Shown one piece after another: positions 1 through 64,000 of a stretch of DNA of 64,000 bases (position 1 is its first letter; the number at the start of each line of letters is the position of its first letter). This DNA is from Desulfovibrio sp. JC010 (GTDB lineage Bacteria > Desulfobacterota > Desulfovibrionia > Desulfovibrionales > Desulfovibrionaceae). The translations under genes and the position numbers were made by a program. The notes under the pieces are model-generated. The model had not been told where the DNA came from. It searched no databases and saw nothing but the letters and a program-made list of their open reading frames with translations. The DNA lies in assembly GCF_010470675.1 (NCBI RefSeq), contig NZ_VOIQ01000002.1, positions 1 through 64,000 on the forward strand, given 5' to 3'.

Positions 1-14
1 CGGCGCGGAGGTGA

Positions 15-43
15 AACTTAGTTAAGTTCGCGTCCGCTGTCAA
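15..43 (-). promoter_or_regulatory. Promoter nearest the left edge
   Basis: The reverse complement has TTGACA (38-43), 17 nt, then TAAGTT (15-20). An A/T-rich stretch with oligo-A lies just upstream, as in UP elements. Confidence 0.55.
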
Positions 44-117
44 CAACTTTCTGAAATTTGTTTTTTCAATGATCCCGAGAAGTTCGAATCACTTCGCTCT
101 CACTCGGTGCGTTGGGC

Positions 118-146
118 AATCTAGAGAATCACCCGCCGCTTGTCAA
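118..146 (-). promoter_or_regulatory. Second leftward promoter
   Basis: The reverse complement has TTGACA (141-146), 17 nt, then TAGATT (118-123). It is preceded by an A-rich tract (151-168 on the plus strand is T-rich), consistent with an UP element. Confidence 0.6.
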
Positions 147-185
147 TCTCTTTTTGAAAGTTTTTTAAGATGCCTTCGGCGATCC

Positions 186-252
186 TGCCGGAGGCCTTAA
201 ACCCTTTTGAAAAAGGGTTTAAGAATCCCAAAACTTTTCAGTATGCTTCGCT
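186..252. repeat. Dispersed hairpin repeat, copy 1
   Basis: Arms at 196-208 and 211-223 form a 13-bp hairpin. They are flanked by GCCGGAGGC on one side and by AATCCCAAAACTTTT and a GCTTCGC-like end on the other. It is the same element as the copies at 11969, 15234, 18261, 20976, 28341, 40969 and 49822. Confidence 0.75.
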
Positions 253-393
253 CTGCCCCGCGCTCACTCCGGTAGGTTTCGTTCAGAATACCCGCTCTCC
301 GGAACTGTCGTTGCAACTCGCAGCTGCTGCGTTTTGAATCTCAAACTTTCTTCAAAGATCTAAGCACTTTGCTTTCGCTCAGTGCGGAGACGG

Positions 394-422
394 AAACTAT
401 GTGATCCGCCTAAACTTGTCAA
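394..422 (-). promoter_or_regulatory. Third leftward promoter
   Basis: The reverse complement has TTGACA (417-422), 17 nt, then TAGTTT (394-399). Confidence 0.55.
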
Positions 423-500
423 CCGTTTTTTGCCCGGTCAGGCAATAAAAAATCTCGACCTCGCTCGTGGCTCTCAGCCGTTGCTGCGTCGAGAAGAGTG

Positions 501-529
501 GTTCTATGGAAAAGCAGTGCTTCCGTCAA
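501..529 (-). promoter_or_regulatory. Fourth leftward promoter
   Basis: The reverse complement has TTGACG (524-529), 17 nt, then TAGAAC (501-506). It is the weakest match of the four but has the same geometry. Confidence 0.45.
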
Positions 530-715
530 CAGGTTTTTGAATTATTGTTTATATATCTGGCAAGTTAGTTGAGAGGATGGCTTAGTGGTGCGGGTTGGCG
601 GGAACTGGGGTATATATTTGATAATTTAGCTGCAGCCTATTGCCAACCTACGTATGATATACATATTACATACGGACCTTAAAACTTCTAACCTGTCAGG
701 CTTGCTGAACATACT

Positions 716-1777
716 ATGAACATCGCTGCCCTAAACTCCCACAAAGCCCACATCATTCATGGTCTAAAAACCGGAATTGCCGCTGTCCTTGCCTACATCG
801 CCGCGGACTTATGCAACTTGAAATTCGGTTACTGGGCCGCCCTTTCGGCTGTAATTGTCATGCAGGTCAACGTCGCGGACTCCATCAAGATGTGCTGGTA
901 CCGCTTTTCCGGCACCGCCATCGGAGCATTCATCGGCGTACTCTGTATTCTGGTTTTTCCCCAGACTCCGCAGATGACCATTCTCGCGCTCTTTCTTTCA
1001 GTAGGCTTCTGCGCATACATGACCAAATACAACAGCCGCTACAAAATGGCCGCCATCACGACCACTATTGTAACTCTGGCCAGCCTCGGTGAACCGAACC
1101 GGGTTGAATTCGGACTCTTCCGGGTGCTTGAAATCGGCATCGGCGTCGGCAGTGCCTTTGTAACCAGTATTGCGGTTTGGCCCATGCGCGCCTCGGAATC
1201 CCTGAAAAACGACCTCTTTAAACAATTTGAGGAATGCGCTGCAAACTATGAAACCCTGATGGACAGTTTCTTGGACAAACAGAGCAGCCTGATCCCCAGT
1301 GCGCTGGAAGCATTCAACAGCAGGATGACCAAGAACAGGGAAATTTACGCCAAAGTAATCCGTCTCGAACGTTTCATATATATAGAAGACACCCAGCTGC
1401 TGGGCATGAAAGTAGAAATCCTCGAAAAATGTGCCTCGCATCTGCGGGCCATGCTCCATGCCCTGAACCATGTTCATGGTGAAGGCTATCATATTATAAT
1501 GGAAGATGAACTGCGCCAGCTGGCAAAAGTTACGGCTCAGGCCATGCGCGACATCGGCTCCAAACGAATTCCGGATGAGCAATCGCTGCACGACGCCCTT
1601 GTCGCCTCCCAGAAAAAACTGGAAAACCTGCGCAATGAAGGAGCCACACGGCGATTCTATTTACAAAAAATGATCCAGTTCTTTGCCTTCTACCACGGCG
1701 CACAATTTATCTGCGAAGACCTGCTCCGCTACACCCGCGAAAGAAAAAGGATCAACGCCAAGCTGGGAAAAAATTAG
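716..1777 (+). CDS. FUSC-like / aromatic acid exporter family membrane protein
   Basis: This 353-residue inner-membrane protein has about six hydrophobic segments in residues 12-160, followed by a soluble, helix-rich C-terminal half. The N-terminal pattern, with a conserved YWAALSAVIVMQ-like helix, a W-R-x-x-GT-x-x-G segment and a VWP motif ending the last helix, is that of the FUSC/ArAE family. Members export small aromatic acids or related weak acids; the substrate here is unknown. The protein is about half the length of full FUSC transporters. It overlaps the convergent SYLF lipoprotein gene by 4 bases, with no terminator between them. Two further FUSC-type genes lie at 41063-43247. Confidence 0.75.
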   Translation: MNIAALNSHKAHIIHGLKTGIAAVLAYIAADLCNLKFGYWAALSAVIVMQVNVADSIKMCWYRFSGTAIGAFIGVLCILVFPQTPQMTILALFLSVGFCAYMTKYNSRYKMAAITTTIVTLASLGEPNRVEFGLFRVLEIGIGVGSAFVTSIAVWPMRASESLKNDLFKQFEECAANYETLMDSFLDKQSSLIPSALEAFNSRMTKNREIYAKVIRLERFIYIEDTQLLGMKVEILEKCASHLRAMLHALNHVHGEGYHIIMEDELRQLAKVTAQAMRDIGSKRIPDEQSLHDALVASQKKLENLRNEGATRRFYLQKMIQFFAFYHGAQFICEDLLRYTRERKRINAKLGKN

Positions 1778-2481
1778 TATGCACCGGCCAGAGTCATAAG
1801 CAGAACGTCCGCCTCGGGCTTATCATATTTATGAGTCATGAGCAGATCGCGCACACCGACTTTTTCACCGTAATACCGTTTGTTGAAATCCTTGCTGACC
1901 ATGAACGCCCCGGTGCGGTAGGTCATACCTCCGTATGCACCAGCCTGATCCACAAGCATGAGAATGTTTCCTTCTGCATCAAAAGTTCCCCGGTTGCTGC
2001 GGTCTGAGGCATGTCCCACTGCGAGATCCGCACCGAGGGAAAGATCTATCTTCCCGCCGAGAGCATCTTCCAGAGCCTGATCATCCATAAGAAAAACCAG
2101 CAGGGTCTTACCTTCCACACCGCCCTGCAAACCGATATCCACCCCGGCCATATTGTAAAACGCCGGACCGTTCCAGAATCCGGTATCATCCTTGGCGCAA
2201 AGCACTCCGGGACCGACCTCCGCCCCGATCATGAACGCTGCTTTGTATACATCAGGAAAAATAAACACTGCCCGTGCGTCATGCAGCAAGGCATCAATAT
2301 GCGGACCGAACTCCTTAGCACGCATCTGATTAAGCGCACAGGCAGATGAATCCACAATGCGCTGCATAGTGCTCGTGGCATTGCTGACACAGGGATTGCC
2401 AACAAACTGCTTAATCGGGGTACAGGCACTTGCAATACATACAGCGACACACAATATCACGGCTAGGCTTAACTTATTCAT
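1774..2481 (-). CDS. SYLF (Ysc84-like) domain lipoprotein
   Basis: This 235-residue protein has a signal peptide ending in a lipobox-like IASAC, so it is probably lipidated at Cys-20. Residues 45-235 match the SYLF/Ysc84 fold seen in lipid-binding proteins: an early ARAVFIFPDVYKAAFMIG block, a GAEVGPGVL block, a glycine-rich GVDIGLQGG block, and a closing GAYGGMTYRTGAF segment. Bacterial members are envelope proteins of mostly unknown role, with phosphoinositide or lipid binding shown for the eukaryotic ones. It is transcribed convergently to the FUSC-like gene. Function beyond lipid association cannot be inferred. Confidence 0.8.
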   Translation of the reverse strand: MNKLSLAVILCVAVCIASACTPIKQFVGNPCVSNATSTMQRIVDSSACALNQMRAKEFGPHIDALLHDARAVFIFPDVYKAAFMIGAEVGPGVLCAKDDTGFWNGPAFYNMAGVDIGLQGGVEGKTLLVFLMDDQALEDALGGKIDLSLGADLAVGHASDRSNRGTFDAEGNILMLVDQAGAYGGMTYRTGAFMVSKDFNKRYYGEKVGVRDLLMTHKYDKPEADVLLMTLAGAY

Positions 2482-2643
2482 ACTGCTATTCTAAACCAAG
2501 AGTTTGCTGATCAGCAACCGTTATCGTTTTCAAACACCGCAAATTTATTTTTAAAAATTTCCCCGGATGATAAAAAAGGTCATGCCGAATCAGCGAGAAT
2601 GTGTTTAATAAAACTCAACACAGCAAAACATTGAGGAAAATAA

Positions 2644-3537
2644 ATGTCCACACTGCTTCAACCATATAATGAAAGGATGATGGAAGTCCTGCTCTACATC
2701 CAGCGCAATCTGGACGGCGACCTCTCCCCGGAAACACTGGCTGAACAAGCCTGTTTTTCCGTGGCCCACTTCCACCGCATTTTCAAAGGAATGATCGGTG
2801 AAAGCCTGAAGGAGCATGTCCGCCGCTTGCGTCTTGAACGTGCAGCGTACCGGCTCTGCTACTCGGATGATTCCGTCATGGATATTGCTCTTGATTCAGG
2901 CTTTGAATCCCCGGAAACATTCAGCCGGGCTTTCAAGAAAAGATTTCTGGTTCCGCCCAGCGATTTCAGGAACAGCTCACGGGCCATACTCGGCCCCGGA
3001 AACGATGGAAAAATCCATTATCGGCCGGACCCGAGTATTGAAGGGTTTGAGCTGGATGACTCCCCGGCCAAATGCAAAGTGGAAATTCGCACTCGCGAGG
3101 AAACACAGGTTGTATTTATCCGCCATGTAGGGCCGTATTTCGGAGTGGAAAAAGCATGGGAAAAACTCTGCGGATGGGGCTATGGCAACGGCCTGATGAC
3201 CAACGAGACTGAATTCCTTGGCCTCAGCTATGACGACCCCGACATCACCCCGGAAGAAAAAATCCGTTACGATGCCTGCTTCACAATCCAAAATGAAGTT
3301 GAAACACCGCCGGAGATGGGACTCCAGATCATTCCCGGCGGCAGGTTTGCGGTCACCACCCACTATGGTTCTTACGAAGGGCTGCATACTGCCTATAGAG
3401 AATTTTACGGAAAATGGCTTCCAAGCAGCGGACATCAGGTAAAAAACACAGTCCCTTCTTTTGAAAAATACATAAAAGTTCCACCGGATGTTCCGCCCGA
3501 AGAAGCGGTCACGGAAATCTGGCTGGCCATTTATTAA
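2644..3537 (+). CDS. AraC-family regulator with C-terminal GyrI-like effector domain
   Basis: This 297-residue protein has two AraC helix-turn-helix motifs in residues 8-110 (LAEQACFSVAHFHRIFKGMIG and IALDSGFESPETFSRAFKKRF), then a GyrI-like small-molecule-binding domain in residues 125-297. This Rob/SoxS-like layout is typical of multidrug-sensing activators that bind lipophilic cations or drugs. An AGGA-like ribosome-binding site precedes the ATG. The gene directly after it encodes a stand-alone GyrI domain that is clearly a paralogue of the C-terminal half, so the two probably form one transcription unit. Confidence 0.88.
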   Translation: MSTLLQPYNERMMEVLLYIQRNLDGDLSPETLAEQACFSVAHFHRIFKGMIGESLKEHVRRLRLERAAYRLCYSDDSVMDIALDSGFESPETFSRAFKKRFLVPPSDFRNSSRAILGPGNDGKIHYRPDPSIEGFELDDSPAKCKVEIRTREETQVVFIRHVGPYFGVEKAWEKLCGWGYGNGLMTNETEFLGLSYDDPDITPEEKIRYDACFTIQNEVETPPEMGLQIIPGGRFAVTTHYGSYEGLHTAYREFYGKWLPSSGHQVKNTVPSFEKYIKVPPDVPPEEAVTEIWLAIY

Positions 3538-3562
3538 TAAAAAACAACATGGAGTAGCAAAA

Positions 3563-4024
3563 ATGAATGTACAGATCTGGACCCTTGATCCGGCAAAAAT
3601 GGCTTATGTTGAACACGTCGGTCCGTACGAAGAAGTCGGAAAAGCATGGGAAAAACTCTGCGGATGGGCAGGTCCCGCCGGCATTTTCACTCCGAAAACC
3701 AAATTTTTCGGCGTATATTACGATGATCCCCGTGAGGTTGCCCCGGAAAAGCTGCGCTCTGAAGCCTGCATTACTTTAGAAAGTGCCGTTGACGCACCTG
3801 CGGAAATAAAATTCAAGGACTTCCCCGGCGGCAAATATGCTGTAACAACTCATCTCGGCCCATACGAAAAACTCGGCGAATCATGGCTCAAATTCTATGA
3901 AGAATGGCTCCCGCAGAGTGGCGAAGCCCATGCGGAAGCCCCTTGCTATGAACAGTATATGAACGACCCCCAAAACACTAAACCGGAACATCTGGTAACA
4001 ATATTGTGCATGCCAATTAAATAA
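3563..4024 (+). CDS. Stand-alone GyrI-like domain protein
   Basis: This 153-residue protein consists only of a GyrI-like domain (AraC effector-binding superfamily). The open frame extends upstream to 3488, but that overlaps the regulator gene; the ATG at 3563 has GGAG ten bases ahead and starts exactly at the domain (MNVQIWTLDP). It resembles residues 125-297 of the upstream regulator throughout (HVGPY, KAWEKLCGW, YDDP, GG-K/R-x-AVTTH). A near-identical run of about 28 bases encodes KAWEKLCGW in both genes. It may buffer or bind the same ligand as the regulator; that is inference. A strong terminator follows. Confidence 0.82.
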   Translation: MNVQIWTLDPAKMAYVEHVGPYEEVGKAWEKLCGWAGPAGIFTPKTKFFGVYYDDPREVAPEKLRSEACITLESAVDAPAEIKFKDFPGGKYAVTTHLGPYEKLGESWLKFYEEWLPQSGEAHAEAPCYEQYMNDPQNTKPEHLVTILCMPIK

Positions 4025-4037
4025 AATGACAAAAAAA

Positions 4038-4070
4038 CGCCCCGCTTTCATGCACAGAAAAAGCGGGGCG
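4038..4070. terminator. Bidirectional intrinsic terminator
   Basis: A 10-bp GC-rich stem (4038-4047 with 4061-4070) is preceded by A7 and followed by a T-rich stretch. It serves the GyrI gene and the convergent beta-propeller lipoprotein gene. Confidence 0.8.
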
Positions 4071-4090
4071 TACTTCTTTCCCGGCCGGAA

Positions 4091-4969
4091 TTAATAATTA
4101 ACAATCATAACTTTGTTTTCCAGCATCATGGGAATCCACAACCGCTTTCCCTTTTCATCCAGATAAAGATCAGCCGGACCGCCGATTTTTTCTCCAAGAT
4201 CAAGTGTGGAAAGCTCCCCGGAATTGACATTCTGCTTGATCAGGACACCTTCTTTTTTAAAATCGACCCAGTCGGAGAAGATAATATTTCCATCCTGATA
4301 AACCATACCGTCATACAATCCGGTCTGCAGGCTGGTTCTTTCAAAGTAGAACTTACCGCCATCAATGCGCCCTTTACCCACAATCCCGTTCGGCTGATGA
4401 TCCTTACCGAATGAACAAAGGTATACAGTTCCGGTTTCCGGATCATAAGAAAGACCATTGGGCCCGAAAAGATCTGAGTCGCACTCAAGTCTGACAAATG
4501 CCGGTCCAGCAGAAAGGTCTACTTCAAAAAGAGCACCGGTATCCATTGCGGAGACCAGCAACTTCCCACCGCCAATGACAGTCATGCCGTTCAGAAACGA
4601 AGTCCCCTGAGCGGAAAAATCAAGATCGAGCACCTGTTTTCCATCTGCCACGCTGTAACCTTTAAGATGATCAATATCATTAATGTAAAGGACGCCGTTT
4701 AAAACCGTCAGACCCTTGGGAGCATTCAGACCTGAAATGAATTTGCGGTCAAGAACCTTTCCGTCTGCGGAAAGACGGGAAATGTAACCGTCACCGTCCT
4801 TATCCATAGGCTTCAGCTTTTCGCCCACATTGGAAACATAAAAAAATGTTCCGTCCGAGGTCACACTTTCAGGTGCAGAAAACCCCTCAACCTTGATTGT
4901 TTTTGCTGAACAGGCTGCAAGCTGCAGGAACATTAAAAGACAAATTGCGATGATTGAATATTTACGCAT
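4091..4969 (-). CDS. Beta-propeller (SMP-30/NHL-like) lipoprotein
   Basis: This 292-residue exported protein has a signal peptide and lipobox (QLAAC, Cys-20). The rest is repeated short beta-rich modules of the SMP-30/gluconolactonase or NHL propeller type: ESVTSDGTFFYVSN, APKGLTVLNGVLYIND, LNGMTVIGGGKLLVS, GPNGLSYDPETGTVYLC, GPADLYLDEKGKRLWIP. A DKDGDGYISR segment near residue 57 looks like a calcium-binding loop. It is probably anchored in the envelope; the ligand or substrate is unknown. It lies alone, convergent with the GyrI gene and upstream of a degenerate regulator gene on the same strand. Confidence 0.65.
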   Translation of the reverse strand: MRKYSIIAICLLMFLQLAACSAKTIKVEGFSAPESVTSDGTFFYVSNVGEKLKPMDKDGDGYISRLSADGKVLDRKFISGLNAPKGLTVLNGVLYINDIDHLKGYSVADGKQVLDLDFSAQGTSFLNGMTVIGGGKLLVSAMDTGALFEVDLSAGPAFVRLECDSDLFGPNGLSYDPETGTVYLCSFGKDHQPNGIVGKGRIDGGKFYFERTSLQTGLYDGMVYQDGNIIFSDWVDFKKEGVLIKQNVNSGELSTLDLGEKIGGPADLYLDEKGKRLWIPMMLENKVMIVNY

Positions 4970-5030
4970 AAACTTTCTCCTTGTTTTGTTTGAAGGAAAG
5001 CTAGCGTAAAGAAGCAGACAGGACTTGCGA

Positions 5031-5841
5031 TTAAAGACCAGATTTTGCTGAATTCAGTTCAGACCGATATTCGCGGGGTGTGACTCCGTAATTCTTACGG
5101 AAAAGAGTGCTGAAATGGGAAAGACTTTCGTAGCCCGATTCATAGGATATCTCGGTAATACTCTTACCGGAATTGCGGATAAGCTGCTCCGCCCATGACA
5201 TACGCCGCTCACGAATCCAGCGGGCCGGGGTGGTATCAAATGTCTTTTTGAATTCCCGCTTAAATGATGAAAGGCTGCGTCCGGAAAGCTCGGCCATGGT
5301 TTCGAGGCTTATATTCTTGTTAAAATACTGGTCCATTACCTCAGATAAATCCACCCTGCTGCCGTCCCTGCAGGAAATAAGAAAGCTGACAAACTCCTCA
5401 TTTCCAGAAGTTATACATATATAATGTAGCAGTTCTTGCACCTTCAGCCGTAAAAAATCGTTATTCTTGCCCAACGGGGAATCGAATAATGAAAGCATGG
5501 AAGAGAGATAAATGTTGATCTGTTCAGTTAATTGGATGGTAAAAGCCGAACGGTCCAGCCCTAAACATCCGCCCGGTTCAACCGGAAGCTGCTCAACAAA
5601 ACCCGCAAGCATGGCATCATCAAAAAAGAACAGGACTGTATCGAACGTTCCACCCTCTTCCGGAATCATCTCGGACATGAGGTGGCAACCCTTGCGGCAG
5701 AAAAACAAGAGAATGCTGCGATACACAGACTTCGTGACGGAGTTTCGATTTTCTGCTCTGAAATTGCACAAAGGTAATTCCATTCGCAGTGATATCGGCA
5801 AACTCCGGGGATTTATGAATGAAACGGGGAATTGTCAGCAT
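5031..5841 (-). pseudogene. ExsA-like AraC-family regulator broken by a one-base frameshift
   Basis: The C-terminal part is a clear AraC DNA-binding domain (SLETMAELSGRSLSSFKREFKKTF-type first motif split over two helices, then EISYESGYESLSHFSTLFRKNYG), ending at 5031. It is open only from a TTG at 5801, and its first 35 residues look non-coding. In the other frame, 5841-5698 encodes 48 residues that look like the missing N-terminus (ITFVQFQSRK, then HSLVFL). Omitting base 5697 joins them as SLVFL-RKGCHLMSEM, giving 269 residues, close to the 278 of ExsA. The start at 5841 has no Shine-Dalgarno and abuts the T-tract of the asnS terminator, which supports decay. A sequencing error or an uncommon start cannot be excluded. 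Confidence 0.7.
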
Positions 5842-5855
5842 AGGAAAGAAAAAAA

Positions 5856-5874
5856 GGGCCGTGCAGCACGGCCC
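5856..5874 (-). terminator. Intrinsic terminator of asnS
   Basis: A perfect 9-bp GC stem with minimal loop (5856-5864 with 5866-5874) is followed on the minus strand by a run of seven T. Confidence 0.85.
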
Positions 5875-5891
5875 TTTGATTATATAATTAT

Positions 5892-7283
5892 TTAGAACTC
5901 AAGATTCTTGGGAGTTCTGGGGAAGGGGATGACGTCGCGGATATTGGTTACTCCGGTGAGCAGCATGAGCATACGTTCGAAGCCCATACCGAATCCGGCG
6001 TGGGGTGCGGTTCCAAAGCGGCGGGTATCCAGATACCACCAGTAATCTTCGGAATCCATTCCGGTTTCAGCAATTCTTGCTTCCAGAACATCGAACCTTT
6101 CTTCACGCTGTGAGCCGCCGACAAGCTCGCCGATTCTGGGAACCAGCAGGTCCATGGCGGCCACGGTCTTGTCATCATCGTTCACACGCATGTAGAACGG
6201 CTTAATTTCTTTGGGATAATCGTAAACGATAACCGGCTTCTTAAAATGCTTCTCAGTGAGATACCTTTCGTGTTCGGTCTGCAGATCCTGACCGTATTCA
6301 GGATAATACTCGAATTTCTTGGCTTTTTTGCAACGCTGGAGCAGGTTCACCGCGTCTTCATAACGGATGCGTTCGAACTCGTTATCAAGAGTATTGCGCA
6401 GTGTATCCATAAGAGTTTTGTCCACGAATTTCGCAAACAGCTCGATATCGTCAGCACAATTTTCAAGAACATGGTTGATGAGATATTTAACCATTTCCTC
6501 GCCGAGATCCATGTTGTCATTCAGATCGGCGAAGGCAACTTCGGGTTCAATCATCCAGAACTCGGCGGCGTGGCGCGGAGTATTTGATTTTTCAGCGCGG
6601 AAAGTAGGACCGAAAGTGTATACCCGTCCGAGGGAAAGAGCGTACATTTCAGCATCAAGCTGACCGGAAACAGTAAGGTGCGCTTCCTTGCCGAAGAAAT
6701 CGTTGGCTGCCTGATCTTCCTTTTTCATGGAAGAAAGGGCTTCGCTGTCAAGGGAAGTAACCCGGAACATTTCGCCCGCGCCTTCACAGTCGGAGCCGGT
6801 AATGATCGGGGTGTGTACGTAAAAGAATCCCTTATCGCGGTAAAATTTATGAATGGCGTAGGAAAGCTCGGAACGGATGCGAAACATGGCCCCGAATTTA
6901 TTTGAGCGCGGACGCAGATGGGCAATGGAACGCAGGAATTCATCAGAATGGCGTTTCTTCTGGAGCGGAAAAGTTTCAGGGTCGGCAAAGCCGATCAACT
7001 CGATGGACTTGCCGCGCACTTCCCACTTCTGCCCCTTACCCGGAGATTCAACCAGTTCACCGACAACACCTACTGATGCCCCGGTGGAGATTTTCTCCAG
7101 CTCGGCCTCGATTTCCGGAGTGTGGTCGATGATCACCTGCACGTTCTTCAGGCAGGAACCGTCGTTCACTTCCAGAAAGGAAAAGCCTTTGTTGTCACGC
7201 TTGGTGCGGACCCAGCCTTTAAGCAGAATCTCGGATGCAGCACTCTCGGCATTCAAAATATCTTTCACGCATGTTCTTCTCAT
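5892..7283 (-). CDS. asnS: Asparaginyl-tRNA synthetase
   Basis: This 463-residue class II synthetase charges tRNA-Asn with asparagine in the cytoplasm. Residues 17-105 form the OB-fold anticodon-binding domain ([22 protein letters not shown] split over strands). The catalytic domain follows, with [21 protein letters not shown] as motif 2 and the C-terminal [15 protein letters not shown] as motif 3. The subfamily is AsnRS rather than AspRS, judged by length and by the ending [10 protein letters not shown]. Its presence means Asn-tRNA can be made directly. The gene is flanked by its own terminator and a plausible promoter at 7334-7362. Confidence 0.97.
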
Positions 7284-7333
7284 AAATTGTCTCCAATCAC
7301 TCGGTTTAGCGCAGATAATTGCGCTTCGCGTAA

Positions 7334-7362
7334 GATGTAGCCGCTAGACGGGTAAATTTCAA
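7334..7362 (-). promoter_or_regulatory. Possible asnS promoter
   Basis: The reverse complement has TTGAAA (7357-7362), 17 nt, then TACATC (7334-7339), about 50 bases before the asnS start. The -10 match is poor. Confidence 0.35.
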
Positions 7363-7436
7363 CCAACTTATGCATCATTAATATATATAGCAGAGAATGA
7401 GCGAAAATCTTTTTTCAAATTAATTACATTTTTCTC

Positions 7437-7465
7437 TTGCATTTCATAATAGGAATCGTTACTAA
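7437..7465 (+). promoter_or_regulatory. Possible rubrerythrin promoter
   Basis: TTGCAT (7437-7442), 17 nt, then TACTAA (7460-7465), followed by a roughly 70-base leader. Rubrerythrin is often under PerR control, but I see no convincing PerR palindrome. Confidence 0.4.
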
Positions 7466-7539
7466 TTATTTCAACGAAACGGGAACAAGATTTTTAAAAA
7501 TAAATTCACACTCAAATTCAATCGCAAGGAGACATTAAA

Positions 7540-8037
7540 ATGACCAAAACACTTGAAAACCTTAAAGCAGCTTTCGCAGGTGAATCCCAGGCCAACCGTA
7601 AATACCTCGCTTTCGCAGAAAAAGCTGAGTCCGAAGGCAAGCCCGGCGTAGCCAAGCTTTTCCGCGCTGCTGCAGCTGCTGAAACCATCCACGCCCACGC
7701 ACATCTTCGCCTCATGAAAGGCATCGGTTCTACCGAGGAAAACCTCAAAGCAGCCATCGAAGGAGAAAACTACGAGCACGAATCCATGTATCCTGAGATG
7801 ATGGAAGACGCGAAAGCTGAAGGCGAAAACGCAGTACTGCGCTACTTCGGATTTGCCAACGAAGCGGAAAAAATCCACGCCAACCTTTACACTGAAGCTC
7901 TCAATGCTGACGGCGATGTTTTCGCGGAAGCAGACTTCCACATCTGTTCCGTATGCGGCCACACCCAGAACGGTGCAGCCACTGAAAAATGCCCCATTTG
8001 CGGCGCAGCACCCAAGGCTTACAGCAAAGTGGACTAA
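7540..8037 (+). CDS. Rubrerythrin
   Basis: This 165-residue non-heme iron protein reduces hydrogen peroxide in anaerobes, using NADH-derived electrons via rubredoxin. Residues 1-125 form the four-helix ferritin-like di-iron domain, with the ligand pattern E-S-Q-A-N-R, then E-T-I-H-A-H and the later E-A-E-K-I-H. Residues 132-160 form a C-terminal rubredoxin-like Fe(Cys)4 site with CSVCG and CPICG. A strong AAGGAG ribosome-binding site precedes the ATG. It is monocistronic, with its own terminator. It is a hallmark of the oxidative-stress response of strict anaerobes such as Desulfovibrio. Confidence 0.95.
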   Translation: MTKTLENLKAAFAGESQANRKYLAFAEKAESEGKPGVAKLFRAAAAAETIHAHAHLRLMKGIGSTEENLKAAIEGENYEHESMYPEMMEDAKAEGENAVLRYFGFANEAEKIHANLYTEALNADGDVFAEADFHICSVCGHTQNGAATEKCPICGAAPKAYSKVD

Positions 8038-8068
8038 TCCCCTACACTGTGTACAACTGCCTCATCAA

Positions 8069-8093
8069 CCCCGTGCGTTATATGCGCACGGGG
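8069..8093 (+). terminator. Rubrerythrin terminator
   Basis: A perfect 9-bp stem CCCCGTGCG/CGCACGGGG (8069-8077 with 8085-8093) is followed by five T. Confidence 0.88.
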
Positions 8094-8247
8094 TTTTTCC
8101 GTTCATAAAACTGTCCCCCACTGGACGAACGGAAAAGAGTACTTACCTGTTATGCTGACAGCGAGATCAGTCAAAACCGGACAGTTGCGCATCCGGGATT
8201 ACTGCGCTATCTTCGCCTGTTCAAAATAGACTGCAAAGGGGATTTCA

Positions 8248-9999
8248 ATGGGATTCTTTTCTAAAGTAAAAAAAATGTGGAGCAGCCCGGAAGACAGGGC
8301 TGAACAAGCACTTAAAGATTATCTCGGTGATGACTATGAGCCGCAGGAAGAGATAGAACCGGAAGTTAAGGCGGAACCGGAGCCGGAACCCGCTCCCGAA
8401 CCGGAACCTGTTCCCGAACCGGAGCCGACTCCCGAACCGGAGCCTGTGCTTGAAACCGCTCCGGAACCGATTGAAGAAAAAGCCGAAATCCCGGCGGAAA
8501 AACCCGTGGTTGAAGAGCCTGCGGCAGAACCCGAAGCTGTTGCAGAGCCTGAAGCTGTTGCAGAGCCTGAAATTTCATTTGAAAAACCTGCCGTTGAGAC
8601 TCAGCCGGAAGTTGTTGAAGAAGCTCCTGCGGCAGAAGTTAAACTGGAACCGGAACCTGTTGCAGACCCGGAAGTAATCGAAGAAGCTCCGGTGGCAGCA
8701 GCCGAGCCGGAACCTGTGGCGGAAAAACCCGCTCGCCCCGGCGCACCGACTATCCTTGAGCCGGTCATGGAGACCGAAGCCGCCCCTGCTGAAGATAAGC
8801 CGCAATGGCAGATCGACCTGACCAAGGCACTGCAGCAGGCCGAACCGCGCCTTTCCGTATGGCTGGGACTGATCCTCGAAGACATTGAAGAAGCCGGGGA
8901 CGATCTCTGGGATCGCCTCTCTTTTCTGCTGCAGGCACTTGAAGCACCGCAAAGTGAAGCTGAAGACTTCATCAGCCGCTTCAAGGACTGGCTCGAAGAC
9001 ATGGACTACGAGTATGTGGAAGAATTCCGCTCCGAACTCCAGTACCGTCTGGCCCTCGCCCTTGAGCTTGAGGATGAGGAAGACGAGCGCAGCCGTTTGT
9101 TTATCAAGCTTTCCGAAGGTCTGAACAAGACCCGCGAGCAGATCACCAAGCGCATCGACTCCATGCTTTCCAGCCACACCGCCTTTGATGACGATTTCTG
9201 GGAAGAGTTCGAAGAAATCCTGATCATGGCTGACGTGGGTTATGAAGCTTCCATGGAACTTGTGGAACGCATGAAAGACCGCATCCGCAAGGCCGGGGAA
9301 ACCAATCCCGAGAATTTTAAAGACCTGCTGCGCGAGGAACTGGACGAAATATTCAAGGTTCCCAGACGCATCAAGGCATTCAACCCGCCGGAAGTGGTCA
9401 TGATGATCGGCGTGAACGGTGTAGGTAAAACCACCACCATCGCCAAGCTGGCCCACCGCGCCCAGATGCAGGGTCGCAAGGTGCTCATCGTTGCCGGTGA
9501 CACTTTCCGCGCCGCCGCCATCGGCCAGCTGGAAGTCTGGGCCCGCCGCGTTGGTGCCGGATTCTATGCCAAGGCCGAAGGTTCCGACCCCGCAGCCGTA
9601 GCATTCGAAGCCATCGACTACGCAGTAAAGAACGGCTACGACCTCATGCTGCTCGACACTGCCGGACGTCTGCACAACAAAGCCAACCTCATGGAAGAAC
9701 TGCACAAAATCCGCAGGGTCCTCGGCAAAAAGCATGACGAAGCACCGCACCGCAGTGTACTGGTCATTGACGCCACCACCGGACAGAACGCCCTCTCCCA
9801 GACCAAAATCTTCAACGAGGAAATCGGCGTAGATGAACTGATCCTGACCAAGCTGGACGGCACCGCAAAAGGCGGAGTCATGATCTCCGTAACCATGCAG
9901 CACAAGATTCCCATCACCCACATCGGGCTGGGTGAAAAAATGGAAGATTTACGTCCATTTAATGGTGAGGATTTTGCGAAGGCGTTGTTGCTGTCGTAG
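8248..9999 (+). CDS. ftsY: Signal recognition particle receptor FtsY
   Basis: This 583-residue SRP GTPase docks ribosome-SRP complexes at the inner membrane for co-translational insertion. Residues 280-583 are the conserved NG domain: P-loop GVNGVGKTT, DTFRAAA, LDTAGRLHNK and TKLDG. Residues 1-20 form a basic amphipathic start (MGFFSKVKKMW). Residues 30-180 are an acidic, low-complexity A-domain built of E-P and E-A-P-type units, and residues 185-270 are a second acidic helical region. The acidic extension makes this protein longer than most FtsY proteins. The gene is alone, with a strong terminator after it. Confidence 0.96.
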   Translation: MGFFSKVKKMWSSPEDRAEQALKDYLGDDYEPQEEIEPEVKAEPEPEPAPEPEPVPEPEPTPEPEPVLETAPEPIEEKAEIPAEKPVVEEPAAEPEAVAEPEAVAEPEISFEKPAVETQPEVVEEAPAAEVKLEPEPVADPEVIEEAPVAAAEPEPVAEKPARPGAPTILEPVMETEAAPAEDKPQWQIDLTKALQQAEPRLSVWLGLILEDIEEAGDDLWDRLSFLLQALEAPQSEAEDFISRFKDWLEDMDYEYVEEFRSELQYRLALALELEDEEDERSRLFIKLSEGLNKTREQITKRIDSMLSSHTAFDDDFWEEFEEILIMADVGYEASMELVERMKDRIRKAGETNPENFKDLLREELDEIFKVPRRIKAFNPPEVVMMIGVNGVGKTTTIAKLAHRAQMQGRKVLIVAGDTFRAAAIGQLEVWARRVGAGFYAKAEGSDPAAVAFEAIDYAVKNGYDLMLLDTAGRLHNKANLMEELHKIRRVLGKKHDEAPHRSVLVIDATTGQNALSQTKIFNEEIGVDELILTKLDGTAKGGVMISVTMQHKIPITHIGLGEKMEDLRPFNGEDFAKALLLS

Positions 10000-10024
10000 G
10001 AATTGAAAAATATTAAGAATGGAA

Positions 10025-10055
10025 ATCCCGTCCGGCTTGTTGAGCCGGGCGGGAT
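10025..10055. terminator. Terminator shared by ftsY and the RluA-type gene
   Basis: A long GC-rich stem (arms about 10025-10037 and 10043-10055, one bulge) is followed by T6 on the plus strand. It lies between convergent genes. Confidence 0.8.
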
Positions 10056-10058
10056 TTT

Positions 10059-10928
10059 TTATTCCCACCCCGTCTCACAAACCGCCGCAAACCCGGAAAA
10101 CTTAATCTCCCGGTGATGAAGATACATCCTATCCGCACCATCATCGCGCCCGTAAACAGGATCACCTACGATTGGGAATCCCGCATGGGCGAGATGGGCG
10201 CGAATCTGGTGGCGGGCACCCTTGGCGATGCGTACTTCAAGTAAGGATGTTCCGTCCTCATAACTTTCCAGCAATTCAACGCGACTCCAACGTTCGGACG
10301 GTGCCTGTTCGTCAAGCACTTTGGTCCGTTTGCGGTCGGCGGTATCAAGCAGATTTTTACAGATAAACGATTCTTCCGGAGTGCCGTAAACTTTGGCATG
10401 ATAAATTTTATCCACTGTGCCGCAGTCCTCGTAGGCGCGAAATTCATTTTCCCGCTCTACTCCGAAGGCAACCAGCAGCATTCCCGAAGTAAGATAATCC
10501 AGCCTGTTGGCGAGAATCGGCTCCTGCCCCGCGAAGATTCCGGGCAAGCAATCTTCCACTGAGGATTCCACACTTCCGGCGATTGCAGCGGAATGCAGAC
10601 CTTCCGGCTTGAAAACAGCAGCGAAACCTTCACCCTGCCGAACCACTTTCACCCGCGCTAAAATATCCACGGTACAAGAGAATTCAGCGGGCTCAAGCAA
10701 CACAACTTCCGCGCCAGGAAACATCTTCAAGCCGGAACGGCAGCTGCGCCCATTGACCATCACAAAGCCGTTTTCAATCAGCCGTCTGCGTTCGCGCAGA
10801 CCACTTTCAGGCAGCAGCTTGAGCAGGAATTTATCCACGCGCACGCCCTCATCGCTCTCTTCTGCAATCAGTCTGTCAATTTCGTTCAATTTTTCATCTT
10901 CCGTTTGTGTTAGCTGATTACCGTTCAA
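10059..10928 (-). CDS. RluA-family pseudouridine synthase
   Basis: This 289-residue enzyme isomerises specific uridines in RNA. Residues 28-95 look like an S4-type RNA-binding domain (VRVDKFLLKLLPESGLRERRRLI-like, broken into helices). The catalytic domain follows, with the motif ILANRLDYLTSGML, in which Asp is the nucleophile, and the family closing motif KGARHQIRAHLA. The usual HRLD motif reads NRLD here; the His-to-Asn change is not at the catalytic residue. The target (23S rRNA or tRNA) cannot be told from sequence alone. The start is ATG at 10928; alternatives inside the acidic N-terminus are possible. Confidence 0.87.
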   Translation of the reverse strand: MNGNQLTQTEDEKLNEIDRLIAEESDEGVRVDKFLLKLLPESGLRERRRLIENGFVMVNGRSCRSGLKMFPGAEVVLLEPAEFSCTVDILARVKVVRQGEGFAAVFKPEGLHSAAIAGSVESSVEDCLPGIFAGQEPILANRLDYLTSGMLLVAFGVERENEFRAYEDCGTVDKIYHAKVYGTPEESFICKNLLDTADRKRTKVLDEQAPSERWSRVELLESYEDGTSLLEVRIAKGARHQIRAHLAHAGFPIVGDPVYGRDDGADRMYLHHREIKFSGFAAVCETGWE

Positions 10929-11081
10929 ATCTGGTCAACAGGGTTTACGCTGCAAGGGAAACAGCATACAACTCACTGAACGCATTAAAATTTATTTAAG
11001 CTGCCGTTTTTACAGCACGTACCTATTTTTAAGCTGCCAAACGGACTTGATCAACCTTTTCCCAGTGTAACAGGATCTGCC

Positions 11082-11981
11082 GTGAATATTAAAGGCTGTA
11101 TTTTCGTCATCTGTGCCGCGATTATGTGGGGGCTGATCGGCCCCATTTCCAAATTCCCCATTGCAGAGGGAGTTGCACCGCTGGAAAACGCCTTCTGGAG
11201 AGCGGTTTTCGCATGGATACTCTTTGCTGTCCACGCCTGCCGCATCCGGGCCGTCAAAATCAACATCAAGGACCTGCCCCAGATCATCGGGTTCGGTTTC
11301 GTGGGGGTAACCATCTTCTACGGTTCCTACCAGTTGGCGGTACAGGACGTAGGCGCGGCTCTGGCTTCGGTTCTGCTCTACACCGCCCCGGCATGGGTGG
11401 CCTTCATGTCTTGGCTGCTGCTGGGCGAAAAAATGACCCCGGTAAAAATATCAGCCATGCTGATCACCATCTTCGGAGTGGCCTGTGTATCGCTGGGACC
11501 CCAGATTTTCGGCACCGGCACTAAAATGAGCTTCACCTGGCCGGGTATCATTTTCGGGCTCACTTCCGGGTTTACCTACGCCCTCTACTACATCTACGGC
11601 AAAACCATCTTCGCCCGCTACACCACGCCGACCATCTTTCTTTACGCCCTGCCCATCGGCGCGCTCTGTCTGCTGCCCTTCTTTGAATTCACGCCCAAGA
11701 CCGGAACCTCGTGGGGAAGCATCATCGCGCTGGCAGTAATCTGCACCTACGGAGCCTACTCCGTCTACTACGCGGGCCTCAAATGGCTGGAGCCCACTGT
11801 AGCCGCAGTCATCGCCACCATCGAACCGGTAATCGCCGCCATCCTCGCATGGCTCTGGTGGAACGAAAGCTTCGACTGGACCGGATACATCGGCAGTGGT
11901 TTGATTATTTCAGCTGTTTTGATGATTGTAATGGAAAATAAAATTACTGCATTTTTATCGAGTAAAAGCAGCGAAGCCTAA
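11082..11981 (+). CDS. EamA/DMT-family transporter
   Basis: This 299-residue inner-membrane protein has ten hydrophobic helices arranged as two EamA repeats (residues 5-135 and 150-290), the standard fold of drug/metabolite exporters. The start is GTG at 11082, with AGGA eight bases upstream and no better in-frame ATG. The substrate cannot be predicted. The last codons (SSKSSEA then stop) come from the 5' end of a dispersed hairpin repeat that overlaps the gene end. addA follows after that repeat, in the same direction. Confidence 0.85.
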   Translation: MNIKGCIFVICAAIMWGLIGPISKFPIAEGVAPLENAFWRAVFAWILFAVHACRIRAVKINIKDLPQIIGFGFVGVTIFYGSYQLAVQDVGAALASVLLYTAPAWVAFMSWLLLGEKMTPVKISAMLITIFGVACVSLGPQIFGTGTKMSFTWPGIIFGLTSGFTYALYYIYGKTIFARYTTPTIFLYALPIGALCLLPFFEFTPKTGTSWGSIIALAVICTYGAYSVYYAGLKWLEPTVAAVIATIEPVIAAILAWLWWNESFDWTGYIGSGLIISAVLMIVMENKITAFLSSKSSEA

Positions 11982-12038
11982 TAAAAGGTTTTGGGATTCT
12001 TAAACCCTTTTGCAAAAGGGTTTAAGCCGCCGGAGGCA
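11969..12038. repeat. Dispersed hairpin repeat, copy 2
   Basis: It contains the AGCGAAGCCTAATAAAAG start, a TTTTGGGATTC core, hairpin arms CTTAAACCCTTTT/AAAAGGGTTTAAG and a GCCGCCGGAGGCAA end. The last part is the ribosome-binding site of addA. Confidence 0.85.
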
Positions 12039-12046
12039 AATAATAA

Positions 12047-15000
12047 ATGCTAAAACAAGTTAAGGCTTCTGCCGGGTCCGGTAAGACCTACGAACTTACT
12101 GCCAGATTCTTATCCCTCTTGGCCGGGGCGCAGGAAGAGGATTCCGTCCCGGTATGTAAAAGCTCGCAGGGCAAGGGTTACTGCTGGCCTGAAATCATGG
12201 CCGTGACCTTTACCAATAAAGCGGCTGCGGAGATGAAAGAACGCGTGATCAGGTCACTTAAAAACCGCGCTCTGGATATTGAAGGCGACGGCCTCGGCGC
12301 GGACTGGAAACCGCTGGATGCCAAACGGCAGCTCACTCCCATCCTGCAAAGATATAACAGGCTGAACATCCGTACCATCGACAGTTTGCTGAACCTGCTG
12401 GTACGCATTTTCGCCCTTGAACTGGGTCTTAATCCGGAATTCGAACTGCTCTTTGAACCGCAGGCACTCTTCGAGCCCAACTTCAACAAATTTCTGGCCC
12501 AGTGCGAAGAAGGCGACCTGCAACGCAAAGAACTGCTGGACGATGCCGTGGACAGCCTCGTGCTTAAGGAAGAAAAGCAGGGGTTCTGGCTGGCCGAACA
12601 GATGCGCATGCGGCTGCTCGACATCCTTACCCATGTTATCGACCATCCGGCGGAAAGACTCACCGATCAGGAGGAAATTGCCGGACTGCTGCAAATAGAA
12701 TTTGACGCATTCCAAAAAGCCGTACGCGATCTTTCAGCACTCATTGATACGGACAAGCTGGCGGCCTCGGCACACCTGAAAAAGTATCTGGCCCACGCCG
12801 CCAAAATAGAATTCATGGATCTGCCCAAAGATTCAGCCATGGTCGCCAAGGACAGCTTCGAGGATTGCGTTAATAAAAAATCCAAAGGCGATATCGGGTC
12901 ATATCATGAAAAAATCTACGCCGAACTGAAGCAAGCCCACGAAATATACCGCGATAAAGCCACCATCCTGCGCGGGGCATACGCGCTGGCCCCGTTTGTG
13001 CGCATTGTGGAAGAAATCCGGGCGGACATCATTGAATACCAGACCCGCAACGGCATGCTGCTCAGTGCGGATCTGCCCAAGGTGGCCAGCTACGTGCTGC
13101 AAGGCGGCAGTGCCCTGCCCGATGCTTTCTGCCGCATGGGTTCGCGCTTGCACCATCTGCTGGTTGATGAATTTCAGGATACCAGCCTCGCCCAGTGGCA
13201 GGCCATGATTCCGCTGGCCGTGGAGTGTCTGTCCAAGGCGGGCAGTCTCTTCTACGTGGGTGATGTGAAGCAAGCCATTTACAGCTGGCGCGGGGGCCGC
13301 TCAGAACTTTTCGACGAAGTGGGGCAGGACCCGGAACTTAGCGGACTTTCCGAATTCACCCCGGCAAATCTGGATTACAACTGGCGCAGCCTTGAACATG
13401 TTATCGGCTTCAATAACGATTTCTTTGATGCGCTGGCGGATTACGATCTGGCCATGGATCTTGCGGAAAAGCTCTACCCCAACGGCCCGGAAGAACAGCA
13501 GATCGAACTGGCCCAGAAAATTTCCCATTCATTTGATAAAGCATCGCAGGATTTGCCGCCGAATCAGGACCGCGCAGGCGGTTATGTGCGGCTGCAACGT
13601 GTTTTCGCCTCCAGCGCGGCCGAGATTGTGGATGAAACACGCCGCAATTTCGACCTGCTCATGGAAGAGCTGCTGCCCCGCCGCGAATACCGCGATATCT
13701 GCGTGCTGGTCCGCTCTAACGGGCATGCGCAACTGGTCTGTGACTGGCTGGTGGAAAATTCCATCCCGGTGATCACCGAAAACAGCCTGCAGCTTGACCG
13801 CCATCCCATCGTGCGCCAGATGGTTTCCCTGCTGAAATTCCTCGATTACCCGCAGGACGATCTGGCCTTTCTGGAATTCATCTGCGGGCAGGAGATCTTC
13901 GGCACCATTTCAGAAATTGAACACGATGAACTTTTCAGATGGTTGGCCGGACGGGACAAAGGCCCGCTGCATCGCCGCTTTTCCGAAAAATACCCGGATT
14001 TCTGGTCCACACATATTTCACCCTTTCTGCGCAAATCAGGATTGATGACCCCTTACGATCTGGCCAGCGAAATGGTCAGCCGTTTCAAACTCATCGAAAC
14101 CTACCCGCAGGATGAACTGTACATTCGCCGCTTCCTTGAGGTGGTCCACCTTGCCGAGGAAAAACGCGGCACCTCGCTGGCGGCCTTCCTTGATTTCTGG
14201 GAACTCTCCTCGGCTGAAGAAAAAGTGCCCCTGCCGGAATCGGTCAATGCGGTACGCATCATGACCATCCATAAATCCAAGGGTCTGGAATTCCCGGTCA
14301 TTGTGGTGCCTTTCCATAACTGGTCCGTATCCGGCCCGGACAGTTCACTGGCGGATATTGAAATTGACGGGCAGACCATGCTGACCCCCATGTCCAGTTC
14401 ACTGGGCGATATTTATTACGAAAACCGGACCCGCATGTTCAGCGAGCAGCTCAATTTGCTCTATGTGGCCTGGACCCGCGCCGGACAGGAGTTGTACGGT
14501 TTCCTGCCCTCGGAAAAAACTCGTGGAGTCAGCCCGGCCATGACGGCTATTGAGTTAATCCTTGAAGGAAAATTTAATGATCTCGGTCTGCTTGAATACG
14601 GCATCAGACCGGAAACAGCCCTAAACGAAGATCCAGCAAAGAAACAGGAAATTCCCACAGCTGAGCTCTGTGCTGACTTCTGCACCACAGATTCTTCCGC
14701 CGCCCCGGAAGCGGAACTCATGGGCTGGCTGCCGAGGCTGCGCGTCTACCGCCACAACCTCGAAGACTACTCCTACGATGCCCGCATGCGCGGGGAACTG
14801 GCCCACAACGCCATGGAAAACCTGATCCTTACAGGGGATGACGAGGCGGATTGCCTCCGCAGTGCCGAAGCCGCATTTGCCAAATTCCCGGCAGTGACCA
14901 AGGAAGAAGACGTGCTGGTCCCGGAAGTAACAAACATGGGACTCTGGGCCTTATCGGTGCCGGATGTACGCGCCGCCATTGAGCGCGGCAGGCCGGAAGT

Positions 15001-15226
15001 AGCCATCATGGACGCGCAGGGCGAAACCCATCGCGCGGACCTGCTCCTTCTGGAAGACGCACGGGCTCTGGTTGTTGAATACAAAACAGGCCAGCCTTCC
15101 CCGGAAAACGAGAAGCAGGTCAAAAGATATTTGAAATTACTGCGAGATATGTACGGAGATTCAAAAGAATTACGCGGCCTGCTGGTCTATCTCGATGGAA
15201 AATTTACAAAAGAAGTAGCTATCTAG
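12047..15226 (+). CDS. addA: AddA-like helicase-nuclease subunit (UvrD/RecB family)
   Basis: This 1059-residue protein is the motor subunit of a double-strand-break resection enzyme of the AddAB/RecBCD class. Walker A is ASAGSGKT at residues 7-14. Later SF1 motifs include VTFTNKAAAEM (Ia), LLVDEFQDTS (II), YVGDVKQAIYSWRGG (III), IMTIHKSKGLEFPVI (V) and LLYVAWTRA (VI). The last 150 residues carry a PD-(D/E)XK nuclease core (RGELAHNAMENL, HRADLLLL, VVEYKTGQ). Only 101 bases separate it from addB, and the spacer holds a hairpin repeat. The GGAGG of the preceding repeat lies ten bases before the ATG. Confidence 0.88.
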   Translation: MLKQVKASAGSGKTYELTARFLSLLAGAQEEDSVPVCKSSQGKGYCWPEIMAVTFTNKAAAEMKERVIRSLKNRALDIEGDGLGADWKPLDAKRQLTPILQRYNRLNIRTIDSLLNLLVRIFALELGLNPEFELLFEPQALFEPNFNKFLAQCEEGDLQRKELLDDAVDSLVLKEEKQGFWLAEQMRMRLLDILTHVIDHPAERLTDQEEIAGLLQIEFDAFQKAVRDLSALIDTDKLAASAHLKKYLAHAAKIEFMDLPKDSAMVAKDSFEDCVNKKSKGDIGSYHEKIYAELKQAHEIYRDKATILRGAYALAPFVRIVEEIRADIIEYQTRNGMLLSADLPKVASYVLQGGSALPDAFCRMGSRLHHLLVDEFQDTSLAQWQAMIPLAVECLSKAGSLFYVGDVKQAIYSWRGGRSELFDEVGQDPELSGLSEFTPANLDYNWRSLEHVIGFNNDFFDALADYDLAMDLAEKLYPNGPEEQQIELAQKISHSFDKASQDLPPNQDRAGGYVRLQRVFASSAAEIVDETRRNFDLLMEELLPRREYRDICVLVRSNGHAQLVCDWLVENSIPVITENSLQLDRHPIVRQMVSLLKFLDYPQDDLAFLEFICGQEIFGTISEIEHDELFRWLAGRDKGPLHRRFSEKYPDFWSTHISPFLRKSGLMTPYDLASEMVSRFKLIETYPQDELYIRRFLEVVHLAEEKRGTSLAAFLDFWELSSAEEKVPLPESVNAVRIMTIHKSKGLEFPVIVVPFHNWSVSGPDSSLADIEIDGQTMLTPMSSSLGDIYYENRTRMFSEQLNLLYVAWTRAGQELYGFLPSEKTRGVSPAMTAIELILEGKFNDLGLLEYGIRPETALNEDPAKKQEIPTAELCADFCTTDSSAAPEAELMGWLPRLRVYRHNLEDYSYDARMRGELAHNAMENLILTGDDEADCLRSAEAAFAKFPAVTKEEDVLVPEVTNMGLWALSVPDVRAAIERGRPEVAIMDAQGETHRADLLLLEDARALVVEYKTGQPSPENEKQVKRYLKLLRDMYGDSKELRGLLVYLDGKFTKEVAI

Positions 15227-15233
15227 AATGCAA

Positions 15234-15320
15234 AGCAGCAAAGCCCTAATAAAAAGTTTTGGGATTCTTGAACCCTTTTCCCAAAAGGGTTTAAGGCCCT
15301 CGGCAGAGCCGCCGGAGGCA
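15234..15320. repeat. Dispersed hairpin repeat, copy 3 (long form)
   Basis: Same order as copy 2 but with an extra block (GGCCCTCGGCAGAGCC) before GCCGCCGGAGGCA. The terminal GGAGG serves as Shine-Dalgarno for addB at 15328. The copy at 49822 shares the extra block. Confidence 0.85.
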
Positions 15321-15327
15321 TCTTTTT

Positions 15328-18234
15328 ATGACAAATAACAAACCTATTCAGATAATCTCATGGAAAGAAGATTTCATTGAAAACCTTGCTTCCACCATCA
15401 TCAATGACTCAGACGGCGATTTGAGCAAAGTTACTGTCATCGTGCCGCACCACCGCCCGGCCCGTTACCTGAAGAAAGCCCTTGCGGCATCGGAAAGCCT
15501 GCCGAAACCGTGCATCCTGCCGGAAATATTTTCTTTTTCAGATTTTGTATCCTCGCTCATCCCCAAACTTACCGCAGAGTTCCCGCGCAAAATCGGCAAA
15601 CTGGATCAGGTCGGGCTGCTCTTTGATATTATTGAGAAGCTGCGTAGCGAATCCACGGGCATGCTCTCCAAAATGCCCGCAGATCTGCAAATGTTTTTCC
15701 CGTGGGGCACCCGGCTGGCCTCGCTGCTGGAAGACCTGCTGCGCCAGGACATCAAGCCGCGAAACCTGACCATGCTGCAGGGGGAAGTTCTGGAATGGGC
15801 CGCCGCCCTGCTGGAAGAGCTGGAAATAATTTTTGTGCGCTACGTGGAAGAGCTGGAAAAACGCGGCTGGACCACATCGGGCCTTGAAAACCGCACGCTG
15901 GTGGAGAACTTCAGCGGCCTTGATGAAATTCTTAAAAATCGCAAGCTCTACCTTGCCGGATTTTACGGAGTCAGCGGGGTGGAAGATATGTTCTTCCGCT
16001 ACCTCTGGGAAAATCTGGGGCTGCAGGTCATCTGGCACAGCGATCCCGGACTTGCCGAAGGACGCAAAGGGCACTTTGCTGTACGCGAACACCGCTTATG
16101 GCTCCAGAACTGGAAGGCCGAGGCCATCTCGGACCATCCGGCCAAAGGCAGCTGCGAACTGCCGGAACTGAAATTCTTCGAAGGGTTCGACCGCCATTCC
16201 CAGCTCAGTGCCATGCGTGATGAACTCTGCTCGCAAAAAGTTGAAGGCTGCGCCGTGGTCCTGCCCGATACTTCGCTGCTGCTTCCGGTTATGCACCACC
16301 TGCCGGAACAGGATATCAATATCAGTATGGGCTATCCGCTGGAACGCTCGGCCCTGAACGGACTGCTGGAAGCGGTCCTTAAATTACAGGAAAACCGCAA
16401 CGGTCATAATTTTTACTGGAAAGATATTCTTGCGCTGATCCGCCACCCGTACCTGAAAATGCTGGAAGTGGACGGCGACCAGCCTTTACGCACCATCTTT
16501 CACCAATGGGAAAACGCGCTCCGCCACGGTGCGCCCTACGCAGACGTTAAAGATTTCGTCCCGGTCTACAGCGATGATAACGGCAATCTGGTGGACAACC
16601 CGGAAATTACCGAAGAGTTGCGCGCCGAGGCTGTACGGGTCTGCATTGACGGGTTCAAGGATATTGAAACCCTTTCCGAACTGGCCGACAGTCTGCAGAC
16701 CATGGCTGAAATGCTGCGCCAGCGCGGCGGCACACTCTGGAACCGCTACCTGCTGGACTCCGAATGTTTATTCCGGCTCATGAATGAAGTTATCCCGGAA
16801 CTGCGTGAAAGCTCCATCAGTAATGAGGTCTTCGGACAATCGCTCTGCTTTTCCATCTTCCGGCAATTGCTCTCGTCACAAAGAGTATCATTCGAACCGG
16901 ACCCCATTTCCGGCATGCAGGTGCTGGGGATGCTGGAAAGCCGCCTTCTCAATTTCAAACGCACCTTCATCCTCGATACCGTGGATGAAAAACTGCCCGG
17001 CACCGATCCTTATGATCCCCTGCTGCCGGACCAGTTGCGCCACCTGCTGGACCTGCCCGATTCACGGGAAAGGGAGTCCGTAGCCACCTACAACTTTTAC
17101 CGCTTGATCATGGGCAGCGAGGAGTCCTGCATTTTTTACCAGAGCGGCGTACAACCGGGGTTGCTGGATTCCAAATCCATCCGCTCAAGATTTGTGGAGC
17201 AACTGCTCTGGGAGATGGAACAGCAACGTAAGGAAATCATCACCCCGGGCGAGGAATTCCCGCTCAAAGCGGTTAATTTTCCGGTAGGGGCCATTGTCAA
17301 CGCTCCGTCGGCCATCCCCAAAGAACCGTTGCAGGAAAAGCTGCACAACTTGCTAAAATTCAAAGGGCTCTCCCCTTCAGCAATAGATTGCTACGTGGGT
17401 TGCCCGAAGTTGTTTTTTTTCCGCTACCTTTCCAATGTGCGCGAGAGCGTAACCGTGGATCAAGACGGCGACCGCGCCGGATTCGGGGATCTGATTCATT
17501 CCGTGCTCAAGGATTTTCTAGAGCCGCATCTTAATAAGGATATCAGCGGAACAGATCTGGACGCGCAGGAATTACAGGATCTGTTCATGCTCCGGCTGGA
17601 GCGGGATTCCCTCTACCCTAATCTCGCCTACGACATAAAAAAATCGCTGGAACAGGCCGGGAAAAACAGACTTGCCCTGTTCCTGAAAAGCATGCAACCG
17701 ACCAAGATCGTGGAACTGGAATCGGATTCACAGGCCAATCTTCAGCTGGATGACTTTACGGTCAAAATCCATGGTCGCGTGGACCGGGTGGATGAACGGG
17801 CCGGGGAACGTTATGTGCTGGACTACAAAACCGGACGGCTGCACCTACCCCGCAAATCTTTCTGGGAGGATGAAAACATCTGGGGCCCGGTGCTGGAAGA
17901 CCCGCAGGCGATCCATCATGACGGAACGCCGTTTCTTGAGATGATCAAAGGCTCAGCGGACAGCCTGCAACTCCCCCTTTATCTGCTCATGGACCAGCAC
18001 ACTTCCGGGGAAATGCCGAGGCAGGCCGCACTGGTGGAACTGGTCACCGATGGACGGGAAATAGGACTGTTCGATTCCAAGACCGGCGATGAGGAACGCG
18101 AGGAAATCATCGAAACCAAAATCCCGGCCCTGAGCAAACTGATCATCAACAACATGCTGCATGAGGAAAGCTTTAAACCGATCCGTTCCAACATGTGTGA
18201 TTGGTGTGCATACCGGGAAGCATGCGGAAGCTGA
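15328..18234 (+). CDS. addB: AddB-like nuclease subunit with iron-sulfur cluster
   Basis: This 968-residue protein has a degenerate UvrD-like helicase core without an obvious Walker A and a C-terminal PD-(D/E)XK nuclease (residues 680-965: FGDLIHSVLKDFL, then VHGRVDRVDE-like and YVLDYKTGRL). Cysteines in DCYVGCPKLFFF near residue 692 and in CDWCAYREAC at the C-terminus match the four-Cys iron-sulfur staple of AddB. It pairs with the upstream AddA for break repair. The family is divergent, so it could also be called a PD-(D/E)XK nuclease-family protein; context makes AddB the best reading. Confidence 0.83.
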   Translation: MTNNKPIQIISWKEDFIENLASTIINDSDGDLSKVTVIVPHHRPARYLKKALAASESLPKPCILPEIFSFSDFVSSLIPKLTAEFPRKIGKLDQVGLLFDIIEKLRSESTGMLSKMPADLQMFFPWGTRLASLLEDLLRQDIKPRNLTMLQGEVLEWAAALLEELEIIFVRYVEELEKRGWTTSGLENRTLVENFSGLDEILKNRKLYLAGFYGVSGVEDMFFRYLWENLGLQVIWHSDPGLAEGRKGHFAVREHRLWLQNWKAEAISDHPAKGSCELPELKFFEGFDRHSQLSAMRDELCSQKVEGCAVVLPDTSLLLPVMHHLPEQDINISMGYPLERSALNGLLEAVLKLQENRNGHNFYWKDILALIRHPYLKMLEVDGDQPLRTIFHQWENALRHGAPYADVKDFVPVYSDDNGNLVDNPEITEELRAEAVRVCIDGFKDIETLSELADSLQTMAEMLRQRGGTLWNRYLLDSECLFRLMNEVIPELRESSISNEVFGQSLCFSIFRQLLSSQRVSFEPDPISGMQVLGMLESRLLNFKRTFILDTVDEKLPGTDPYDPLLPDQLRHLLDLPDSRERESVATYNFYRLIMGSEESCIFYQSGVQPGLLDSKSIRSRFVEQLLWEMEQQRKEIITPGEEFPLKAVNFPVGAIVNAPSAIPKEPLQEKLHNLLKFKGLSPSAIDCYVGCPKLFFFRYLSNVRESVTVDQDGDRAGFGDLIHSVLKDFLEPHLNKDISGTDLDAQELQDLFMLRLERDSLYPNLAYDIKKSLEQAGKNRLALFLKSMQPTKIVELESDSQANLQLDDFTVKIHGRVDRVDERAGERYVLDYKTGRLHLPRKSFWEDENIWGPVLEDPQAIHHDGTPFLEMIKGSADSLQLPLYLLMDQHTSGEMPRQAALVELVTDGREIGLFDSKTGDEEREEIIETKIPALSKLIINNMLHEESFKPIRSNMCDWCAYREACGS

Positions 18235-18260
18235 TTCCATCTGTACGATTTGACTAATAC

Positions 18261-18370
18261 AGCGGCGAAGCCTTAATAAAAGTTTTTGGGATTCTTAAGA
18301 CCTTTTTTCAAAAAGGTCTTAAGCCGCCGGAGGCAAAATCTTTACATCAAAAAGCGCGCAGCGCATCAAA
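18261..18370. repeat. Dispersed hairpin repeat, copy 4 (with 3' extension)
   Basis: The arms are CTTAAGACCTTTTT and AAAAAGGTCTTAAG: both sides differ from the common AAACCC/GGGTTT yet still pair. After GCCGCCGGAGGCA comes an extension (CTTTACATCAAAAAGCGCGC and AGCGCATCAAA) also found in the copy at 40969. Confidence 0.85.
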
Positions 18371-18388
18371 TATAAAAGGGATATAAAT

Positions 18389-19576
18389 ATGAAAACTGCT
18401 GAAATCATGATCTGCGGTGCGGGCATCGTAGGACTTACTGTGGCGCGGGAACTTATTGCCAGAGGCCATAAGGATATTCTGATCATCGACAAAGAAAATG
18501 AAATTGCCAAACATGCTTCAGGCCGCAACAGCGGCGTTCTGCATGCCGGAATCTACTATGCTCCGGGCAGTCTGCGCGCTGTTTCCTGCCTTTCCGGCAA
18601 CTTCAAAATGAAAGAATACTGCCGCGAAAAGGGGCTGCCCCTGCTGGAAACAGGCAAAGTCATCGTCGCCCGCAATGAATCAGAACTGCCCACCCTGCAC
18701 GAGCTGCACAGCAGAGCCACCGCCAACGGCGCAAAAGTGGAAATCATTGATGAACAGCGTCTTGCGGAAATAGAACCCAATGCAAAAACTACAAAGGAAG
18801 CGTTACTTTCGCACTATACAGCTGTAGTAGACCCGCGCGCTGTAATGAAATCATTGTATGAAGATCTTGAAGCCAGCGGGAAAGTTACTTTTATGCTCGG
18901 CACTAAATTCATTACTGCCAAATACAACAAAATCATCACTGATAAAGGGGATTTCAGCTGCGGCCTGTTCATCAATGCCGCCGGATCATACAGCGATCAG
19001 GTTGCCCGCCCTTTCGGTTTCGGCGAAGGCTACCAGCTCATTCCTTTCAAAGGCATCTACAAAAAGCTCAAGAAAGAAAAAGCGCACACCATCAACGGCA
19101 GCATCTATCCGGTCCCCAACATCAAGAACCCCTTTCTTGGAATCCATTTCACCCGCGGAGCAAGCGGCGATGTCTACCTCGGCCCCACCGCCATTCCGGC
19201 CTTCGGCCGCGAGAACTACGGCATCCTCTCCGGTCTGGACAAGGAAGCCTTTGATATCATGATCCGCGATGCCATCCTCTTTTTCAGGAACCCCAAGTTC
19301 CGCTCCGTTGCATTTGAAGAGCCGCGCAAATACTTTTTCAAATGTTTCTTCGATGATGCAAAAAAACTGGTTAAGGAACTTTCCCCGGACGATATTGAAA
19401 GCTCCCCCAAAGTGGGTATCCGCCCGCAATTGGTGGATCTGAAACGCAACGAACTGGTCATGGACTTTTTAGTAGAAAGTGATGAAAAAAGTGTGCACGT
19501 ACTCAACGCTATTTCACCCGCATTCACCAGTTCCATGTACTTTGCTGAAATGATTGTGGAGAAATACATACACTAA
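18389..19576 (+). CDS. lhgO: L-2-hydroxyglutarate oxidase / dehydrogenase LhgO-like
   Basis: This 395-residue FAD enzyme oxidises L-2-hydroxyglutarate to 2-oxoglutarate and is usually coupled to the membrane quinone pool. The N-terminal dinucleotide motif is CGAGIVGLTVARELIARG, followed by the family signature HASGRNSGVLHAGIYYAPGS (residues about 40-58). A second FAD-contact block (INAAGSYSDQVA) lies near residue 195. The length fits the family. A weak AAAGGGA ribosome-binding site precedes the ATG. It stands between addB and a flavin oxidoreductase gene. The related role of a glycerol-3-phosphate-type dehydrogenase is less likely. Confidence 0.88.
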   Translation: MKTAEIMICGAGIVGLTVARELIARGHKDILIIDKENEIAKHASGRNSGVLHAGIYYAPGSLRAVSCLSGNFKMKEYCREKGLPLLETGKVIVARNESELPTLHELHSRATANGAKVEIIDEQRLAEIEPNAKTTKEALLSHYTAVVDPRAVMKSLYEDLEASGKVTFMLGTKFITAKYNKIITDKGDFSCGLFINAAGSYSDQVARPFGFGEGYQLIPFKGIYKKLKKEKAHTINGSIYPVPNIKNPFLGIHFTRGASGDVYLGPTAIPAFGRENYGILSGLDKEAFDIMIRDAILFFRNPKFRSVAFEEPRKYFFKCFFDDAKKLVKELSPDDIESSPKVGIRPQLVDLKRNELVMDFLVESDEKSVHVLNAISPAFTSSMYFAEMIVEKYIH

Positions 19577-19827
19577 AGAATGTATGTATTATGCATTGCA
19601 AAAACCGCCGTTTTACATTGTGTCACCAAGCTGTAACAGTCAAAAAGAGCTTGACTTTAGACCTCATACAGGAAAAAACTTATCCCGGACTTCAAAGTTG
19701 CCTCTGGACAATAAATACACCGCTGTATGTATCTTTTTTAGATACCTGCCACAAAGCGTTTTTGTTGACAGTATTGTTTAATTAGCGGGGCAGCTCTTAA
19801 ATATACAAGTCACAGGAGAACTTTAGT

Positions 19828-20907
19828 ATGAATCTTCCTCAGCTTAAGATTGGTGATCTGGTTGCCAAGGTGCCCGTTATTCAGGGCGGCATGGGTGTGG
19901 GAATATCCCTCTCCGGCCTTGCTTCCGCAGTTGCCAAAGAAGGCGGCATCGGCGTTATCGCTGCTGCAATGATCGGCCTGACCAACAAGAACGGCGGCAA
20001 GGACCACGCAAGAGCACACATCGAAACTCTGGCCGAAGAAATCCGCAAGGCCAAGGAAATGAGCTCCGGCATCCTCGGTGTCAACATCATGGTTGCCCTG
20101 TCCAACTTTGCGGACATGGTCAGCACTTCCGTCAAGGAAGGCGCGGATGTCATCTTTTCCGGTGCCGGACTGCCGCTGGACCTGCCCAAATACCTGCACG
20201 ACGGCGCAAAGACCAAGCTGGTGCCCATCGTATCTTCAGGTCGCGCAGCATCCATTATCTGCAAAAAGTGGATTTCCAAATTCGACTACCTGCCCGACGC
20301 ATTCGTAGTTGAAGGCCCTATGGCAGGCGGCCATCTCGGCTTTAAACGCGAACAGCTCAACGATCCCAAATTCGCCCTCGAAAACATCCTCCCCGAAGTA
20401 ATCAAAGCAGTTAAGCCCTTCGAAGAAAAAACAGGCCGCACCATTCCGGTTATTGCTGCCGGTGGCGTATACTCCGGTCAGGACATCAGCAAGTATCTCG
20501 ACATGGGAGCTGCCGGAGTCCAGATGGGTACCCGTTTTGTCGCCACCCACGAATGCGATGCTGACGAAGAATTCAAACAGGCTTATGTAAACTCCACCAA
20601 GGAAGATATGGCCATCATTCAGAGTCCCGTAGGACTCCCCGGACGCGCAGTGAACAACGACTTCCTGCAGGCGGTAACCGATGGCAAGAAATCTCCTTTC
20701 AAATGCCCGTTCCATTGCATCAAAAGCTGCAAGGTAGAGGAAAGCCCCTACTGCATCGCTTCCGCCCTGATCAATGCCCAGCGCGGCAAACTGAAAAACG
20801 GCTTCGCCTTTGCCGGGTCCAACGCATGGAAAACCGACAAAATCATCTCCGTTAAACAGCTCATCTCAGATCTCAAATCTGAATTTGACCGCGCTGTCGC
20901 ACGCTAA
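19828..20907 (+). CDS. Nitronate monooxygenase / 2-nitropropane dioxygenase-like flavoprotein
   Basis: This 359-residue FMN-dependent TIM-barrel enzyme belongs to the NMO/FabK superfamily. It has the N-terminal PVIQGGMGVGIS loop, the GADVIFSGAGLP block, the phosphate-binding AAGGVYSGQD and GAAGVQMGTRFVAT segments, and a VEGPMAGGHLG loop in which His is a likely catalytic base. A C-terminal FKCPFHCIKSCKVEESPYC segment with four Cys is unusual for NMO and could bind metal. Family members act on nitronates or on enoyl-ACP; which applies here is not clear. It has a good AGGAG site and a strong terminator. Confidence 0.82.
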   Translation: MNLPQLKIGDLVAKVPVIQGGMGVGISLSGLASAVAKEGGIGVIAAAMIGLTNKNGGKDHARAHIETLAEEIRKAKEMSSGILGVNIMVALSNFADMVSTSVKEGADVIFSGAGLPLDLPKYLHDGAKTKLVPIVSSGRAASIICKKWISKFDYLPDAFVVEGPMAGGHLGFKREQLNDPKFALENILPEVIKAVKPFEEKTGRTIPVIAAGGVYSGQDISKYLDMGAAGVQMGTRFVATHECDADEEFKQAYVNSTKEDMAIIQSPVGLPGRAVNNDFLQAVTDGKKSPFKCPFHCIKSCKVEESPYCIASALINAQRGKLKNGFAFAGSNAWKTDKIISVKQLISDLKSEFDRAVAR

Positions 20908-20932
20908 GCTGAATATCTCCATATGATAATAT

Positions 20933-20967
20933 AAACGGGCGTTCCGCATTATGCGGAACGCCCGTTT
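20933..20967. terminator. Strong intrinsic terminator
   Basis: A perfect 16-bp stem (20933-20948 with 20952-20967) with a 3-nt loop is followed by a T run, after the flavoprotein gene. Confidence 0.92.
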
Positions 20968-20975
20968 TTTTATTT

Positions 20976-21045
20976 TGCCTCCGGCGGCTTAAACCCTTTT
21001 GCAAAAGGGTTTAAGAATCCCAAAACCTTTTAGTAAGCTTCGCTG
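20976..21045. repeat. Dispersed hairpin repeat, copy 5 (reverse orientation)
   Basis: Reads TTGCCTCCGGCGGC, arms CTTAAACCCTTTT/AAAAGGGTTTAAG, AATCCCAAAACCTTTT, AGTAAGCTTCGCTG. It lies between convergent genes. Confidence 0.85.
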
Positions 21046-21073
21046 TAAAAATTTATCCAAACCGTCAAAATAC

Positions 21074-21598
21074 CTACTTCTTCTCAGCAGGTTTCTTTTC
21101 TTCTTTCTTGGGAGTTTCTTTTGCTTCTTCCTTCTTGGGGGCGGCTTTTTTAGCAGCAGCTTTCTTGGCCGCAGGCTTCTTGCGCTTGGAGATCAGCGAT
21201 TCAAGCTTTTCGGCGGCGGCCTGTGTTTCACCGGATTCGCCTAGAAAGTGCATTTCGCCCTGCGGGGATATCCAGTGCCATCCTTCGGGCTTCTTGAGAA
21301 TACGTGCGCCTTTCGAATCAAGGTAATCTTTGTAGGAGGCTTTTTCGAGACTCTCATCAATCTGCACGGTCAGCTTGCAGTTCTCAGCCATAACCTGTGT
21401 GTGGCGGAAAATTTCAAAAGCACTGTGTACCAGATCAAAAGCCGGATCTTCGATTTCGCATTTCTTGGAGGAAAGCTCTTTTTCAAGCTGGGCCAGATCT
21501 TTTTTCAGGCTGCGGATTTCAAACAGTGCATCCTTGCGCGCTTCTTCACTCTTGTCATTGATTGCATTCGTAACTGCCGCTGCGGTCTGTTTTTTCAT
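21074..21598 (-). CDS. Protein of unknown function with histone-like Lys/Ala/Pro tail
   Basis: This 174-residue soluble protein has an N-terminal coiled-coil (residues 15-50, EIRSLKKDLAQLEKELSSKK-like), a compact middle part containing WHWISPQGEMHFLGE, and a strongly basic C-terminal tail of AAKK and PKKEE units from about residue 137. Such tails occur in bacterial H1-like nucleoid proteins and in some RNA-binding proteins. I do not recognise the middle domain. It lies downstream of xerC on the same strand, 78 bases away, and may be co-transcribed. Confidence 0.7.
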   Translation of the reverse strand: MKKQTAAAVTNAINDKSEEARKDALFEIRSLKKDLAQLEKELSSKKCEIEDPAFDLVHSAFEIFRHTQVMAENCKLTVQIDESLEKASYKDYLDSKGARILKKPEGWHWISPQGEMHFLGESGETQAAAEKLESLISKRKKPAAKKAAAKKAAPKKEEAKETPKKEEKKPAEKK

Positions 21599-21676
21599 TA
21601 AAACTCCTCCAGAATTGTTAAGTTAATTTTTGCTTAACACAACTATTTACAAAATACTATCGCAAACTAGCCTATT

Positions 21677-22639
21677 TTACTGTTCTTCCTCGCTTTTATC
21701 GGAATCCGGAGATTGATTCCCGGCCAGTGGATGAGCCTTGTCGTACACATTCATAATCTGTTGCAGATTCAGATGGGTGTAACGCTGAGTAGTGCTCAAA
21801 TGCTCATGCCCTAGAAGCTCCTGCACCGAGCGCATATCCGCGCCGGACTGCAGCATGTGCGAGGCGAAGCTGTGCCGCAGCATATGCGGATGCACCCCCT
21901 CGTGCAGCCCTGCGCCCTCGGCCATGCGTGCGAGGATACGGTTGACCTGCCTGCGGTTCAGCCGCCCACCGCGATTACCCACAAAAAGGGCCTGTTCTTC
22001 AAGGGAAGCCCCCAACTCGGCCCTGACGGCCAGATAATCGTTAACGGCTTTACAAGCGGCATCACTAAGCGGGGAAAGACGTTCCTTGTTACCCTTACCG
22101 GAAACCCGGACCACCCCGCTGGAAGTGTCTATATCAAACAGATCAAGGGTGATGGCTTCACTTACCCGCAACCCGGAACCGTAGAGCATCTCCGCCAACG
22201 CCAGATCACGCTTGTCCGCAGGTTCTTCTCCCAGCTGTGCGTCCATGAGATTCACGGCCTGATCCACATTAAGTGAACGCGGATGACGCATCTCCTGCTT
22301 GGGATTCCTGATCCCGACCATAGGATCATTCTTAATGAAACGATGCCTGGTCATGTATTTGAAAAATGAACGCAGAGAAGAAAGCTTGCGGGACATGGTC
22401 GACTTTGCCAGCCGTTGCCCGTGCAGTTTGGCTAAAAAAGCACGCACATGGTCCGGAATTATTTTTTCCGGCTTGGCAAGGGTGGATTTGCGGGTTTCCA
22501 GAAATTCTTCGAACTGGGTAAGATCTTTCGCGTAAGAACGCAGGGTAGCGGCGGATGCACGTTTTTCCACATCCAGATAGGTCATGAAAACCAGAACCGG
22601 TTCGGGCAGATCGTTAGGGATTCCTGCGGTCGAGGACAT
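21677..22639 (-). CDS. xerC: Tyrosine recombinase XerC-like
   Basis: This 320-residue recombinase probably acts in chromosome dimer resolution at dif. Residues 15-100 form the SAM-like core-binding domain and residues 118-300 the catalytic domain. The active residues are visible: Arg in GLRVSEA, Lys in GKGNKER, HMLRHSFA, GHEHLSTTQRYTH with the nucleophilic Tyr. The start overlaps the end of the upstream REC-GGDEF gene by 26 bases, so translation is probably coupled. There are no phage or integron genes near, so a housekeeping Xer role is favoured over a mobile-element integrase; XerC versus XerD cannot be settled. Confidence 0.88.
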   Translation of the reverse strand: MSSTAGIPNDLPEPVLVFMTYLDVEKRASAATLRSYAKDLTQFEEFLETRKSTLAKPEKIIPDHVRAFLAKLHGQRLAKSTMSRKLSSLRSFFKYMTRHRFIKNDPMVGIRNPKQEMRHPRSLNVDQAVNLMDAQLGEEPADKRDLALAEMLYGSGLRVSEAITLDLFDIDTSSGVVRVSGKGNKERLSPLSDAACKAVNDYLAVRAELGASLEEQALFVGNRGGRLNRRQVNRILARMAEGAGLHEGVHPHMLRHSFASHMLQSGADMRSVQELLGHEHLSTTQRYTHLNLQQIMNVYDKAHPLAGNQSPDSDKSEEEQ

Positions 22640-23579
22640 AGCTGCTCTTGGGGTTTTCCTTGGCTTTCTTCTTCAGGCTCATGGCAATAGCCGAAGCCTC
22701 ACCGAAATGCTTCATCTTGCCATTAATATTGAAAACAACAGCAATGGAAATCGCCATCAACGGGAAGGTCTGGGTGTTGCCCTGACGGTCTTTGGAAACA
22801 ATGGATTTGCGCTGACGGTCTTCCTGGTCATAAAAATTGGGTACAATGCCGTCGAAAGAAAAAATGATCCGCTGGCAGACTTCCTCAATAATATCCGGCG
22901 AAGTAATGACCACAAAATCGTCACCGCCCACATGGCCCACAAAAGTCTGCTCCCCGGCAAAACTCTTCACCGTATTGACGATGATGCGCGCGCTCATCAT
23001 GAGCACCTCGTCACCGCGGGAAAAACCGTACTTGTCATTGAAGGATTTAAAATAATCAAGATCGCAATAGGCAAGGGCAAAATCCTGCTTGCGGTCAATA
23101 AGGCTCTGAATCTTCTGGATTATGGAAGTGTTGCCCGGAAGCTTGGACAGCGGATTGGCGTCCAGCGCGCGCAAAGCGCGGCAAAGAGTCAGGTTTACCC
23201 GCTCACGCACCACGGGCAGAAAAAAAGGACGGACCAGAAAATCATCCACCTCGACCTCGTTCCAGTCCCACGGATGCTGCATATCGGTATCATCAAGGCA
23301 GATAATCACCGGCAGTTGGCGGTAGACATTTTCACTCTTGACCAGACGGGCCAGTTCCTTGGCAGGCACATCCTCCACCCGGCTGTCCACAATGAGCAGA
23401 TCCGGCGGATCATTGAACAAATCCTCAACAGCCCCGCGAGCCTCGGTATAGCAGGTAAATTCCAGCACATCCTGCGGCCAGATTTCAAAGAGCAGGTCGC
23501 GCAGGGAATTATCCGGAGAAACCAGAATAGCCTTGTGTTTTGCCAGCCCCAACAGGCCGTGATCCTTATTCATGTCCAT
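22614..23579 (-). CDS. Receiver-GGDEF domain protein (diguanylate cyclase-like)
   Basis: This 321-residue cytoplasmic protein has a response-regulator-like receiver domain in residues 15-130, with DLLIVDSR supplying the possible phospho-acceptor Asp, then a GGDEF domain in residues 145-300. The signature reads VGGDDFVV, a conservative variant of GGDEF that can still be active. A FCDLDYFK-type metal motif appears as AYCDLDYFKSFNDKYG. The usual receiver acidic pair near the N-terminus is not obvious, so phosphorylation is uncertain. It is probably co-transcribed with the HDOD gene upstream and xerC downstream. Confidence 0.85.
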   Translation of the reverse strand: MDMNKDHGLLGLAKHKAILVSPDNSLRDLLFEIWPQDVLEFTCYTEARGAVEDLFNDPPDLLIVDSRVEDVPAKELARLVKSENVYRQLPVIICLDDTDMQHPWDWNEVEVDDFLVRPFFLPVVRERVNLTLCRALRALDANPLSKLPGNTSIIQKIQSLIDRKQDFALAYCDLDYFKSFNDKYGFSRGDEVLMMSARIIVNTVKSFAGEQTFVGHVGGDDFVVITSPDIIEEVCQRIIFSFDGIVPNFYDQEDRQRKSIVSKDRQGNTQTFPLMAISIAVVFNINGKMKHFGEASAIAMSLKKKAKENPKSSYVLDRRNP

Positions 23580-23665
23580 GCCTAGGCTTTAACATCAACC
23601 ATTGTATAACGTCAAAGCTCAAGCAGGCTGCACTCTGTATAATTTCAAAAAAATAACAGGACGGC

Positions 23666-24505
23666 TTAAAAACTGAAGTCGGAAATCTCCATAAACTTAT
23701 CGGAAACCTCATCCATGACCGGTTCAAGGTCACGCATCTTCAGCTTAAGGATCTTCATGGCAGCGGGTTTAAAGTAGGAAATCTGGTCATCACCGCCGTT
23801 TCCGTATTCAAAAAGACGGACCAGAAAATCACCCACATGGACTACAGCGGCTGTCTGCTGGTAATGCTGGGCACGGTCCGGGTGGTGGTGATAGGTCATA
23901 GCCTCACGCACATTGGGAGGCAGATGCCAGTGCCGGGCCAGCCATGCATTGATGCGGTCATGCCCGAAACCGAGAATATGACGTTCGGCTTCGTAATAGG
24001 TCAAATTCTTTTCCTGCACGGTCATACGTACAGCTTCATTGAGCTCCGGAAGCTGCACCGCGGTGACCACCTTACCGAGGTCATGAAGCAGCCCGGCCAC
24101 TGTAAATTCTTCCGGGTCTTCAAATCCGGCAGCTTTGGCAACAGCACCACTGGCAATGGCGCAGCCGATACTGTGCTCCCAAAGTCCGGCCATGGCCTTC
24201 TGGATCATGTCGAAAACAGAGGTGGAGATAATGATCCCGCGGATAACGTTCAGGCCTAGCAGCACAAGGGCGTGCTGAATGGTGGTGATCCTGCCCGGAA
24301 AACCGTAAATGGGCGAGTTGACCATCTTGAGGACCTTGGCCGAGAGAACCTGATCCTGTGAAATAACTTTGGCTACCTGCTCGGTGGAAGAATTGGGGTC
24401 ATCCACAAGCTTGGTAACTTCATCGAGAACTGAAGGCAGGGTCGGAAGATCGGAAGTGGAAAGAATCTGCCCTTTTACACTGGTTTTAAGATCTTGAGCA
24501 GCCAT
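23666..24505 (-). CDS. HDOD domain signalling protein
   Basis: This 279-residue protein has an HDOD domain across residues 15-215 (DLPTLPSVLDEVTKLV, then SAKVLKMVNSPIYGFPGRI). HDOD is related to HD phosphohydrolases but usually lacks catalytic activity; the HDLGK motif (LLHDLGKVV) is retained here. Such proteins regulate motility, biofilm and c-di-GMP outputs. It begins directly after the stop codon of a small upstream partner gene, with no gap. A REC-GGDEF gene lies downstream, so the three may act in one c-di-GMP-related circuit (inference). Confidence 0.88.
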   Translation of the reverse strand: MAAQDLKTSVKGQILSTSDLPTLPSVLDEVTKLVDDPNSSTEQVAKVISQDQVLSAKVLKMVNSPIYGFPGRITTIQHALVLLGLNVIRGIIISTSVFDMIQKAMAGLWEHSIGCAIASGAVAKAAGFEDPEEFTVAGLLHDLGKVVTAVQLPELNEAVRMTVQEKNLTYYEAERHILGFGHDRINAWLARHWHLPPNVREAMTYHHHPDRAQHYQQTAAVVHVGDFLVRLFEYGNGGDDQISYFKPAAMKILKLKMRDLEPVMDEVSDKFMEISDFSF

Positions 24506-24916
24506 CTATGCCTCCCCTCCGTTTTCAGCAGCTTCTTCAGCTGCGGCGGCCTCGGCTGCGGCCTGCTCTTCAGCCAGTCTTTCAGCTTCCTCTTCAGCGC
24601 GCTGGGCGGCAGCTTTGAGGTCGAAATATTCCTTGAAAAATCCTTTAACCCGGAACATCCACTTGTCCTTTGCATAACGGCGGAAAAGATGGTCCATCCG
24701 CTCCGATTTTTTGGCCCACGAGGAATTGTCATTATCCCCCAGATCAACGGGATTTCCTTTAACAACAATACGTTCCACATCCATGGATTCCAGCTTATGG
24801 ATGATACCGTCGGTCAGCTCCAGCCCTTCGGCCAGAACCACCATACCGTTCTCTCGGGTTACCGGCTTGGCGAGCTTCATGCCCGGAGCCGCGAGTTTAA
24901 CCGGAATTTTCTGCAT
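24506..24916 (-). CDS. Small protein coupled to the HDOD protein
   Basis: This 136-residue protein starts with IPVKLAAPGMKLAKPVTRENGMVVLAEG, a module that often precedes HD-GYP or HDOD domains inside one polypeptide. Here it is encoded as its own gene, followed by a basic region and an Ala/Glu-rich helical tail (residues 100-136). The gene abuts the HDOD start with zero intergenic bases, suggesting a split two-gene version of a fused sensor. No enzymatic motif is visible. Confidence 0.7.
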   Translation of the reverse strand: MQKIPVKLAAPGMKLAKPVTRENGMVVLAEGLELTDGIIHKLESMDVERIVVKGNPVDLGDNDNSSWAKKSERMDHLFRRYAKDKWMFRVKGFFKEYFDLKAAAQRAEEEAERLAEEQAAAEAAAAEEAAENGGEA

Positions 24917-24960
24917 CAGTCGGACTTCTCCTAATAAAATTCAAAAATACCCGCCCCATA

Positions 24961-26169
24961 TCAGCTACGATTGAGATCATAATACATGCCGGGAAAGCGC
25001 ACAACCATTCCCTTTACTTCCATGCCGAGTATTACCGCCCCGGCAATGGAAACTTCAATCCCGGCCGCACGGGCAATCTCGTCAATATGGAGCTTGCCAT
25101 CTTTTTCAAGGGCTTTTGCGATGTCGGATTCCGGCGGCTCCAAAGCGGAAATATCAACAGCAGGCGCGTCCGGTTCAACCTCCGCAGGAGCAATCACCTT
25201 TTCAGACGAACTGTTTATCATCCTTTTTAGCGGAATCTTACGCTCAGCCCCGGCCACCTTTTCCTGAGCGGAAATATCCGCATCAAGGGCGTGCCTGATG
25301 TTCATTAATACATCATCCACACTTTCCACAAGTGCCGCGCCTTCCTTAATCAATTTCAGACATCCGGCGAAACTTCTATCACCGCTGGGACCGGGCATGG
25401 CCATAACTTCCCTGCCCTGCTCCCCGGCCAGCCGGGCGGTGATCAGGCTGCCGCTGGCTATTTCAGCCTCCACCACAACCACGCCGACACTGAGTCCGCT
25501 GATAATCCGGTTGCGGAACGGGAAATTGCGGGCAAAAGGCTTTGTTGCCGGAGGGAACTCTGAAACGACCAGTCCGTTTTCAATCATGCTTTTACGCAGC
25601 CAGCCGCTGTCCGGAGGATAGGATTCCACATCCAGCCCCGTCCCCAGAACAGCAATAGTGGAACCGACACCCTGCAGTGCAGCTTCATGGGCACAGGCAT
25701 CGACACCTTTTGCAAAGCCGGAAACAACCGTGACTCCGCTTCGGGAAAGATCGGCGGAAAGACGCGAAGCATACTCCAGCCCCAGCCGCCCGCTCTTACG
25801 CGAACCCACAATACCCACAGCCGGATTCGCCAGCAGCTTGGGGTCACCGAAGTAATAGAGGCAGACCGGAGGATCCGGCAGTTCTTTGAGCAGATCGGGA
25901 AATAAGGGATGGGTCCACGGAAGGATTCCGAAACCGTGACGCACAGCCGCGTGAAATTCTTCCTCGGCTTTCGGACGCCAGATATCTTTTAAAGCTGCAT
26001 CAGCACTTTTTTCCGAAGCAAGTTTAAGGGACGGCCACTTGGCAGCATCTTTCAAACCTTCATAGGCTGTACTGTAATGACGCAGAATAGCGGACCATGA
26101 TTTAGGCCCAAGCCCCGGTGTGTAACGCAGGGCCAGACAGGCAAAATATTCTTCGCGGAGTGAATCCAC
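24961..26169 (-). CDS. dprA: DNA processing protein DprA
   Basis: This 402-residue protein binds incoming single-stranded DNA and loads RecA during natural transformation. The central Rossmann-like domain (residues 85-300) has VGIVGSRKSGRLG, VVSGFAKGVDACAHEAAL, VLGTGLDVESYPP, and FPFRNRIISGLS. The C-terminal 50 residues resemble the winged-helix (DprA DML1-like) extension: DIAKALEKDGKLHIDEIARA. It follows the cpoB-like gene by 15 bases. Whether the organism is competent is not shown by this window; dprA is widespread without competence. Confidence 0.94.
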   Translation of the reverse strand: MDSLREEYFACLALRYTPGLGPKSWSAILRHYSTAYEGLKDAAKWPSLKLASEKSADAALKDIWRPKAEEEFHAAVRHGFGILPWTHPLFPDLLKELPDPPVCLYYFGDPKLLANPAVGIVGSRKSGRLGLEYASRLSADLSRSGVTVVSGFAKGVDACAHEAALQGVGSTIAVLGTGLDVESYPPDSGWLRKSMIENGLVVSEFPPATKPFARNFPFRNRIISGLSVGVVVVEAEIASGSLITARLAGEQGREVMAMPGPSGDRSFAGCLKLIKEGAALVESVDDVLMNIRHALDADISAQEKVAGAERKIPLKRMINSSSEKVIAPAEVEPDAPAVDISALEPPESDIAKALEKDGKLHIDEIARAAGIEVSIAGAVILGMEVKGMVVRFPGMYYDLNRS

Positions 26170-26184
26170 CTCTGCCGCCGCAGC

Positions 26185-27024
26185 CTAACCTTCGATGGCG
26201 CGCAGACGTTCCCGACCGATCTTGGCGGGATCGGACTTGGGATAATCTTCAATCAGGGTACGCAGGTAAAATACGGCATTTTCACGGTCACCGAGCTTAT
26301 CGTATGCCAGACCGATCTTGAGCATGGCCGCAGGAACCTTTCCTGCTTTGGGAAAACGCCTGCTCACTTCCTTAAACTTAAGGATGGACTGGGCAAAACT
26401 TTTCTCGGAATAATAAGTCTCTCCGACCCAGTACAAAGCGTTGGGAGCAAGTTTGGATGAAGGGTTCTGGCTGAGATACTGCTCCAGCAGACCGCGCGCT
26501 TCCAGCGGCTTGTCATTCATGACCAGACGCACCCCTTCCTGATAAAGCGCGTCCCCGCTCAGAGAGGATACAGGGGCCGGAGCAGCATTGGCCGCATCCT
26601 GTCCCGGCACGGGATTCTCACCGGGAACAACCATCCATGGCTTTTCTTCGCTGCTGGCGGTCCCGCCCATGACCACTTCTTCGGTCACTACGGTTTCCTC
26701 AGGGGTGATCTCAGCTTCGGCGTTCATGGCCAGCATCTTCTGCTGGTTTTGCTTAAGCTCAGCAAGAGTGCTGTCCATCTCGCTGATTCTGTTTTCCAGC
26801 TTTTCTATCTGGGCGGTGGTATCTTTATGGTTGCTTTCAATCAAATTATTCTGCTGGCGCAATCCTTCCTTGAAATTAAGGAAATTTTCCTCAAGACTTT
26901 TAAGGCGCCATTCTTCACTGCCGCCCCATGCGGACTTTTCGGGCTGTTCCGGCTGTTTGGCGGCAAAACATCCGCAAACGCCGAAGGCCAGGATTGCAAC
27001 AAGAAGGATTCGTAAGTACTGCAT
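26185..27024 (-). CDS. CpoB/YbgF-like tol-pal associated TPR lipoprotein
   Basis: The start is set at the ATG at 27024, because GGAG lies eight bases upstream and the protein then begins with a clean lipoprotein signal (MQYLRILLVAILAFGVCGC); the longer frame to 27117 adds a non-signal extension. The 279 residues comprise a coiled-coil (about 35-95, ENRISEMDSTLAELKQNQ), a spacer, and C-terminal TPR repeats (YQEGVRLVMNDKPLEARGLL, ALYWVGETYYSEKSF) as in YbgF/CpoB. Such proteins coordinate outer-membrane constriction with peptidoglycan synthesis. No tol or pal genes are adjacent. Confidence 0.83.
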   Translation of the reverse strand: MQYLRILLVAILAFGVCGCFAAKQPEQPEKSAWGGSEEWRLKSLEENFLNFKEGLRQQNNLIESNHKDTTAQIEKLENRISEMDSTLAELKQNQQKMLAMNAEAEITPEETVVTEEVVMGGTASSEEKPWMVVPGENPVPGQDAANAAPAPVSSLSGDALYQEGVRLVMNDKPLEARGLLEQYLSQNPSSKLAPNALYWVGETYYSEKSFAQSILKFKEVSRRFPKAGKVPAAMLKIGLAYDKLGDRENAVFYLRTLIEDYPKSDPAKIGRERLRAIEG

Positions 27025-27231
27025 CAAATATTCTCCGGGGAACCTGTTGAATCTAACTGGTGAATTTGGTTCAAGTTTCAACGGACTTAAAGTAGGCCAC
27101 TTAATTAGATTTGGCAAGCATATCTAAGCTTTTACAGAATGAACAGGGTCCTGCCCTTGCGTCCTGTGCAAAATTAGGGCAAAAGTGCTCACAAAAGAAG
27201 TTTTAAAAAACCTTATTTAAGGAATGTAAAT

Positions 27232-28209
27232 ATGAACATCCCCATGGAACCCATCCGGCTCACTGCAATGATGAGCGCCCAGATGCTGCCCAAGGCCATA
27301 ATGGATTTCGCCACACTGGCGGCAATCGGCGGCCCGATCATGGCAGTGATCCTTGAAATTACGGCCAAAGCCCGTAAAAAAGTATTTTACGACAAGCTGG
27401 CTCAGCAGGTTACCGCCATGACACTGGTTCTGTACCTGCTGTTTATTATCTGTCTCGGCAGTGCCGGGGGATTTTTCAGCCGCCAGCTACCTTGGCTGAA
27501 AGACTGGTTCATCAACCCGGCATCCCCGGTAATGATGTTTTACGTCACACTCGGCATAGCACTGGCAGGATTGATTCCATATAAATATTCATGGAAAAAG
27601 CTCAAAAAGCAGAAGCCGCTGCATGTCCTTCTCGGATCAGTGGGAGCACTGGGCGGCATAGCCACTATCCATGTTGCCACCGTGATCATGCAGAAATTCT
27701 TCACCCTGCAGATCGAAAGCCCCACCCCGGCGGTTCCGGCTGTTCCGTTTTACACACATTTTATGACCATGCCCGGTAAAGCAGGACTCTGTCTCGCCGG
27801 AATCTACCTGATCATGGCCATGTCCTTTGCTGCTGCGGCCTCCGGTCTTTATCTGGTGCTCCGCCGCAACAAGGACGACTTCGGCCGCGATTACTACAAG
27901 TTCACCCTGCCCGTTGTAGCCCGCTGGGCACTTTTCCCGACCCTGCTGCAGGCCGCTGCTTCCGGCGGGGTTATCTACTACATTTGCGGCCCCAACATCG
28001 TCACCCTGTACAACAATATCCCGGTAGCTCTCAGCTTCGGCATATCCCTGCTGCTGACCGTGATCTGCTGCGCTGTCTGGATCGTGACATGGAAAAGCGA
28101 AACTCCCATGCGCCACAAGATCGGCCTCGGCCTCGCTCCTGTGCTGGTGATTTTAGCACACGCCACCCTCATGGCCGGGACCATGAATTTATATTTAAGT
28201 TTGTCTTAG
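27232..28209 (+). CDS. Unrecognised eight-helix integral membrane protein
   Basis: This 325-residue protein has about eight hydrophobic helices (approximately 22-46, 60-82, 95-115, 130-152, 183-208, 228-252, 262-285 and 298-320). Helix 1 (FATLAAIGGPIMAVILEI) faintly recalls subunit I of cytochrome bd, and helices 4 and 8 carry His residues (IHVATV, LAHATL) that could bind haem, but no family is recognised with confidence. A KKPL-type basic loop connects helices 3 and 4. It stands alone, divergent from the cpoB-like gene and convergent with cheA. An AAGGAATG-type site precedes the ATG. Confidence 0.72.
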   Translation: MNIPMEPIRLTAMMSAQMLPKAIMDFATLAAIGGPIMAVILEITAKARKKVFYDKLAQQVTAMTLVLYLLFIICLGSAGGFFSRQLPWLKDWFINPASPVMMFYVTLGIALAGLIPYKYSWKKLKKQKPLHVLLGSVGALGGIATIHVATVIMQKFFTLQIESPTPAVPAVPFYTHFMTMPGKAGLCLAGIYLIMAMSFAAAASGLYLVLRRNKDDFGRDYYKFTLPVVARWALFPTLLQAAASGGVIYYICGPNIVTLYNNIPVALSFGISLLLTVICCAVWIVTWKSETPMRHKIGLGLAPVLVILAHATLMAGTMNLYLSLS

Positions 28210-28215
28210 TAAGAA

Positions 28216-28255
28216 TGCCTCCGGCGGCTTAAACCCTTTTATTAGGCTTCGCCGT
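28216..28255. repeat. Dispersed hairpin repeat, truncated copy
   Basis: TGCCTCCGGCGGCTTAAACC followed by CTTTT, then directly ATTAGGCTTCGCCG. The second hairpin arm and the core are deleted while both ends remain. Confidence 0.7.
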
Positions 28256-28278
28256 TTTAGCTTTATAAGCAGAGCACA

Positions 28279-28320
28279 AATAAGCCCCGCAATATCTTTG
28301 AAGATATTGCGGGGCTTATT
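28279..28320. terminator. Bidirectional terminator
   Basis: A perfect 20-bp palindrome (28279-28298 with 28301-28320) with a 2-nt loop has A/T-rich flanks. It lies between the membrane protein gene and the convergent cheA. Confidence 0.88.
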
Positions 28321-28340
28321 TCGTTTACATTTTTTATGCG

Positions 28341-28420
28341 AAGCGGCGAAGCCCTATTAAAAGTTTTAGGAGAGTCCAGAGAACCCTTTTTCAAAAGGGT
28401 TCTTTGGCCGCCGGAGGCAT
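28341..28420. repeat. Dispersed hairpin repeat, copy 6
   Basis: The arms read AGAACCCTTTTT and CAAAAGGGTTCT, different from the common pair but still complementary, ending GGCCGCCGGAGGCAT. Confidence 0.8.
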
Positions 28421-28424
28421 CTTC

Positions 28425-31400
28425 TTACTGAATAGTACCGCCCTTGACAGTCGCCATGCTGTAGATTTCATGGGGATCGAGGATAAGCACTACACTACCG
28501 TCACCCATGATGGTCGCACCGGACACTCCTTTGAGGTCAAAGCCGTTGAGGTAATTACCGAGCGGCTTGATAACGATCTCCTGACGCTCAAGCAGCCTGT
28601 CCACAACCAGACCGAGCCTGCGGTCATTGTCATGAACAATAACCACCGGCAAAACTTCACGATCAGGATCACTAACCTCCTGCTCCAACAGTTCAGCCAG
28701 TTCAGCAATACCGAGCACTTCGCCGCGCAGGGTAACAGCTTTGCGGTTGTTGACCTCGGTGAGCCTTTCAGCTTCAATCTTGGTGGTTTCGGAAACCGCA
28801 TCAAGGGGAATAGCGTAGTTGGCACCGTTAATCTGGACCATGAGCGCATCGATGATGGCCAGGGTCAGCGGCAGGGTCAGGGTAAACTTGGACCCCTTGC
28901 CCACTTCGGATGAGATGTGCACGCTCCCCTTGAGGTCCTTGATGTTGTTACGCACAACATCCATACCCACGCCTCGACCGGAAATGTCGGTGACTTTTTC
29001 GGCGGAAGAGAAACCGGGAGCAAAGATCAGCTCAATGGCCTCACGGTCATCAAGGTTGCGGGCTTCTTCCGGAGAAATAACACCCTTCTTGATGGCCACA
29101 TTACGCATCTTTTCAGGATCAATTCCGCGACCGTCATCTTCTACCTCAATGGCAACGGAGTTACCTTTGTGGTAGGCGCGCAGCCAGACATGACCCTGCG
29201 GAGTCTTGCCGTTGGCAATGCGCTCTTCTTCAGGCTCAAGCCCGTGGTCCACGGAGTTCCTGATCAGGTGAACAAGAGGATCGCCGATTTCCTCGACAAC
29301 ACTCTTATCGAGTTCAGTCTCTTCGCCTTCGGTTATCAACTCGACCCGCTTGCCGCTCTTACGGCTGAGGTCGCGAACCAAACGCGGGAATCTGGAAAAA
29401 ACAGTCTGTACTGCGACCATGCGGACTTTCATGATGGTGTCCTGCAGGTCATCGGAAATTCTGGACAGAGCATAGGTGGTCTCGGTCAGCTGCTGGGCAA
29501 CAACCGGGACTTCAAGGTGTCCTTCTTCAAGACCGCGGGCCAGCATGGTGTAGCGGCCCCGGCTGATAATAAGCTCACCGATCAGGTTCATGAGGTGGTC
29601 AAGCTTCTGATGATCAACCCTGATGGTGGACATGGCCTTAGGCTTACCCTTGGCAGGTGCGCCTGCTGCAGGCTTGGCTGCGGATTTCGCTGCAGGTTTC
29701 GCTGCGGGCTTGGCTGCCGGCTTCGCTGCGGGCTTGGCTGCCGGTTTCGCTGCAGGCTTCGGTTCCGGCTTAGGCTCTGGCTTCGGTTCCGGCTTAGGCT
29801 CGGGCTTAGGTTCCGGCTTCGGTTCCGGCTTGGGCTCGGGCTTAGGTTCCGGCTTGGGCTCGGGCTTAGGTTCCGGCTTGGGCTCAGGCTTCGGTTCCGG
29901 CTTGGGCTCGGGCTTCGGTTCCGGCTTGGGCTCGGGCTTCGATTCCGGCTTAGATTCAGCTGCTGCAGGAGCATCACCGCCACCCTTGAGTTCTGCTACA
30001 GCGGAATCAATCATTTCACCAATGATTCCACATTCCTGACGCAGCAGATCGAGCATAAGCTCAAAGTCCATGTCGGAAGAACGGGCCTGATCAACCAGTC
30101 CGGCTGTACGCTCGGAATACTCTCTCAGGTCGTCAAAACCCATGTAACCACCTGAATTCTGGATGGAAACAAGGCTTCTGTACAGTCCGTCAATATAATC
30201 TTTCTGCCCGGAATCCTCTGCAAGGGTTGTCAGGGCCAGATCAATATTGTCCAGTTGCTGACGGACAGTCTGCTCGAAAATTGCGACATCCTCAGGATCC
30301 AGACCGTCATCAGCCTGTTCCAGTTCGACTTCCGGCTCAGCCTCTTCTTCAGCTGCAGGCTCCTCTTCAGGAACAGCTGCAGCCACAACCTCGCCTTTTT
30401 CCACTGCTTCCTGCAGGGGACTGACAAGCTGATCGATATCAAGAGGCTGCACTTCGCCCGTTGCCGGAGCAACATGGGCAATGAGCGATTCAATGCCGTC
30501 GACCACTGCCAGCAACAGGTCGATCATGGAACGGCTTGCCGCCACTTCACCTTTGCGGACCTTGTTCAGCAGGGTTTCAGCTTCGTGGGTCAGTGAATTC
30601 AGCTCACGAAAACCGATAATTCCGCTGTTACCCTTAAGGTTATGAAAATATCTGAATATGTCGTTAATGAGATCGTCATTGCCTTCAGGGTCCTGCTCAA
30701 GCTCAAGCAGACCGTTGGTCAAATTCTCGATGATTTCATGGGCTTCTTCGAGAAAATCAGCCAGATGCCCTTCACCTACAGTGGTTAGCTTGTAGGATTC
30801 AGCTTCCTCATTAACGATGGCTACAAACTGAAAAGCCTGTTTACGTCCTGCTTCGGCCATATTGGACTCCTGCACCATTTGGGTCTGCGACGAATCTGCT
30901 TCTGCTTCAACATATTCTTCAACCGGTTCCGGCTCGACTTCTTCCAGCACGGGTTCGGATTCTTGTTCTGGTTCGGGATCAGGCTCAAGCTCGGGTTCAG
31001 GCTCCGAAGCCACTTCTTCCTGAACCACAGGGGCAGGTGTTTCACCGGCCATGATCGCATCAATCCTATCAATGGTGATAGAAGTATCAACTTCACCTTC
31101 ATTGCCAAGCTCGTCCAGATTATCAATCAACTGACGCAGCAAGTCAGTGGCGGCAAGAATTACATCCATAATTTCGGATGTAACTGCAATCTCACCCTTG
31201 CGGAGCTCATCAAGAATATTTTCCGCCCTGTGGGCCAGTCCGTTGATAATATTCAACCCAAGAAAACCCGAAGCACCCTTGAGCGAATGCATCGGTCTGA
31301 ATATTTCATTCAGAAGGTCAAGATTCTCGGGATTATTCTCAAGCTCAAGCAGGTTGGGCTCAATGGTTTCGAGATGCTCTTTAGCTTCTATGATAAAATC

Positions 31401-31436
31401 CGCAAAAATTTCAGGATCCATGAAATCCTGGCTCAT
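28425..31436 (-). CDS. cheA: Chemotaxis histidine kinase CheA with three Hpt-type modules
   Basis: This 1003-residue kinase phosphorylates CheY and CheB in response to chemoreceptors. Hpt-1 covers residues 5-105 with phospho-acceptor His-50 (RPMHSLKG), and Hpt-2 covers 221-325 with His-265 (RYFHNLKG). A third Hpt-like module covers 378-485, but the aligned residue is Val-423 (RSLVSIQN), so it cannot be phosphorylated there. A linker of many KPEP units then KPAA units (about 494-600) follows, then the dimerisation, HATPase (residues about 690-830, with [22 protein letters not shown]) and CheW-like domains. It is the last gene of the operon. CheA proteins are usually about 650-750 residues. Confidence 0.95.
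29657..29955 (-). repeat. Minisatellite-like coding repeats in cheA
   Basis: Imperfect short tandem units encode the KPEP and KPAA linker of CheA. The unit number could vary by slippage in multiples that keep the frame. This is coding sequence, not a CRISPR. Confidence 0.85.
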
Positions 31437-31524
31437 CTAGAGACCCCTGTATTTAAAGTTCTTCTGCATTGGTCAGTTGCAGTCAAATCCAGCAGCAGTC
31501 CGTGGGGACCGAACCGTAAATTCA

Positions 31525-31893
31525 TTATCCGAGAAGCATTTTGATATTCTTAACCATCTTTTCAGGCTGGGCCGGCTTAACCATATACAGGTTTGCCCCG
31601 AGGCTCAGGCCGGTCTGAATATCCTTTTCCTGACCTTCAGTCGAGAGCACGATTATCGGAATATCCTTGTATGCATCCTGCTCACGGACTGTTTTAATGT
31701 AAGTAAACCCATCCATTCTCGGCATGTTTACATCGGAAATAATTAGATCAACTTTGTCCACGCTGTAAAGCTTTTCAAGACCGTCCAAACCATCTTCCGC
31801 TGTGGTAACCTTGAATCCTTCCTTTTTCATAATGAAGGCGACGAGGTTCCTTACAGTCTTTGAATCGTCCACTATCAGAATATGTTTAGGCAT
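31525..31893 (-). CDS. cheY: CheY-like response regulator
   Basis: This 122-residue single-domain receiver starts at the ATG at 31893, preceded by GGAGAGG; the longer frame from 31908 adds five residues without a better site. It has the acidic pair Asp-9/Asp-10, phospho-acceptor Asp-54 (LIISDVNMP), Thr/Ser in VLSTEG and Lys in MVKPAQ. It is phosphorylated by CheA and would act on the flagellar switch or another output. Its start overlaps the stop of the cheW-like gene by eight bases. Confidence 0.95.
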   Translation of the reverse strand: MPKHILIVDDSKTVRNLVAFIMKKEGFKVTTAEDGLDGLEKLYSVDKVDLIISDVNMPRMDGFTYIKTVREQDAYKDIPIIVLSTEGQEKDIQTGLSLGANLYMVKPAQPEKMVKNIKMLLG

Positions 31894-32584
31894 TTCCCTC
31901 TCCTTCACTCTTTAAAATTTGTTCCACCAGCCTATCTACGGAAAGAACATTGACCAGTTTCTCACCATTTTTATAAAGACCGAGCAGAAAATCAGAGCTC
32001 ACACCCACTTCTGATTCCACTCCCCAGACCATATCTTTACCATCCGCACGATACATGGTCCTGACAGCACTGATGGCCAAACCTATCTGCAATCCTTTAT
32101 GCCTGCAGATAACCACAAATTTGTCCTGAATCCCCATTCCATCATGCAGCAGGTGGCGCAAATCAAGGACAGGTGTCACCCTCCCCCTGAGATTAATAAT
32201 TCCCTGCATGAAACGAGGAGCTGCAGGCAGCAGGGTGACCGGAATTTTCCTGACCACTTCCTGAATAACCATGATCGGCAAGCCGTACTCACGGTCTCCG
32301 ACCACAAAACTGACCAGCTGAACTTCATCCTCGTCTTTGAGTTTTTCCTCAAAGTCGGCGGAACTGCCTTCCCCCCCGTGATCATCCACCGGCCCGGAAC
32401 CGAATCCGGGAAGAGCGGAATCACCGCGAGGATCAACCCGCTGCATACTGTCGAACGCGGCCTGACCGCCGATGCCCATATACTTATCCATAAAGGCTTG
32501 TTCAGCGTCAGTGTAACCGCCGTTCTGCTTTTCTTCGCTGGGCAGGTTCACGTTCTCAACAAAATATTCTTCAGGCGTCTTCAT
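31886..32584 (-). CDS. CheW-domain adaptor with long N-terminal extension
   Basis: This 232-residue protein has a CheW domain in residues 88-228 (VQLVSFVVGDREYGLPIMVI, LPAAPRFMQGIINLRGRV, IPVLDLR-like segment). An N-terminal extension of about 85 residues, rich in Gly, Asp and Glu, precedes it. CheW couples receptors to CheA. A CheW domain behind an unstructured arm and next to a ParA gene is the arrangement of ParP-type adaptors, which tether arrays to a positioning ATPase; that role is inferred. The start overlaps the parA end by 14 bases. Confidence 0.88.
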   Translation of the reverse strand: MKTPEEYFVENVNLPSEEKQNGGYTDAEQAFMDKYMGIGGQAAFDSMQRVDPRGDSALPGFGSGPVDDHGGEGSSADFEEKLKDEDEVQLVSFVVGDREYGLPIMVIQEVVRKIPVTLLPAAPRFMQGIINLRGRVTPVLDLRHLLHDGMGIQDKFVVICRHKGLQIGLAISAVRTMYRADGKDMVWGVESEVGVSSDFLLGLYKNGEKLVNVLSVDRLVEQILKSEGEGNA

Positions 32585-33392
32585 TTCTGACTATCTCTCT
32601 TGCCAACTGCATATATTCTTGAGCGCCTCTTGTGGAAGGATCGATATCAAAAATGATCCTTCCGCTGGCGCAAGCCTCTCTGAATTTGGTATCCATATGG
32701 ACAACCGTACTGAAGACCTTGTCTCCGAGTTTTCTCCTGATCAGATTCAAAATTTTCCTGCAGGCCCCGGCCCGACCGTCATACATGGTGGGCAATGCCC
32801 TGAATTTTACAGGACTTGGCAGAACCTTATTCAAAATCTTGATCGTATCAAAGAGCAACCGAATTCCGTAAAGAGCCAGAAAGTCAGTCTGAATGGGAAT
32901 CAGCACCGTGTCTGCAGCCACAATGGCGTTAACCAGCAGCACTCCCACATGGGGCGGACAGTCGATCAGGATGTAATCGTAATACTCCTTGATCTCATCC
33001 AACGAATTGGAAAGCACCATCCCCTTGTTCTTTCTGTCCTTAAGATCAACCTCCAGTTCGGAAAGCCGAATGCTGGCCGGGACAAAGTCAAAACCCACCC
33101 AATCGCGTTTTTTGACTATTTTGCCCCATAGGCTCTTAAAATCCGCATTATCAAAAAACAGATCATGAGCCGAGGTTGTAACGGTTTCAGGAAAGTAGGA
33201 CATATGCACCGAAGCATTGGCATGGGGATCAAGGTCGATAACCAGTACTTTCTTATTAAGTCTGGTCAGGGCCTCCCCCAGGGTCAGTGCCGTGGTTGTT
33301 TTGCCCACTCCCCCTTTCTGGTTGGCGATAGCAAAAACTTTCGCCATCTTTGCAGTACCGTTCAACTGCGCTTCTTCAATATTAGTTTCCAT
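32571..33392 (-). CDS. ParA/MinD-family ATPase of the chemotaxis operon
   Basis: This 273-residue ATPase has the deviant Walker A QKGGVGKTT near residue 27, then VIDLDPHANAS (A') and ILIDCPPH (B). The residues before MAKVFAIANQ (1-15) are probably a short extension; a start at 33347 has no better ribosome-binding site. No ParB gene is adjacent and the gene sits inside the che operon, so it most likely positions chemoreceptor arrays (as ParC or PpfA-type proteins do) rather than partitioning DNA. Translation is coupled to the cheW-like gene downstream. Confidence 0.88.
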   Translation of the reverse strand: METNIEEAQLNGTAKMAKVFAIANQKGGVGKTTTALTLGEALTRLNKKVLVIDLDPHANASVHMSYFPETVTTSAHDLFFDNADFKSLWGKIVKKRDWVGFDFVPASIRLSELEVDLKDRKNKGMVLSNSLDEIKEYYDYILIDCPPHVGVLLVNAIVAADTVLIPIQTDFLALYGIRLLFDTIKILNKVLPSPVKFRALPTMYDGRAGACRKILNLIRRKLGDKVFSTVVHMDTKFREACASGRIIFDIDPSTRGAQEYMQLAREIVRNEDA

Positions 33393-33434
33393 AACAGCCC
33401 GCAGCTTTATAGATTATTCAACCGCAGACTGCCA

Positions 33435-34313
33435 TTATTCCAACTTCTGATAGATAATTGCGCCCGGATGGTGAACCGGCTTGAATGCCCTGGTGATATT
33501 ATGCAGGGATTCGGAATGCCCGATTATCAGGTAACCACCGGGAAGAAGGTTGTCGTAGTAAGCATTGATAACCTTCTTCTTCATGGCCTCATCAAAGTAG
33601 ATGATTACGTTCCTGCAGAAAACAATCTCGGAACGCTCCACCCGCTTGACCTGCATGCGATCACTCAGGTTGATCTGCCCGAAGCTGACCAACTGCTTGA
33701 TGGAAGGTTTGACCTTGTACTGCTTGCCGTCTTTATCAAAATACTTGGCAATGATTTCCTTGGGGGTGGTCCGCAGCGAATATTCGCTATAAACCGCACG
33801 GCGTGCGGATTTAAGCACACGCTCGGAAAGGTCATTGGCCGTGATTTTGATATCCCAGCTGCTCAGTTCAGGACCAAGCACATCATGAATGATCATGGAC
33901 AGGGTATACGGCTCTTCACCGGTGGAACAACCGGCGGACCAGATGCGCAGACGCTTGCGTCTTTTCTTGCGCAACTCATCCAGAACAGCGGGCAGAACCT
34001 TGGTCTGGAAAACCTTCAGCTGGGGCGGGTTGCGGTAAAAGCTGGTTTCGTTGGTAGTGATTACCTCGAAAAGCTTATTGAGCTCCGCTTTTTTGCCCGG
34101 ATCATACTGCAGGTAATAGTAGTACTCGCCAAAACTCTTGAGGTTAAGTTCCTTCAAGCGGTTGGCAAGGCGGTTTTCAAGCAGGTATTTACGGTTGCCC
34201 GCAATAAAAATACCCGCCTGTTCGTAAATAAAATCCCTGAGCTGGGTGAACTCCAGATCGGAGATTTTCAACTCTTTCCGCAGCGATATTGTCTTTGAAA
34301 ACAGAGAAGACAT
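33435..34313 (-). CDS. cheR: Chemotaxis protein methyltransferase CheR
   Basis: This 292-residue S-adenosylmethionine-dependent enzyme methylates glutamates in chemoreceptors. The N-terminal helical domain (residues 15-85, LRDFIYEQAGIFI) is followed by the SAM fold with IWSAGCSTGEEPYTLSM, ITANDLSERVL and a late FCRNVIIYFDE. Its start codon directly follows the stop of the HEAT-repeat gene, with no gap. It acts together with CheB encoded at the head of the operon. Confidence 0.95.
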   Translation of the reverse strand: MSSLFSKTISLRKELKISDLEFTQLRDFIYEQAGIFIAGNRKYLLENRLANRLKELNLKSFGEYYYYLQYDPGKKAELNKLFEVITTNETSFYRNPPQLKVFQTKVLPAVLDELRKKRRKRLRIWSAGCSTGEEPYTLSMIIHDVLGPELSSWDIKITANDLSERVLKSARRAVYSEYSLRTTPKEIIAKYFDKDGKQYKVKPSIKQLVSFGQINLSDRMQVKRVERSEIVFCRNVIIYFDEAMKKKVINAYYDNLLPGGYLIIGHSESLHNITRAFKPVHHPGAIIYQKLE

Positions 34314-36242
34314 CTAGTCTCCTTCTCCTTGCTCTTCCTGAATTCTCAAAATGGCATCTTCGGCGGCCTGAATAACCTCGGGATCGGAATCGGAATTGGA
34401 CGCTTCCAGAAGAGCCTGAAACGCCATAGTTCCGCCAATGGCGCCTAATACTTCAATTACCTTGAGGACCACAAGCTTATGCGGAGAGTCCAGCATTGTT
34501 ATAAGTTGGGGTAATGCACTTTCTTCACGATGTTCACCAAGGGCTTCCGCAGCACGAATCTGCACCCAGTCGTCATCATCCTGAAGGGCCTGTATAATGT
34601 AAGGGATGGCTTCTTCTGTGTAGCAGCCTCCCAGTAATTCGATCACAGTCAGGCGCACATCACGGTTTTCATCGTGCAGCCTTGAGAAAATAAGCGACAT
34701 GCTTTCGGAGTCCGCAGCACAATCATGCAGGGCCTCCAGAGCAATCTTTCTGATGTCGGGAACTTCATCCTCAAGCGCGATCCTGATCTGCTCAAGATTG
34801 CCGAGGGGATTAATTTTGCCCATGGCAAACACGGCCATCAACCTGTCGATAGGCTCCTCACTGCTGAAAAGCTCCACAAAACGTGAGTTGACATCCTCAC
34901 CGCCAATGGCGACGCAGGCATTCAGCGCGGCTTCCTTCACATCATCATAAGAATGTGAAAGCAGCGCGAAAATGGAATCAACAGCATCAACATCCTTCAG
35001 CTTGCCGCCGAGAAAATTAATAGCCGACTTGAGCATGGAGCCGTCCTGCTCACTCTCAAGAACATTTTCAAAAAATTCCTTGGCCTCATCACCGGCAGTA
35101 CCGACAAGAGCTTCAAGAATTCCACGCTTAATCTCACGGTCACCGTTTCCGAAAGCATCCATCAGCACACCGGAAACTTCAGCACCTTCCAGTCTGGAAA
35201 GAATTTCAATGGCAATTGCCGCTTTCTTGAACTCACCGCAATTAAGAGCGGCAGCCATGCCCTCGTTGAGACCGATATTGGAGAGATCATCAATAATACG
35301 GGCAAGACGGTCGCGGTCACGGTCCGGATCAAGCTCGCTGGCGAGATTAAGCACTTCTTCAGTGGCTTTCTCTCCTCCCAGGTAGCCAAGACCGGAGATG
35401 GCGGCATCCTGCACATCTTCATCTTCGTCGTTAAGCGCGACCAGCATGTATTCACGCAGCTTTTCACGCTCGCTGGCGGAAAGAAGCTTGAGTGATTTGC
35501 CGCCGAGAATACCGACAATGGCTTTAACAATCTTATTTCGCAGGGCTGTGGGGCTTTTGTCCAGATGCCGCAGCAGCATGGTCACAGCCTTGATGTTCCC
35601 CACCTCGCCAAGGGCATCCACAATCATGGAAGCCACAAGGTCGGAACTTGAATTCAGGGCCTTTACCAACGCATCAACCGAGCTGGAATGCTTGATTTTT
35701 GCCAGTGCCTCAATAACTGCATACTGGACCCATTCGTCATCCTGCATGGCCTTGTTCAAGCAACGGGCCGCTGCAGGATTGGCAAGGTCTCCCAGACTGA
35801 CAGCAGCCTGATAGCGGACGTTTACTTCCGGGTCTTTCAGCAAGGCATCACAAAGAGGTTCCACAGCCATGAAACTGTTTGTAGACCCCAGAATATCTGT
35901 TGCAAAAATACGGATATCTGCATCATCGTCATGGACCAAAGCCACAAGTGAAGCAAAGTCCTGCGCTCCGACTTCACGCAGAATATCCATGGAAAGGTTC
36001 CTTACCGGTGCGTCATCCGAACGCAGCAAGGGTACCACAGCCTGTACCGCCCCTTTACCACCGATTCTGCGCAGAGCATGGTCGGCAGCTTCCTGCAATC
36101 CCAGATGGCTGGTCGTCAAAAGATCGGCCAACTGGGGCACGGCATCCGCGCACTGCAGTTCTCCTGCCTGAAACGCGGCCTCACGGACAATTTCATTGTC
36201 ATCGCTTTTAAGTTCTTCAAGAACCTTGGAACAATCCGTCAT
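34314..36242 (-). CDS. HEAT-repeat protein of the chemotaxis operon
   Basis: This 642-residue protein is made almost entirely of HEAT/PBS-lyase-type repeats of about 30-35 residues (examples: NEIVREAAFQAGELQC, DEWVQYAVIEALAKIK, DDWVQIRAAEALGEHR). There is no signal peptide, membrane segment or enzymatic motif, so it is likely a cytoplasmic scaffold. It lies between cheB and cheR and abuts cheR without a gap, which implies a role in signal adaptation or array assembly. HEAT-repeat proteins also occur in some other deltaproteobacterial che operons. Confidence 0.88.
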   Translation of the reverse strand: MTDCSKVLEELKSDDNEIVREAAFQAGELQCADAVPQLADLLTTSHLGLQEAADHALRRIGGKGAVQAVVPLLRSDDAPVRNLSMDILREVGAQDFASLVALVHDDDADIRIFATDILGSTNSFMAVEPLCDALLKDPEVNVRYQAAVSLGDLANPAAARCLNKAMQDDEWVQYAVIEALAKIKHSSSVDALVKALNSSSDLVASMIVDALGEVGNIKAVTMLLRHLDKSPTALRNKIVKAIVGILGGKSLKLLSASEREKLREYMLVALNDEDEDVQDAAISGLGYLGGEKATEEVLNLASELDPDRDRDRLARIIDDLSNIGLNEGMAAALNCGEFKKAAIAIEILSRLEGAEVSGVLMDAFGNGDREIKRGILEALVGTAGDEAKEFFENVLESEQDGSMLKSAINFLGGKLKDVDAVDSIFALLSHSYDDVKEAALNACVAIGGEDVNSRFVELFSSEEPIDRLMAVFAMGKINPLGNLEQIRIALEDEVPDIRKIALEALHDCAADSESMSLIFSRLHDENRDVRLTVIELLGGCYTEEAIPYIIQALQDDDDWVQIRAAEALGEHREESALPQLITMLDSPHKLVVLKVIEVLGAIGGTMAFQALLEASNSDSDPEVIQAAEDAILRIQEEQGEGD

Positions 36243-36302
36243 TGCAAGTCCCCATTTTGTTTAAACCCGCAAGATATCTTACGGTTGCGTCATAAAAAAA
36301 TA

Positions 36303-37352
36303 TTACAGGTAAAGATTATTGATGATCGCATTAGCCATATCATCAATATCTACAATTTCATCTGCGAGGCCATCATCAACGATGGCTTTGGGCATACCGT
36401 ATACAACACAGGAGGAATCACTCTGGGCAATAGCCCTGCCTCCCTTGTTTTTGAGTTCCCTGATACCGTCACGCCCGTCATTGCCCATTCCGGTCAGGAT
36501 GACTCCCAACGCCCTGCGGCCTACCGCATTGGCAACCGAAGAAACCAGTACGTTTGCAGAAGGCTTATACAAAGCTTCCTTGGGGTCCGGTGTTACAATC
36601 AGGTCAATTCTGCTTACTTTCTGGTCGATAACCAGATGAGACCCGCCGGGAGCGACAAAAGCATGTCCGGGCAGCAGCCTGTCTCCGGTCTCAGCTTCTT
36701 TAACTTTGATCTGGCTGACACCGTTAAGGCGGTTGGCAAAAGGCCCGGTAAAAGCTTTAGGCATGTGCTGCGCGATAACAATCCCCGCCGGAAAATCCTT
36801 AGGCAGGGAAGACAGAATCTTCTGGACAGCAGGCGGTCCTCCGGTGGATACGCCGATAACGACAACATCGCGCTTGGCACGCCCGCGCGGTGTCCTGACC
36901 GGAGCCGCGGGTTTGCGCGCGGCCACGGCACTGCGCATACGGGGAACCGGGCGCATCTTGCGTCTGGCAACTGTCTTAACCTTGGAAATCAGGTCACGTT
37001 CGATTTTGACAATGTCGAGGGAAACTTTGGAAAGCTGTTTCGGGATAAAATCAACCGCCCCCAGATCCATGGCTTTGAGAGTGGCTTCAGCACCCTCAGT
37101 GGTCAGGGAACTGACCATAAGCACCGGACGGGGCATTTCCATCATAATATGCCGCAGCGCGGTAAGACCGTCCATCTTGGGCATTTCAATATCAAGGGTA
37201 ACCACGTCCGGATTGTGCTTCCGGATAACCCTTAAACCTTCCTCCCCGTCACGCGCGGTGGCAACAACCCGGATTCCCGGATCTTTTTGCAGCATGGTGC
37301 TGATTGCCTTACGCATGAAAGCGGAATCATCTACAACAACGACATTTATCAC
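36303..37352 (-). CDS. cheB: Chemotaxis response regulator protein-glutamate methylesterase CheB
   Basis: This 349-residue protein removes methyl groups from receptors and deamidates them. The N-terminal receiver (residues 1-120) has Asp-8/9 and phospho-acceptor Asp-54 (VTLDIEMPKMDG). The methylesterase domain (residues 160-345) has Ser in GVSTGGPPAV, His in AQHMPKAFT and Asp in MGNDGRDG, forming the catalytic triad. The start is GTG at 37352, with AAGGAG about ten bases ahead. It is the first gene of the che operon. Confidence 0.96.
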   Translation of the reverse strand: MINVVVVDDSAFMRKAISTMLQKDPGIRVVATARDGEEGLRVIRKHNPDVVTLDIEMPKMDGLTALRHIMMEMPRPVLMVSSLTTEGAEATLKAMDLGAVDFIPKQLSKVSLDIVKIERDLISKVKTVARRKMRPVPRMRSAVAARKPAAPVRTPRGRAKRDVVVIGVSTGGPPAVQKILSSLPKDFPAGIVIAQHMPKAFTGPFANRLNGVSQIKVKEAETGDRLLPGHAFVAPGGSHLVIDQKVSRIDLIVTPDPKEALYKPSANVLVSSVANAVGRRALGVILTGMGNDGRDGIRELKNKGGRAIAQSDSSCVVYGMPKAIVDDGLADEIVDIDDMANAIINNLYL

Positions 37353-37715
37353 TAACCCGATCTCCTTTCGCTACGGTACAAGCTCACCAAAAGCCTTAAC
37401 AGTTTGTATACAAAGGCGATTTCTTAATTTTTACTAAAATTACCGGAGCCGTTCATACATAATTGAACCGCAACCGTAAATAAAACTTGGCACAGATGAA
37501 TATTTTTGTCCAACAAACTCCCCGAATTTCACTAAAAAATCATACAAACCGAATTTTCAGGATGATTTCAGTACTCGCACTTTTACCACTTTAAAACATT
37601 GGAAGTTTATGTGCAAGAATATAAAAATTCACAAGCGTTAAATTTGAAATTATTTTTTTTCTTAATTTTTTCCTTGCCAAGCGCGTAAGGATTAGATAGT
37701 TACCCAATCTCACGA
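37353..37715. other. Intergenic region between the che operon and tRNA-Pro
   Basis: This A/T-rich stretch of about 360 bases holds the ribosome-binding site and presumed promoter of the leftward che operon, and the promoter of the rightward tRNA at its right end. I found no convincing sigma28 or sigma54 site for the che operon and no small gene. Confidence 0.5.
37674..37702 (+). promoter_or_regulatory. tRNA-Pro promoter
   Basis: TTGCCA (37674-37679), 17 nt, then TAGTTA (37697-37702), ending 13 bases before the mature tRNA end. An oligo-T/A tract lies upstream. The geometry matches the array at the left edge of the window. Confidence 0.7.
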
Positions 37716-37792
37716 CGGGATGTGGCTCAGTCTGGTAGAGCGCTGCGTTCGGGACGCAGAGACCGGAGGTTCAAATCCTCTCATCCCGACCA
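37716..37792 (+). tRNA. tRNA-Pro (anticodon CGG)
   Basis: This 77-base tRNA has a perfect 7-bp acceptor stem (CGGGATG with CATCCCG), D-arm GGCTC...GAGC, and anticodon arm CTGCG-TTCGGGA-CGCAG with anticodon CGG and G37 as expected for proline. The T-arm contains GGTTCAAATCC, and CCA is encoded. It decodes CCG. Confidence 0.96.
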
Positions 37793-37800
37793 GATAATTC

Positions 37801-37832
37801 AAGGCACTTACGAAGAAATTCGCAAGTGCCTT
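37801..37832 (+). terminator. Terminator after tRNA-Pro
   Basis: Arms 37801-37814 and 37819-37832 (one mismatched pair) are followed by TTCTTTTT. Confidence 0.85.
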
Positions 37833-37865
37833 TTCTTTTTGCCGCATCAAAGCTAAATTTACACC

Positions 37866-38738
37866 ATGATCGAAAAATTAAATTTCATTCCCCGCATCAT
37901 CGACGGCGGCACCGGAACCGAGTTGGAGCGGCTGGGTGCACCCATGAACACAGTGGCGTGGTCTGCCGAGGCTGTGCTGAGCAATCCTGAACTTCTGCGT
38001 TCCGTGCATCAATCTTTTCTTGATGCCGGGGCAGAACTGCTCATTGCCAACACCTTCTCCGCCGCCATTCACAATCTCGAAGCTGCCGGACTGGCAGACA
38101 AATTCGAAAAGATAAACCACGATGCAGTACGCATTGTCCGCGAACTTGCAGACAGTTCATCCCGGCCCTGTCTTGTGGCGGGAGCTATTTCCAGCACCAC
38201 TTTTTCCGGTCCGCTTGATTATTCACGCCTGCTTTCCGGTGAAGCGGCAGTAGCGCAATACGCACGGCAGGCCGAAATACAGGTCAAAGCCGGTGCGGAA
38301 TTAATGATCCTTGAAATGATGCGAGACATCGAACAAACCCGCTATGCACTGGAAGGAGCATTGCGTGTCGGGGTCCCGGTCTGGGTGGGCTTCACATGTT
38401 TTACAGGATTCGACGGGCAGGTCTATCTGCTTGATACCGACATTTCGCTGGAACGTGCACTGAGAGAACTTGACCTTTCAAAAGCCGCGTCAGTAGGCAT
38501 CATGCACACGCTCATTGAACATACCATGGACGCAGTGGAGATCCTTAAAAAACATTGGTCCGGGCATACTTTTGCCTACCCCCACGCCGGACGTTTCGAG
38601 ATGCCCAACTGGATTTTTCAGGATGCCATCACCCCGGAGAACTTCGCCGGGTTCGGCAAAAAACTTCTCGATTCAGGCATTGATTCCGTGGGCGGATGTT
38701 GCGGGATAACCCCGGATCATATCCGGGCGTTCAGCTAA
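37866..38738 (+). CDS. Homocysteine S-methyltransferase family protein
   Basis: This 290-residue TIM-barrel enzyme has the family start IIDGGTGTELERLG, a substrate loop LIANTFSAA and the zinc-binding pair GGCCG at the C-terminus; the third zinc Cys is probably in GFTCFTG. Such proteins methylate homocysteine from S-methylmethionine or related donors, or form the N-terminal module of methionine synthase and trimethylamine-type systems. No partner gene is next to it, so the donor is unknown. Confidence 0.85.
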   Translation: MIEKLNFIPRIIDGGTGTELERLGAPMNTVAWSAEAVLSNPELLRSVHQSFLDAGAELLIANTFSAAIHNLEAAGLADKFEKINHDAVRIVRELADSSSRPCLVAGAISSTTFSGPLDYSRLLSGEAAVAQYARQAEIQVKAGAELMILEMMRDIEQTRYALEGALRVGVPVWVGFTCFTGFDGQVYLLDTDISLERALRELDLSKAASVGIMHTLIEHTMDAVEILKKHWSGHTFAYPHAGRFEMPNWIFQDAITPENFAGFGKKLLDSGIDSVGGCCGITPDHIRAFS

Positions 38739-38891
38739 TTGGCCGGAAATTAATTACATTCAAAGAAGAGAACTTTCCCCGCACCTTGCCGCTGAAAAAC
38801 TTGCGTGTTAGCAAGATATAAAAATTTGGCCATATATAATACTTACTCACAATCAGTGATCGCTCAAAATTTTCAACCATCTGGAGAACAC

Positions 38892-39755
38892 ATGCCGTTT
38901 CATTCCAAAAAACATTTCTTGTATCTCATGTTGTTGCTGACAACAGTTGCTTTAATTGCTGGATGTAAAAAAACATATACCACAACCACCGGGGCAACAG
39001 ACATTTCCACCGGAGCCCACACCTTGACAGGTGTCACTTCCCAGGGAACCCCCATGATTTTTGAAGAGATGCATGCAACGGTATTCGGCTCACCTGCAGC
39101 CACCCCTGCAGAGACGAAAGTACTTGTGATTGCGCATGGTGATAGCGGTAAAGGCGACTACATGCTTGATTTCGCTGAACGCTGGGGCGGCGATGGTGTA
39201 ATCTCCATGGTTATGGCCCGTCCGGGATGCTACATTGAAGGACGCAAGTCTGACGGTTCACACAAGAACAAAAAGGGCGACCTCTATACCCGAAAAAGTA
39301 TGGATAAATACGCTGCGGGACTCAAGGAAGTAAAAAAGAAATACGGAACAGAACACATTTATTTAATCGGGCACTCCGGTGGTGCAGCAACCTCGGCTTT
39401 GATCCTTGATCTCTATCCGTCCATTGCTGAGGGGGCAGTATTAATTTCCCTGCCCGCAGATGTACCCAAATGGAGAATGCACAGCAGAGGACGGAACAAT
39501 TGGAAATCCTCTCTTTCTCCCACCGAACACGTTTCCAATATTGCCCCAGATACATTTATCGCAGTGGCAGTTGGCAGCAATGATACCAACACCCCGCCAT
39601 GGCTCTCCGAGCTTTATGTGGATGCACTGAAAAAAGCGCACAAACCAGTGACCTATGTGAAGATTGCAGGCGGCGAGCACAGGTTTAAAGACTCCAAAAC
39701 CTTTCAGGATGCTGTGGATCCCCAAATAAAAGAAATGCTTGCGGGTACGAAATAA
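38892..39755 (+). CDS. Alpha/beta-hydrolase-like lipoprotein
   Basis: The ATG at 38892 has GGAG five bases upstream and gives a clean lipoprotein signal (lipobox LIAGC); the longer frame from 38805 is less likely. The mature protein of about 265 residues has an alpha/beta-hydrolase pattern: VLVIAHGDSGKGDY, then the nucleophile elbow LIGHSGGAAT, with a late GGEHRF that may provide the catalytic His. It is probably an envelope-anchored esterase or peptidase; the substrate is unknown. It stands alone, with a strong terminator. Confidence 0.75.
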   Translation: MPFHSKKHFLYLMLLLTTVALIAGCKKTYTTTTGATDISTGAHTLTGVTSQGTPMIFEEMHATVFGSPAATPAETKVLVIAHGDSGKGDYMLDFAERWGGDGVISMVMARPGCYIEGRKSDGSHKNKKGDLYTRKSMDKYAAGLKEVKKKYGTEHIYLIGHSGGAATSALILDLYPSIAEGAVLISLPADVPKWRMHSRGRNNWKSSLSPTEHVSNIAPDTFIAVAVGSNDTNTPPWLSELYVDALKKAHKPVTYVKIAGGEHRFKDSKTFQDAVDPQIKEMLAGTK

Positions 39756-39800
39756 ATGAACAAGCAATAAGGTGCTCGTAATATTCGGATTAATAAAATA

Positions 39801-39823
39801 CCCCCGGAAATCAATTCCGGGGG
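39801..39823. terminator. Terminator between convergent genes
   Basis: A 9-bp stem CCCCCGGAA/TTCCGGGGG (39801-39809 with 39815-39823) is followed by a T-rich tail, after the lipoprotein hydrolase and the AI-2E-type gene. Confidence 0.85.
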
Positions 39824-39829
39824 TTTCCT

Positions 39830-40942
39830 TTAATCTTCTCCCTCCGCTTCCCCCTGCCCCATAACCCACTGCCGATACAGGGCCAGTGCCATACAGGTCA
39901 GCGGCAGGGCCATGACCAGCCCGAGAAAACCGAGCAGGTTGCCCCAGATGGAGAGGGAAAGCAAAATCATCCACGGGGAAAGCCCCATGGATTCACCCTG
40001 AAGGCGCGGAACCAGCACAGCGTCCTGCAGCACCTGCACCACGGCGAAGACCGCCGCTACCCCGCCAAGGGCCAGCCAGAAATTACCACCCGTTGCCAGC
40101 GCATCGATTGCCGCCAGCAGGAAGGCCGGGATGAGTCCCGCTATCTGGAGATACGGGACCATATTCAGCAAGCCGATGAGCATGCCCAGCAGGATCGCCA
40201 GCGGCAGCTTGATGATCATGAATCCCACTGAAAACAGGCAGCCGATAATCAGCGCGATGAGTGCCTGTGTGCGAAAATAACGGTTGGTCACATTGGTGAA
40301 ATCTTCCACGAACGATGCTACCCGCTCCCGGTATTTAGCAGGAAGCTGCTCCCGCCATTTACCGAGCTTGTCGTAATCGGTAAGCAGAAAAACGAGGTAA
40401 AGGATAATCACAAATATCCCGGCCAATGCGCCGAGGGTATGGGCCGACCCGCTGACCAGATTCCAGATGCCGGGCAGAGCCTTCTGGGCCGAGACTTTAA
40501 GCATGTCGGTCAATCCGGATTCAGTAAGAAAAGAGCGCACATCCTCCTGCTTGGCGAGATCAAGGATGGTCTGCCAGATATCTTCAGGAATATATTCCGC
40601 CGCCCTCTGGGCCACATCCGAATCATTGACCACACTGGCCAGCAAGACCCCGGTCTGCTTCATCTCCTGCCCCACCGCACTGACTGCGCGCCAGAAGATA
40701 AATGAGGCAGGTATCAACAGCCCCACCAGAGTTGCCAGCACCGCCCCGGTGCGGTTTTTGATAAATCGCGCAGTAAAATTGACCAGCGGGTTAAGCAGGT
40801 AGGCGAGAGTCAAAGCCACTGCAAAAGGAGCCAGCACCGCACTCAGCTTATCCAGAAGCAGCACTGAAACCCAGATAAATCCCGCTGTAAGCAGGATACG
40901 GACTACGCGGTCAAAAGTGTACGGGGTTTTGTCATCTAGCAT
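39830..40942 (-). CDS. AI-2E / PerM family permease
   Basis: This 370-residue inner-membrane protein has about eight helices: a pair near residues 10-80, a large loop from about 90 to 145, then a cluster of helices around 155-180, 215-260, 270-300 and 320-350. The pattern LLDKLSAVLAPFAVALTLAYLLNPLV and the closing PRLQGESMGLSPWMILLSLSIWG match the AI-2E transporter (TqsA/PerM) family. Members include Na+/H+ antiporters and autoinducer-2 exporters; the role here is unknown. Confidence 0.88.
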   Translation of the reverse strand: MLDDKTPYTFDRVVRILLTAGFIWVSVLLLDKLSAVLAPFAVALTLAYLLNPLVNFTARFIKNRTGAVLATLVGLLIPASFIFWRAVSAVGQEMKQTGVLLASVVNDSDVAQRAAEYIPEDIWQTILDLAKQEDVRSFLTESGLTDMLKVSAQKALPGIWNLVSGSAHTLGALAGIFVIILYLVFLLTDYDKLGKWREQLPAKYRERVASFVEDFTNVTNRYFRTQALIALIIGCLFSVGFMIIKLPLAILLGMLIGLLNMVPYLQIAGLIPAFLLAAIDALATGGNFWLALGGVAAVFAVVQVLQDAVLVPRLQGESMGLSPWMILLSLSIWGNLLGFLGLVMALPLTCMALALYRQWVMGQGEAEGED

Positions 40943-40968
40943 AAATAAACTCCATTCAAAAACAGAAC

Positions 40969-41066
40969 TAAAACTATTAAAAGTTTTTGGGTTCTTAGCC
41001 CTGTTTTCAAAAAGGGCTAAGCCGCCGGAGCAAACTCTTTACATCAAAAGCGCGATAGCGCATCAA
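40969..41066. repeat. Dispersed hairpin repeat, copy 7 (with 3' extension)
   Basis: The arms TTAGCCCTGTTTT and CAAAAAGGGCTAA differ from the common sequence on both sides yet pair. Past GCCGCCGGAG it continues with CTTTACATCAAAAGCGCGAT and AGCGCATCAA, the extension also seen at 18261, and overlaps the end of the FUSC gene. Confidence 0.82.
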
Positions 41067-42151
41067 TTCCTTCCATACCGCAGATCATGCATTCTGCGTC
41101 CGGCCCGTGAAATCTCGTTGCCCAGCGCGTGGATATTCCAGATAAACGCTGAAACATTGTTGCGCCGCTCAAGGGGTACATCCTCAAATTCGCCCCGGAT
41201 GCGCGCATCGCTCACTGCGGACATGAACTTATCGATAGCCTTATCAAAATCAGGTTCTTCCGGACAATCTTCCGGGTTCAGGGAATATTGCTCCAGCCAA
41301 CCGTAATACTCGGCAGCAGCACCAAGGATATCAGTCATGCCCTGCGCAATGGACGGCAGCGGCCCGCCGAACCTGCGGCGAATAATGGTCGACATGGTAA
41401 TTAAAATGCTGTGCATACGGGTGAAAGTGCGGATCAAGCGGGTCAGTTCGTTACGCTGCCAGCCCTGCAAACCCGGCTCTGCCGCTGCTTCGCGAAATGA
41501 TTCCGCACAGGTATCGAGCATGGTGGAAGCCTCAATCCTGCTCTGTATTATCTCGGTCTCGCTGACCCCACCCTGCAGGTAGGATTCGGAAAGCTTCTTA
41601 AAATGTGTGGACTGTAATTCCACAAGGGTCGCCATCTTGGTACGCAGGTTCTTGCGGGCCATATTTGGCCAGACCCCGAATGATGCGGCGATACCGATAC
41701 CGATGCCCAGCGCAGTATCCACTATACGCTCCACACCGAACTGCCAGCCGTCCGTAAAAATTGCCCCCAGCATCAAGATTACCCCGGTACTCAAGCACCC
41801 GGAAAAAGCGGTATAACTGAAGACCCGCACCAGAATCATCAAGAAGAAAGAAAAAATTATCAAGCCTACCAGCAGCGGCATGGCAGGCTCAAGAAAGAGA
41901 ATCCCAACACCGACGGCAGCCCCGATGGCCGTACCCCAGAACCTTTTCCAGCCCAGCCGGAGCGTTCCGCCAACTGACGGACGCATGACCACAATCACAC
42001 TGATCGGCAGCCAGACCGCATGGCGCAGCTCCAGAAAGCGGGCCGCCACAATGGCAACAGTGATTGCCGCCGCAGCCTTGAGAGCATGACGGAACGGCAC
42101 AGAATCCCAGCGGAACTCCTTCTTTAAAATTGCAAGAGAATCAGCGAACAC
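41063..42151 (-). CDS. FUSC-family half-transporter (second gene of pair)
   Basis: This 362-residue protein has about six helices in residues 18-165 (WLPISVIVVMRPSVGGTLRLGWKRFWGT in pieces, then FGVWP) and a helical cytoplasmic tail. This is the FUSC_2/ArAE half. Full exporters of this family contain two such halves; here they are two genes overlapping by 11 bases, so the products probably work as one complex. The substrate is likely a weak aromatic or hydroxy acid. Confidence 0.8.
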   Translation of the reverse strand: MFADSLAILKKEFRWDSVPFRHALKAAAAITVAIVAARFLELRHAVWLPISVIVVMRPSVGGTLRLGWKRFWGTAIGAAVGVGILFLEPAMPLLVGLIIFSFFLMILVRVFSYTAFSGCLSTGVILMLGAIFTDGWQFGVERIVDTALGIGIGIAASFGVWPNMARKNLRTKMATLVELQSTHFKKLSESYLQGGVSETEIIQSRIEASTMLDTCAESFREAAAEPGLQGWQRNELTRLIRTFTRMHSILITMSTIIRRRFGGPLPSIAQGMTDILGAAAEYYGWLEQYSLNPEDCPEEPDFDKAIDKFMSAVSDARIRGEFEDVPLERRNNVSAFIWNIHALGNEISRAGRRMHDLRYGRN

Positions 42152-43247
42152 TGCAGGCTCCTCCCTTGCAACAGAGCTTGCTCATCTCCGCAAACTCAAT
42201 ACTCAGGTTACGCAAACCATAGATCGCGCCCCATGCCTCCAGAAATTCATCACGCAGACCTTCATCACGCTTATAGGCCCCCAGCCGCAGCAGCTCACTT
42301 TCCAGATCCGAAATACCTTCATCGATACCGCGCAAATCCACTTCGCCCTTTCCTGTGGAAATGGAGGCCGCCAGCACATCAAAAGCCACCGCGCTTCGTC
42401 CGGCAAGGTCGCTGAATTTAAAACGCATATCCCTGAAGACCGGACTGTGCTCCGCAAACTGGCGGCTGTTGGCAAGCCCCACCACTGCTTCAATCATACG
42501 CACCAGCAGCGCGTAGAGGGCCGATGGCCCCTCATAACTACCCAACTCCTTTACCGGGTCCACATTCATGGCTTCCATGAATCTGCGGTAGCGACGGATG
42601 GATTCCACAGACCGTTCATGAATTTCTAAAAGCTCCTGCAAATCTTCCTCACTGCCCGTTGACGCTGCCACAGCGCGGAAATAGTCCCCGATATCTGTCA
42701 AAGCCACCGCCCCGGCCCGGTTGAGTACTTTTTCAGGTTTCATGGGCCAGAGGTGGAAGATAAACAGGTAGGAAACCGTGGCCCCGAAAAGTATCGCCCC
42801 GGAACGCTCAAGTCCTGTAAGCAGTGTATCCGGCGAAGTCAGGGCCAGCAGATTGACGATAAGTGTCCCGATAGCGGCAGTCCCGGCAGCCACGCCCAGC
42901 ACCGGAACAAAAAAGACCGCAAAGGCCAGCAAAAATAAATAGAATTCAAGCCCGACCGGATAATTACCGACCACAGTGGAAACAGGCACAAGGCACATGA
43001 CAGCGAAAGCAAGCCAGCGGGCCACGGCCTTGCGTTTGGCAAGGGTGCTACCGGCGCGGAAGATGACTACCACCATGGATCCGTAAACCGACCATTGCAA
43101 AAACTTGGTGCTCATGCCCACCAGATAAGCCAGCAGCAATGCCACCAGACAGGCGCAGATGGATTTGGCCGCATATTTGGTCATGAACAGGCCCGGATCG
43201 ACCGGCCTGATGAATATTCTATAAAATTCTGAAACTAGATTACGCAT
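42141..43247 (-). CDS. FUSC-like half-transporter (first gene of pair)
   Basis: This 368-residue protein has six or so helices in residues 25-170 (WSVYGSMVVVIFRAGSTLAKRKAVARW, GLERSGAILFGATVSYLFIFHLWPMKP in separate segments), then a soluble helical part. It is the partner of the following FUSC gene, which it overlaps by 11 bases. The last residues contain a Cys cluster (KLCCKGGACS) that could bind metal. The ATG is preceded by a fragment of the dispersed repeat (CCGCCGGAGGCAA), whose GGAGG is very close to the start. Confidence 0.75.
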   Translation of the reverse strand: MRNLVSEFYRIFIRPVDPGLFMTKYAAKSICACLVALLLAYLVGMSTKFLQWSVYGSMVVVIFRAGSTLAKRKAVARWLAFAVMCLVPVSTVVGNYPVGLEFYLFLLAFAVFFVPVLGVAAGTAAIGTLIVNLLALTSPDTLLTGLERSGAILFGATVSYLFIFHLWPMKPEKVLNRAGAVALTDIGDYFRAVAASTGSEEDLQELLEIHERSVESIRRYRRFMEAMNVDPVKELGSYEGPSALYALLVRMIEAVVGLANSRQFAEHSPVFRDMRFKFSDLAGRSAVAFDVLAASISTGKGEVDLRGIDEGISDLESELLRLGAYKRDEGLRDEFLEAWGAIYGLRNLSIEFAEMSKLCCKGGACSVR

Positions 43248-43248
43248 T

Positions 43249-43262
43249 TGCCTCCGGCGGAT
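43249..43262. repeat. Dispersed repeat end fragment
   Basis: Only the TTTGCCTCCGGCGG end is present, without a hairpin. On the minus strand it provides the GGAGG ahead of the FUSC gene at 43247. Confidence 0.55.
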
Positions 43263-43294
43263 GGGAAAAAATTGTGAAATAGAAAACTGGTGCG

Positions 43295-43564
43295 CTAATG
43301 TCCGCCGTACACTTTTTTGCGGTGCCCTATGAGCAAAACAAGGACAACAATTTTCTCATCCTGAATTTCAGCAATAAGACGATAGTTACCGACACGATAT
43401 TTCCAAAGCCCCGCTAGATCAGCACGCAACGGTGCTCCAAAACTCCTTGGGCCAATCGCTGCGACCCGCTCTACAAGGTATTTTCTAATCCTTTTCTGCG
43501 CCTGCCTATCAATTTTTGACAATTCCTTTTCTGCGGCAGCTTCAAACTCAATCTTCCAAGCCAA
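43295..43564 (-). CDS. RelE/ParE-family toxin
   Basis: This 89-residue protein has the RelE fold pattern: an N-terminal [24 protein letters not shown], then [30 protein letters not shown]. Such toxins cleave mRNA on the ribosome. It overlaps the antitoxin gene by 17 bases and is co-transcribed with it. Confidence 0.93.
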
Positions 43565-43775
43565 GACGCTTCTCCACTTCTTCTAATGTGTAAGTGCGAC
43601 TTTTCCCGGCCTTTATGTCCGCCAGACGCTTTTCAGCAAGATAAATATCTTCCAAATCTTCCAGATATTCCAGAACCGCTTCCCGAATATAAAATGTCTT
43701 GGTGCGACCAGTCTGTTCTGCAAGAGCAGTAAGCCGCTGTTCAATTTCTTCCGGCAATCTGATTGAAATAGGCAT
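43548..43775 (-). CDS. Ribbon-helix-helix antitoxin (RelB/CopG type)
   Basis: This 75-residue protein starts with the RHH strand [15 protein letters not shown], then a helix pair ([19 protein letters not shown]) and a C-terminal toxin-binding tail. The ATG at 43775 has AGGAGG eight bases ahead; the frame open to 43856 is an unneeded extension. It should repress its own promoter, perhaps through the palindrome at 43792. Confidence 0.92.
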
Positions 43776-43791
43776 AACTTTTCCTCCTGCT

Positions 43792-43801
43792 ATACATGTA
43801 T
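43792..43801. promoter_or_regulatory. Possible toxin-antitoxin operator
   Basis: A perfect palindrome ATACATGTAT lies 16 bases upstream of the antitoxin start, where an RHH autorepressor would bind. Confidence 0.45.
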
Positions 43802-43860
43802 CGCATGATAACACAAAGTCAACCATATAACACATGGCTAACAACACAAAACCCAAAAAA

Positions 43861-43891
43861 GGGCCGCGAAATCAAAAAGATTTCACGGCCC
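43861..43891 (-). terminator. Terminator of the amino acid ABC operon
   Basis: Arms 43861-43873 and 43879-43891, with one mismatch, are followed on the minus strand by T7. Confidence 0.82.
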
Positions 43892-43938
43892 TGAATATTT
43901 GCAAAATCCTGCCGAATAAAACGGCGAAGCGCATCAAA

Positions 43939-44703
43939 CTACAACAACTTATCCATAAATTCTTTAATTCTGGGATGCTGTGTCTCGGCAGAGAAGAATT
44001 CGCCGGGAGTACCTTTGGCGATGAAATCCCCGGTCTCCATGAAGATTACGGTATCGGCAACCTCACGGGCGAAACCCATATTGTGGGTAACGATGACCAT
44101 GGTCATGCCGTCATCTGCGAGTGAACGGATAGTATCGAAAACCTCACCGACCAATTCCGGGTCAAGGGCAGAAGTAGGCTCGTCAAAAAGCATCATCTTG
44201 GGCTTCATGGCCAATGCGCGGGCGATGGCCACACGCTGCTTCTGTCCGCCGGAAAGGGTCACCGGAAAGACGGTAGCACGGTCGGAAAGGCCGACCTTCT
44301 CCAGCATCTGCAAAGCGACCTCACGGGCTTCATCCTTGGATTTGCCGAGCACAGTCACCTGCCCTTCCATGACATTCTGCAGAACGGTCATGTGCGGAAA
44401 CAGATTAAACTGCTGGAAAACCATACCGATCTCGGACCGCAGGGCGCAAAGATTCTTCTGGGAATACAGCACCGGATTGCCGTCTTTATAGGTATAGCCG
44501 CAGAGCTTGCCTTCAAAATGGATTTCCCCGGAATCAATGGTTTCGAGGAAGTTCATGGTCCGCAGCAGGGTGGATTTACCGGACCCGCTGGGGCCGACGA
44601 TAACAACTTTTTCACCCCGGCTGATCTTGAGGTCGATGTTGTTGACCGCAGTCAGTTGGCCGAATTTCTTGACGACTTTTTTGAGTTCTAAAATAGTTTC
44701 CAT
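43939..44703 (-). CDS. Polar amino acid ABC transporter ATP-binding protein
   Basis: This 254-residue ATPase has Walker A GPSGSGKST, signature LSGGQKQRVAIARAL, Walker B MLFDEPTSALDPE and an H-loop THNMG. Full conservation marks the GlnQ/HisP class that drives uptake of polar amino acids. Its start abuts the permease stop with no gap; it is the last gene of the three-gene operon. Confidence 0.95.
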   Translation of the reverse strand: METILELKKVVKKFGQLTAVNNIDLKISRGEKVVIVGPSGSGKSTLLRTMNFLETIDSGEIHFEGKLCGYTYKDGNPVLYSQKNLCALRSEIGMVFQQFNLFPHMTVLQNVMEGQVTVLGKSKDEAREVALQMLEKVGLSDRATVFPVTLSGGQKQRVAIARALAMKPKMMLFDEPTSALDPELVGEVFDTIRSLADDGMTMVIVTHNMGFAREVADTVIFMETGDFIAKGTPGEFFSAETQHPRIKEFMDKLL

Positions 44704-45738
44704 TTAGCGCCTCTCGTATACCCCGACCTTGTATTCGATCTTCTCAAAAAGGAAGGTGAATACGGAGGTGAAAATAAGATAAATACCAGCAGCCATCACC
44801 AGTACGGTCACGTTGAAATAAGCATTGAACATCTGGTCCGCAGCGCGCATGAGTTCAACCATGGCGATGGTGGAAACCAGTGCGGTATCCTTGATCAAGG
44901 CAATGAATTCATTGGCGATGGGCGGGATAATCCGCTTGTAGGTCTGGGGGATGATGACCCGGCGCATGGTCTGGCCGTAGGACATGCCCAGTGCTTTTGC
45001 CGCCTCGGTCTGGCCGTCGTCAATGGACTCGATACCGGCGCGGATGATCTCGGCAAGATATGCGGAATAGTTGATACCCAGACCGATAAGTGCCGCAGCA
45101 AGCGGGGAAAGAGTAATGCCGATGGCAGGCAGTCCGTAATAAATAAAAAAGAGCTGCAGCAGAAGGGGGGTGCCGCGGAAAAACCAGATGATAAACCAGC
45201 TGAGAGCCATGAACGGCTGCATGCGGCTGATCTTGCCAAGGGCGATAAAAAGACCGCCGATGGGCGACACGATCATGGTGAAGAAGACCAGCAGCAGGGT
45301 CATGCTCGCGCCCTTGAGCAGGTTGGGCATGAACCGCTTAAGGTCATCAAGGGTCTTCTGCCATTCAGGCTTGGTCTCACGGTCTAGGGAGGCCAGAAAG
45401 TTCTTTGCCTCCACATTATCCGGGTATACAGCAACGACCTGCTCGGCGTAGGAGCGGGCCTTGCCCGGATCTTTCATGGAATAGCTGATGCGTGCAAGCT
45501 GCATGCGGGAATACACATACTGCCCGTCATCCCCTTCAGTACCGGGGGCGGGAACCTGCTCGAAAATTTTAACGGCCTCGTCTATCTGACCTACCGTCAG
45601 GGCATTACGGGCCTGCTTGAGCAGAGCATCAGCGTCCACACTGGCTGAACTGGCAGCCGGAAAAATCAGAAGTGCAAACAGCAGAAAGAGCGAGGCCAAG
45701 GCCCCGCTCTTTCCGAGTTTATTATTTATACTAATCAT
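44704..45738 (-). CDS. Polar amino acid ABC permease with N-terminal TPR domain
   Basis: This 344-residue protein has two parts. Residues 1-33 look like a signal sequence or first helix and 34-125 form a TPR-like helical domain (DADALLKQARNALTVGQIDEAVKIFEQV, ARISYSMKDPGKARSYAEQVVAVYPDNVEA in segments). Residues 135-344 are the HisM-type permease: about five helices and the EAA loop EAAKALGMSYGQTMRRVIIPQ. A periplasmic TPR on a permease of this family is unusual. It is followed directly by the ATPase gene. Confidence 0.9.
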   Translation of the reverse strand: MISINNKLGKSGALASLFLLFALLIFPAASSASVDADALLKQARNALTVGQIDEAVKIFEQVPAPGTEGDDGQYVYSRMQLARISYSMKDPGKARSYAEQVVAVYPDNVEAKNFLASLDRETKPEWQKTLDDLKRFMPNLLKGASMTLLLVFFTMIVSPIGGLFIALGKISRMQPFMALSWFIIWFFRGTPLLLQLFFIYYGLPAIGITLSPLAAALIGLGINYSAYLAEIIRAGIESIDDGQTEAAKALGMSYGQTMRRVIIPQTYKRIIPPIANEFIALIKDTALVSTIAMVELMRAADQMFNAYFNVTVLVMAAGIYLIFTSVFTFLFEKIEYKVGVYERR

Positions 45739-45741
45739 TTC

Positions 45742-46533
45742 TTACCATTTAGCGGGGTTGGTGACATCTTCACCGAACCATTTACGGGAGATTTTACCCA
45801 TGGTGCCGTCAGCGATCATAGCGTCGATGGTTTTCTGTACAGCTGCGCGCAGGGAATCTTCACCCTGACGGAAAGCGATACCGAAAGCTTCGCTGGTGAT
45901 GTAACCGGGAAGCGCAACATATTTACCGGGACGCTGAGCCATGGAGTAACGGCCTGCGATGTTATCTACAACAACTGCGTCCAGACGACCGGATTCGAGG
46001 TCGAGCAGAGCTTTAACGTTGGTGTCGTATTCGCGGATTTCCTTGGCTGCGGGCTTGAGGGACTTGGCAGCCTCAAGAGCGGGGGAACCTTTCTGTACGC
46101 CTACAACTTTGCCGCCGAGGTCTTTGTGAGCCTTGATAGCTTTGTTGCCCATGGCGATAACGGCAATCTGGCCGTCCATGATGTAGGGCTTGGAAAAAGA
46201 AACTGCTTTCTGGCGTTCGGGGGTAATGGTCATACCGTTCCAGATACAGTCGAACTTTTTAGCGTTCAGGGAGTGGACAACACCGGACCATGCGGTGGGC
46301 TGCCATACGATTTTGATACCGAGGCGCTTACCTACTTCTTCAGCAGCGTCAACGTCAAAACCGACCAGTTTACCGTCGTCCTGACGGAAACCCATGGGTG
46401 CGAAAGTGTCATCAAGACCGATGGTGAGTTTACCTGCTTTCTGTACTCTTTCGAGGGAACCGTCACCAGCCATAGCGGAGGTTGCGAATGCCAGCATCAT
46501 TGCAACCATGAGAATTGTTAATACCCTTTTCAT
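45742..46533 (-). CDS. Polar amino acid ABC transporter substrate-binding protein
   Basis: This 263-residue periplasmic binding protein has a signal peptide (cleavage near AMAGDG) and the SBP_bac_3 fold: LTIGLDDTFAPMGFRQDDGKLVGFDVDAAEEV in segments, DCIWNGMTITPERQKAVSFSKPY, and VGVQKGSPALEA. It is the first gene of the operon, three bases from the permease. The ligand is probably a polar amino acid. Confidence 0.94.
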   Translation of the reverse strand: MKRVLTILMVAMMLAFATSAMAGDGSLERVQKAGKLTIGLDDTFAPMGFRQDDGKLVGFDVDAAEEVGKRLGIKIVWQPTAWSGVVHSLNAKKFDCIWNGMTITPERQKAVSFSKPYIMDGQIAVIAMGNKAIKAHKDLGGKVVGVQKGSPALEAAKSLKPAAKEIREYDTNVKALLDLESGRLDAVVVDNIAGRYSMAQRPGKYVALPGYITSEAFGIAFRQGEDSLRAAVQKTIDAMIADGTMGKISRKWFGEDVTNPAKW

Positions 46534-46882
46534 GTGTCACTCCTAAGAAAATGTAATTTTCGCTTCTTTAGCATTTACAAAAAGCCATAACGGAAAACAC
46601 TTCCATCATGCCTTTATAAAATTAGAAGCGATGAACCGAATAGCTTATGAAGCTGGAACATGCAAGACTGTATCTCCTCAAAAACGGAACTTACGCCCCC
46701 TTTTTTGTCAAAAATGTGAGGATCATGAAAGAAAACCACCATTTTTCACGCCACAAATTCCGGTTATTACAAATACAACCCGGTTCATACTTTTTCCATG
46801 GTAATTGGTTGCTAAGGTTTTTCCCCATGTGTTAGTCTGAAATTAACTGATATTCCCACCTGTTTTAACAAGGAGACTGCAC
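46534..46882. other. Divergent intergenic region
   Basis: This 349-base region lies between the leftward ABC operon and the rightward hsp20-lonB pair. It is A/T-rich and must hold both promoters; TTGCTA (46809-46814) and TAGTCT (46833-46838), with an 18-nt spacer, are a weak candidate for hsp20. A 62-codon open frame at 46647 has no ribosome-binding site or recognisable similarity and is not called. Confidence 0.5.
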
Positions 46883-47305
46883 ATGCCAAACCTTACTTCG
46901 TGGGGAAGCCGGGAACTTGAAAGATTAAAAACAGATATGGACAGGCTATTCAACAGCCTCTGCCATGATTACGGCATCCCGTCCGTATGCGGCATCATAG
47001 ACTGCACACCGCAGACCAGTATGCGTGAAGAAGGAGAATCACTGGAAGTGAGCACCACCATGCCCGGCTTTCAGGCTGAAGACCTTGAAGTGAAAGTAAC
47101 CGAGACCTCCATGACCATCGGAGGAAAAAAGAACGTCACCTTTGAAGGGGGACGACAATCCAGCCATTTCAAAAAGACCCTGCCCCTGCCCTGCCGGGTG
47201 GACCCGGACAATGTCACCGCCACTTTTAAAGACGGTGTGCTCAAAATTGTGCTCAACAAATGCATCATCAAGCCACAAAAAGTTATTTCCATAACCTCTG
47301 AATAG
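46883..47305 (+). CDS. Small heat shock protein Hsp20
   Basis: This 140-residue alpha-crystallin-type chaperone binds unfolding proteins and prevents aggregation. The alpha-crystallin domain covers residues 40-140 (VSTTMPGFQAEDLEVKVTE, SSHFKKTLPLPCRVD) with the closing motif FKDGVLKIVL. An AAGGAGA site precedes the ATG. The lonB-like protease gene starts 21 bases after its stop, so a stress-response operon is likely. Confidence 0.95.
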   Translation: MPNLTSWGSRELERLKTDMDRLFNSLCHDYGIPSVCGIIDCTPQTSMREEGESLEVSTTMPGFQAEDLEVKVTETSMTIGGKKNVTFEGGRQSSHFKKTLPLPCRVDPDNVTATFKDGVLKIVLNKCIIKPQKVISITSE

Positions 47306-47325
47306 CCATCAGACCGGAGACCGCC

Positions 47326-49821
47326 ATGACCAGTATCCTGAAAGACCGCGAACTGCCGCTTGAAAAACTGAGATGGACCCTCGACCCTGAAGAGCTGCCC
47401 TTTAAGACCACTGCCGAACTGACCCCCGAAGATGAAATCATCGGCCAGTGCCGGGGTGTTGAAGCATTCCGCTTCGGCATGGGTATGGGCCTTAAGGGTT
47501 ACAACATTTTCGTAACCGGCCCTGCTGACACCGGTAAGCAGGCCACGGTAAAAAAAATGATCTCCGAGCTTTCAAAATCCGACAAAAGCCCGGATGACCT
47601 GCTTTACGTTAACAATTTCAAAGCTACGGAATCGCCCATCCTGATCCACATGCCAGCCGGGGAAGGAGCTGTTTTCAAGAAACAGATCCATGATTTCCTT
47701 GAATCCATCAAGCGCGAGGTGCCTCAGCTTTTTGAAAGTCAGGAATACATAGCCCGCAAAAATGAAATCATTGAGATGCATGAAAAGCAGACCCGTGAAT
47801 TCTTTCAGGGTGTGGAAGATAAAGTAAAGGATTCCGGTCTGGTTATTGTCAATATGCAGATGGGCCAGTACCAGCGGCCCGATGTGGTTCCGCTGGTGGA
47901 CGGTGAACCCATCCGCATGATTCAGCTTGAGGAGAAGGTCGAGAAAGGCCGCTTTCCCCGCGAGGAGTTTGAACGGCTCAAGGAAAAACAAAAGGAACTC
48001 AAGGAAGAAATCGACAACATCCTCGCACAGGTCCGCAAGCTTCAGAAAGAAGTGAAGAAAAAAAGCGAAGACGTGGACAAGCTTATGTTCATGACTCTCG
48101 CTCAGGAGCTGATAGCTCCCCTGCGGGAAAAATATACCGATGCCAAAATAGTCAAATATTTTGATGAAATGCTTGAAGAAATGAGCGGAGACCTCGATTC
48201 CATGCGCATGATCGGCAAAAAGCCGCAGGCCGGGGAAGGCGGCATGATGTTCATGCCCCCGCAGGCCGAAGCCATCCTGCATCCCTATCAGGTCAACCTG
48301 CTGGTGGACAACACCGAGCAGGACAGCCCTCCGGTGATCTTCGAATCCTACCCCACCTACCGCAACCTGTTCGGCTCCATTGAACGGGTTATGGATCGCC
48401 ACGGCGGCTGGCGCACGGATTTCACCAAAATCAAGGCCGGGTCTTTCATCAAGGCCAACGGCGGCTATCTGGTCATCAACCTCATGGACGCCATTGTGGA
48501 GCCGGGTGTCTGGCCCACGCTCAAGCGTTCGCTCAAAACCGAAAAAATCGAAATCCAGACCTTCGACCCCTACTACTTCATATCCTCCACCGGACTGAAA
48601 CCGGAACCCATTGATATGGATGTAAAGGTGGTCGTACTGGGGGAACCGTACCTCTACCAGCTGCTGCGCCATTACGATCCCGACGTCCCTAAGATTTTCA
48701 AGGTCCGTGCGGACTTTGAAACTTCCATGGACCGGGACACCGAAGCCATCAATTCCGTATCCAACTTCATCAGCCGCATGGTGAAAAAAGACGAACTCAT
48801 GAATTTTGACCGCAGCGGCGTGGCCGCCATCATTGAACAGGCCGTGCGCATGTCCGGCAGGCAGGAAAAAATAACCACCGCCTTCCCGCTGCTGGCCGAC
48901 CTGCTCGGCGAAGCCAGCTACTACGCAGCCCGCAACGGTTCTACCGCCGTGGGAGCAAAGCACGTGGATCAGGCCCTTGATGCCCACCGCAAGCGTTCAA
49001 ACCAGACCGAAGAACGGCTGCAGGAAATGATCGACCGCGGCTCCCTCTATGTTGACACTGACGGCGCGGTAACCGGGCAGGTCAACGGACTGGCCGTGTA
49101 TTCCATGGGTGATTATTCCTTCGGCAAGCCCTCACGTATCACCGCCGTAACCGCCATGGGCAAGGGCGGCATCATTAATATTGAACGTGAAGCCGATATG
49201 TCCGGCCCGACCCATAATAAAGGTATCTTCATCCTTTCCGGCTTCCTACGCCGCCAGTTCGCACAGGACAAGCCGCTCTCCCTGACCGCCAGTATCGCTT
49301 TTGAGCAAAACTACGGCGGCATTGACGGTGACTCGGCCTCCTCCACCGAACTTTACGCCCTGCTCTCCTCGCTGGCCGAAGTGCCCATCCGGCAGGATAT
49401 CGCCGTCACCGGATCGGTGAACCAGAAAGGCGAAGTCCAGCCCATCGGCGGGGTCAACCAGAAGGTGGAAGGATTCTACCTCTGCTGCAAACATGCAGGT
49501 CTGACCGGAAAGCAGGGAGTCATGATCCCCGAACCCAACGTCAAGGACCTCATGCTGCGCAAGGAAGTTGTTCAGGCCGTAAAGGAAGGCAAGTTCCATA
49601 TCTGGTCGGTGGAAAACATCGAGCAGGGAATTGAAATCCTCACCGGAGTGGCCGCAGGCGAAAAGGACGCAGAAGGCAAGTATGCCGAGGATTCCATCTA
49701 CGGCAAGGCAGACGCAAGACTCATCGAACTGGCCGAAGGCTTGAAGAACTTCGGTGCATCTGATGATGAGAAGGATGAAGAGAAAAAGGAAAGCGGCGGC
49801 TCGTGCGGCTGCGGGAAATAA
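47326..49821 (+). CDS. Lon-related ATP-dependent protease (LonB-like)
   Basis: This 831-residue AAA+ protease has a divergent N-terminal ATPase part (P-loop-like GPADTGKQ near residue 66, coiled-coil at about 195-250) and a C-terminal Lon proteolytic domain (residues 570-790). The Ser-Lys dyad lies in GDSASST and GGVNQKVEG. It ends with a Cys-containing tail (GGSCGCGK). The type is the LonB-like AAA_32 family rather than classical LonA. It is co-oriented with hsp20 and is probably co-induced by stress. Confidence 0.92.
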   Translation: MTSILKDRELPLEKLRWTLDPEELPFKTTAELTPEDEIIGQCRGVEAFRFGMGMGLKGYNIFVTGPADTGKQATVKKMISELSKSDKSPDDLLYVNNFKATESPILIHMPAGEGAVFKKQIHDFLESIKREVPQLFESQEYIARKNEIIEMHEKQTREFFQGVEDKVKDSGLVIVNMQMGQYQRPDVVPLVDGEPIRMIQLEEKVEKGRFPREEFERLKEKQKELKEEIDNILAQVRKLQKEVKKKSEDVDKLMFMTLAQELIAPLREKYTDAKIVKYFDEMLEEMSGDLDSMRMIGKKPQAGEGGMMFMPPQAEAILHPYQVNLLVDNTEQDSPPVIFESYPTYRNLFGSIERVMDRHGGWRTDFTKIKAGSFIKANGGYLVINLMDAIVEPGVWPTLKRSLKTEKIEIQTFDPYYFISSTGLKPEPIDMDVKVVVLGEPYLYQLLRHYDPDVPKIFKVRADFETSMDRDTEAINSVSNFISRMVKKDELMNFDRSGVAAIIEQAVRMSGRQEKITTAFPLLADLLGEASYYAARNGSTAVGAKHVDQALDAHRKRSNQTEERLQEMIDRGSLYVDTDGAVTGQVNGLAVYSMGDYSFGKPSRITAVTAMGKGGIINIEREADMSGPTHNKGIFILSGFLRRQFAQDKPLSLTASIAFEQNYGGIDGDSASSTELYALLSSLAEVPIRQDIAVTGSVNQKGEVQPIGGVNQKVEGFYLCCKHAGLTGKQGVMIPEPNVKDLMLRKEVVQAVKEGKFHIWSVENIEQGIEILTGVAAGEKDAEGKYAEDSIYGKADARLIELAEGLKNFGASDDEKDEEKKESGGSCGCGK

Positions 49822-49903
49822 GATGCCTCCGGCGGCTCTCCGAGGGCTTAAACCCTTTTGCAAAAGGGTTTAAGAATCCCAAAACCTTTTAATAAGCTTC
49901 GCA
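49822..49903. repeat. Dispersed hairpin repeat, copy 8 (long form, reverse)
   Basis: Reads TGCCTCCGGCGGCTCTCCGA then GGGCTTAAACCC...GGGTTTAAG, AATCCCAAAACCTTTT, AATAAGCTTCGC. The block CTCTCCGAGGG corresponds to the extra block of copy 3. Confidence 0.85.
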
Positions 49904-49936
49904 TGTAGCTTATTGAAAGTGTCTTTCAAATTAAAA

Positions 49937-49970
49937 ACCCCGGCAATATCTTCTATGATATTGCCGGGGT
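49937..49970. terminator. Terminator between lonB-like and chemoreceptor genes
   Basis: A 14-bp perfect stem (49937-49950 with 49957-49970) has a 6-nt loop, with A5 before and a short T-rich tail after. Confidence 0.85.
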
Positions 49971-49996
49971 CTTAACTTGGATTTGCGGACTAGGAT

Positions 49997-52165
49997 TTAC
50001 GAATTACGCAGTTCCTCAATCAGCGTGCTCAATTGTTCGCCAAGACGCATCAACTCTTCAACTGCTGTTGCGGATTCCCGCATAGCCTGAGCATTATCGT
50101 TGGCGATAAGGTTTACTTCCTCAATACCGCGGGTAATCTGTTCACTGGCTGCAGACTGCTCTTCGGATGCTGTTGCAATGCTGCGAACCTGTTCCGAAGT
50201 GGTTTCAACAATCTCAACGATCTCTTCAAGACTTTCCCCGGCCTTGCCTGCCAGGTCCGTGCTGGAACCGACTATTTCTGCGGCACTGCCCATCTTGTCG
50301 ATATTTCTGCGGGTTTCAGACTGAATCGAATGTACGGCCTGCCCGACTTCCTGCGTGGCCTGCATGGTTTTTTCCGCCAGCTTACGAACCTCGTCAGCAA
50401 CAACGGCAAACCCACGCCCGGCCTCGCCCGCACGTGCAGCCTCAATTGCCGCGTTCAAGGCCAGCAGGTTGGTCTGGTCGGCAATATCGGTAATCACGGT
50501 AATTACCTGTGAGATACCGTCCGCATGCCCGCCCAGCACATCAAGCCCGGCGACCATCTCTTCAGTATGCTTATTCACTGCAGAAATAGCCTCAACAACA
50601 TTGGCTACAATTTCACCGCCGTCTTCTGCTTTATTCTTTGCATTCAGCGCACTTTCGGAAGCATCCCCGGCACTGCGGGCGACCTCCAGAACACTGGCAT
50701 TCATCTGCTCCATGGCAGTAGCTGATTCGGAAGTGCGTTCACGCTGGGTTTCCGAGCCACGGTTGGATTCATCAATCTGGGCGGTCAACTCATGGGTTGC
50801 GCTGGAAACCTGTGAAACAATACCGGAAAGCTGCTCGGCAGCCTGAAGCATACCTTCACGCTTGGCATTCTCGGCTTCGGCGCGGGCTTCATCCGCCTCG
50901 CGCAAGGCAACCTGCGCTTTATCGGTCTGCTGCTGGGCCTCTTCAGCCATTTTTTCAGACTTGGAGATGTTGTCCACAAGGGAAACCAGCATATCCCGCA
51001 AAGAAACATTCAGATCAAGCAGTTCCCCGCCGAACATGGAATCATCAAGCCTGACATCAAAATTACCTCCGGCAACCTCTTTGGCAGCACCGGCCATAAC
51101 CCCGATGGGCTTGGAAATGGAACGGGCCACAAAATACACAGCAATAAGCACCAGAACAAATGCCAGAAAACCGATCACAATAAGGTCATAAGTAAGACTG
51201 TGTGCTGAGGCGAGAATCTTATCCATAGGAGCACTGACCGCCAGATACCAACGCTGACCGGTCCCGGGAAATTCTACCGGAACATACTGCACCATGGACA
51301 TGAGCCCGGTTGCAGCGGCTTTGCGAAATTCAAGAAACGGCTCCCCGGCCCTGACAGCCCTTTTCAAAGCGGCTTCATCCTGAAAGGATGCAACATCATA
51401 TAGATTTTTACCCAGAAATTCTTCTTTGGGATGATAAATAAAATCTCCGCTGGGAGTCGTAAGCCATGCATACCCGGATTCATAAGGTTTAATCTGAGAA
51501 ACAAGATCCATAATACTGGTGATGGGTAAGTCAGCACAAACAACCCCTTGAAAAGCACCGTTAACCATAATCGGCGAACAGATACTGATCATGGTCACAT
51601 CCTTCCCGCCTACATTATATGTGTAGGGATCAGTTATATACGTCCGACGAAACTCCTTAGGCTTAAGGTAATAGTCACCGTCACCGGGCACGTCGTATCC
51701 AACCAATGGTTCAACTTTAATGCTTCCGCCGTCCCTGAAAACGTACGGGACAAAACGGCCGCTTGCATCATGGTTGGCAGTTCCGGCGTATTCCGCATCG
51801 CGCCCGTCAAAGGCATCGGGTTCCCATCCCACGCAAGCACCGACAAACTCGGGGTTGGCAGAAACAAATCCTCTAAGCATGGAGATAACACTGTCCCGGT
51901 CGATATTAATATTATCGGTCTTGAGTCCGGCAAATGCTTCGGCTAACCCCTGGGCCTGATTCTGCCCCTTTGCCACATAGGCCAGAACCTTTTCGCCGTA
52001 TGTTCCGGCAAGCCCGTTAAGCTCTCTTTTGGCTACATCTTCAATGGCACCTGAACTCTTATAAGTTGCAACAACCTCAACACTGACAAGAGTGATCAGC
52101 AGCAAGGCGGACACGGGTAATAAAATTTTGTACAACATTTTTAAATTTCTGAACCAGCCCATCAA
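49997..52165 (-). CDS. Methyl-accepting chemotaxis protein with dCache sensor
   Basis: This 722-residue receptor has a first helix at 13-33, a periplasmic double-Cache domain (about 35-320, with [26 protein letters not shown] in segments), a second helix near 330-350, a HAMP linker and a long cytoplasmic coiled-coil with the hairpin tip [20 protein letters not shown]. dCache domains often bind amino acids or carboxylates directly. There is no C-terminal pentapeptide for CheR docking. It is alone, with its own terminator. Confidence 0.94.
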
Positions 52166-52276
52166 ATCCCTCCTGAAATTATAGCTTTAATGAACCCAGA
52201 TGCCATTATTATGCTTGAGATTACATGAAAGATAAAAATAAGTCACAACTAAAACTGAAAAAACATAACAAAACAA

Positions 52277-52304
52277 ACGCCCCGCTCAACCAAGAACGGG
52301 GCGT
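52277..52304. terminator. Terminator of the acyltransferase gene
   Basis: An 8-bp stem ACGCCCCG/CGGGGCGT (52277-52284 with 52297-52304) is followed on the minus strand by a T-rich stretch. Confidence 0.75.
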
Positions 52305-52338
52305 GACTAATACATTAAGTATAAACTAAAAAAGACAC

Positions 52339-53445
52339 CTACAAAACCGAAGAAATCCCCTTAACCTTCTTGAGAGCCACAGTCAGCACCCAGCAAAACG
52401 CAGTGGAACTTACAAGCAGGATGGGTGCCTTTACAAACGGAGAAGCATCCATATTCAACAGGTAGTAAGCCCCGTAATATACAGCCAGCGAATGGAAGAG
52501 ATAAAGTCCGTAGGAACTGGCGGAGAAGAATCGCCAAAATCCGTTGGAGCTGCTCACAAACGCTTTGAACAGAGCTGTCCCGGCCATGAGTGTGCTGTAA
52601 GCAAAAACATTGAATCCCAGCGCATTGCCGAGCTGGATGGGCAGTTCAGTGCCGCGGGTAGCCATCATGCCTTTAAAAGTCAGATACACAACAGCTGAGA
52701 CAAGACAGACTATGAGCCATGGCAGCAGTTTCGGGGTATAGCCCTGCCGGGTGAACCAGTTGCGCTTCCATGCAAGAACGCCCAACCCGAAATAAAACAA
52801 ATAAATAAGCAAACGCACTGGCTGAAAAACAATCAGATAACAATCGGTAATCCACTTATCCACTGGAAAAAACTGGTTCATACCCAGAAAGTACCCGGCG
52901 GAAACAGATATAAACAGAATCGGAAATAACGGAGATGGATTACGGCTGACCCGTGGCGGGCTCTGCAGTCCCGGAAAAAGACGATAGCAGCCACAGAGAA
53001 TCAGATAAAACATGACCAGCAGACCGAGAAACCAGAACACGGACTGGCTGTACAGTGGACCCCAGAACGGCCCGGCCCAGAATTCCATATACCCGGGAGC
53101 CTTGCCCCTTGAAAGCAGGATCATGTACATGGCCGGGGGCGAAAGAAAAAGCACACCCAACACCCACGGAATAATGATCCGCCGGAACTTACCGACCCAG
53201 AACCTGTGCTGGCCGTGCTTCTGCAGGGACGGCAGGGCAAAGTATCCGGCAAGAAAGAACATCACAGCCATGATGGGGACATCGATGAGCATTACCGCAT
53301 AGGTGAAAAACATGCTCTGTGCCGGATCAATAACAAACCACCAGCTCGGGGCGAACTTCATATAACAGAGTGACACGTGCAGGACCACGACCAGAAAAAT
53401 GACCACAGCCCGCAGATTGTCCAGAAAATACATTCGTTGATTCAT
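52339..53445 (-). CDS. Acyltransferase family 3 membrane protein
   Basis: The ATG at 53445 is preferred over the frame start at 53478, since AAAGGTG lies about ten bases upstream and the protein then begins at MNQRMYFLDNLRAVVIFLVV, the usual acyltransferase-3 start. About ten helices span the 368 residues. The conserved His in VVLHVSLCYM and Arg in DNLRA fit the family (OpgC/OafA-like), which O-acylates surface glycans or glucans. The substrate is unknown; no glycan genes are nearby. Confidence 0.83.
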   Translation of the reverse strand: MNQRMYFLDNLRAVVIFLVVVLHVSLCYMKFAPSWWFVIDPAQSMFFTYAVMLIDVPIMAVMFFLAGYFALPSLQKHGQHRFWVGKFRRIIIPWVLGVLFLSPPAMYMILLSRGKAPGYMEFWAGPFWGPLYSQSVFWFLGLLVMFYLILCGCYRLFPGLQSPPRVSRNPSPLFPILFISVSAGYFLGMNQFFPVDKWITDCYLIVFQPVRLLIYLFYFGLGVLAWKRNWFTRQGYTPKLLPWLIVCLVSAVVYLTFKGMMATRGTELPIQLGNALGFNVFAYSTLMAGTALFKAFVSSSNGFWRFFSASSYGLYLFHSLAVYYGAYYLLNMDASPFVKAPILLVSSTAFCWVLTVALKKVKGISSVL

Positions 53446-53597
53446 AGTGATTACACCTTTTATTAACATCTCAAACAATAATCACTGACTACCTCTCCTC
53501 AAAACTCAAGTCAAACCCGGACATCGGAACATTGTACAACTTTACCCATCCTAAGAAGTCATCTATTATCCGCGCAAGACATTGAGAAGGACAAACA

Positions 53598-54317
53598 ATG
53601 ACAATAAAAAAAATAGCCATCGTCGCGGCCATGGGACAGGAAGCACTGGCCCTCTGCCCTAACCCGAAACGCGGAACTTCCGGTAATTATCCACTGCTTA
53701 CAGGAAATATTTCAAGCACCATAGAATACAGCTGCATTGTATCAGGCATAGGCATCCGGCGTGCATCTGAAGCGGCAAAACTTCTCTGCGCTGAAAAACC
53801 GGATTTAATCATGAGCATCGGGGTGTCCGGGGGCCTTGCTGCTGACCTCCATGCCGGTTCGCTCGTGGCTGCATCATCCATTGGTTCAGATCTGACAGAA
53901 TTTGAAGCATGGTCCGGGAAGAAAAAAGATGTGGAGATCTGCACAGAACTTATCCCCGGCTGGGCAGAGCTGCAATCAGGCAAACTGATCACCGCCCGCA
54001 GACCGCTGCTTACCACGCGAGACAAATCCGCCATGCACAAGAGCAGCAAAGCATTGGCCGTGGATATGGAATCCATCGCAGTGGCACAAGCGGCAAAACA
54101 GGCCGGAATCCCCTTCGGCTGTATCCGGGCCATCAGCGATGACAGCAAACGGTCCATCCCGGAAGAATCACTGATCGGAGTTGATGAATCGGGAAAAACC
54201 AAGCTCGGCCCTATCCTTAAAGCCATAGCCAAACGGCCCGGTCTGATATTCGAACTGGTCCCCGTGGGGCGTGATTATTCAAAGGCTTTAAAAAGTTTGG
54301 GAAAAGTTTTTAAATAA
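53598..54317 (+). CDS. hpnG: HpnG-like hopanoid phosphorylase
   Basis: This 239-residue member of the nucleoside phosphorylase superfamily has IVSGIGIRRASEAAKLL, SIGVSGGLAADLHAGSLV and VDMESIAVAQAAKQAGIPF, the last with the purine-contacting D-M-E-S. In hopanoid pathways HpnG removes adenine from adenosylhopane to give a ribosylhopane. A plain methylthioadenosine nucleosidase is possible from sequence alone, but hpnH, hpnN and hpnO lie within 8 kb, which favours HpnG. It has a good AGAAGGA site. Confidence 0.8.
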   Translation: MTIKKIAIVAAMGQEALALCPNPKRGTSGNYPLLTGNISSTIEYSCIVSGIGIRRASEAAKLLCAEKPDLIMSIGVSGGLAADLHAGSLVAASSIGSDLTEFEAWSGKKKDVEICTELIPGWAELQSGKLITARRPLLTTRDKSAMHKSSKALAVDMESIAVAQAAKQAGIPFGCIRAISDDSKRSIPEESLIGVDESGKTKLGPILKAIAKRPGLIFELVPVGRDYSKALKSLGKVFK

Positions 54318-54438
54318 TACTATTTTAATTTGAATCCGGTCATTTTTTCGTCTGCCAACCAACTATTACATCAAATCATATTGACGAACATCTACTACAT
54401 AGACATATCGATTCAAACAAATAAACACTGGGTATCAT

Positions 54439-54691
54439 ATGAAAAAATCTCTTTCTCATTATATTTCTACTTACAATTGCCTGCACCGGATGTGTGGAGA
54501 TAAAAATTACTGCCCGGCATGCTTTATATTCAACTCAAGCACCATCATCAATAATAGATACTGCTTTTGGGGCTACCCGCTTTAATCCCAACGCACTCAC
54601 CAGTGAACAGATCCACTACTTTAATGCTGTAGATGAAGAACTGACCTCAGAGATTACCATCAGAAGATTTCAAGACAGCGATCTGCAATAA
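54439..54691 (+). pseudogene. Small lipoprotein interrupted by a one-base frameshift at an A6 run
   Basis: From 54494 an open frame (GTG) encodes about 65 residues (VEIKITARHALYSTQAP and on). Directly upstream, the same frame codes a perfect signal peptide and lipobox (NLFLIIFLLTIACTGC) but lacks a start because ATG at 54439 is one base out of frame. Removing one A from the run 54442-54447 gives MKNLFLIIFLLTIACTGC followed by the body, 83 residues. This could be a real broken gene, phase variation by slippage, or a sequencing error. Function is unknown. It is convergent with hpnH. Confidence 0.6.
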
Positions 54692-54710
54692 TTAAATATA
54701 CGCAACAAAA

Positions 54711-54742
54711 AAAGCCCGCTGAAGCGAACTTCAGCGGGCTTT
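54711..54742. terminator. Bidirectional terminator
   Basis: A 14-bp perfect stem (54711-54724 with 54729-54742) with a CGAA loop is preceded by A7 and followed by a T run, between the lipoprotein and hpnH. Confidence 0.92.
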
Positions 54743-54761
54743 TTTACAATCAATCTAAGTA

Positions 54762-55775
54762 CTAACCCACATCCACACCTTTCAAAGCCAGCATTGCGCC
54801 TTTGAGGGGACGTTTTACTGAATCGGCAACCGCGGTGGGTTCGAAGCCGCAGTGGACCATGCAGTTTGCGCAGCGGGGATCGTTACCCACGCCGAACTTA
54901 TCCCAGTCGGTCTGCTCCATGAGTTCTTTGTAGGAAGAGACAAAGCCGTCTTCCAGCAGATAGCAGGGACGCTGCCAGCCGAGAACGGAACGGGAGGGGT
55001 TGCCCCACGGGGAGCACTTGTAATTCTGGTTTCCGGCCAGAAAATCAAGATAGAAGCTGCTGTGTGAGAAATCCCAGTTTTTGCCCTTGCCGAGCTTGAA
55101 AATCTCCCGGAAAAGTTTCACAGACTGGTCACGGGTCAGGAAGCTATCCTGATCAGCGGCAGCCTCGTAGCTGAATGCTGCGGAAAGGGTCATGCCGTCA
55201 ATTTTTAGGTCCATGAGGAAATCAAAAAATTCTGCTGCGTTCTCAGCAGTCTGCCCGCCGAAGAGGGTGGTGTTGGTTACAACCCGGAACCCTTTGGACT
55301 TGAGCATCTTGATCACGGAAACGCTGTTATCAAAAACCCCGTCCTTGCAGACGATTTTGTCGTGAATCTCTTTCTGTCCGTCCAGATGGAGGTTGAAAGT
55401 CAGGTACGGGCTGGGGGTAAATTCATGAATGCGCTGCGGAACAAGCAGACCGTTTGTACACAGGTATACAAACTTTTTACGCTTGATCAGCTCTTCCACA
55501 ATCTTAGGCATATCAGGGTGCAGCAGCGGCTCACCGCCGGGAATGGAAACAATAGGCGCACCGCATTCTTCCACGGCGTCAATACATTCCTGCACGGAAA
55601 GACGCTTGTTCATGATTTCCGGCGGATGCCCGATTTTACCGCAGCCCTTGCAGCGCAGGTTGCACTGAAAAAGGGGTTCGAGCATGAGTACCAGCGGGTA
55701 ATGCTTATTACCTTTCAAGGTCTGGGTGAGAATGTATTTACCGAGTCTAGCTACTTGAATTGCAGGAATTGCCAA
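54762..55775 (-). CDS. hpnH: HpnH, adenosyl-hopene transferase (radical SAM)
   Basis: This 337-residue radical SAM enzyme joins the adenosyl group of S-adenosylmethionine to diploptene, the first step of hopanoid side-chain synthesis. The cluster motif CxxxCxxC is Cys-38, Cys-42, Cys-45 (CNLRCKGC), followed by the GGEPLLHPD loop and a late Cys-rich segment (CANCMVHCGFEP). The start is TTG at 55775; no in-frame ATG fits, and the N-terminus then matches the family (MAIPAIQVARLGKY). It is the last gene of the hpnN operon. Confidence 0.96.
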   Translation of the reverse strand: MAIPAIQVARLGKYILTQTLKGNKHYPLVLMLEPLFQCNLRCKGCGKIGHPPEIMNKRLSVQECIDAVEECGAPIVSIPGGEPLLHPDMPKIVEELIKRKKFVYLCTNGLLVPQRIHEFTPSPYLTFNLHLDGQKEIHDKIVCKDGVFDNSVSVIKMLKSKGFRVVTNTTLFGGQTAENAAEFFDFLMDLKIDGMTLSAAFSYEAAADQDSFLTRDQSVKLFREIFKLGKGKNWDFSHSSFYLDFLAGNQNYKCSPWGNPSRSVLGWQRPCYLLEDGFVSSYKELMEQTDWDKFGVGNDPRCANCMVHCGFEPTAVADSVKRPLKGAMLALKGVDVG

Positions 55776-55811
55776 GGTCTTAACCTCATTTCCGCCGCAT
55801 GGGGGCGGGTT

Positions 55812-56534
55812 TTATTTTTCAGCGGTCTTTCGTGCCTCACAGGCTTTGACCAGCTTTTTACAGGAATCAACTTTTAATAACTTTTCATCAAAGCATTTGC
55901 TTTGCAGGGCCTTGTCGTAATGTGTGCAGGCTTCCTCCACTTCATCGTCCTCAAGTAAAGCTGTTGCCAGCCCAAGACGGTTCATGGCAAAATCCGGCGC
56001 GACTTTAACGGCCTTTTCGTAATACTCCAGCGCGTTATCCATATCCCCGATACTGATGGGCGCGGAAGGTGCTTTCAAATAAAGCTCACCCAGAAAACGA
56101 TCCGGGCCTCCATGATCCACCTGCGGAGAAAGTTTGGACGCTGCGATTGCTTCTTGCTCCATCTGCGGCACAAGGTCAAGACCCTTCATGGGAGCAAGCT
56201 GAGCCTCTTTAGCAATTAAATAAGCCAAAAGATAGTGGCCCAGACCGGATTGCTTATTTTTACCCAGAAAAGACCTCAATTTTGCCTGTGAAGATTTTGC
56301 GTAATCAGCGGACTTGACGGCTCCGCTCTCCAGCAGCCATGCCGAACAGGCCGCCCCTTGCAGGATATCGTTATCCTTGGAAGAATTGGAAAGCACTTCG
56401 GCCTGAGCCCGTGAACACGGTTTCCAGAGCACCACTCCGTCCGCATCATATTCATAAAGGGGCAGGTCATATTTCGCTGAACATCCGCAAACAAGCAGCA
56501 CCAGCAGCAACGGTAGTAAGCGCAGCAACTTCAT
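55812..56534 (-). CDS. TPR lipoprotein in the hpnN operon
   Basis: This 240-residue lipoprotein has a signal peptide with lipobox (LLVCGC). The C-terminal half has TPR-like helices (GDMDNALEYYEKAVKVAPDFAMNRLGLATALLEDDEVEEA in segments); the N-terminal half is not recognised. The layout recalls the T component of TRAP transporters. It overlaps the PhnD-like gene by one base (TAATG) and is followed 36 bases later by hpnH, so it is probably part of hopanoid handling; this is inferred from context only. Confidence 0.78.
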   Translation of the reverse strand: MKLLRLLPLLLVLLVCGCSAKYDLPLYEYDADGVVLWKPCSRAQAEVLSNSSKDNDILQGAACSAWLLESGAVKSADYAKSSQAKLRSFLGKNKQSGLGHYLLAYLIAKEAQLAPMKGLDLVPQMEQEAIAASKLSPQVDHGGPDRFLGELYLKAPSAPISIGDMDNALEYYEKAVKVAPDFAMNRLGLATALLEDDEVEEACTHYDKALQSKCFDEKLLKVDSCKKLVKACEARKTAEK

Positions 56535-57313
56535 TATCTCAAATCCTTATCAGCAGGGTTGAAACCGGAAGTCTGGAGCAGCTTAAGCAGTTCCCTGGCA
56601 GCCGGGTCTTTATCCATGCCCAGCAGCACAGCCTGAAGCCGGAAAGCGTCATCGGTGGTTTTGTCGAACCAGACCACCGGGCTGTTGGGCAGCTGCGCAG
56701 AAGTATAAATAACCTTGGTATTGGAATAACGGTCCGAATCCTTGATCACCGAATACTGTACAGAGTCCAGCACCACACCGGCAATCTTACCTTTATTCAC
56801 CTTACGAAGCATACGCAGTGCCTTGTGCGTACCTTCCATGCTGAATTTCCCACCTTCTCTTCCGGCAAAGAGTATCTCCATGGCCTGCGGGGTGTAGAGC
56901 ATGGAACCATAGACCCTGCCCTGAACAGCGTCCGGGGACCCGGGACCGTCAGCGGGTACGATCATCCGCCAGACATCCTTTTCCATGCCCTGCGGCAGAG
57001 TGGACGCCACCGGGGTCATGGCGAATTTGTCTGCGTATGTTTTAAAGAAGGTCAGCCCGCAGATAGACCATGCGGGCTTGTTTTTTCCAAGATATTCAAG
57101 AGCAGCGTTCAGGTCATTGTAATAAACGCCTTGAACCTTCTCGCCCAGCCGGGCGGAAAGATATTTACCCAGTTCATCCATTACCGGCTGCGCTTCGGCT
57201 GTTGTACCCGGCTGACCGGGCTGGATGATGGCAAAATCAAATCTTCCGGCGGAAGCAGCAGAACTCAGTCCGAGCAGCAGAACAAATACAAGTGCGATAA
57301 CTTTTCTGTACAT
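56534..57313 (-). CDS. PhnD-like periplasmic binding protein in the hpnN operon
   Basis: This 259-residue exported protein (signal peptide, cleavage near ASAGRF) has the PhnD/SsuA-type fold used for phosphonate or phosphate-like ligands: FDFAIIQPGQPG, SICGLTFFKTYAD, RVYGSMLYTPQAMEILF, and IAGVVLDSVQYSVI. No ABC permease or ATPase is nearby; instead the gene lies three bases after hpnN, so it may bind a lipid head group and work with the RND pump. Confidence 0.75.
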   Translation of the reverse strand: MYRKVIALVFVLLLGLSSAASAGRFDFAIIQPGQPGTTAEAQPVMDELGKYLSARLGEKVQGVYYNDLNAALEYLGKNKPAWSICGLTFFKTYADKFAMTPVASTLPQGMEKDVWRMIVPADGPGSPDAVQGRVYGSMLYTPQAMEILFAGREGGKFSMEGTHKALRMLRKVNKGKIAGVVLDSVQYSVIKDSDRYSNTKVIYTSAQLPNSPVVWFDKTTDDAFRLQAVLLGMDKDPAARELLKLLQTSGFNPADKDLR

Positions 57314-57316
57314 AAA

Positions 57317-60013
57317 CTACTTTCCTTTAATCCTTTCAATCAATCTGAACACAGCGGGCAGAACCACCATGCAGCCCACAAGACAGGTGGCAGACCCGGT
57401 AACCATAATGCCGCCCAGCGAAGCAAGGCCGCGATGGTGGGCCAAAAGCAGTCCCCCGAACCCGATCATTGTGGTGCAGAAACTAAGCCCCACCGCCACC
57501 GGAGTGCTGGTATGGTAAAGCCGCTCCCCTTGGGAAAGCTCTTTCCAGCGGGCCAGAAAATGGACTCCGCCGTCAACACCGATGGCGATAAGTACAGGAA
57601 TAGCAAAGAAATTGGCTAAATTAAAGCTCAGTCCGGTAATTCCCATGATCTCCAGCAGCCAGAAAATCCCGGCAAACAAGGGAACAAGAGTCAGCAGAAC
57701 ATAACTGATGCTGAATGAACTTAAGAAAAGAATGGCCGAAACCAGAATGATGGTCAGCCCTGCGGCCTCAAGAAAGGTCTCGCGCATAAGCAGAGAGGAT
57801 TCAAGAACCACCACCGGAACCCCGGTCACTTCGGGGTCGATCCTGCGCAGGTCGGCCACGAATCCGGTCAGTTTGTCAAAATCCCAGACATTGCCTACCG
57901 GAGAAATCTTGACCATAAAGCTGCCGTCCTTGCCAACATAAAGGGAACGTAAATGTTCGGGCAGGTCATTCGGGTCAACGGACTTCACTTCCAGAATTTC
58001 CTTAAGCCATGCAAATGAGCCGGAAAGCTCGCTGACCAGCCGGGCCTGAAGCGGAGTCAGGTTGACTGCATCTGCAGGATTTTTTTCAAGTATCTCAAGG
58101 CAGGAATCTGCCCGGTCAATGATCTCACCGACTTTTTCCAGCTCCGCTTTGGCCCCGGCGGAAAAGAGTTTTTCCTCCAGTCCTTCAAGGGATTCAATCA
58201 GGTTCTCAAGCCCGGACACAACTTCGGAAGGCACAAGGGATGAATTGCGTGCTTCAAGATTGATTCCGGCCAGTGCTTCCGCTTCACCGCGCAGGATTTC
58301 TGCTTTTTCCTGCTGGCCTTCGGGCAGAAAGCCGAGAATGGAATCAACGCGGCCCACCGAAGGGATCTGCTTGAGTTCAGCAATGAGTGATTTTACGGAT
58401 TCCAAATCCGGGCGGGTCATCACCGCGAACCAAGTGGATTCATCGGAATCATTGATCAGAACATGTTCGTACTCAACAGACTCCAGACCTTCAGCCTGAA
58501 GATCCAGCAGATTGTAGTTGAATCCGGCCTTCTGGAATCCGGGAAAAGCCAGCGCGGTCAGGACCGCAAAAACCAGCAGTACGGTTACCGGGCGGGAAAT
58601 AATCTTTTCCATGAAGGGCATGGTGGCCATGCGCGGACGCGAAGACGGGAACCAGTTGCGCCGCCCGGCAATAAGCATCATGGAAGGCAGTACGGTAAGC
58701 ATGGAAATCAGGCAGAAAATAATCCCGGTTCCGCCCACAAGGCCCAGTTCGGCCAGCCCCACAAACTCCTGTCCCAGCACGGCGTAGAAAGCACAGACCG
58801 AAGTCAGCCCGCCCAGCAATACACCGGGGCCGGTATGGACGAGGGCTTCTTCCACTGCCTCATCAGGAGACAACCCCGAATCCGAAGCCTCCACATAACG
58901 CATGACAATATGGATACCGAAATCCACACCGATACCGACCAGCACAAGGGCAAATACAATGGAAAGCAGATTCAGGCTGCCCAGCGCGACCAGCGTGAAC
59001 CCGAAGGTCCAGGCCATGGCGCAAAAAAGCGAGCCCATAACCAGCATGGGCCGCAGCCAGCCGTGCAGGATGAACATGAACATCAGCCCGACCACAACCA
59101 CTGAAATAATGGCCGCAATGGTCATATCCTGATCGGTAGTATGCATTTCATCGGCGGAAAGTACCGGGCGTCCGGTGAGTCCGGCCTCAACTTCCGGGAA
59201 CTCAGTCCGCACTGTTTCAAGGGATGAGCGCACAAAATTAAGCGAAGGTCCGATCACATCCATAACCCGGAAATCCTTCTTGGGCAGGATACGCATGATC
59301 AGCAGCTTGCCGTTGCGGGTGAAGAAATACTGGATTCCGGCCTTGTCGAGATCGAAAACCGGGGCATTCATGGTTTCAAGGGTCGGCCCGGAAACAAGGG
59401 AAGACTGCATCTCGCCCACAAGATTATCCACTGCGCCGATAAACGGACCGAACATTTCCGGTCCGGCACTGCCGCCCTGCTCTGTGCCTTTTTTGCCGCT
59501 AAGCAGATCAGCTGTCATGTTCAGAAAACGAGTCAGTCCCGGTTCTTCAAACCATTCCTTACCCAGCGGACCGAAATCACGGGCAAGGGATACGAACTGG
59601 CGCAGCTCGTCCGAAGAGGCGAACATGAGCACCCCCGGCCCCATGTCACGGGCGGACATGGCGTAGTGCACTTCCTTGACCAGATCGGGACGTTTCTTGA
59701 GTTTAGTGGCGAGAGTGGCGGCAAACTTGGCGGCCTTATCCTTCCCCGCATCAGTGCCCCCGGTCTTAATGACCACAAACATGTATTCCTGATCACCGAA
59801 ATTCTTAATCTGCTCAAGATTGCGCTTCTGAAAGGGAAGCTCGTGGGAAATGAGGTTGTCCTGATCGCTGTCCAGCTTCAGCCAGAGAGCGGAAGAAGCG
59901 GCGCAGACAGCGGCCATCAACACAGCGCACAGAACAATGGCAACAGGTGCCTTGCGGACCAGCCCCCAGATGGAGCGAATTACTTTCTCTAAAACATTAT
60001 AAAAAATATTCAT
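57317..60013 (-). CDS. hpnN: HpnN-like RND hopanoid exporter
   Basis: This 898-residue MMPL/RND protein has a first helix near 25-48, a periplasmic loop to about 300, a block of five helices (about 305-450, with IGVDFGIHIVMRYVE), a second loop and a final helix block (745-890, with IGVDGGVHFLARWKE). This two-block pattern is that of HpnN, which moves hopanoids to the outer membrane. It heads the operon hpnN, phnD-like, TPR lipoprotein, hpnH. Confidence 0.9.
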   Translation of the reverse strand: MNIFYNVLEKVIRSIWGLVRKAPVAIVLCAVLMAAVCAASSALWLKLDSDQDNLISHELPFQKRNLEQIKNFGDQEYMFVVIKTGGTDAGKDKAAKFAATLATKLKKRPDLVKEVHYAMSARDMGPGVLMFASSDELRQFVSLARDFGPLGKEWFEEPGLTRFLNMTADLLSGKKGTEQGGSAGPEMFGPFIGAVDNLVGEMQSSLVSGPTLETMNAPVFDLDKAGIQYFFTRNGKLLIMRILPKKDFRVMDVIGPSLNFVRSSLETVRTEFPEVEAGLTGRPVLSADEMHTTDQDMTIAAIISVVVVGLMFMFILHGWLRPMLVMGSLFCAMAWTFGFTLVALGSLNLLSIVFALVLVGIGVDFGIHIVMRYVEASDSGLSPDEAVEEALVHTGPGVLLGGLTSVCAFYAVLGQEFVGLAELGLVGGTGIIFCLISMLTVLPSMMLIAGRRNWFPSSRPRMATMPFMEKIISRPVTVLLVFAVLTALAFPGFQKAGFNYNLLDLQAEGLESVEYEHVLINDSDESTWFAVMTRPDLESVKSLIAELKQIPSVGRVDSILGFLPEGQQEKAEILRGEAEALAGINLEARNSSLVPSEVVSGLENLIESLEGLEEKLFSAGAKAELEKVGEIIDRADSCLEILEKNPADAVNLTPLQARLVSELSGSFAWLKEILEVKSVDPNDLPEHLRSLYVGKDGSFMVKISPVGNVWDFDKLTGFVADLRRIDPEVTGVPVVVLESSLLMRETFLEAAGLTIILVSAILFLSSFSISYVLLTLVPLFAGIFWLLEIMGITGLSFNLANFFAIPVLIAIGVDGGVHFLARWKELSQGERLYHTSTPVAVGLSFCTTMIGFGGLLLAHHRGLASLGGIMVTGSATCLVGCMVVLPAVFRLIERIKGK

Positions 60014-60074
60014 TAAATTCTGCCCGCTGCGGGAGAACCGCCGGGGTCTTTTTTAGGCGTGGCAGATAATTAAA

Positions 60075-60110
60075 GGAGGCAAATCAGCGTACATTGTACA
60101 ATTTGCCTCC
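60075..60110 (-). terminator. Possible terminator after hpnO
   Basis: A 10-bp stem GGAGGCAAAT/ATTTGCCTCC (60075-60084 with 60101-60110) has a 16-nt loop and only a weak T tail on the minus strand. Confidence 0.45.
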
Positions 60111-60157
60111 CATAATATCCACGATTTTCGACCTTCCAGCTCCGGAAGGGAATCTGT

Positions 60158-61540
60158 CTATGAAGTCTTAGCTGTCCTGATTCCGAGATCCTTGACGGTT
60201 TTCCATGCCGATCCGGTAATCTTGTGCGCTTCCTTGAGTACGTCATCCATGGCGGCGAGGAATTTATCCACGTCCTCGTCATTGATCATCAGCGGGGGCA
60301 GGATTTTAACGGTATCAAGACCGTGCCCGGCAACCTGACTGAGGATGTTGTGCTTTTCCAGCAGCGGCATGGTGATCATCTGGCAGAAGAGATCATCATT
60401 CATCTTGTGCAGCAGTTTCCAGCTGGCTTTCAGGGCCATGGACTTAGGTTCGCCGAACTGCATGCCGATCATAAGCCCCTTGGCGCGGACTTCAGTGAGC
60501 ATCTCATACTTATCGGCAAGTTTCTGCAACCCTTCTTCAATGCGCGCGCCCATTCCGGCTGCATTTTCGGCCAGATTATCTTCCTCCATAATCTCGATGG
60601 TCGCCAGTCCGGCAGCCATGGCCAGATCGTTCTGACCGAAGGTGTTGGAATGGGCAAAACAGCGTTCCATGGAATCAAAAATTCTGCCATGAATCTCACG
60701 GGTGGTGATGATGGCTCCAACCGGGATGTAACCGCCGGAAAGAGCCTTGGAGATAACCAGAATATCCGGCTTCACGCCCCAATGATCCACAGCGAACATC
60801 TTTCCGGTCCTCCCCATGCCGCACTGCACTTCGTCGGCAATCATGTAGGTGCCGTACTTGTCGCAGAGTTCGCGCACACCCTGCAGGTAACCGTCGTCAG
60901 GGACAAAAACGCCCTTGCCCTGCACGGTTTCAAGAATAAACGCGCCCACATCGCCGCCCTTGAGCGCATCTTCCAGAGCTTCAAGATCGTTAAAGGGCAC
61001 GGGAGTACAATCCGGCAGCAAAGGCTCGTTGCGATCCCTGAATTCACGGTTGGCGTTTACGGACAGCGAACCGAGGGTCAACCCGTGAAAAGCATGATGA
61101 CAATGGACCAGCTTATGCTTGCCGCTGGCCTGACGGGCGAATTTAAGTGCCCCTTCAACCCCTTCCGTACCGGAGTTGGTGAAAAAAACGGCTTCAAGGT
61201 CACCGGGAGCAAGCTCGGCCAGCTTTTCAGCCAGCATGCCGGACATGACACCGAGATCCATCTGCACAATGCTGGCGGTCTTTTCATCCATCACTTCCTT
61301 AAGCACATCGGCCACATAAGGATGGTTGCGCCCGATGTTGTACACACCGAACCCGGAGAGGAAATCAAGGACTTTCACACCCTTGGCATCGGTCAGATAT
61401 GCCCCCTCGGAAGAAACATAGTTGCGGTCATAGCCGATTACTTCGAGGACCCGCACAAACTGGGGGTTCACATATTTGCGGTGCAGCTCGTAAGCCTCCG
61501 CCATTCTTTCCCTATATTTTTTAATAATCTCAGAACTCAT
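60158..61540 (-). CDS. hpnO: HpnO-like aminotransferase of hopanoid synthesis
   Basis: This 460-residue class III, PLP-dependent aminotransferase belongs to the subgroup that converts ribosylhopane to aminobacteriohopanetriol. PLP-site segments are FTNSGTEGVEGALKFAR, IADEVQCGMGRTG and the Schiff-base Lys in ISKALSGGYIPVG. The ATG at 61540 is preferred to the TTG at 61555 because GGAG sits nine bases ahead of the ATG. It is 145 bases upstream of hpnN on the same strand. Hopanoid genes around it support the assignment over ornithine-type aminotransferases. Confidence 0.88.
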   Translation of the reverse strand: MSSEIIKKYRERMAEAYELHRKYVNPQFVRVLEVIGYDRNYVSSEGAYLTDAKGVKVLDFLSGFGVYNIGRNHPYVADVLKEVMDEKTASIVQMDLGVMSGMLAEKLAELAPGDLEAVFFTNSGTEGVEGALKFARQASGKHKLVHCHHAFHGLTLGSLSVNANREFRDRNEPLLPDCTPVPFNDLEALEDALKGGDVGAFILETVQGKGVFVPDDGYLQGVRELCDKYGTYMIADEVQCGMGRTGKMFAVDHWGVKPDILVISKALSGGYIPVGAIITTREIHGRIFDSMERCFAHSNTFGQNDLAMAAGLATIEIMEEDNLAENAAGMGARIEEGLQKLADKYEMLTEVRAKGLMIGMQFGEPKSMALKASWKLLHKMNDDLFCQMITMPLLEKHNILSQVAGHGLDTVKILPPLMINDEDVDKFLAAMDDVLKEAHKITGSAWKTVKDLGIRTAKTS

Positions 61541-61657
61541 TTTAACAGGCTCCAATGTATTTCAATATTAAGCAGCTGAATTATTTTTTGGGGAAAATAC
61601 TCCCCTTCCCCCCTGCGGTCAATGGGTTATCTCCGGTTTAAGACTGAAACAAGCACA

Positions 61658-61686
61658 TTGCCAAACGAAACAATGAAATGTAATAT
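61658..61686 (+). promoter_or_regulatory. ispH promoter
   Basis: TTGCCA (61658-61663), 17 nt, then TAATAT (61681-61686), 66 bases before the ispH start. Confidence 0.6.
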
Positions 61687-61751
61687 AAATAAGTTATATC
61701 GAAGACAAAAAAACGCGGTAAAATCTGCCGTAAAATATATGGAGGCCGTTA

Positions 61752-62600
61752 ATGGTTGAAGTTATCAGAGCTAAAACAGCCGGATTCTGCATGGGCGTAG
61801 ACCTCGCTCTCAACAAGCTGGATTCCCTGATTGAGAAAGACGAAGATAGAAAAATATACATTCTGGGACCGATCATCCACAACCCGCAGGTTCTGGAAGA
61901 TTATGAAAAACAGGGTGTAATCACCGCCACAACCCCGGAAGAAGTACCCGAAGGTGCATATGTGGTTATCCGGGCCCACGGCATTCCCAAAGCTGTAGAA
62001 GAAGACCTGCGCCAGCGCGGTGTAAACGTAATCGACGCAACCTGCCCCAAGGTCAAAAAAGCGCAGCTGCTCATCCAGCGCAATACTGAAGATGACCGTG
62101 TACTTCTTCTTTACGGCGAAGACAGTCACCCGGAAGTGAAAGGACTGCTCAGCTACGGACCAGAAGGACCGCACCTTTTTGACTCCCTTGAAGAGCTTCA
62201 GGACATTGAACTGGACCCGAACCGGAAGTACTGCCTCGCAGCCCAGACCACTCAGGACCGTGCCGTATACGCGGACTGCATCCAGTATCTTGAAAGCAAG
62301 GGCATCGAATTCGTAACCCTGAACACCATCTGTGACGCCACCCGCCAGCGTCAGGACGAAGCCATCACCCTTTCCGGTGAAGTGGACCACATGATTGTTG
62401 TGGGCGGTCGCATCTCCGGCAACACCCGCCGTCTGGTGCAGGTTGTCGAGACAGCGGGCACCAAATGCACCCATGTTGAAATCGCTGACGAACTCCCTCT
62501 TGAAGACCTTAAAGACATAGACAAGATCGGACTCACCGCCGGGGCATCCACCCCTAAAAGGCTGGTGGACGGAATTCAGAAGATTCTGGAAGACTTGTAG
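61752..62600 (+). CDS. ispH: 4-hydroxy-3-methylbut-2-enyl diphosphate reductase IspH
   Basis: This 282-residue iron-sulfur enzyme makes IPP and DMAPP in the last step of the MEP pathway. The three cluster cysteines are Cys-13 (AGFCMGV), Cys-98 (DATCPKV) and Cys-194 (NTICDATRQRQ). A strong GGAGG site precedes the ATG. It is divergent from hpnO and feeds isoprenoid units to hopanoids and quinones. Confidence 0.97.
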   Translation: MVEVIRAKTAGFCMGVDLALNKLDSLIEKDEDRKIYILGPIIHNPQVLEDYEKQGVITATTPEEVPEGAYVVIRAHGIPKAVEEDLRQRGVNVIDATCPKVKKAQLLIQRNTEDDRVLLLYGEDSHPEVKGLLSYGPEGPHLFDSLEELQDIELDPNRKYCLAAQTTQDRAVYADCIQYLESKGIEFVTLNTICDATRQRQDEAITLSGEVDHMIVVGGRISGNTRRLVQVVETAGTKCTHVEIADELPLEDLKDIDKIGLTAGASTPKRLVDGIQKILEDL

Positions 62601-62621
62601 AATTCAAATCACACCAACTAA

Positions 62622-62655
62622 AAAGGCCCGCAACTCTGATGAGTTACGGGCCTTT
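62622..62655. terminator. Terminator between ispH and the RND pump gene
   Basis: Arms 62622-62636 and 62641-62655, with one mismatch, have A- and T-rich flanks, between convergent genes. Confidence 0.85.
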
Positions 62656-62676
62656 CCTATTACTTATATATACAGG

Positions 62677-64000
62677 CTACACATCACTGCCCTGCTTAAC
62701 AACATCCTGATTCCATTCATACTTCTTGAAACCCTGTTTGTAGAAGAGTGAATAAAGAACCGGGCAGAGGATCAGGGTCAGCACGGTGGCGAACATGAGC
62801 CCGGACATGATGCAGTTGGCCATGGGCCGCCACATCTCACCGCCCTGCAATGAGAGCGGAACCATGCCTATAATGGTAGTAGTAGCGGTCATGATGATGG
62901 GTCGCGCCCGCTCAAGGGAGGCCAGCACAATGGAGTTATCCAGCGTCAGCCCGCGCCCGCGCAGGATTTCAATGCGGTCGATAAGCATGATGGCGTTGTT
63001 GACGATAATGCCCAGCAGACTGATCATCCCCAGCATGGGCATGAATCCGAAGGGCGAGTTGGTCAGGATCATACCCGGCGTGATCCCGCACATCATGGGC
63101 GGCAGGGTCAGCAGGATGATCAGCGGGCGGCGGAAAGAGTTGAACTGGAAGATAAGCACCAGCACCAGCAGCCCCATGGCCAGAGGCATGTTGGCATTGA
63201 TGGCTTCCTGACTTTCTACACTCTTCTCAAACTCACCGCCGTAGGCCACGGAATAACCCACGGGCCAGCCCGGAGACTGCATCATTTTATTTATTTCAGG
63301 ACGTACTGCATCAAGGGTCTGCATGGCAAAGTAGCCGTTAAAAAGGTCAGCCTTGACGGTCATGGTCCTTGTCTGGTCCCTGCGGCGGATATCCGAAGGC
63401 TGCCAGACAAGTTCCGCAGATGCAATCTGGCTCAAGGGAACATTTCTCTGGGCCTGATAGGAATAGACATTCAGACTTTCCAGCTTATCCAGACGGTCGC
63501 GAAAGTCGCCTTCGGAACGCAGCATGATGGGGATATTGGTATCCCCGTCGCGGTAGGTGGAAGCCTGATAGCCGCTCATGCTTGATTGCAGGCTGAGCGC
63601 AACATCGGAACTGGTCAGTCCGGCCTGACGGGCCTTTTCCTGATCCACATTCACTTCCATCTTCTTGGTCCACTGGCCCCAGTCGTCCCAGACACGGGCC
63701 ACACCGGGAGTACTTTCAACAATGGCGGCAATCTTATCCCGCAGATGGTAGAGGGTTTTCTGGTCCGGTCCGGAAATGCGAATCTGCACCGGAGCACCCA
63801 CCGGAGGACCGTTCATCAATTTCTTGAGACTGAAATCGGCATCCGGGAAATGGGATTTAAGCTCGGTGCGGGTGCGCTCGATAACTTCATCAGTAGCTTC
63901 AACACTTTTGGTGTTAACCACAAATGTTGCGAGGTTATCATTACGCTGTTCAAGGTTCAGGGGCAGGTACCAGCGCGGACCGCCGTGGCCGATGAATGTT
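62677..64000 (-). CDS. RND efflux pump inner-membrane subunit, 5' end beyond window
   Basis: This is the C-terminal 440 or so residues of an AcrB/heavy-metal-type RND transporter; the open frame continues through the right edge (…LPLNLEQRNDNLATFVV before position 63921), so no start is called. Visible parts are the periplasmic subdomains (SDVALSLQSSMSGYQ, PVGYSVAYGGEFEKS) and the last helices (MPLAMGLLVLVLIFQFNSF, LGIIVNNAIMLIDRIE). A membrane-fusion protein gene is expected beyond the edge. The substrate is unknown. Confidence 0.88.
   Translation of the reverse strand, partial: TFIGHGGPRWYLPLNLEQRNDNLATFVVNTKSVEATDEVIERTRTELKSHFPDADFSLKKLMNGPPVGAPVQIRISGPDQKTLYHLRDKIAAIVESTPGVARVWDDWGQWTKKMEVNVDQEKARQAGLTSSDVALSLQSSMSGYQASTYRDGDTNIPIMLRSEGDFRDRLDKLESLNVYSYQAQRNVPLSQIASAELVWQPSDIRRRDQTRTMTVKADLFNGYFAMQTLDAVRPEINKMMQSPGWPVGYSVAYGGEFEKSVESQEAINANMPLAMGLLVLVLIFQFNSFRRPLIILLTLPPMMCGITPGMILTNSPFGFMPMLGMISLLGIIVNNAIMLIDRIEILRGRGLTLDNSIVLASLERARPIIMTATTTIIGMVPLSLQGGEMWRPMANCIMSGLMFATVLTLILCPVLYSLFYKQGFKKYEWNQDVVKQGSDV

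Follow-up and report, generated by a model that had tools for sequence, protein, structure and literature searches.

A BstABC-like pump, carrier and lipoprotein set among the hopanoid genes of Desulfovibrio sp. JC010 as a candidate export relay

Results

A block of hopanoid and envelope genes

Hopanoids are sterol-like bacterial lipids. The window, by which we mean the whole 64,000-nucleotide stretch that was analysed, carries the following genes and features in and around a hopanoid gene block:

53598..54317, plus strand: HpnG-like phosphorylase, convergent neighbour (TIGR03468 145 bits, under the cut-off of 187)
54707..54739, minus strand: terminator-like hairpin behind hpnH, with an 11-base stem, a TTCG loop and a T run (sequence reading)
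54762..55775, minus strand: hpnH, adenosylhopene transferase (radical SAM), 337 aa (TIGR03470 528.3 bits, above the cut-off of 225.05)
55812..56534, minus strand: BstC-like TPR lipoprotein, 240 aa (TPR repeats)
56534..57313, minus strand: BstB-like (PhnD-like) periplasmic binding protein, 259 aa (PF12974 Phosphonate-bd 64.3 bits, gathering score 27)
57317..60013, minus strand: HpnN-like RND (MMPL) pump, 898 aa (PF03176 97.5 bits)
60158..61555, minus strand: class III aminotransferase, candidate HpnO (aminohopanoid formation; PF00202 319 bits)
61752..62600, plus strand: ispH, divergent neighbour (isoprenoid precursor supply; TIGR00216 254.7 bits, above the cut-off of 187.85)

The genes, coordinates and order given by an earlier, sequence-only reading were all confirmed, as were the gaps of 3, -1 and 36 bases between pump, PhnD-like gene, TPR lipoprotein gene and hpnH. 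The operon may, and likely does, start one gene earlier, at the class III aminotransferase, which is separated from the pump by 144 bases in the window, lies upstream of it in 20 of 25 testable genomes and overlaps it by 4 bases in 4 of those 20. Class membership and position make this enzyme a candidate HpnO; among the best 25 of 70 matches listed, no NCBIfam equivalog cut-off was reached. A scan of the window counted 21 hairpin and T-run sites, the one behind hpnH among them, where shuffled sequences gave 11.6; by itself it is therefore no proof of a terminator.

Conservation of gene order

The carrier has orthologues in 31 distinct genomes, among them those of Desulfovibrio, Desulfuromonas and Pelobacter, with carrier identity as low as 38% (loci L031, L037 and L050 were taken as the same genomes as L013, L025 and L027, and counted once with them). 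We refer to the RND pump, BstB-like carrier and BstC-like lipoprotein as the trio. The pump gene is directly next to the carrier gene in 27 of 29 testable genomes and the lipoprotein gene in 29 of 30, and the distance from the carrier set to hpnH is at most 3.1 kb in 26 of 27. The four-gene order is kept in all six genus genomes with a carrier match and in most of the 31 genomes, while 6 of 183 flanking open-reading frames (18 loci) have a homologue in the window, so the order is not a product of chance. Departures were seen as well: L052 keeps carrier, lipoprotein and hpnH with no adjacent pump, the pump of that genome being divergent, the lipoprotein gene of L048 is decayed, and in L043 unrelated open-reading frames follow the lipoprotein gene in a genome that has a cyclase. 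Viral contigs gave 26 pattern matches and no relative.

The carrier is closest to BstB

A profile of 25 carrier orthologues matched BstB (7t1m) at 1.3e-30, with the next best match at 7.6e-4; a BstB profile match at 7e-58 was set aside, its alignment having contained L028, itself a BstB. In NCBIfam, BstB is the sole family matched at 1e-5 by the carriers (25 of 25); the window protein scores 68.8 bits against NF045601, under the cut-off of 350. The AlphaFold2 model (pLDDT 90.8) ranks 7t1m first in Foldseek and, among the matches listed, first in VIA-align (Z 22.9, next Z 20.1), at ~21% identity in the structural alignment. An N-terminal hydrophobic helix was read by eye as a signal peptide.

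The sequence-only reading had found a PhnD-like protein with no ABC transporter odd. A scan of seven proteins, from the block and its flanks, detected no ABC transporter component, and this absence has a precedent that explains it: the gene of the periplasmic carrier BstB, too, neighbours that of an RND pump. A hopanoid head group or a phosphorylated intermediate had also been suggested as cargo, and PF12974 membership at 64.3 bits is in keeping with binding of such an intermediate, of a head-group phosphate or of phosphonate. The carrier, however, scores 22.8 bits against PhnD TIGR03431 (cut-off 261.1), and PhnD 3p7i comes 8th in Foldseek and, among the matches listed, 10th in VIA-align (Z 17.7, where BstB has 22.9). 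The S-x-S-G motif, which we take to be the oxyanion loop, is seen in AioX and in 1 of 30 carrier orthologues, there outside the aligned loop. With BstB far nearer by profile than PhnD or AioX and first by structure, we dropped phosphonate binding as the main reading and give it a very small chance. ArrX and AioX follow directly after BstB in Foldseek, which would fit a sensor of hopanoid or a stress ligand in place of a carrier, but BstB is first by both sequence and structure, the lipoprotein is adjacent in 29 of 30 genomes and the window block has no sensor kinase gene, making a sensor highly improbable.

The modelled pocket is hydrophobic at 11 of 19 tail positions, compared with 16 of 19 in BstB and 13 of 17 in AioX; AioX is equally hydrophobic in the same columns, so the mapping does not discriminate and fails as proof of a lipid ligand. 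The sterol-head contacts E118, Y120 and N192 of BstB correspond to D113, W115 and D183 in the window carrier, Asp113 being kept in 29 of 30 orthologues (Glu in one) and Asp183 in 26 (Asn in four). Amine binding by these two acids gained no support from the distribution of the aminotransferase: both are kept in five genomes with no adjacent aminotransferase gene (L025, L032, L034, L046 and L047), and the four Asn183 carriers (L011-L014) belong to genomes that do have one.

The pump is HpnN-like

The pump had been called the hopanoid exporter HpnN, of which the likeness stands: its nearest solved sequences are HpnN 6wu0 (2e-52) and then 5khn, and its Asp364 falls opposite an Asp of HpnN in the alignment. 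The exact assignment does not, as the pump falls under both curated HpnN cut-offs (TIGR03480, 521.7 bits against 751.85; NF052374, 331.4 against 1100); with BstA NF045600 it scores 275.3 bits against 1400. In each of four trio genomes tested, the single HpnN-family match at 1e-30 was the trio pump. Of the trio loci, 27 have a pump on their contig; 25 of these pumps entered the tree (those of L042 and L051 are incomplete), where they form one group (SH-aLRT 100). Joint ancestry of the trio pump and BstA was neither favoured nor rejected: constraining L028, the only BstA-like row and one with a very long branch (3.79), with the trio pumps cost 8.1 log-likelihood units (p-AU 0.071).

The lipoprotein resembles BstC

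A profile of 21 lipoprotein orthologues matched BstC 7t1s at 2.9e-27 within one 135-residue stretch, while a designed TPR array stands above BstC by whole-chain E-value. By structure, BstC 7t1s ranks first in Foldseek and, among the matches listed in VIA-align (Z 18.3), ties with a eukaryotic TPR domain (17.7). The window protein scores 80 bits against NF045602, under the cut-off of 350. The lipoprotein signal was judged by eye, and its lipobox cysteine column is invariant in 27 of 27 aligned lipoproteins.

BstC is assigned in PMC10942540 to the TatT / TRAP T-component family, which is named for import, uptake is the usual role of periplasmic binding proteins and PF12974 is itself named for ABC import, so that the same three proteins might instead retrieve hopanoids from the outer to the inner membrane. 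Against this, the seven scanned proteins hold no importer partner, and HpnN, the nearest solved pump, is a hopanoid exporter according to PMC12583986; we regard retrieval as decidedly unlikely.

Hopanoid capacity and other pump partners in the phylum

Squalene-hopene cyclase (SHC) was detected in 29 of 31 trio genomes, compared with 50 of 297 genomes in the phylum sample, and the window genome has one cyclase gene, above the hopene-cyclase cut-off. Squalene epoxidase (PF08491) was found in 0 of 33, but the 14 controls gave no match either, and the count therefore says nothing about sterol synthesis. Desulfovibrio species produce aminotriol and aminotetrol hopanoids, as described in PMC5100885.

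Elsewhere in the phylum, genomes with a cyclase carry either a classical HpnN or an HpnN-like pump whose gene neighbours MlaC or outer-membrane efflux genes; the flanks were read for 15 of the 21 non-trio genomes whose HpnN match fell short of the cut-off. This pump family is therefore not tied to a single partner set. In 13 classical-HpnN genomes no such carrier or lipoprotein lies within ~1.5 kb of the pump, and both are therefore not generally needed for hopanoid export. HpnM above cut-off is found in 0 of 31 trio genomes against 5 of 13 classical-HpnN genomes; weaker MlaC-family proteins, present in 29 of 31 trio genomes, could be the actual carriers there.

The earlier interpretation is supported in part. 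Its proposal that the carrier and lipoprotein work with hopanoid export has genomic support, from gene order across families, the cyclase in 29 of 31 genomes and kinship with BstB and BstC, which are reported to bind sterols; its phosphorylated cargo is not supported. Occurrence of the two genes beside unrelated genes in hopanoid non-producers would speak against it, and two partial instances were found. NaphS2 (G414) has the full set with hpnH and no detected cyclase; in a draft with no detected cyclase (L054), the carrier gene is truncated where its contig stops and is preceded by PIN- and BrnT-domain open-reading frames. NaphS2, together with a distant near-canonical BstABC set (L028) whose genome also has no detected cyclase, and the varied partners of HpnN-like pumps in the same phylum, would suit a trio that moves another envelope lipid, one important to hopanoid-bearing membranes and merely co-regulated with hopanoid synthesis. 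In many families the trio is closely flanked by hpnH and the aminotransferase gene, and SHC is frequent among trio genomes; both points count against such a substrate, which we hold to be unlikely. Of five genomes in the G200 family, one, G200 itself, has a Bst set.

Discussion

On balance, the pump, PhnD-like protein and TPR lipoprotein probably form a BstABC-like relay that moves bacteriohopanepolyols to the outer membrane, a reading built on homology, a predicted fold and genomic context. Bacteriohopanepolyols would be made by SHC, HpnH, the HpnG-like enzyme and probably the aminotransferase, and lifted from the inner membrane by the HpnN-like pump, presumably at the expense of protons; the BstB-like protein would cross the periplasm with them and hand them to the BstC-like lipoprotein, putatively anchored in the outer membrane, so that outward transport would proceed by contacts among the three proteins. 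It counts against the relay that no curated cut-off of BstA, BstB, BstC or HpnN is reached by the window proteins. More tentatively, and with the chances somewhat against it, BstABC and the hopanoid trio could both descend from a single ancient machine for triterpenoid export, of which the methanotroph sterol version would be one specialised branch and the trio another, the latter replacing MlaC-like HpnM as periplasmic hopanoid carrier in these anaerobes.

A pump, carrier and lipoprotein among hopanoid genes suggest how hopanoids may cross the cell envelope, and the latter two are concrete candidates for the steps between the pump and the outer membrane, with solved homologues as a guide, in a group with members known as aminohopanoid producers. 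The set also connects a proposed bacterial sterol-transport system with hopanoid export, so that a common origin for the trafficking of the two lipids can be put to the test; in the literature text available to us, where a single paper mentions hopanoids together with Bst, no report of this link was found.

Comparison with known systems

BstA-BstB-BstC of Methylococcus capsulatus (PDB 7t1m, 7t1s), a proposed sterol transporter of which BstB and BstC are reported to bind sterols (PMC10942540), shares its protein kinds with the window set: an RND pump, a PF12974 protein and a TPR-type lipoprotein. In both, the genes lie side by side and next to triterpenoid genes, and BstB and BstC are the nearest solved relatives of the window carrier and lipoprotein. 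BstABC is, however, found with sterol genes whereas the window set is found with hopanoid genes (HpnH), and all three window proteins fall under the curated Bst cut-offs, with the pump reaching better scores against the HpnN models than against those of BstA.

HpnN (PDB 6wu0, 5khn, 5khs) has in common with the window pump its hopanoid gene context and the aligned Asp, as well as being the nearest solved sequence; the window pump differs in scoring under both curated cut-offs and in its separate tree group. HpnN is moreover described in PMC6394551 as working with no co-transcribed partners and needing none in the periplasm or outer membrane, whereas the window pump adjoins a carrier and a lipoprotein. 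HpnM, for which PMC12583986 gives a possible role in hopanoid transport, is like the window carrier periplasmic, and HpnM/MlaC proteins are encoded beside HpnN-like pumps in relatives, but they belong to PF05494, a family unrelated to PF12974. PhnD (PDB 3p7i) has the same PF12974 fold, though the carrier is under the TIGR03431 cut-off and PhnD is structurally below BstB. Tp0956 (PDB 3u64), of the TatT / TRAP T-component family, is likewise a TPR lipoprotein, but differs in that PF16811 was detected (at 0.001) in 1 of 21 orthologues of the window protein. The monoterpene efflux system AmeABCD of Castellaniella is, like the trio, built around a HAE3-type RND pump that has its own partners in the periplasm and the outer membrane; by their description in PMC6394551, these partners belong to families other than those of the trio.

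Gene block and its conservation

The block consists of five minus-strand genes in the order:

61555-60158, minus strand: class III aminotransferase (first)
60013-57317, minus strand: MMPL/RND pump (second)
57313-56534, minus strand: PF12974 (PhnD-like) periplasmic binding protein, here the carrier (third)
56534-55812, minus strand: TPR lipoprotein (fourth)
55775-54762, minus strand: hpnH, the adenosylhopene transferase gene (fifth)

From aminotransferase to hpnH the intergenic gaps are 144, 3, -1 and 36 bases, and these coordinates confirm the gene order and the last three gaps given in the sequence-only reading. A T run with a hairpin lies behind hpnH, an HpnG-like gene is convergent with the block at one side, ispH is divergent at the other, and the single squalene-hopene cyclase gene of the genome (completeness 99.96), which scores over the hopene-cyclase model cut-off, is on a different contig.

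Strong carrier matches were detected in six genomes of an order-level sample of 120, every one from the same genus as the window and with a cyclase over cut-off; one further cyclase-positive genome in the sample (G038, over cut-off) was without the carrier. The phylum sample (297 genomes) had strong carrier matches in four (the window's own, G243, G343 and G383), all cyclase-positive, and cyclase matches at 1e-20 in 50, 49 of them over cut-off; weak carrier matches occurred in G200, G288, G296 and G398, none of the four cyclase-positive. A single genome-collection scan gave 25 loci. With three duplicates merged, 31 distinct genomes were available in all. The pump adjoins the carrier in 27 of 29 genomes whose contig reaches far enough (26 by script plus L051, where the carrier ORF extended into the pump; exceptions L052 and L054), the lipoprotein adjoins it in 29 of 30 (exception L048, decayed), hpnH lies at most 3.1 kb away in 26 of 27 (exception L043), and the aminotransferase is upstream of the pump in 20 of 25. 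hpnA intervenes before hpnH in L026 and L036, whilst in L041 cyclase and hpnG intervene and hpnH is on the opposite strand. Conservation of gene order, proposed as a check in the sequence-only reading, extends from the five-gene order in all six carrier-bearing genus genomes to most of the 31. A cyclase was present in 29 of the 31 (six genus, three phylum and 20 of 22 others, equal to 23 of 25 loci), and was not found in G414 (NaphS2) or G430 (L054), two genomes that may be incomplete. Beyond the block, 18 loci yielded 183 flanking ORFs, antisense ORFs and carrier ORFs masked by the overlap filter among them, and 6 of the 183 had a homologue in the window. The trio-profile pump matched at 1e-60 in 30 of 31 genomes, the pump of G428 (L052) being divergent (380 bits).

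All that is left of the lipoprotein gene in L048 is a short remnant (10777-10965), with hpnH on one side and an intact carrier gene on the other, and L052 (885-3509) retains carrier, lipoprotein and hpnH without an adjacent pump, that genome's sole matching pump being the divergent one. G416, G420 and G421 (L040, L044 and L045) each encode two squalene-hopene cyclases, both over cut-off.

Identity of pump, carrier and lipoprotein

HpnH alone among the last four genes passed a curated NCBIfam cut-off. The window pump scored 521.7 against HpnN TIGR03480 (cut-off 751.85), 331.4 against NF052374 (1100) and 275.3 against BstA NF045600 (1400), the binding protein 68.8 against BstB NF045601 (350) and the lipoprotein 80 against BstC NF045602 (350). 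BstABC has been proposed to transport 4-methylsterols in Methylococcus capsulatus (PMC10942540). At 1e-5 each of the 25 orthologous carriers matched a single NCBIfam family, BstB (the window's carrier below cut-off), and a profile of these 25 recovered BstB among PDB sequences (7t1m, 1.3e-30; runner-up 7.6e-4). BstC (7t1s) was matched by a profile of 21 lipoproteins over a single stretch of 135 residues (2.9e-27), although a designed TPR array had the better whole-chain E-value (1.1e-39, summed across many short repeats), and BstC was ninth with the single window sequence. AlphaFold2 models of both proteins were confident (pLDDT 90.8 each). Foldseek (2.9e-19) and VIA-align (Z 22.9, rmsd 2.6 across 237 residues; next fold Z 20.1) both gave BstB as the nearest solved fold to the carrier; for the lipoprotein BstC came first in Foldseek (6.7e-8) and tied with a eukaryotic TPR domain in VIA-align (18.3 and 17.7).

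Mapping of the published BstB tail pocket gave no discrimination: hydrophobic residues occupy 11 of 19 positions in the window carrier, compared with 16 of 19 for BstB and 13 of 17 for AioX. Most of the 30 orthologues have polar residues at carrier positions 31, 105, 210, 211 and 248, and E118, Y120 and N192, which contact the sterol head in BstB, correspond to D113, W115 and D183; speculatively, greater polarity of the pocket would favour a side chain bearing hydroxyl groups. The sequence-only interpretation is partly supported: gene linkage and cyclase co-occurrence favour two envelope proteins working with hopanoid export, whilst BstB, nearest by sequence and fold, speaks against a PhnD-like carrier of a phosphorylated intermediate.

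Pump residues Asp364 and Asp814 (the latter at window 57572-57574) are invariant across the six genus pumps; solved HpnN (6wu0) has Asp opposite the first and Ala opposite the second.

Other HpnN-family pumps and Bst-like sets

For ALTERNATIVES within this phylum, the search with HpnN TIGR03480 covered 53 genomes (50 cyclase-positive plus G038, G200 and G288), of which 39 matched at 1e-30, 13 over cut-off (classical HpnN) and 26 below; in the four trio genomes among them the single match was the trio pump. Flanks were read for 15 non-trio below-cut-off pumps, from 21 such genomes: 11 had an MlaC-like and nine an outer-membrane-efflux-like gene, by models built from five and four of these same loci respectively, and none had carrier or lipoprotein in the fetched flanks. 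PF05494 was confirmed for four MlaC-like and PF02321 for two efflux-like proteins. Both genes flank the pumps of L101, L104, L106, L109, L112 and L113, in cyclase-bearing genomes, and these are possibly another, putative lipid export set. Carrier and lipoprotein were likewise absent within ~1.5 kb of the 13 classical pumps (L085-L097), one of which (L086) had an MlaC-like neighbour. In a 54-pump tree the 25 trio pumps formed one group (SH-aLRT 100), separate from classical HpnN (99). HpnM (TIGR03481), an MlaC-like periplasmic protein, was over cut-off in none of 31 trio genomes versus 5 of 13 classical-HpnN genomes; weaker MlaC-family matches in 29 of the 31 mean that another lipid carrier is at hand.

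L028 in G200 (6280-10651) is a near-canonical BstABC-like set (BstB-like 378.3 bits, over the cut-off of 350; BstA-like 1261 against 1400; BstC-like 279 against 350), its carrier sharing 22% identity with that of the window. G200 gave no cyclase match at 1e-20, and the contig may be foreign to it, because its listed contamination is 8% and the carrier was not found in four relatives searched. An AU test (p 0.071) neither united nor separated the trio pumps and the BstA of L028. At L029 in G288 (9608-13564), BstB-like (97 bits) and BstC-like (49 bits) genes are convergent with a TIGR00921-like RND gene, by sequence a putative third, distant flavour of the set. The L026 hpnA (7455-8498, between lipoprotein and hpnH) matches TIGR03466 over cut-off (494.6 bits) and, second, the sterol demethylase SdmB (233 bits, cut-off 600). 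In Methylococcus sdmB neighbours bstABC (PMC10942540), and the L026 and bstABC clusters therefore have a further, fourth gene in parallel.

Comparison with known systems

Deltaproteobacteria appear among BstC relatives in the eLife study (PMC10942540), the one paper in the searched literature to name hopanoids along with BstA or BstB; the portions of its text that were consulted do not mention linkage to hopanoid genes, nor did titles and abstract openings among the matches listed, a search with subscription papers and preprints mostly outside its scope. HpnN is the named exporter, and HpnM possibly involved, in a survey of Alphaproteobacteria from 2025 (PMC12583986), and HpnN functions without co-transcribed partners according to an earlier paper (PMC6394551). 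With BstABC and HpnN as precedents, the trio is most simply read as a relay in which the pump would draw bacteriohopanepolyols out of the inner membrane, the soluble carrier would traverse the periplasm with them and the lipoprotein would be the receiver at the outer membrane. Desulfovibrio species produce aminotriol and aminotetrol (PMC5100885), in line with an aminotransferase (candidate HpnO) heading the operon. The trio is a variation on the Bst set, linked to hopanoid genes in anaerobes.
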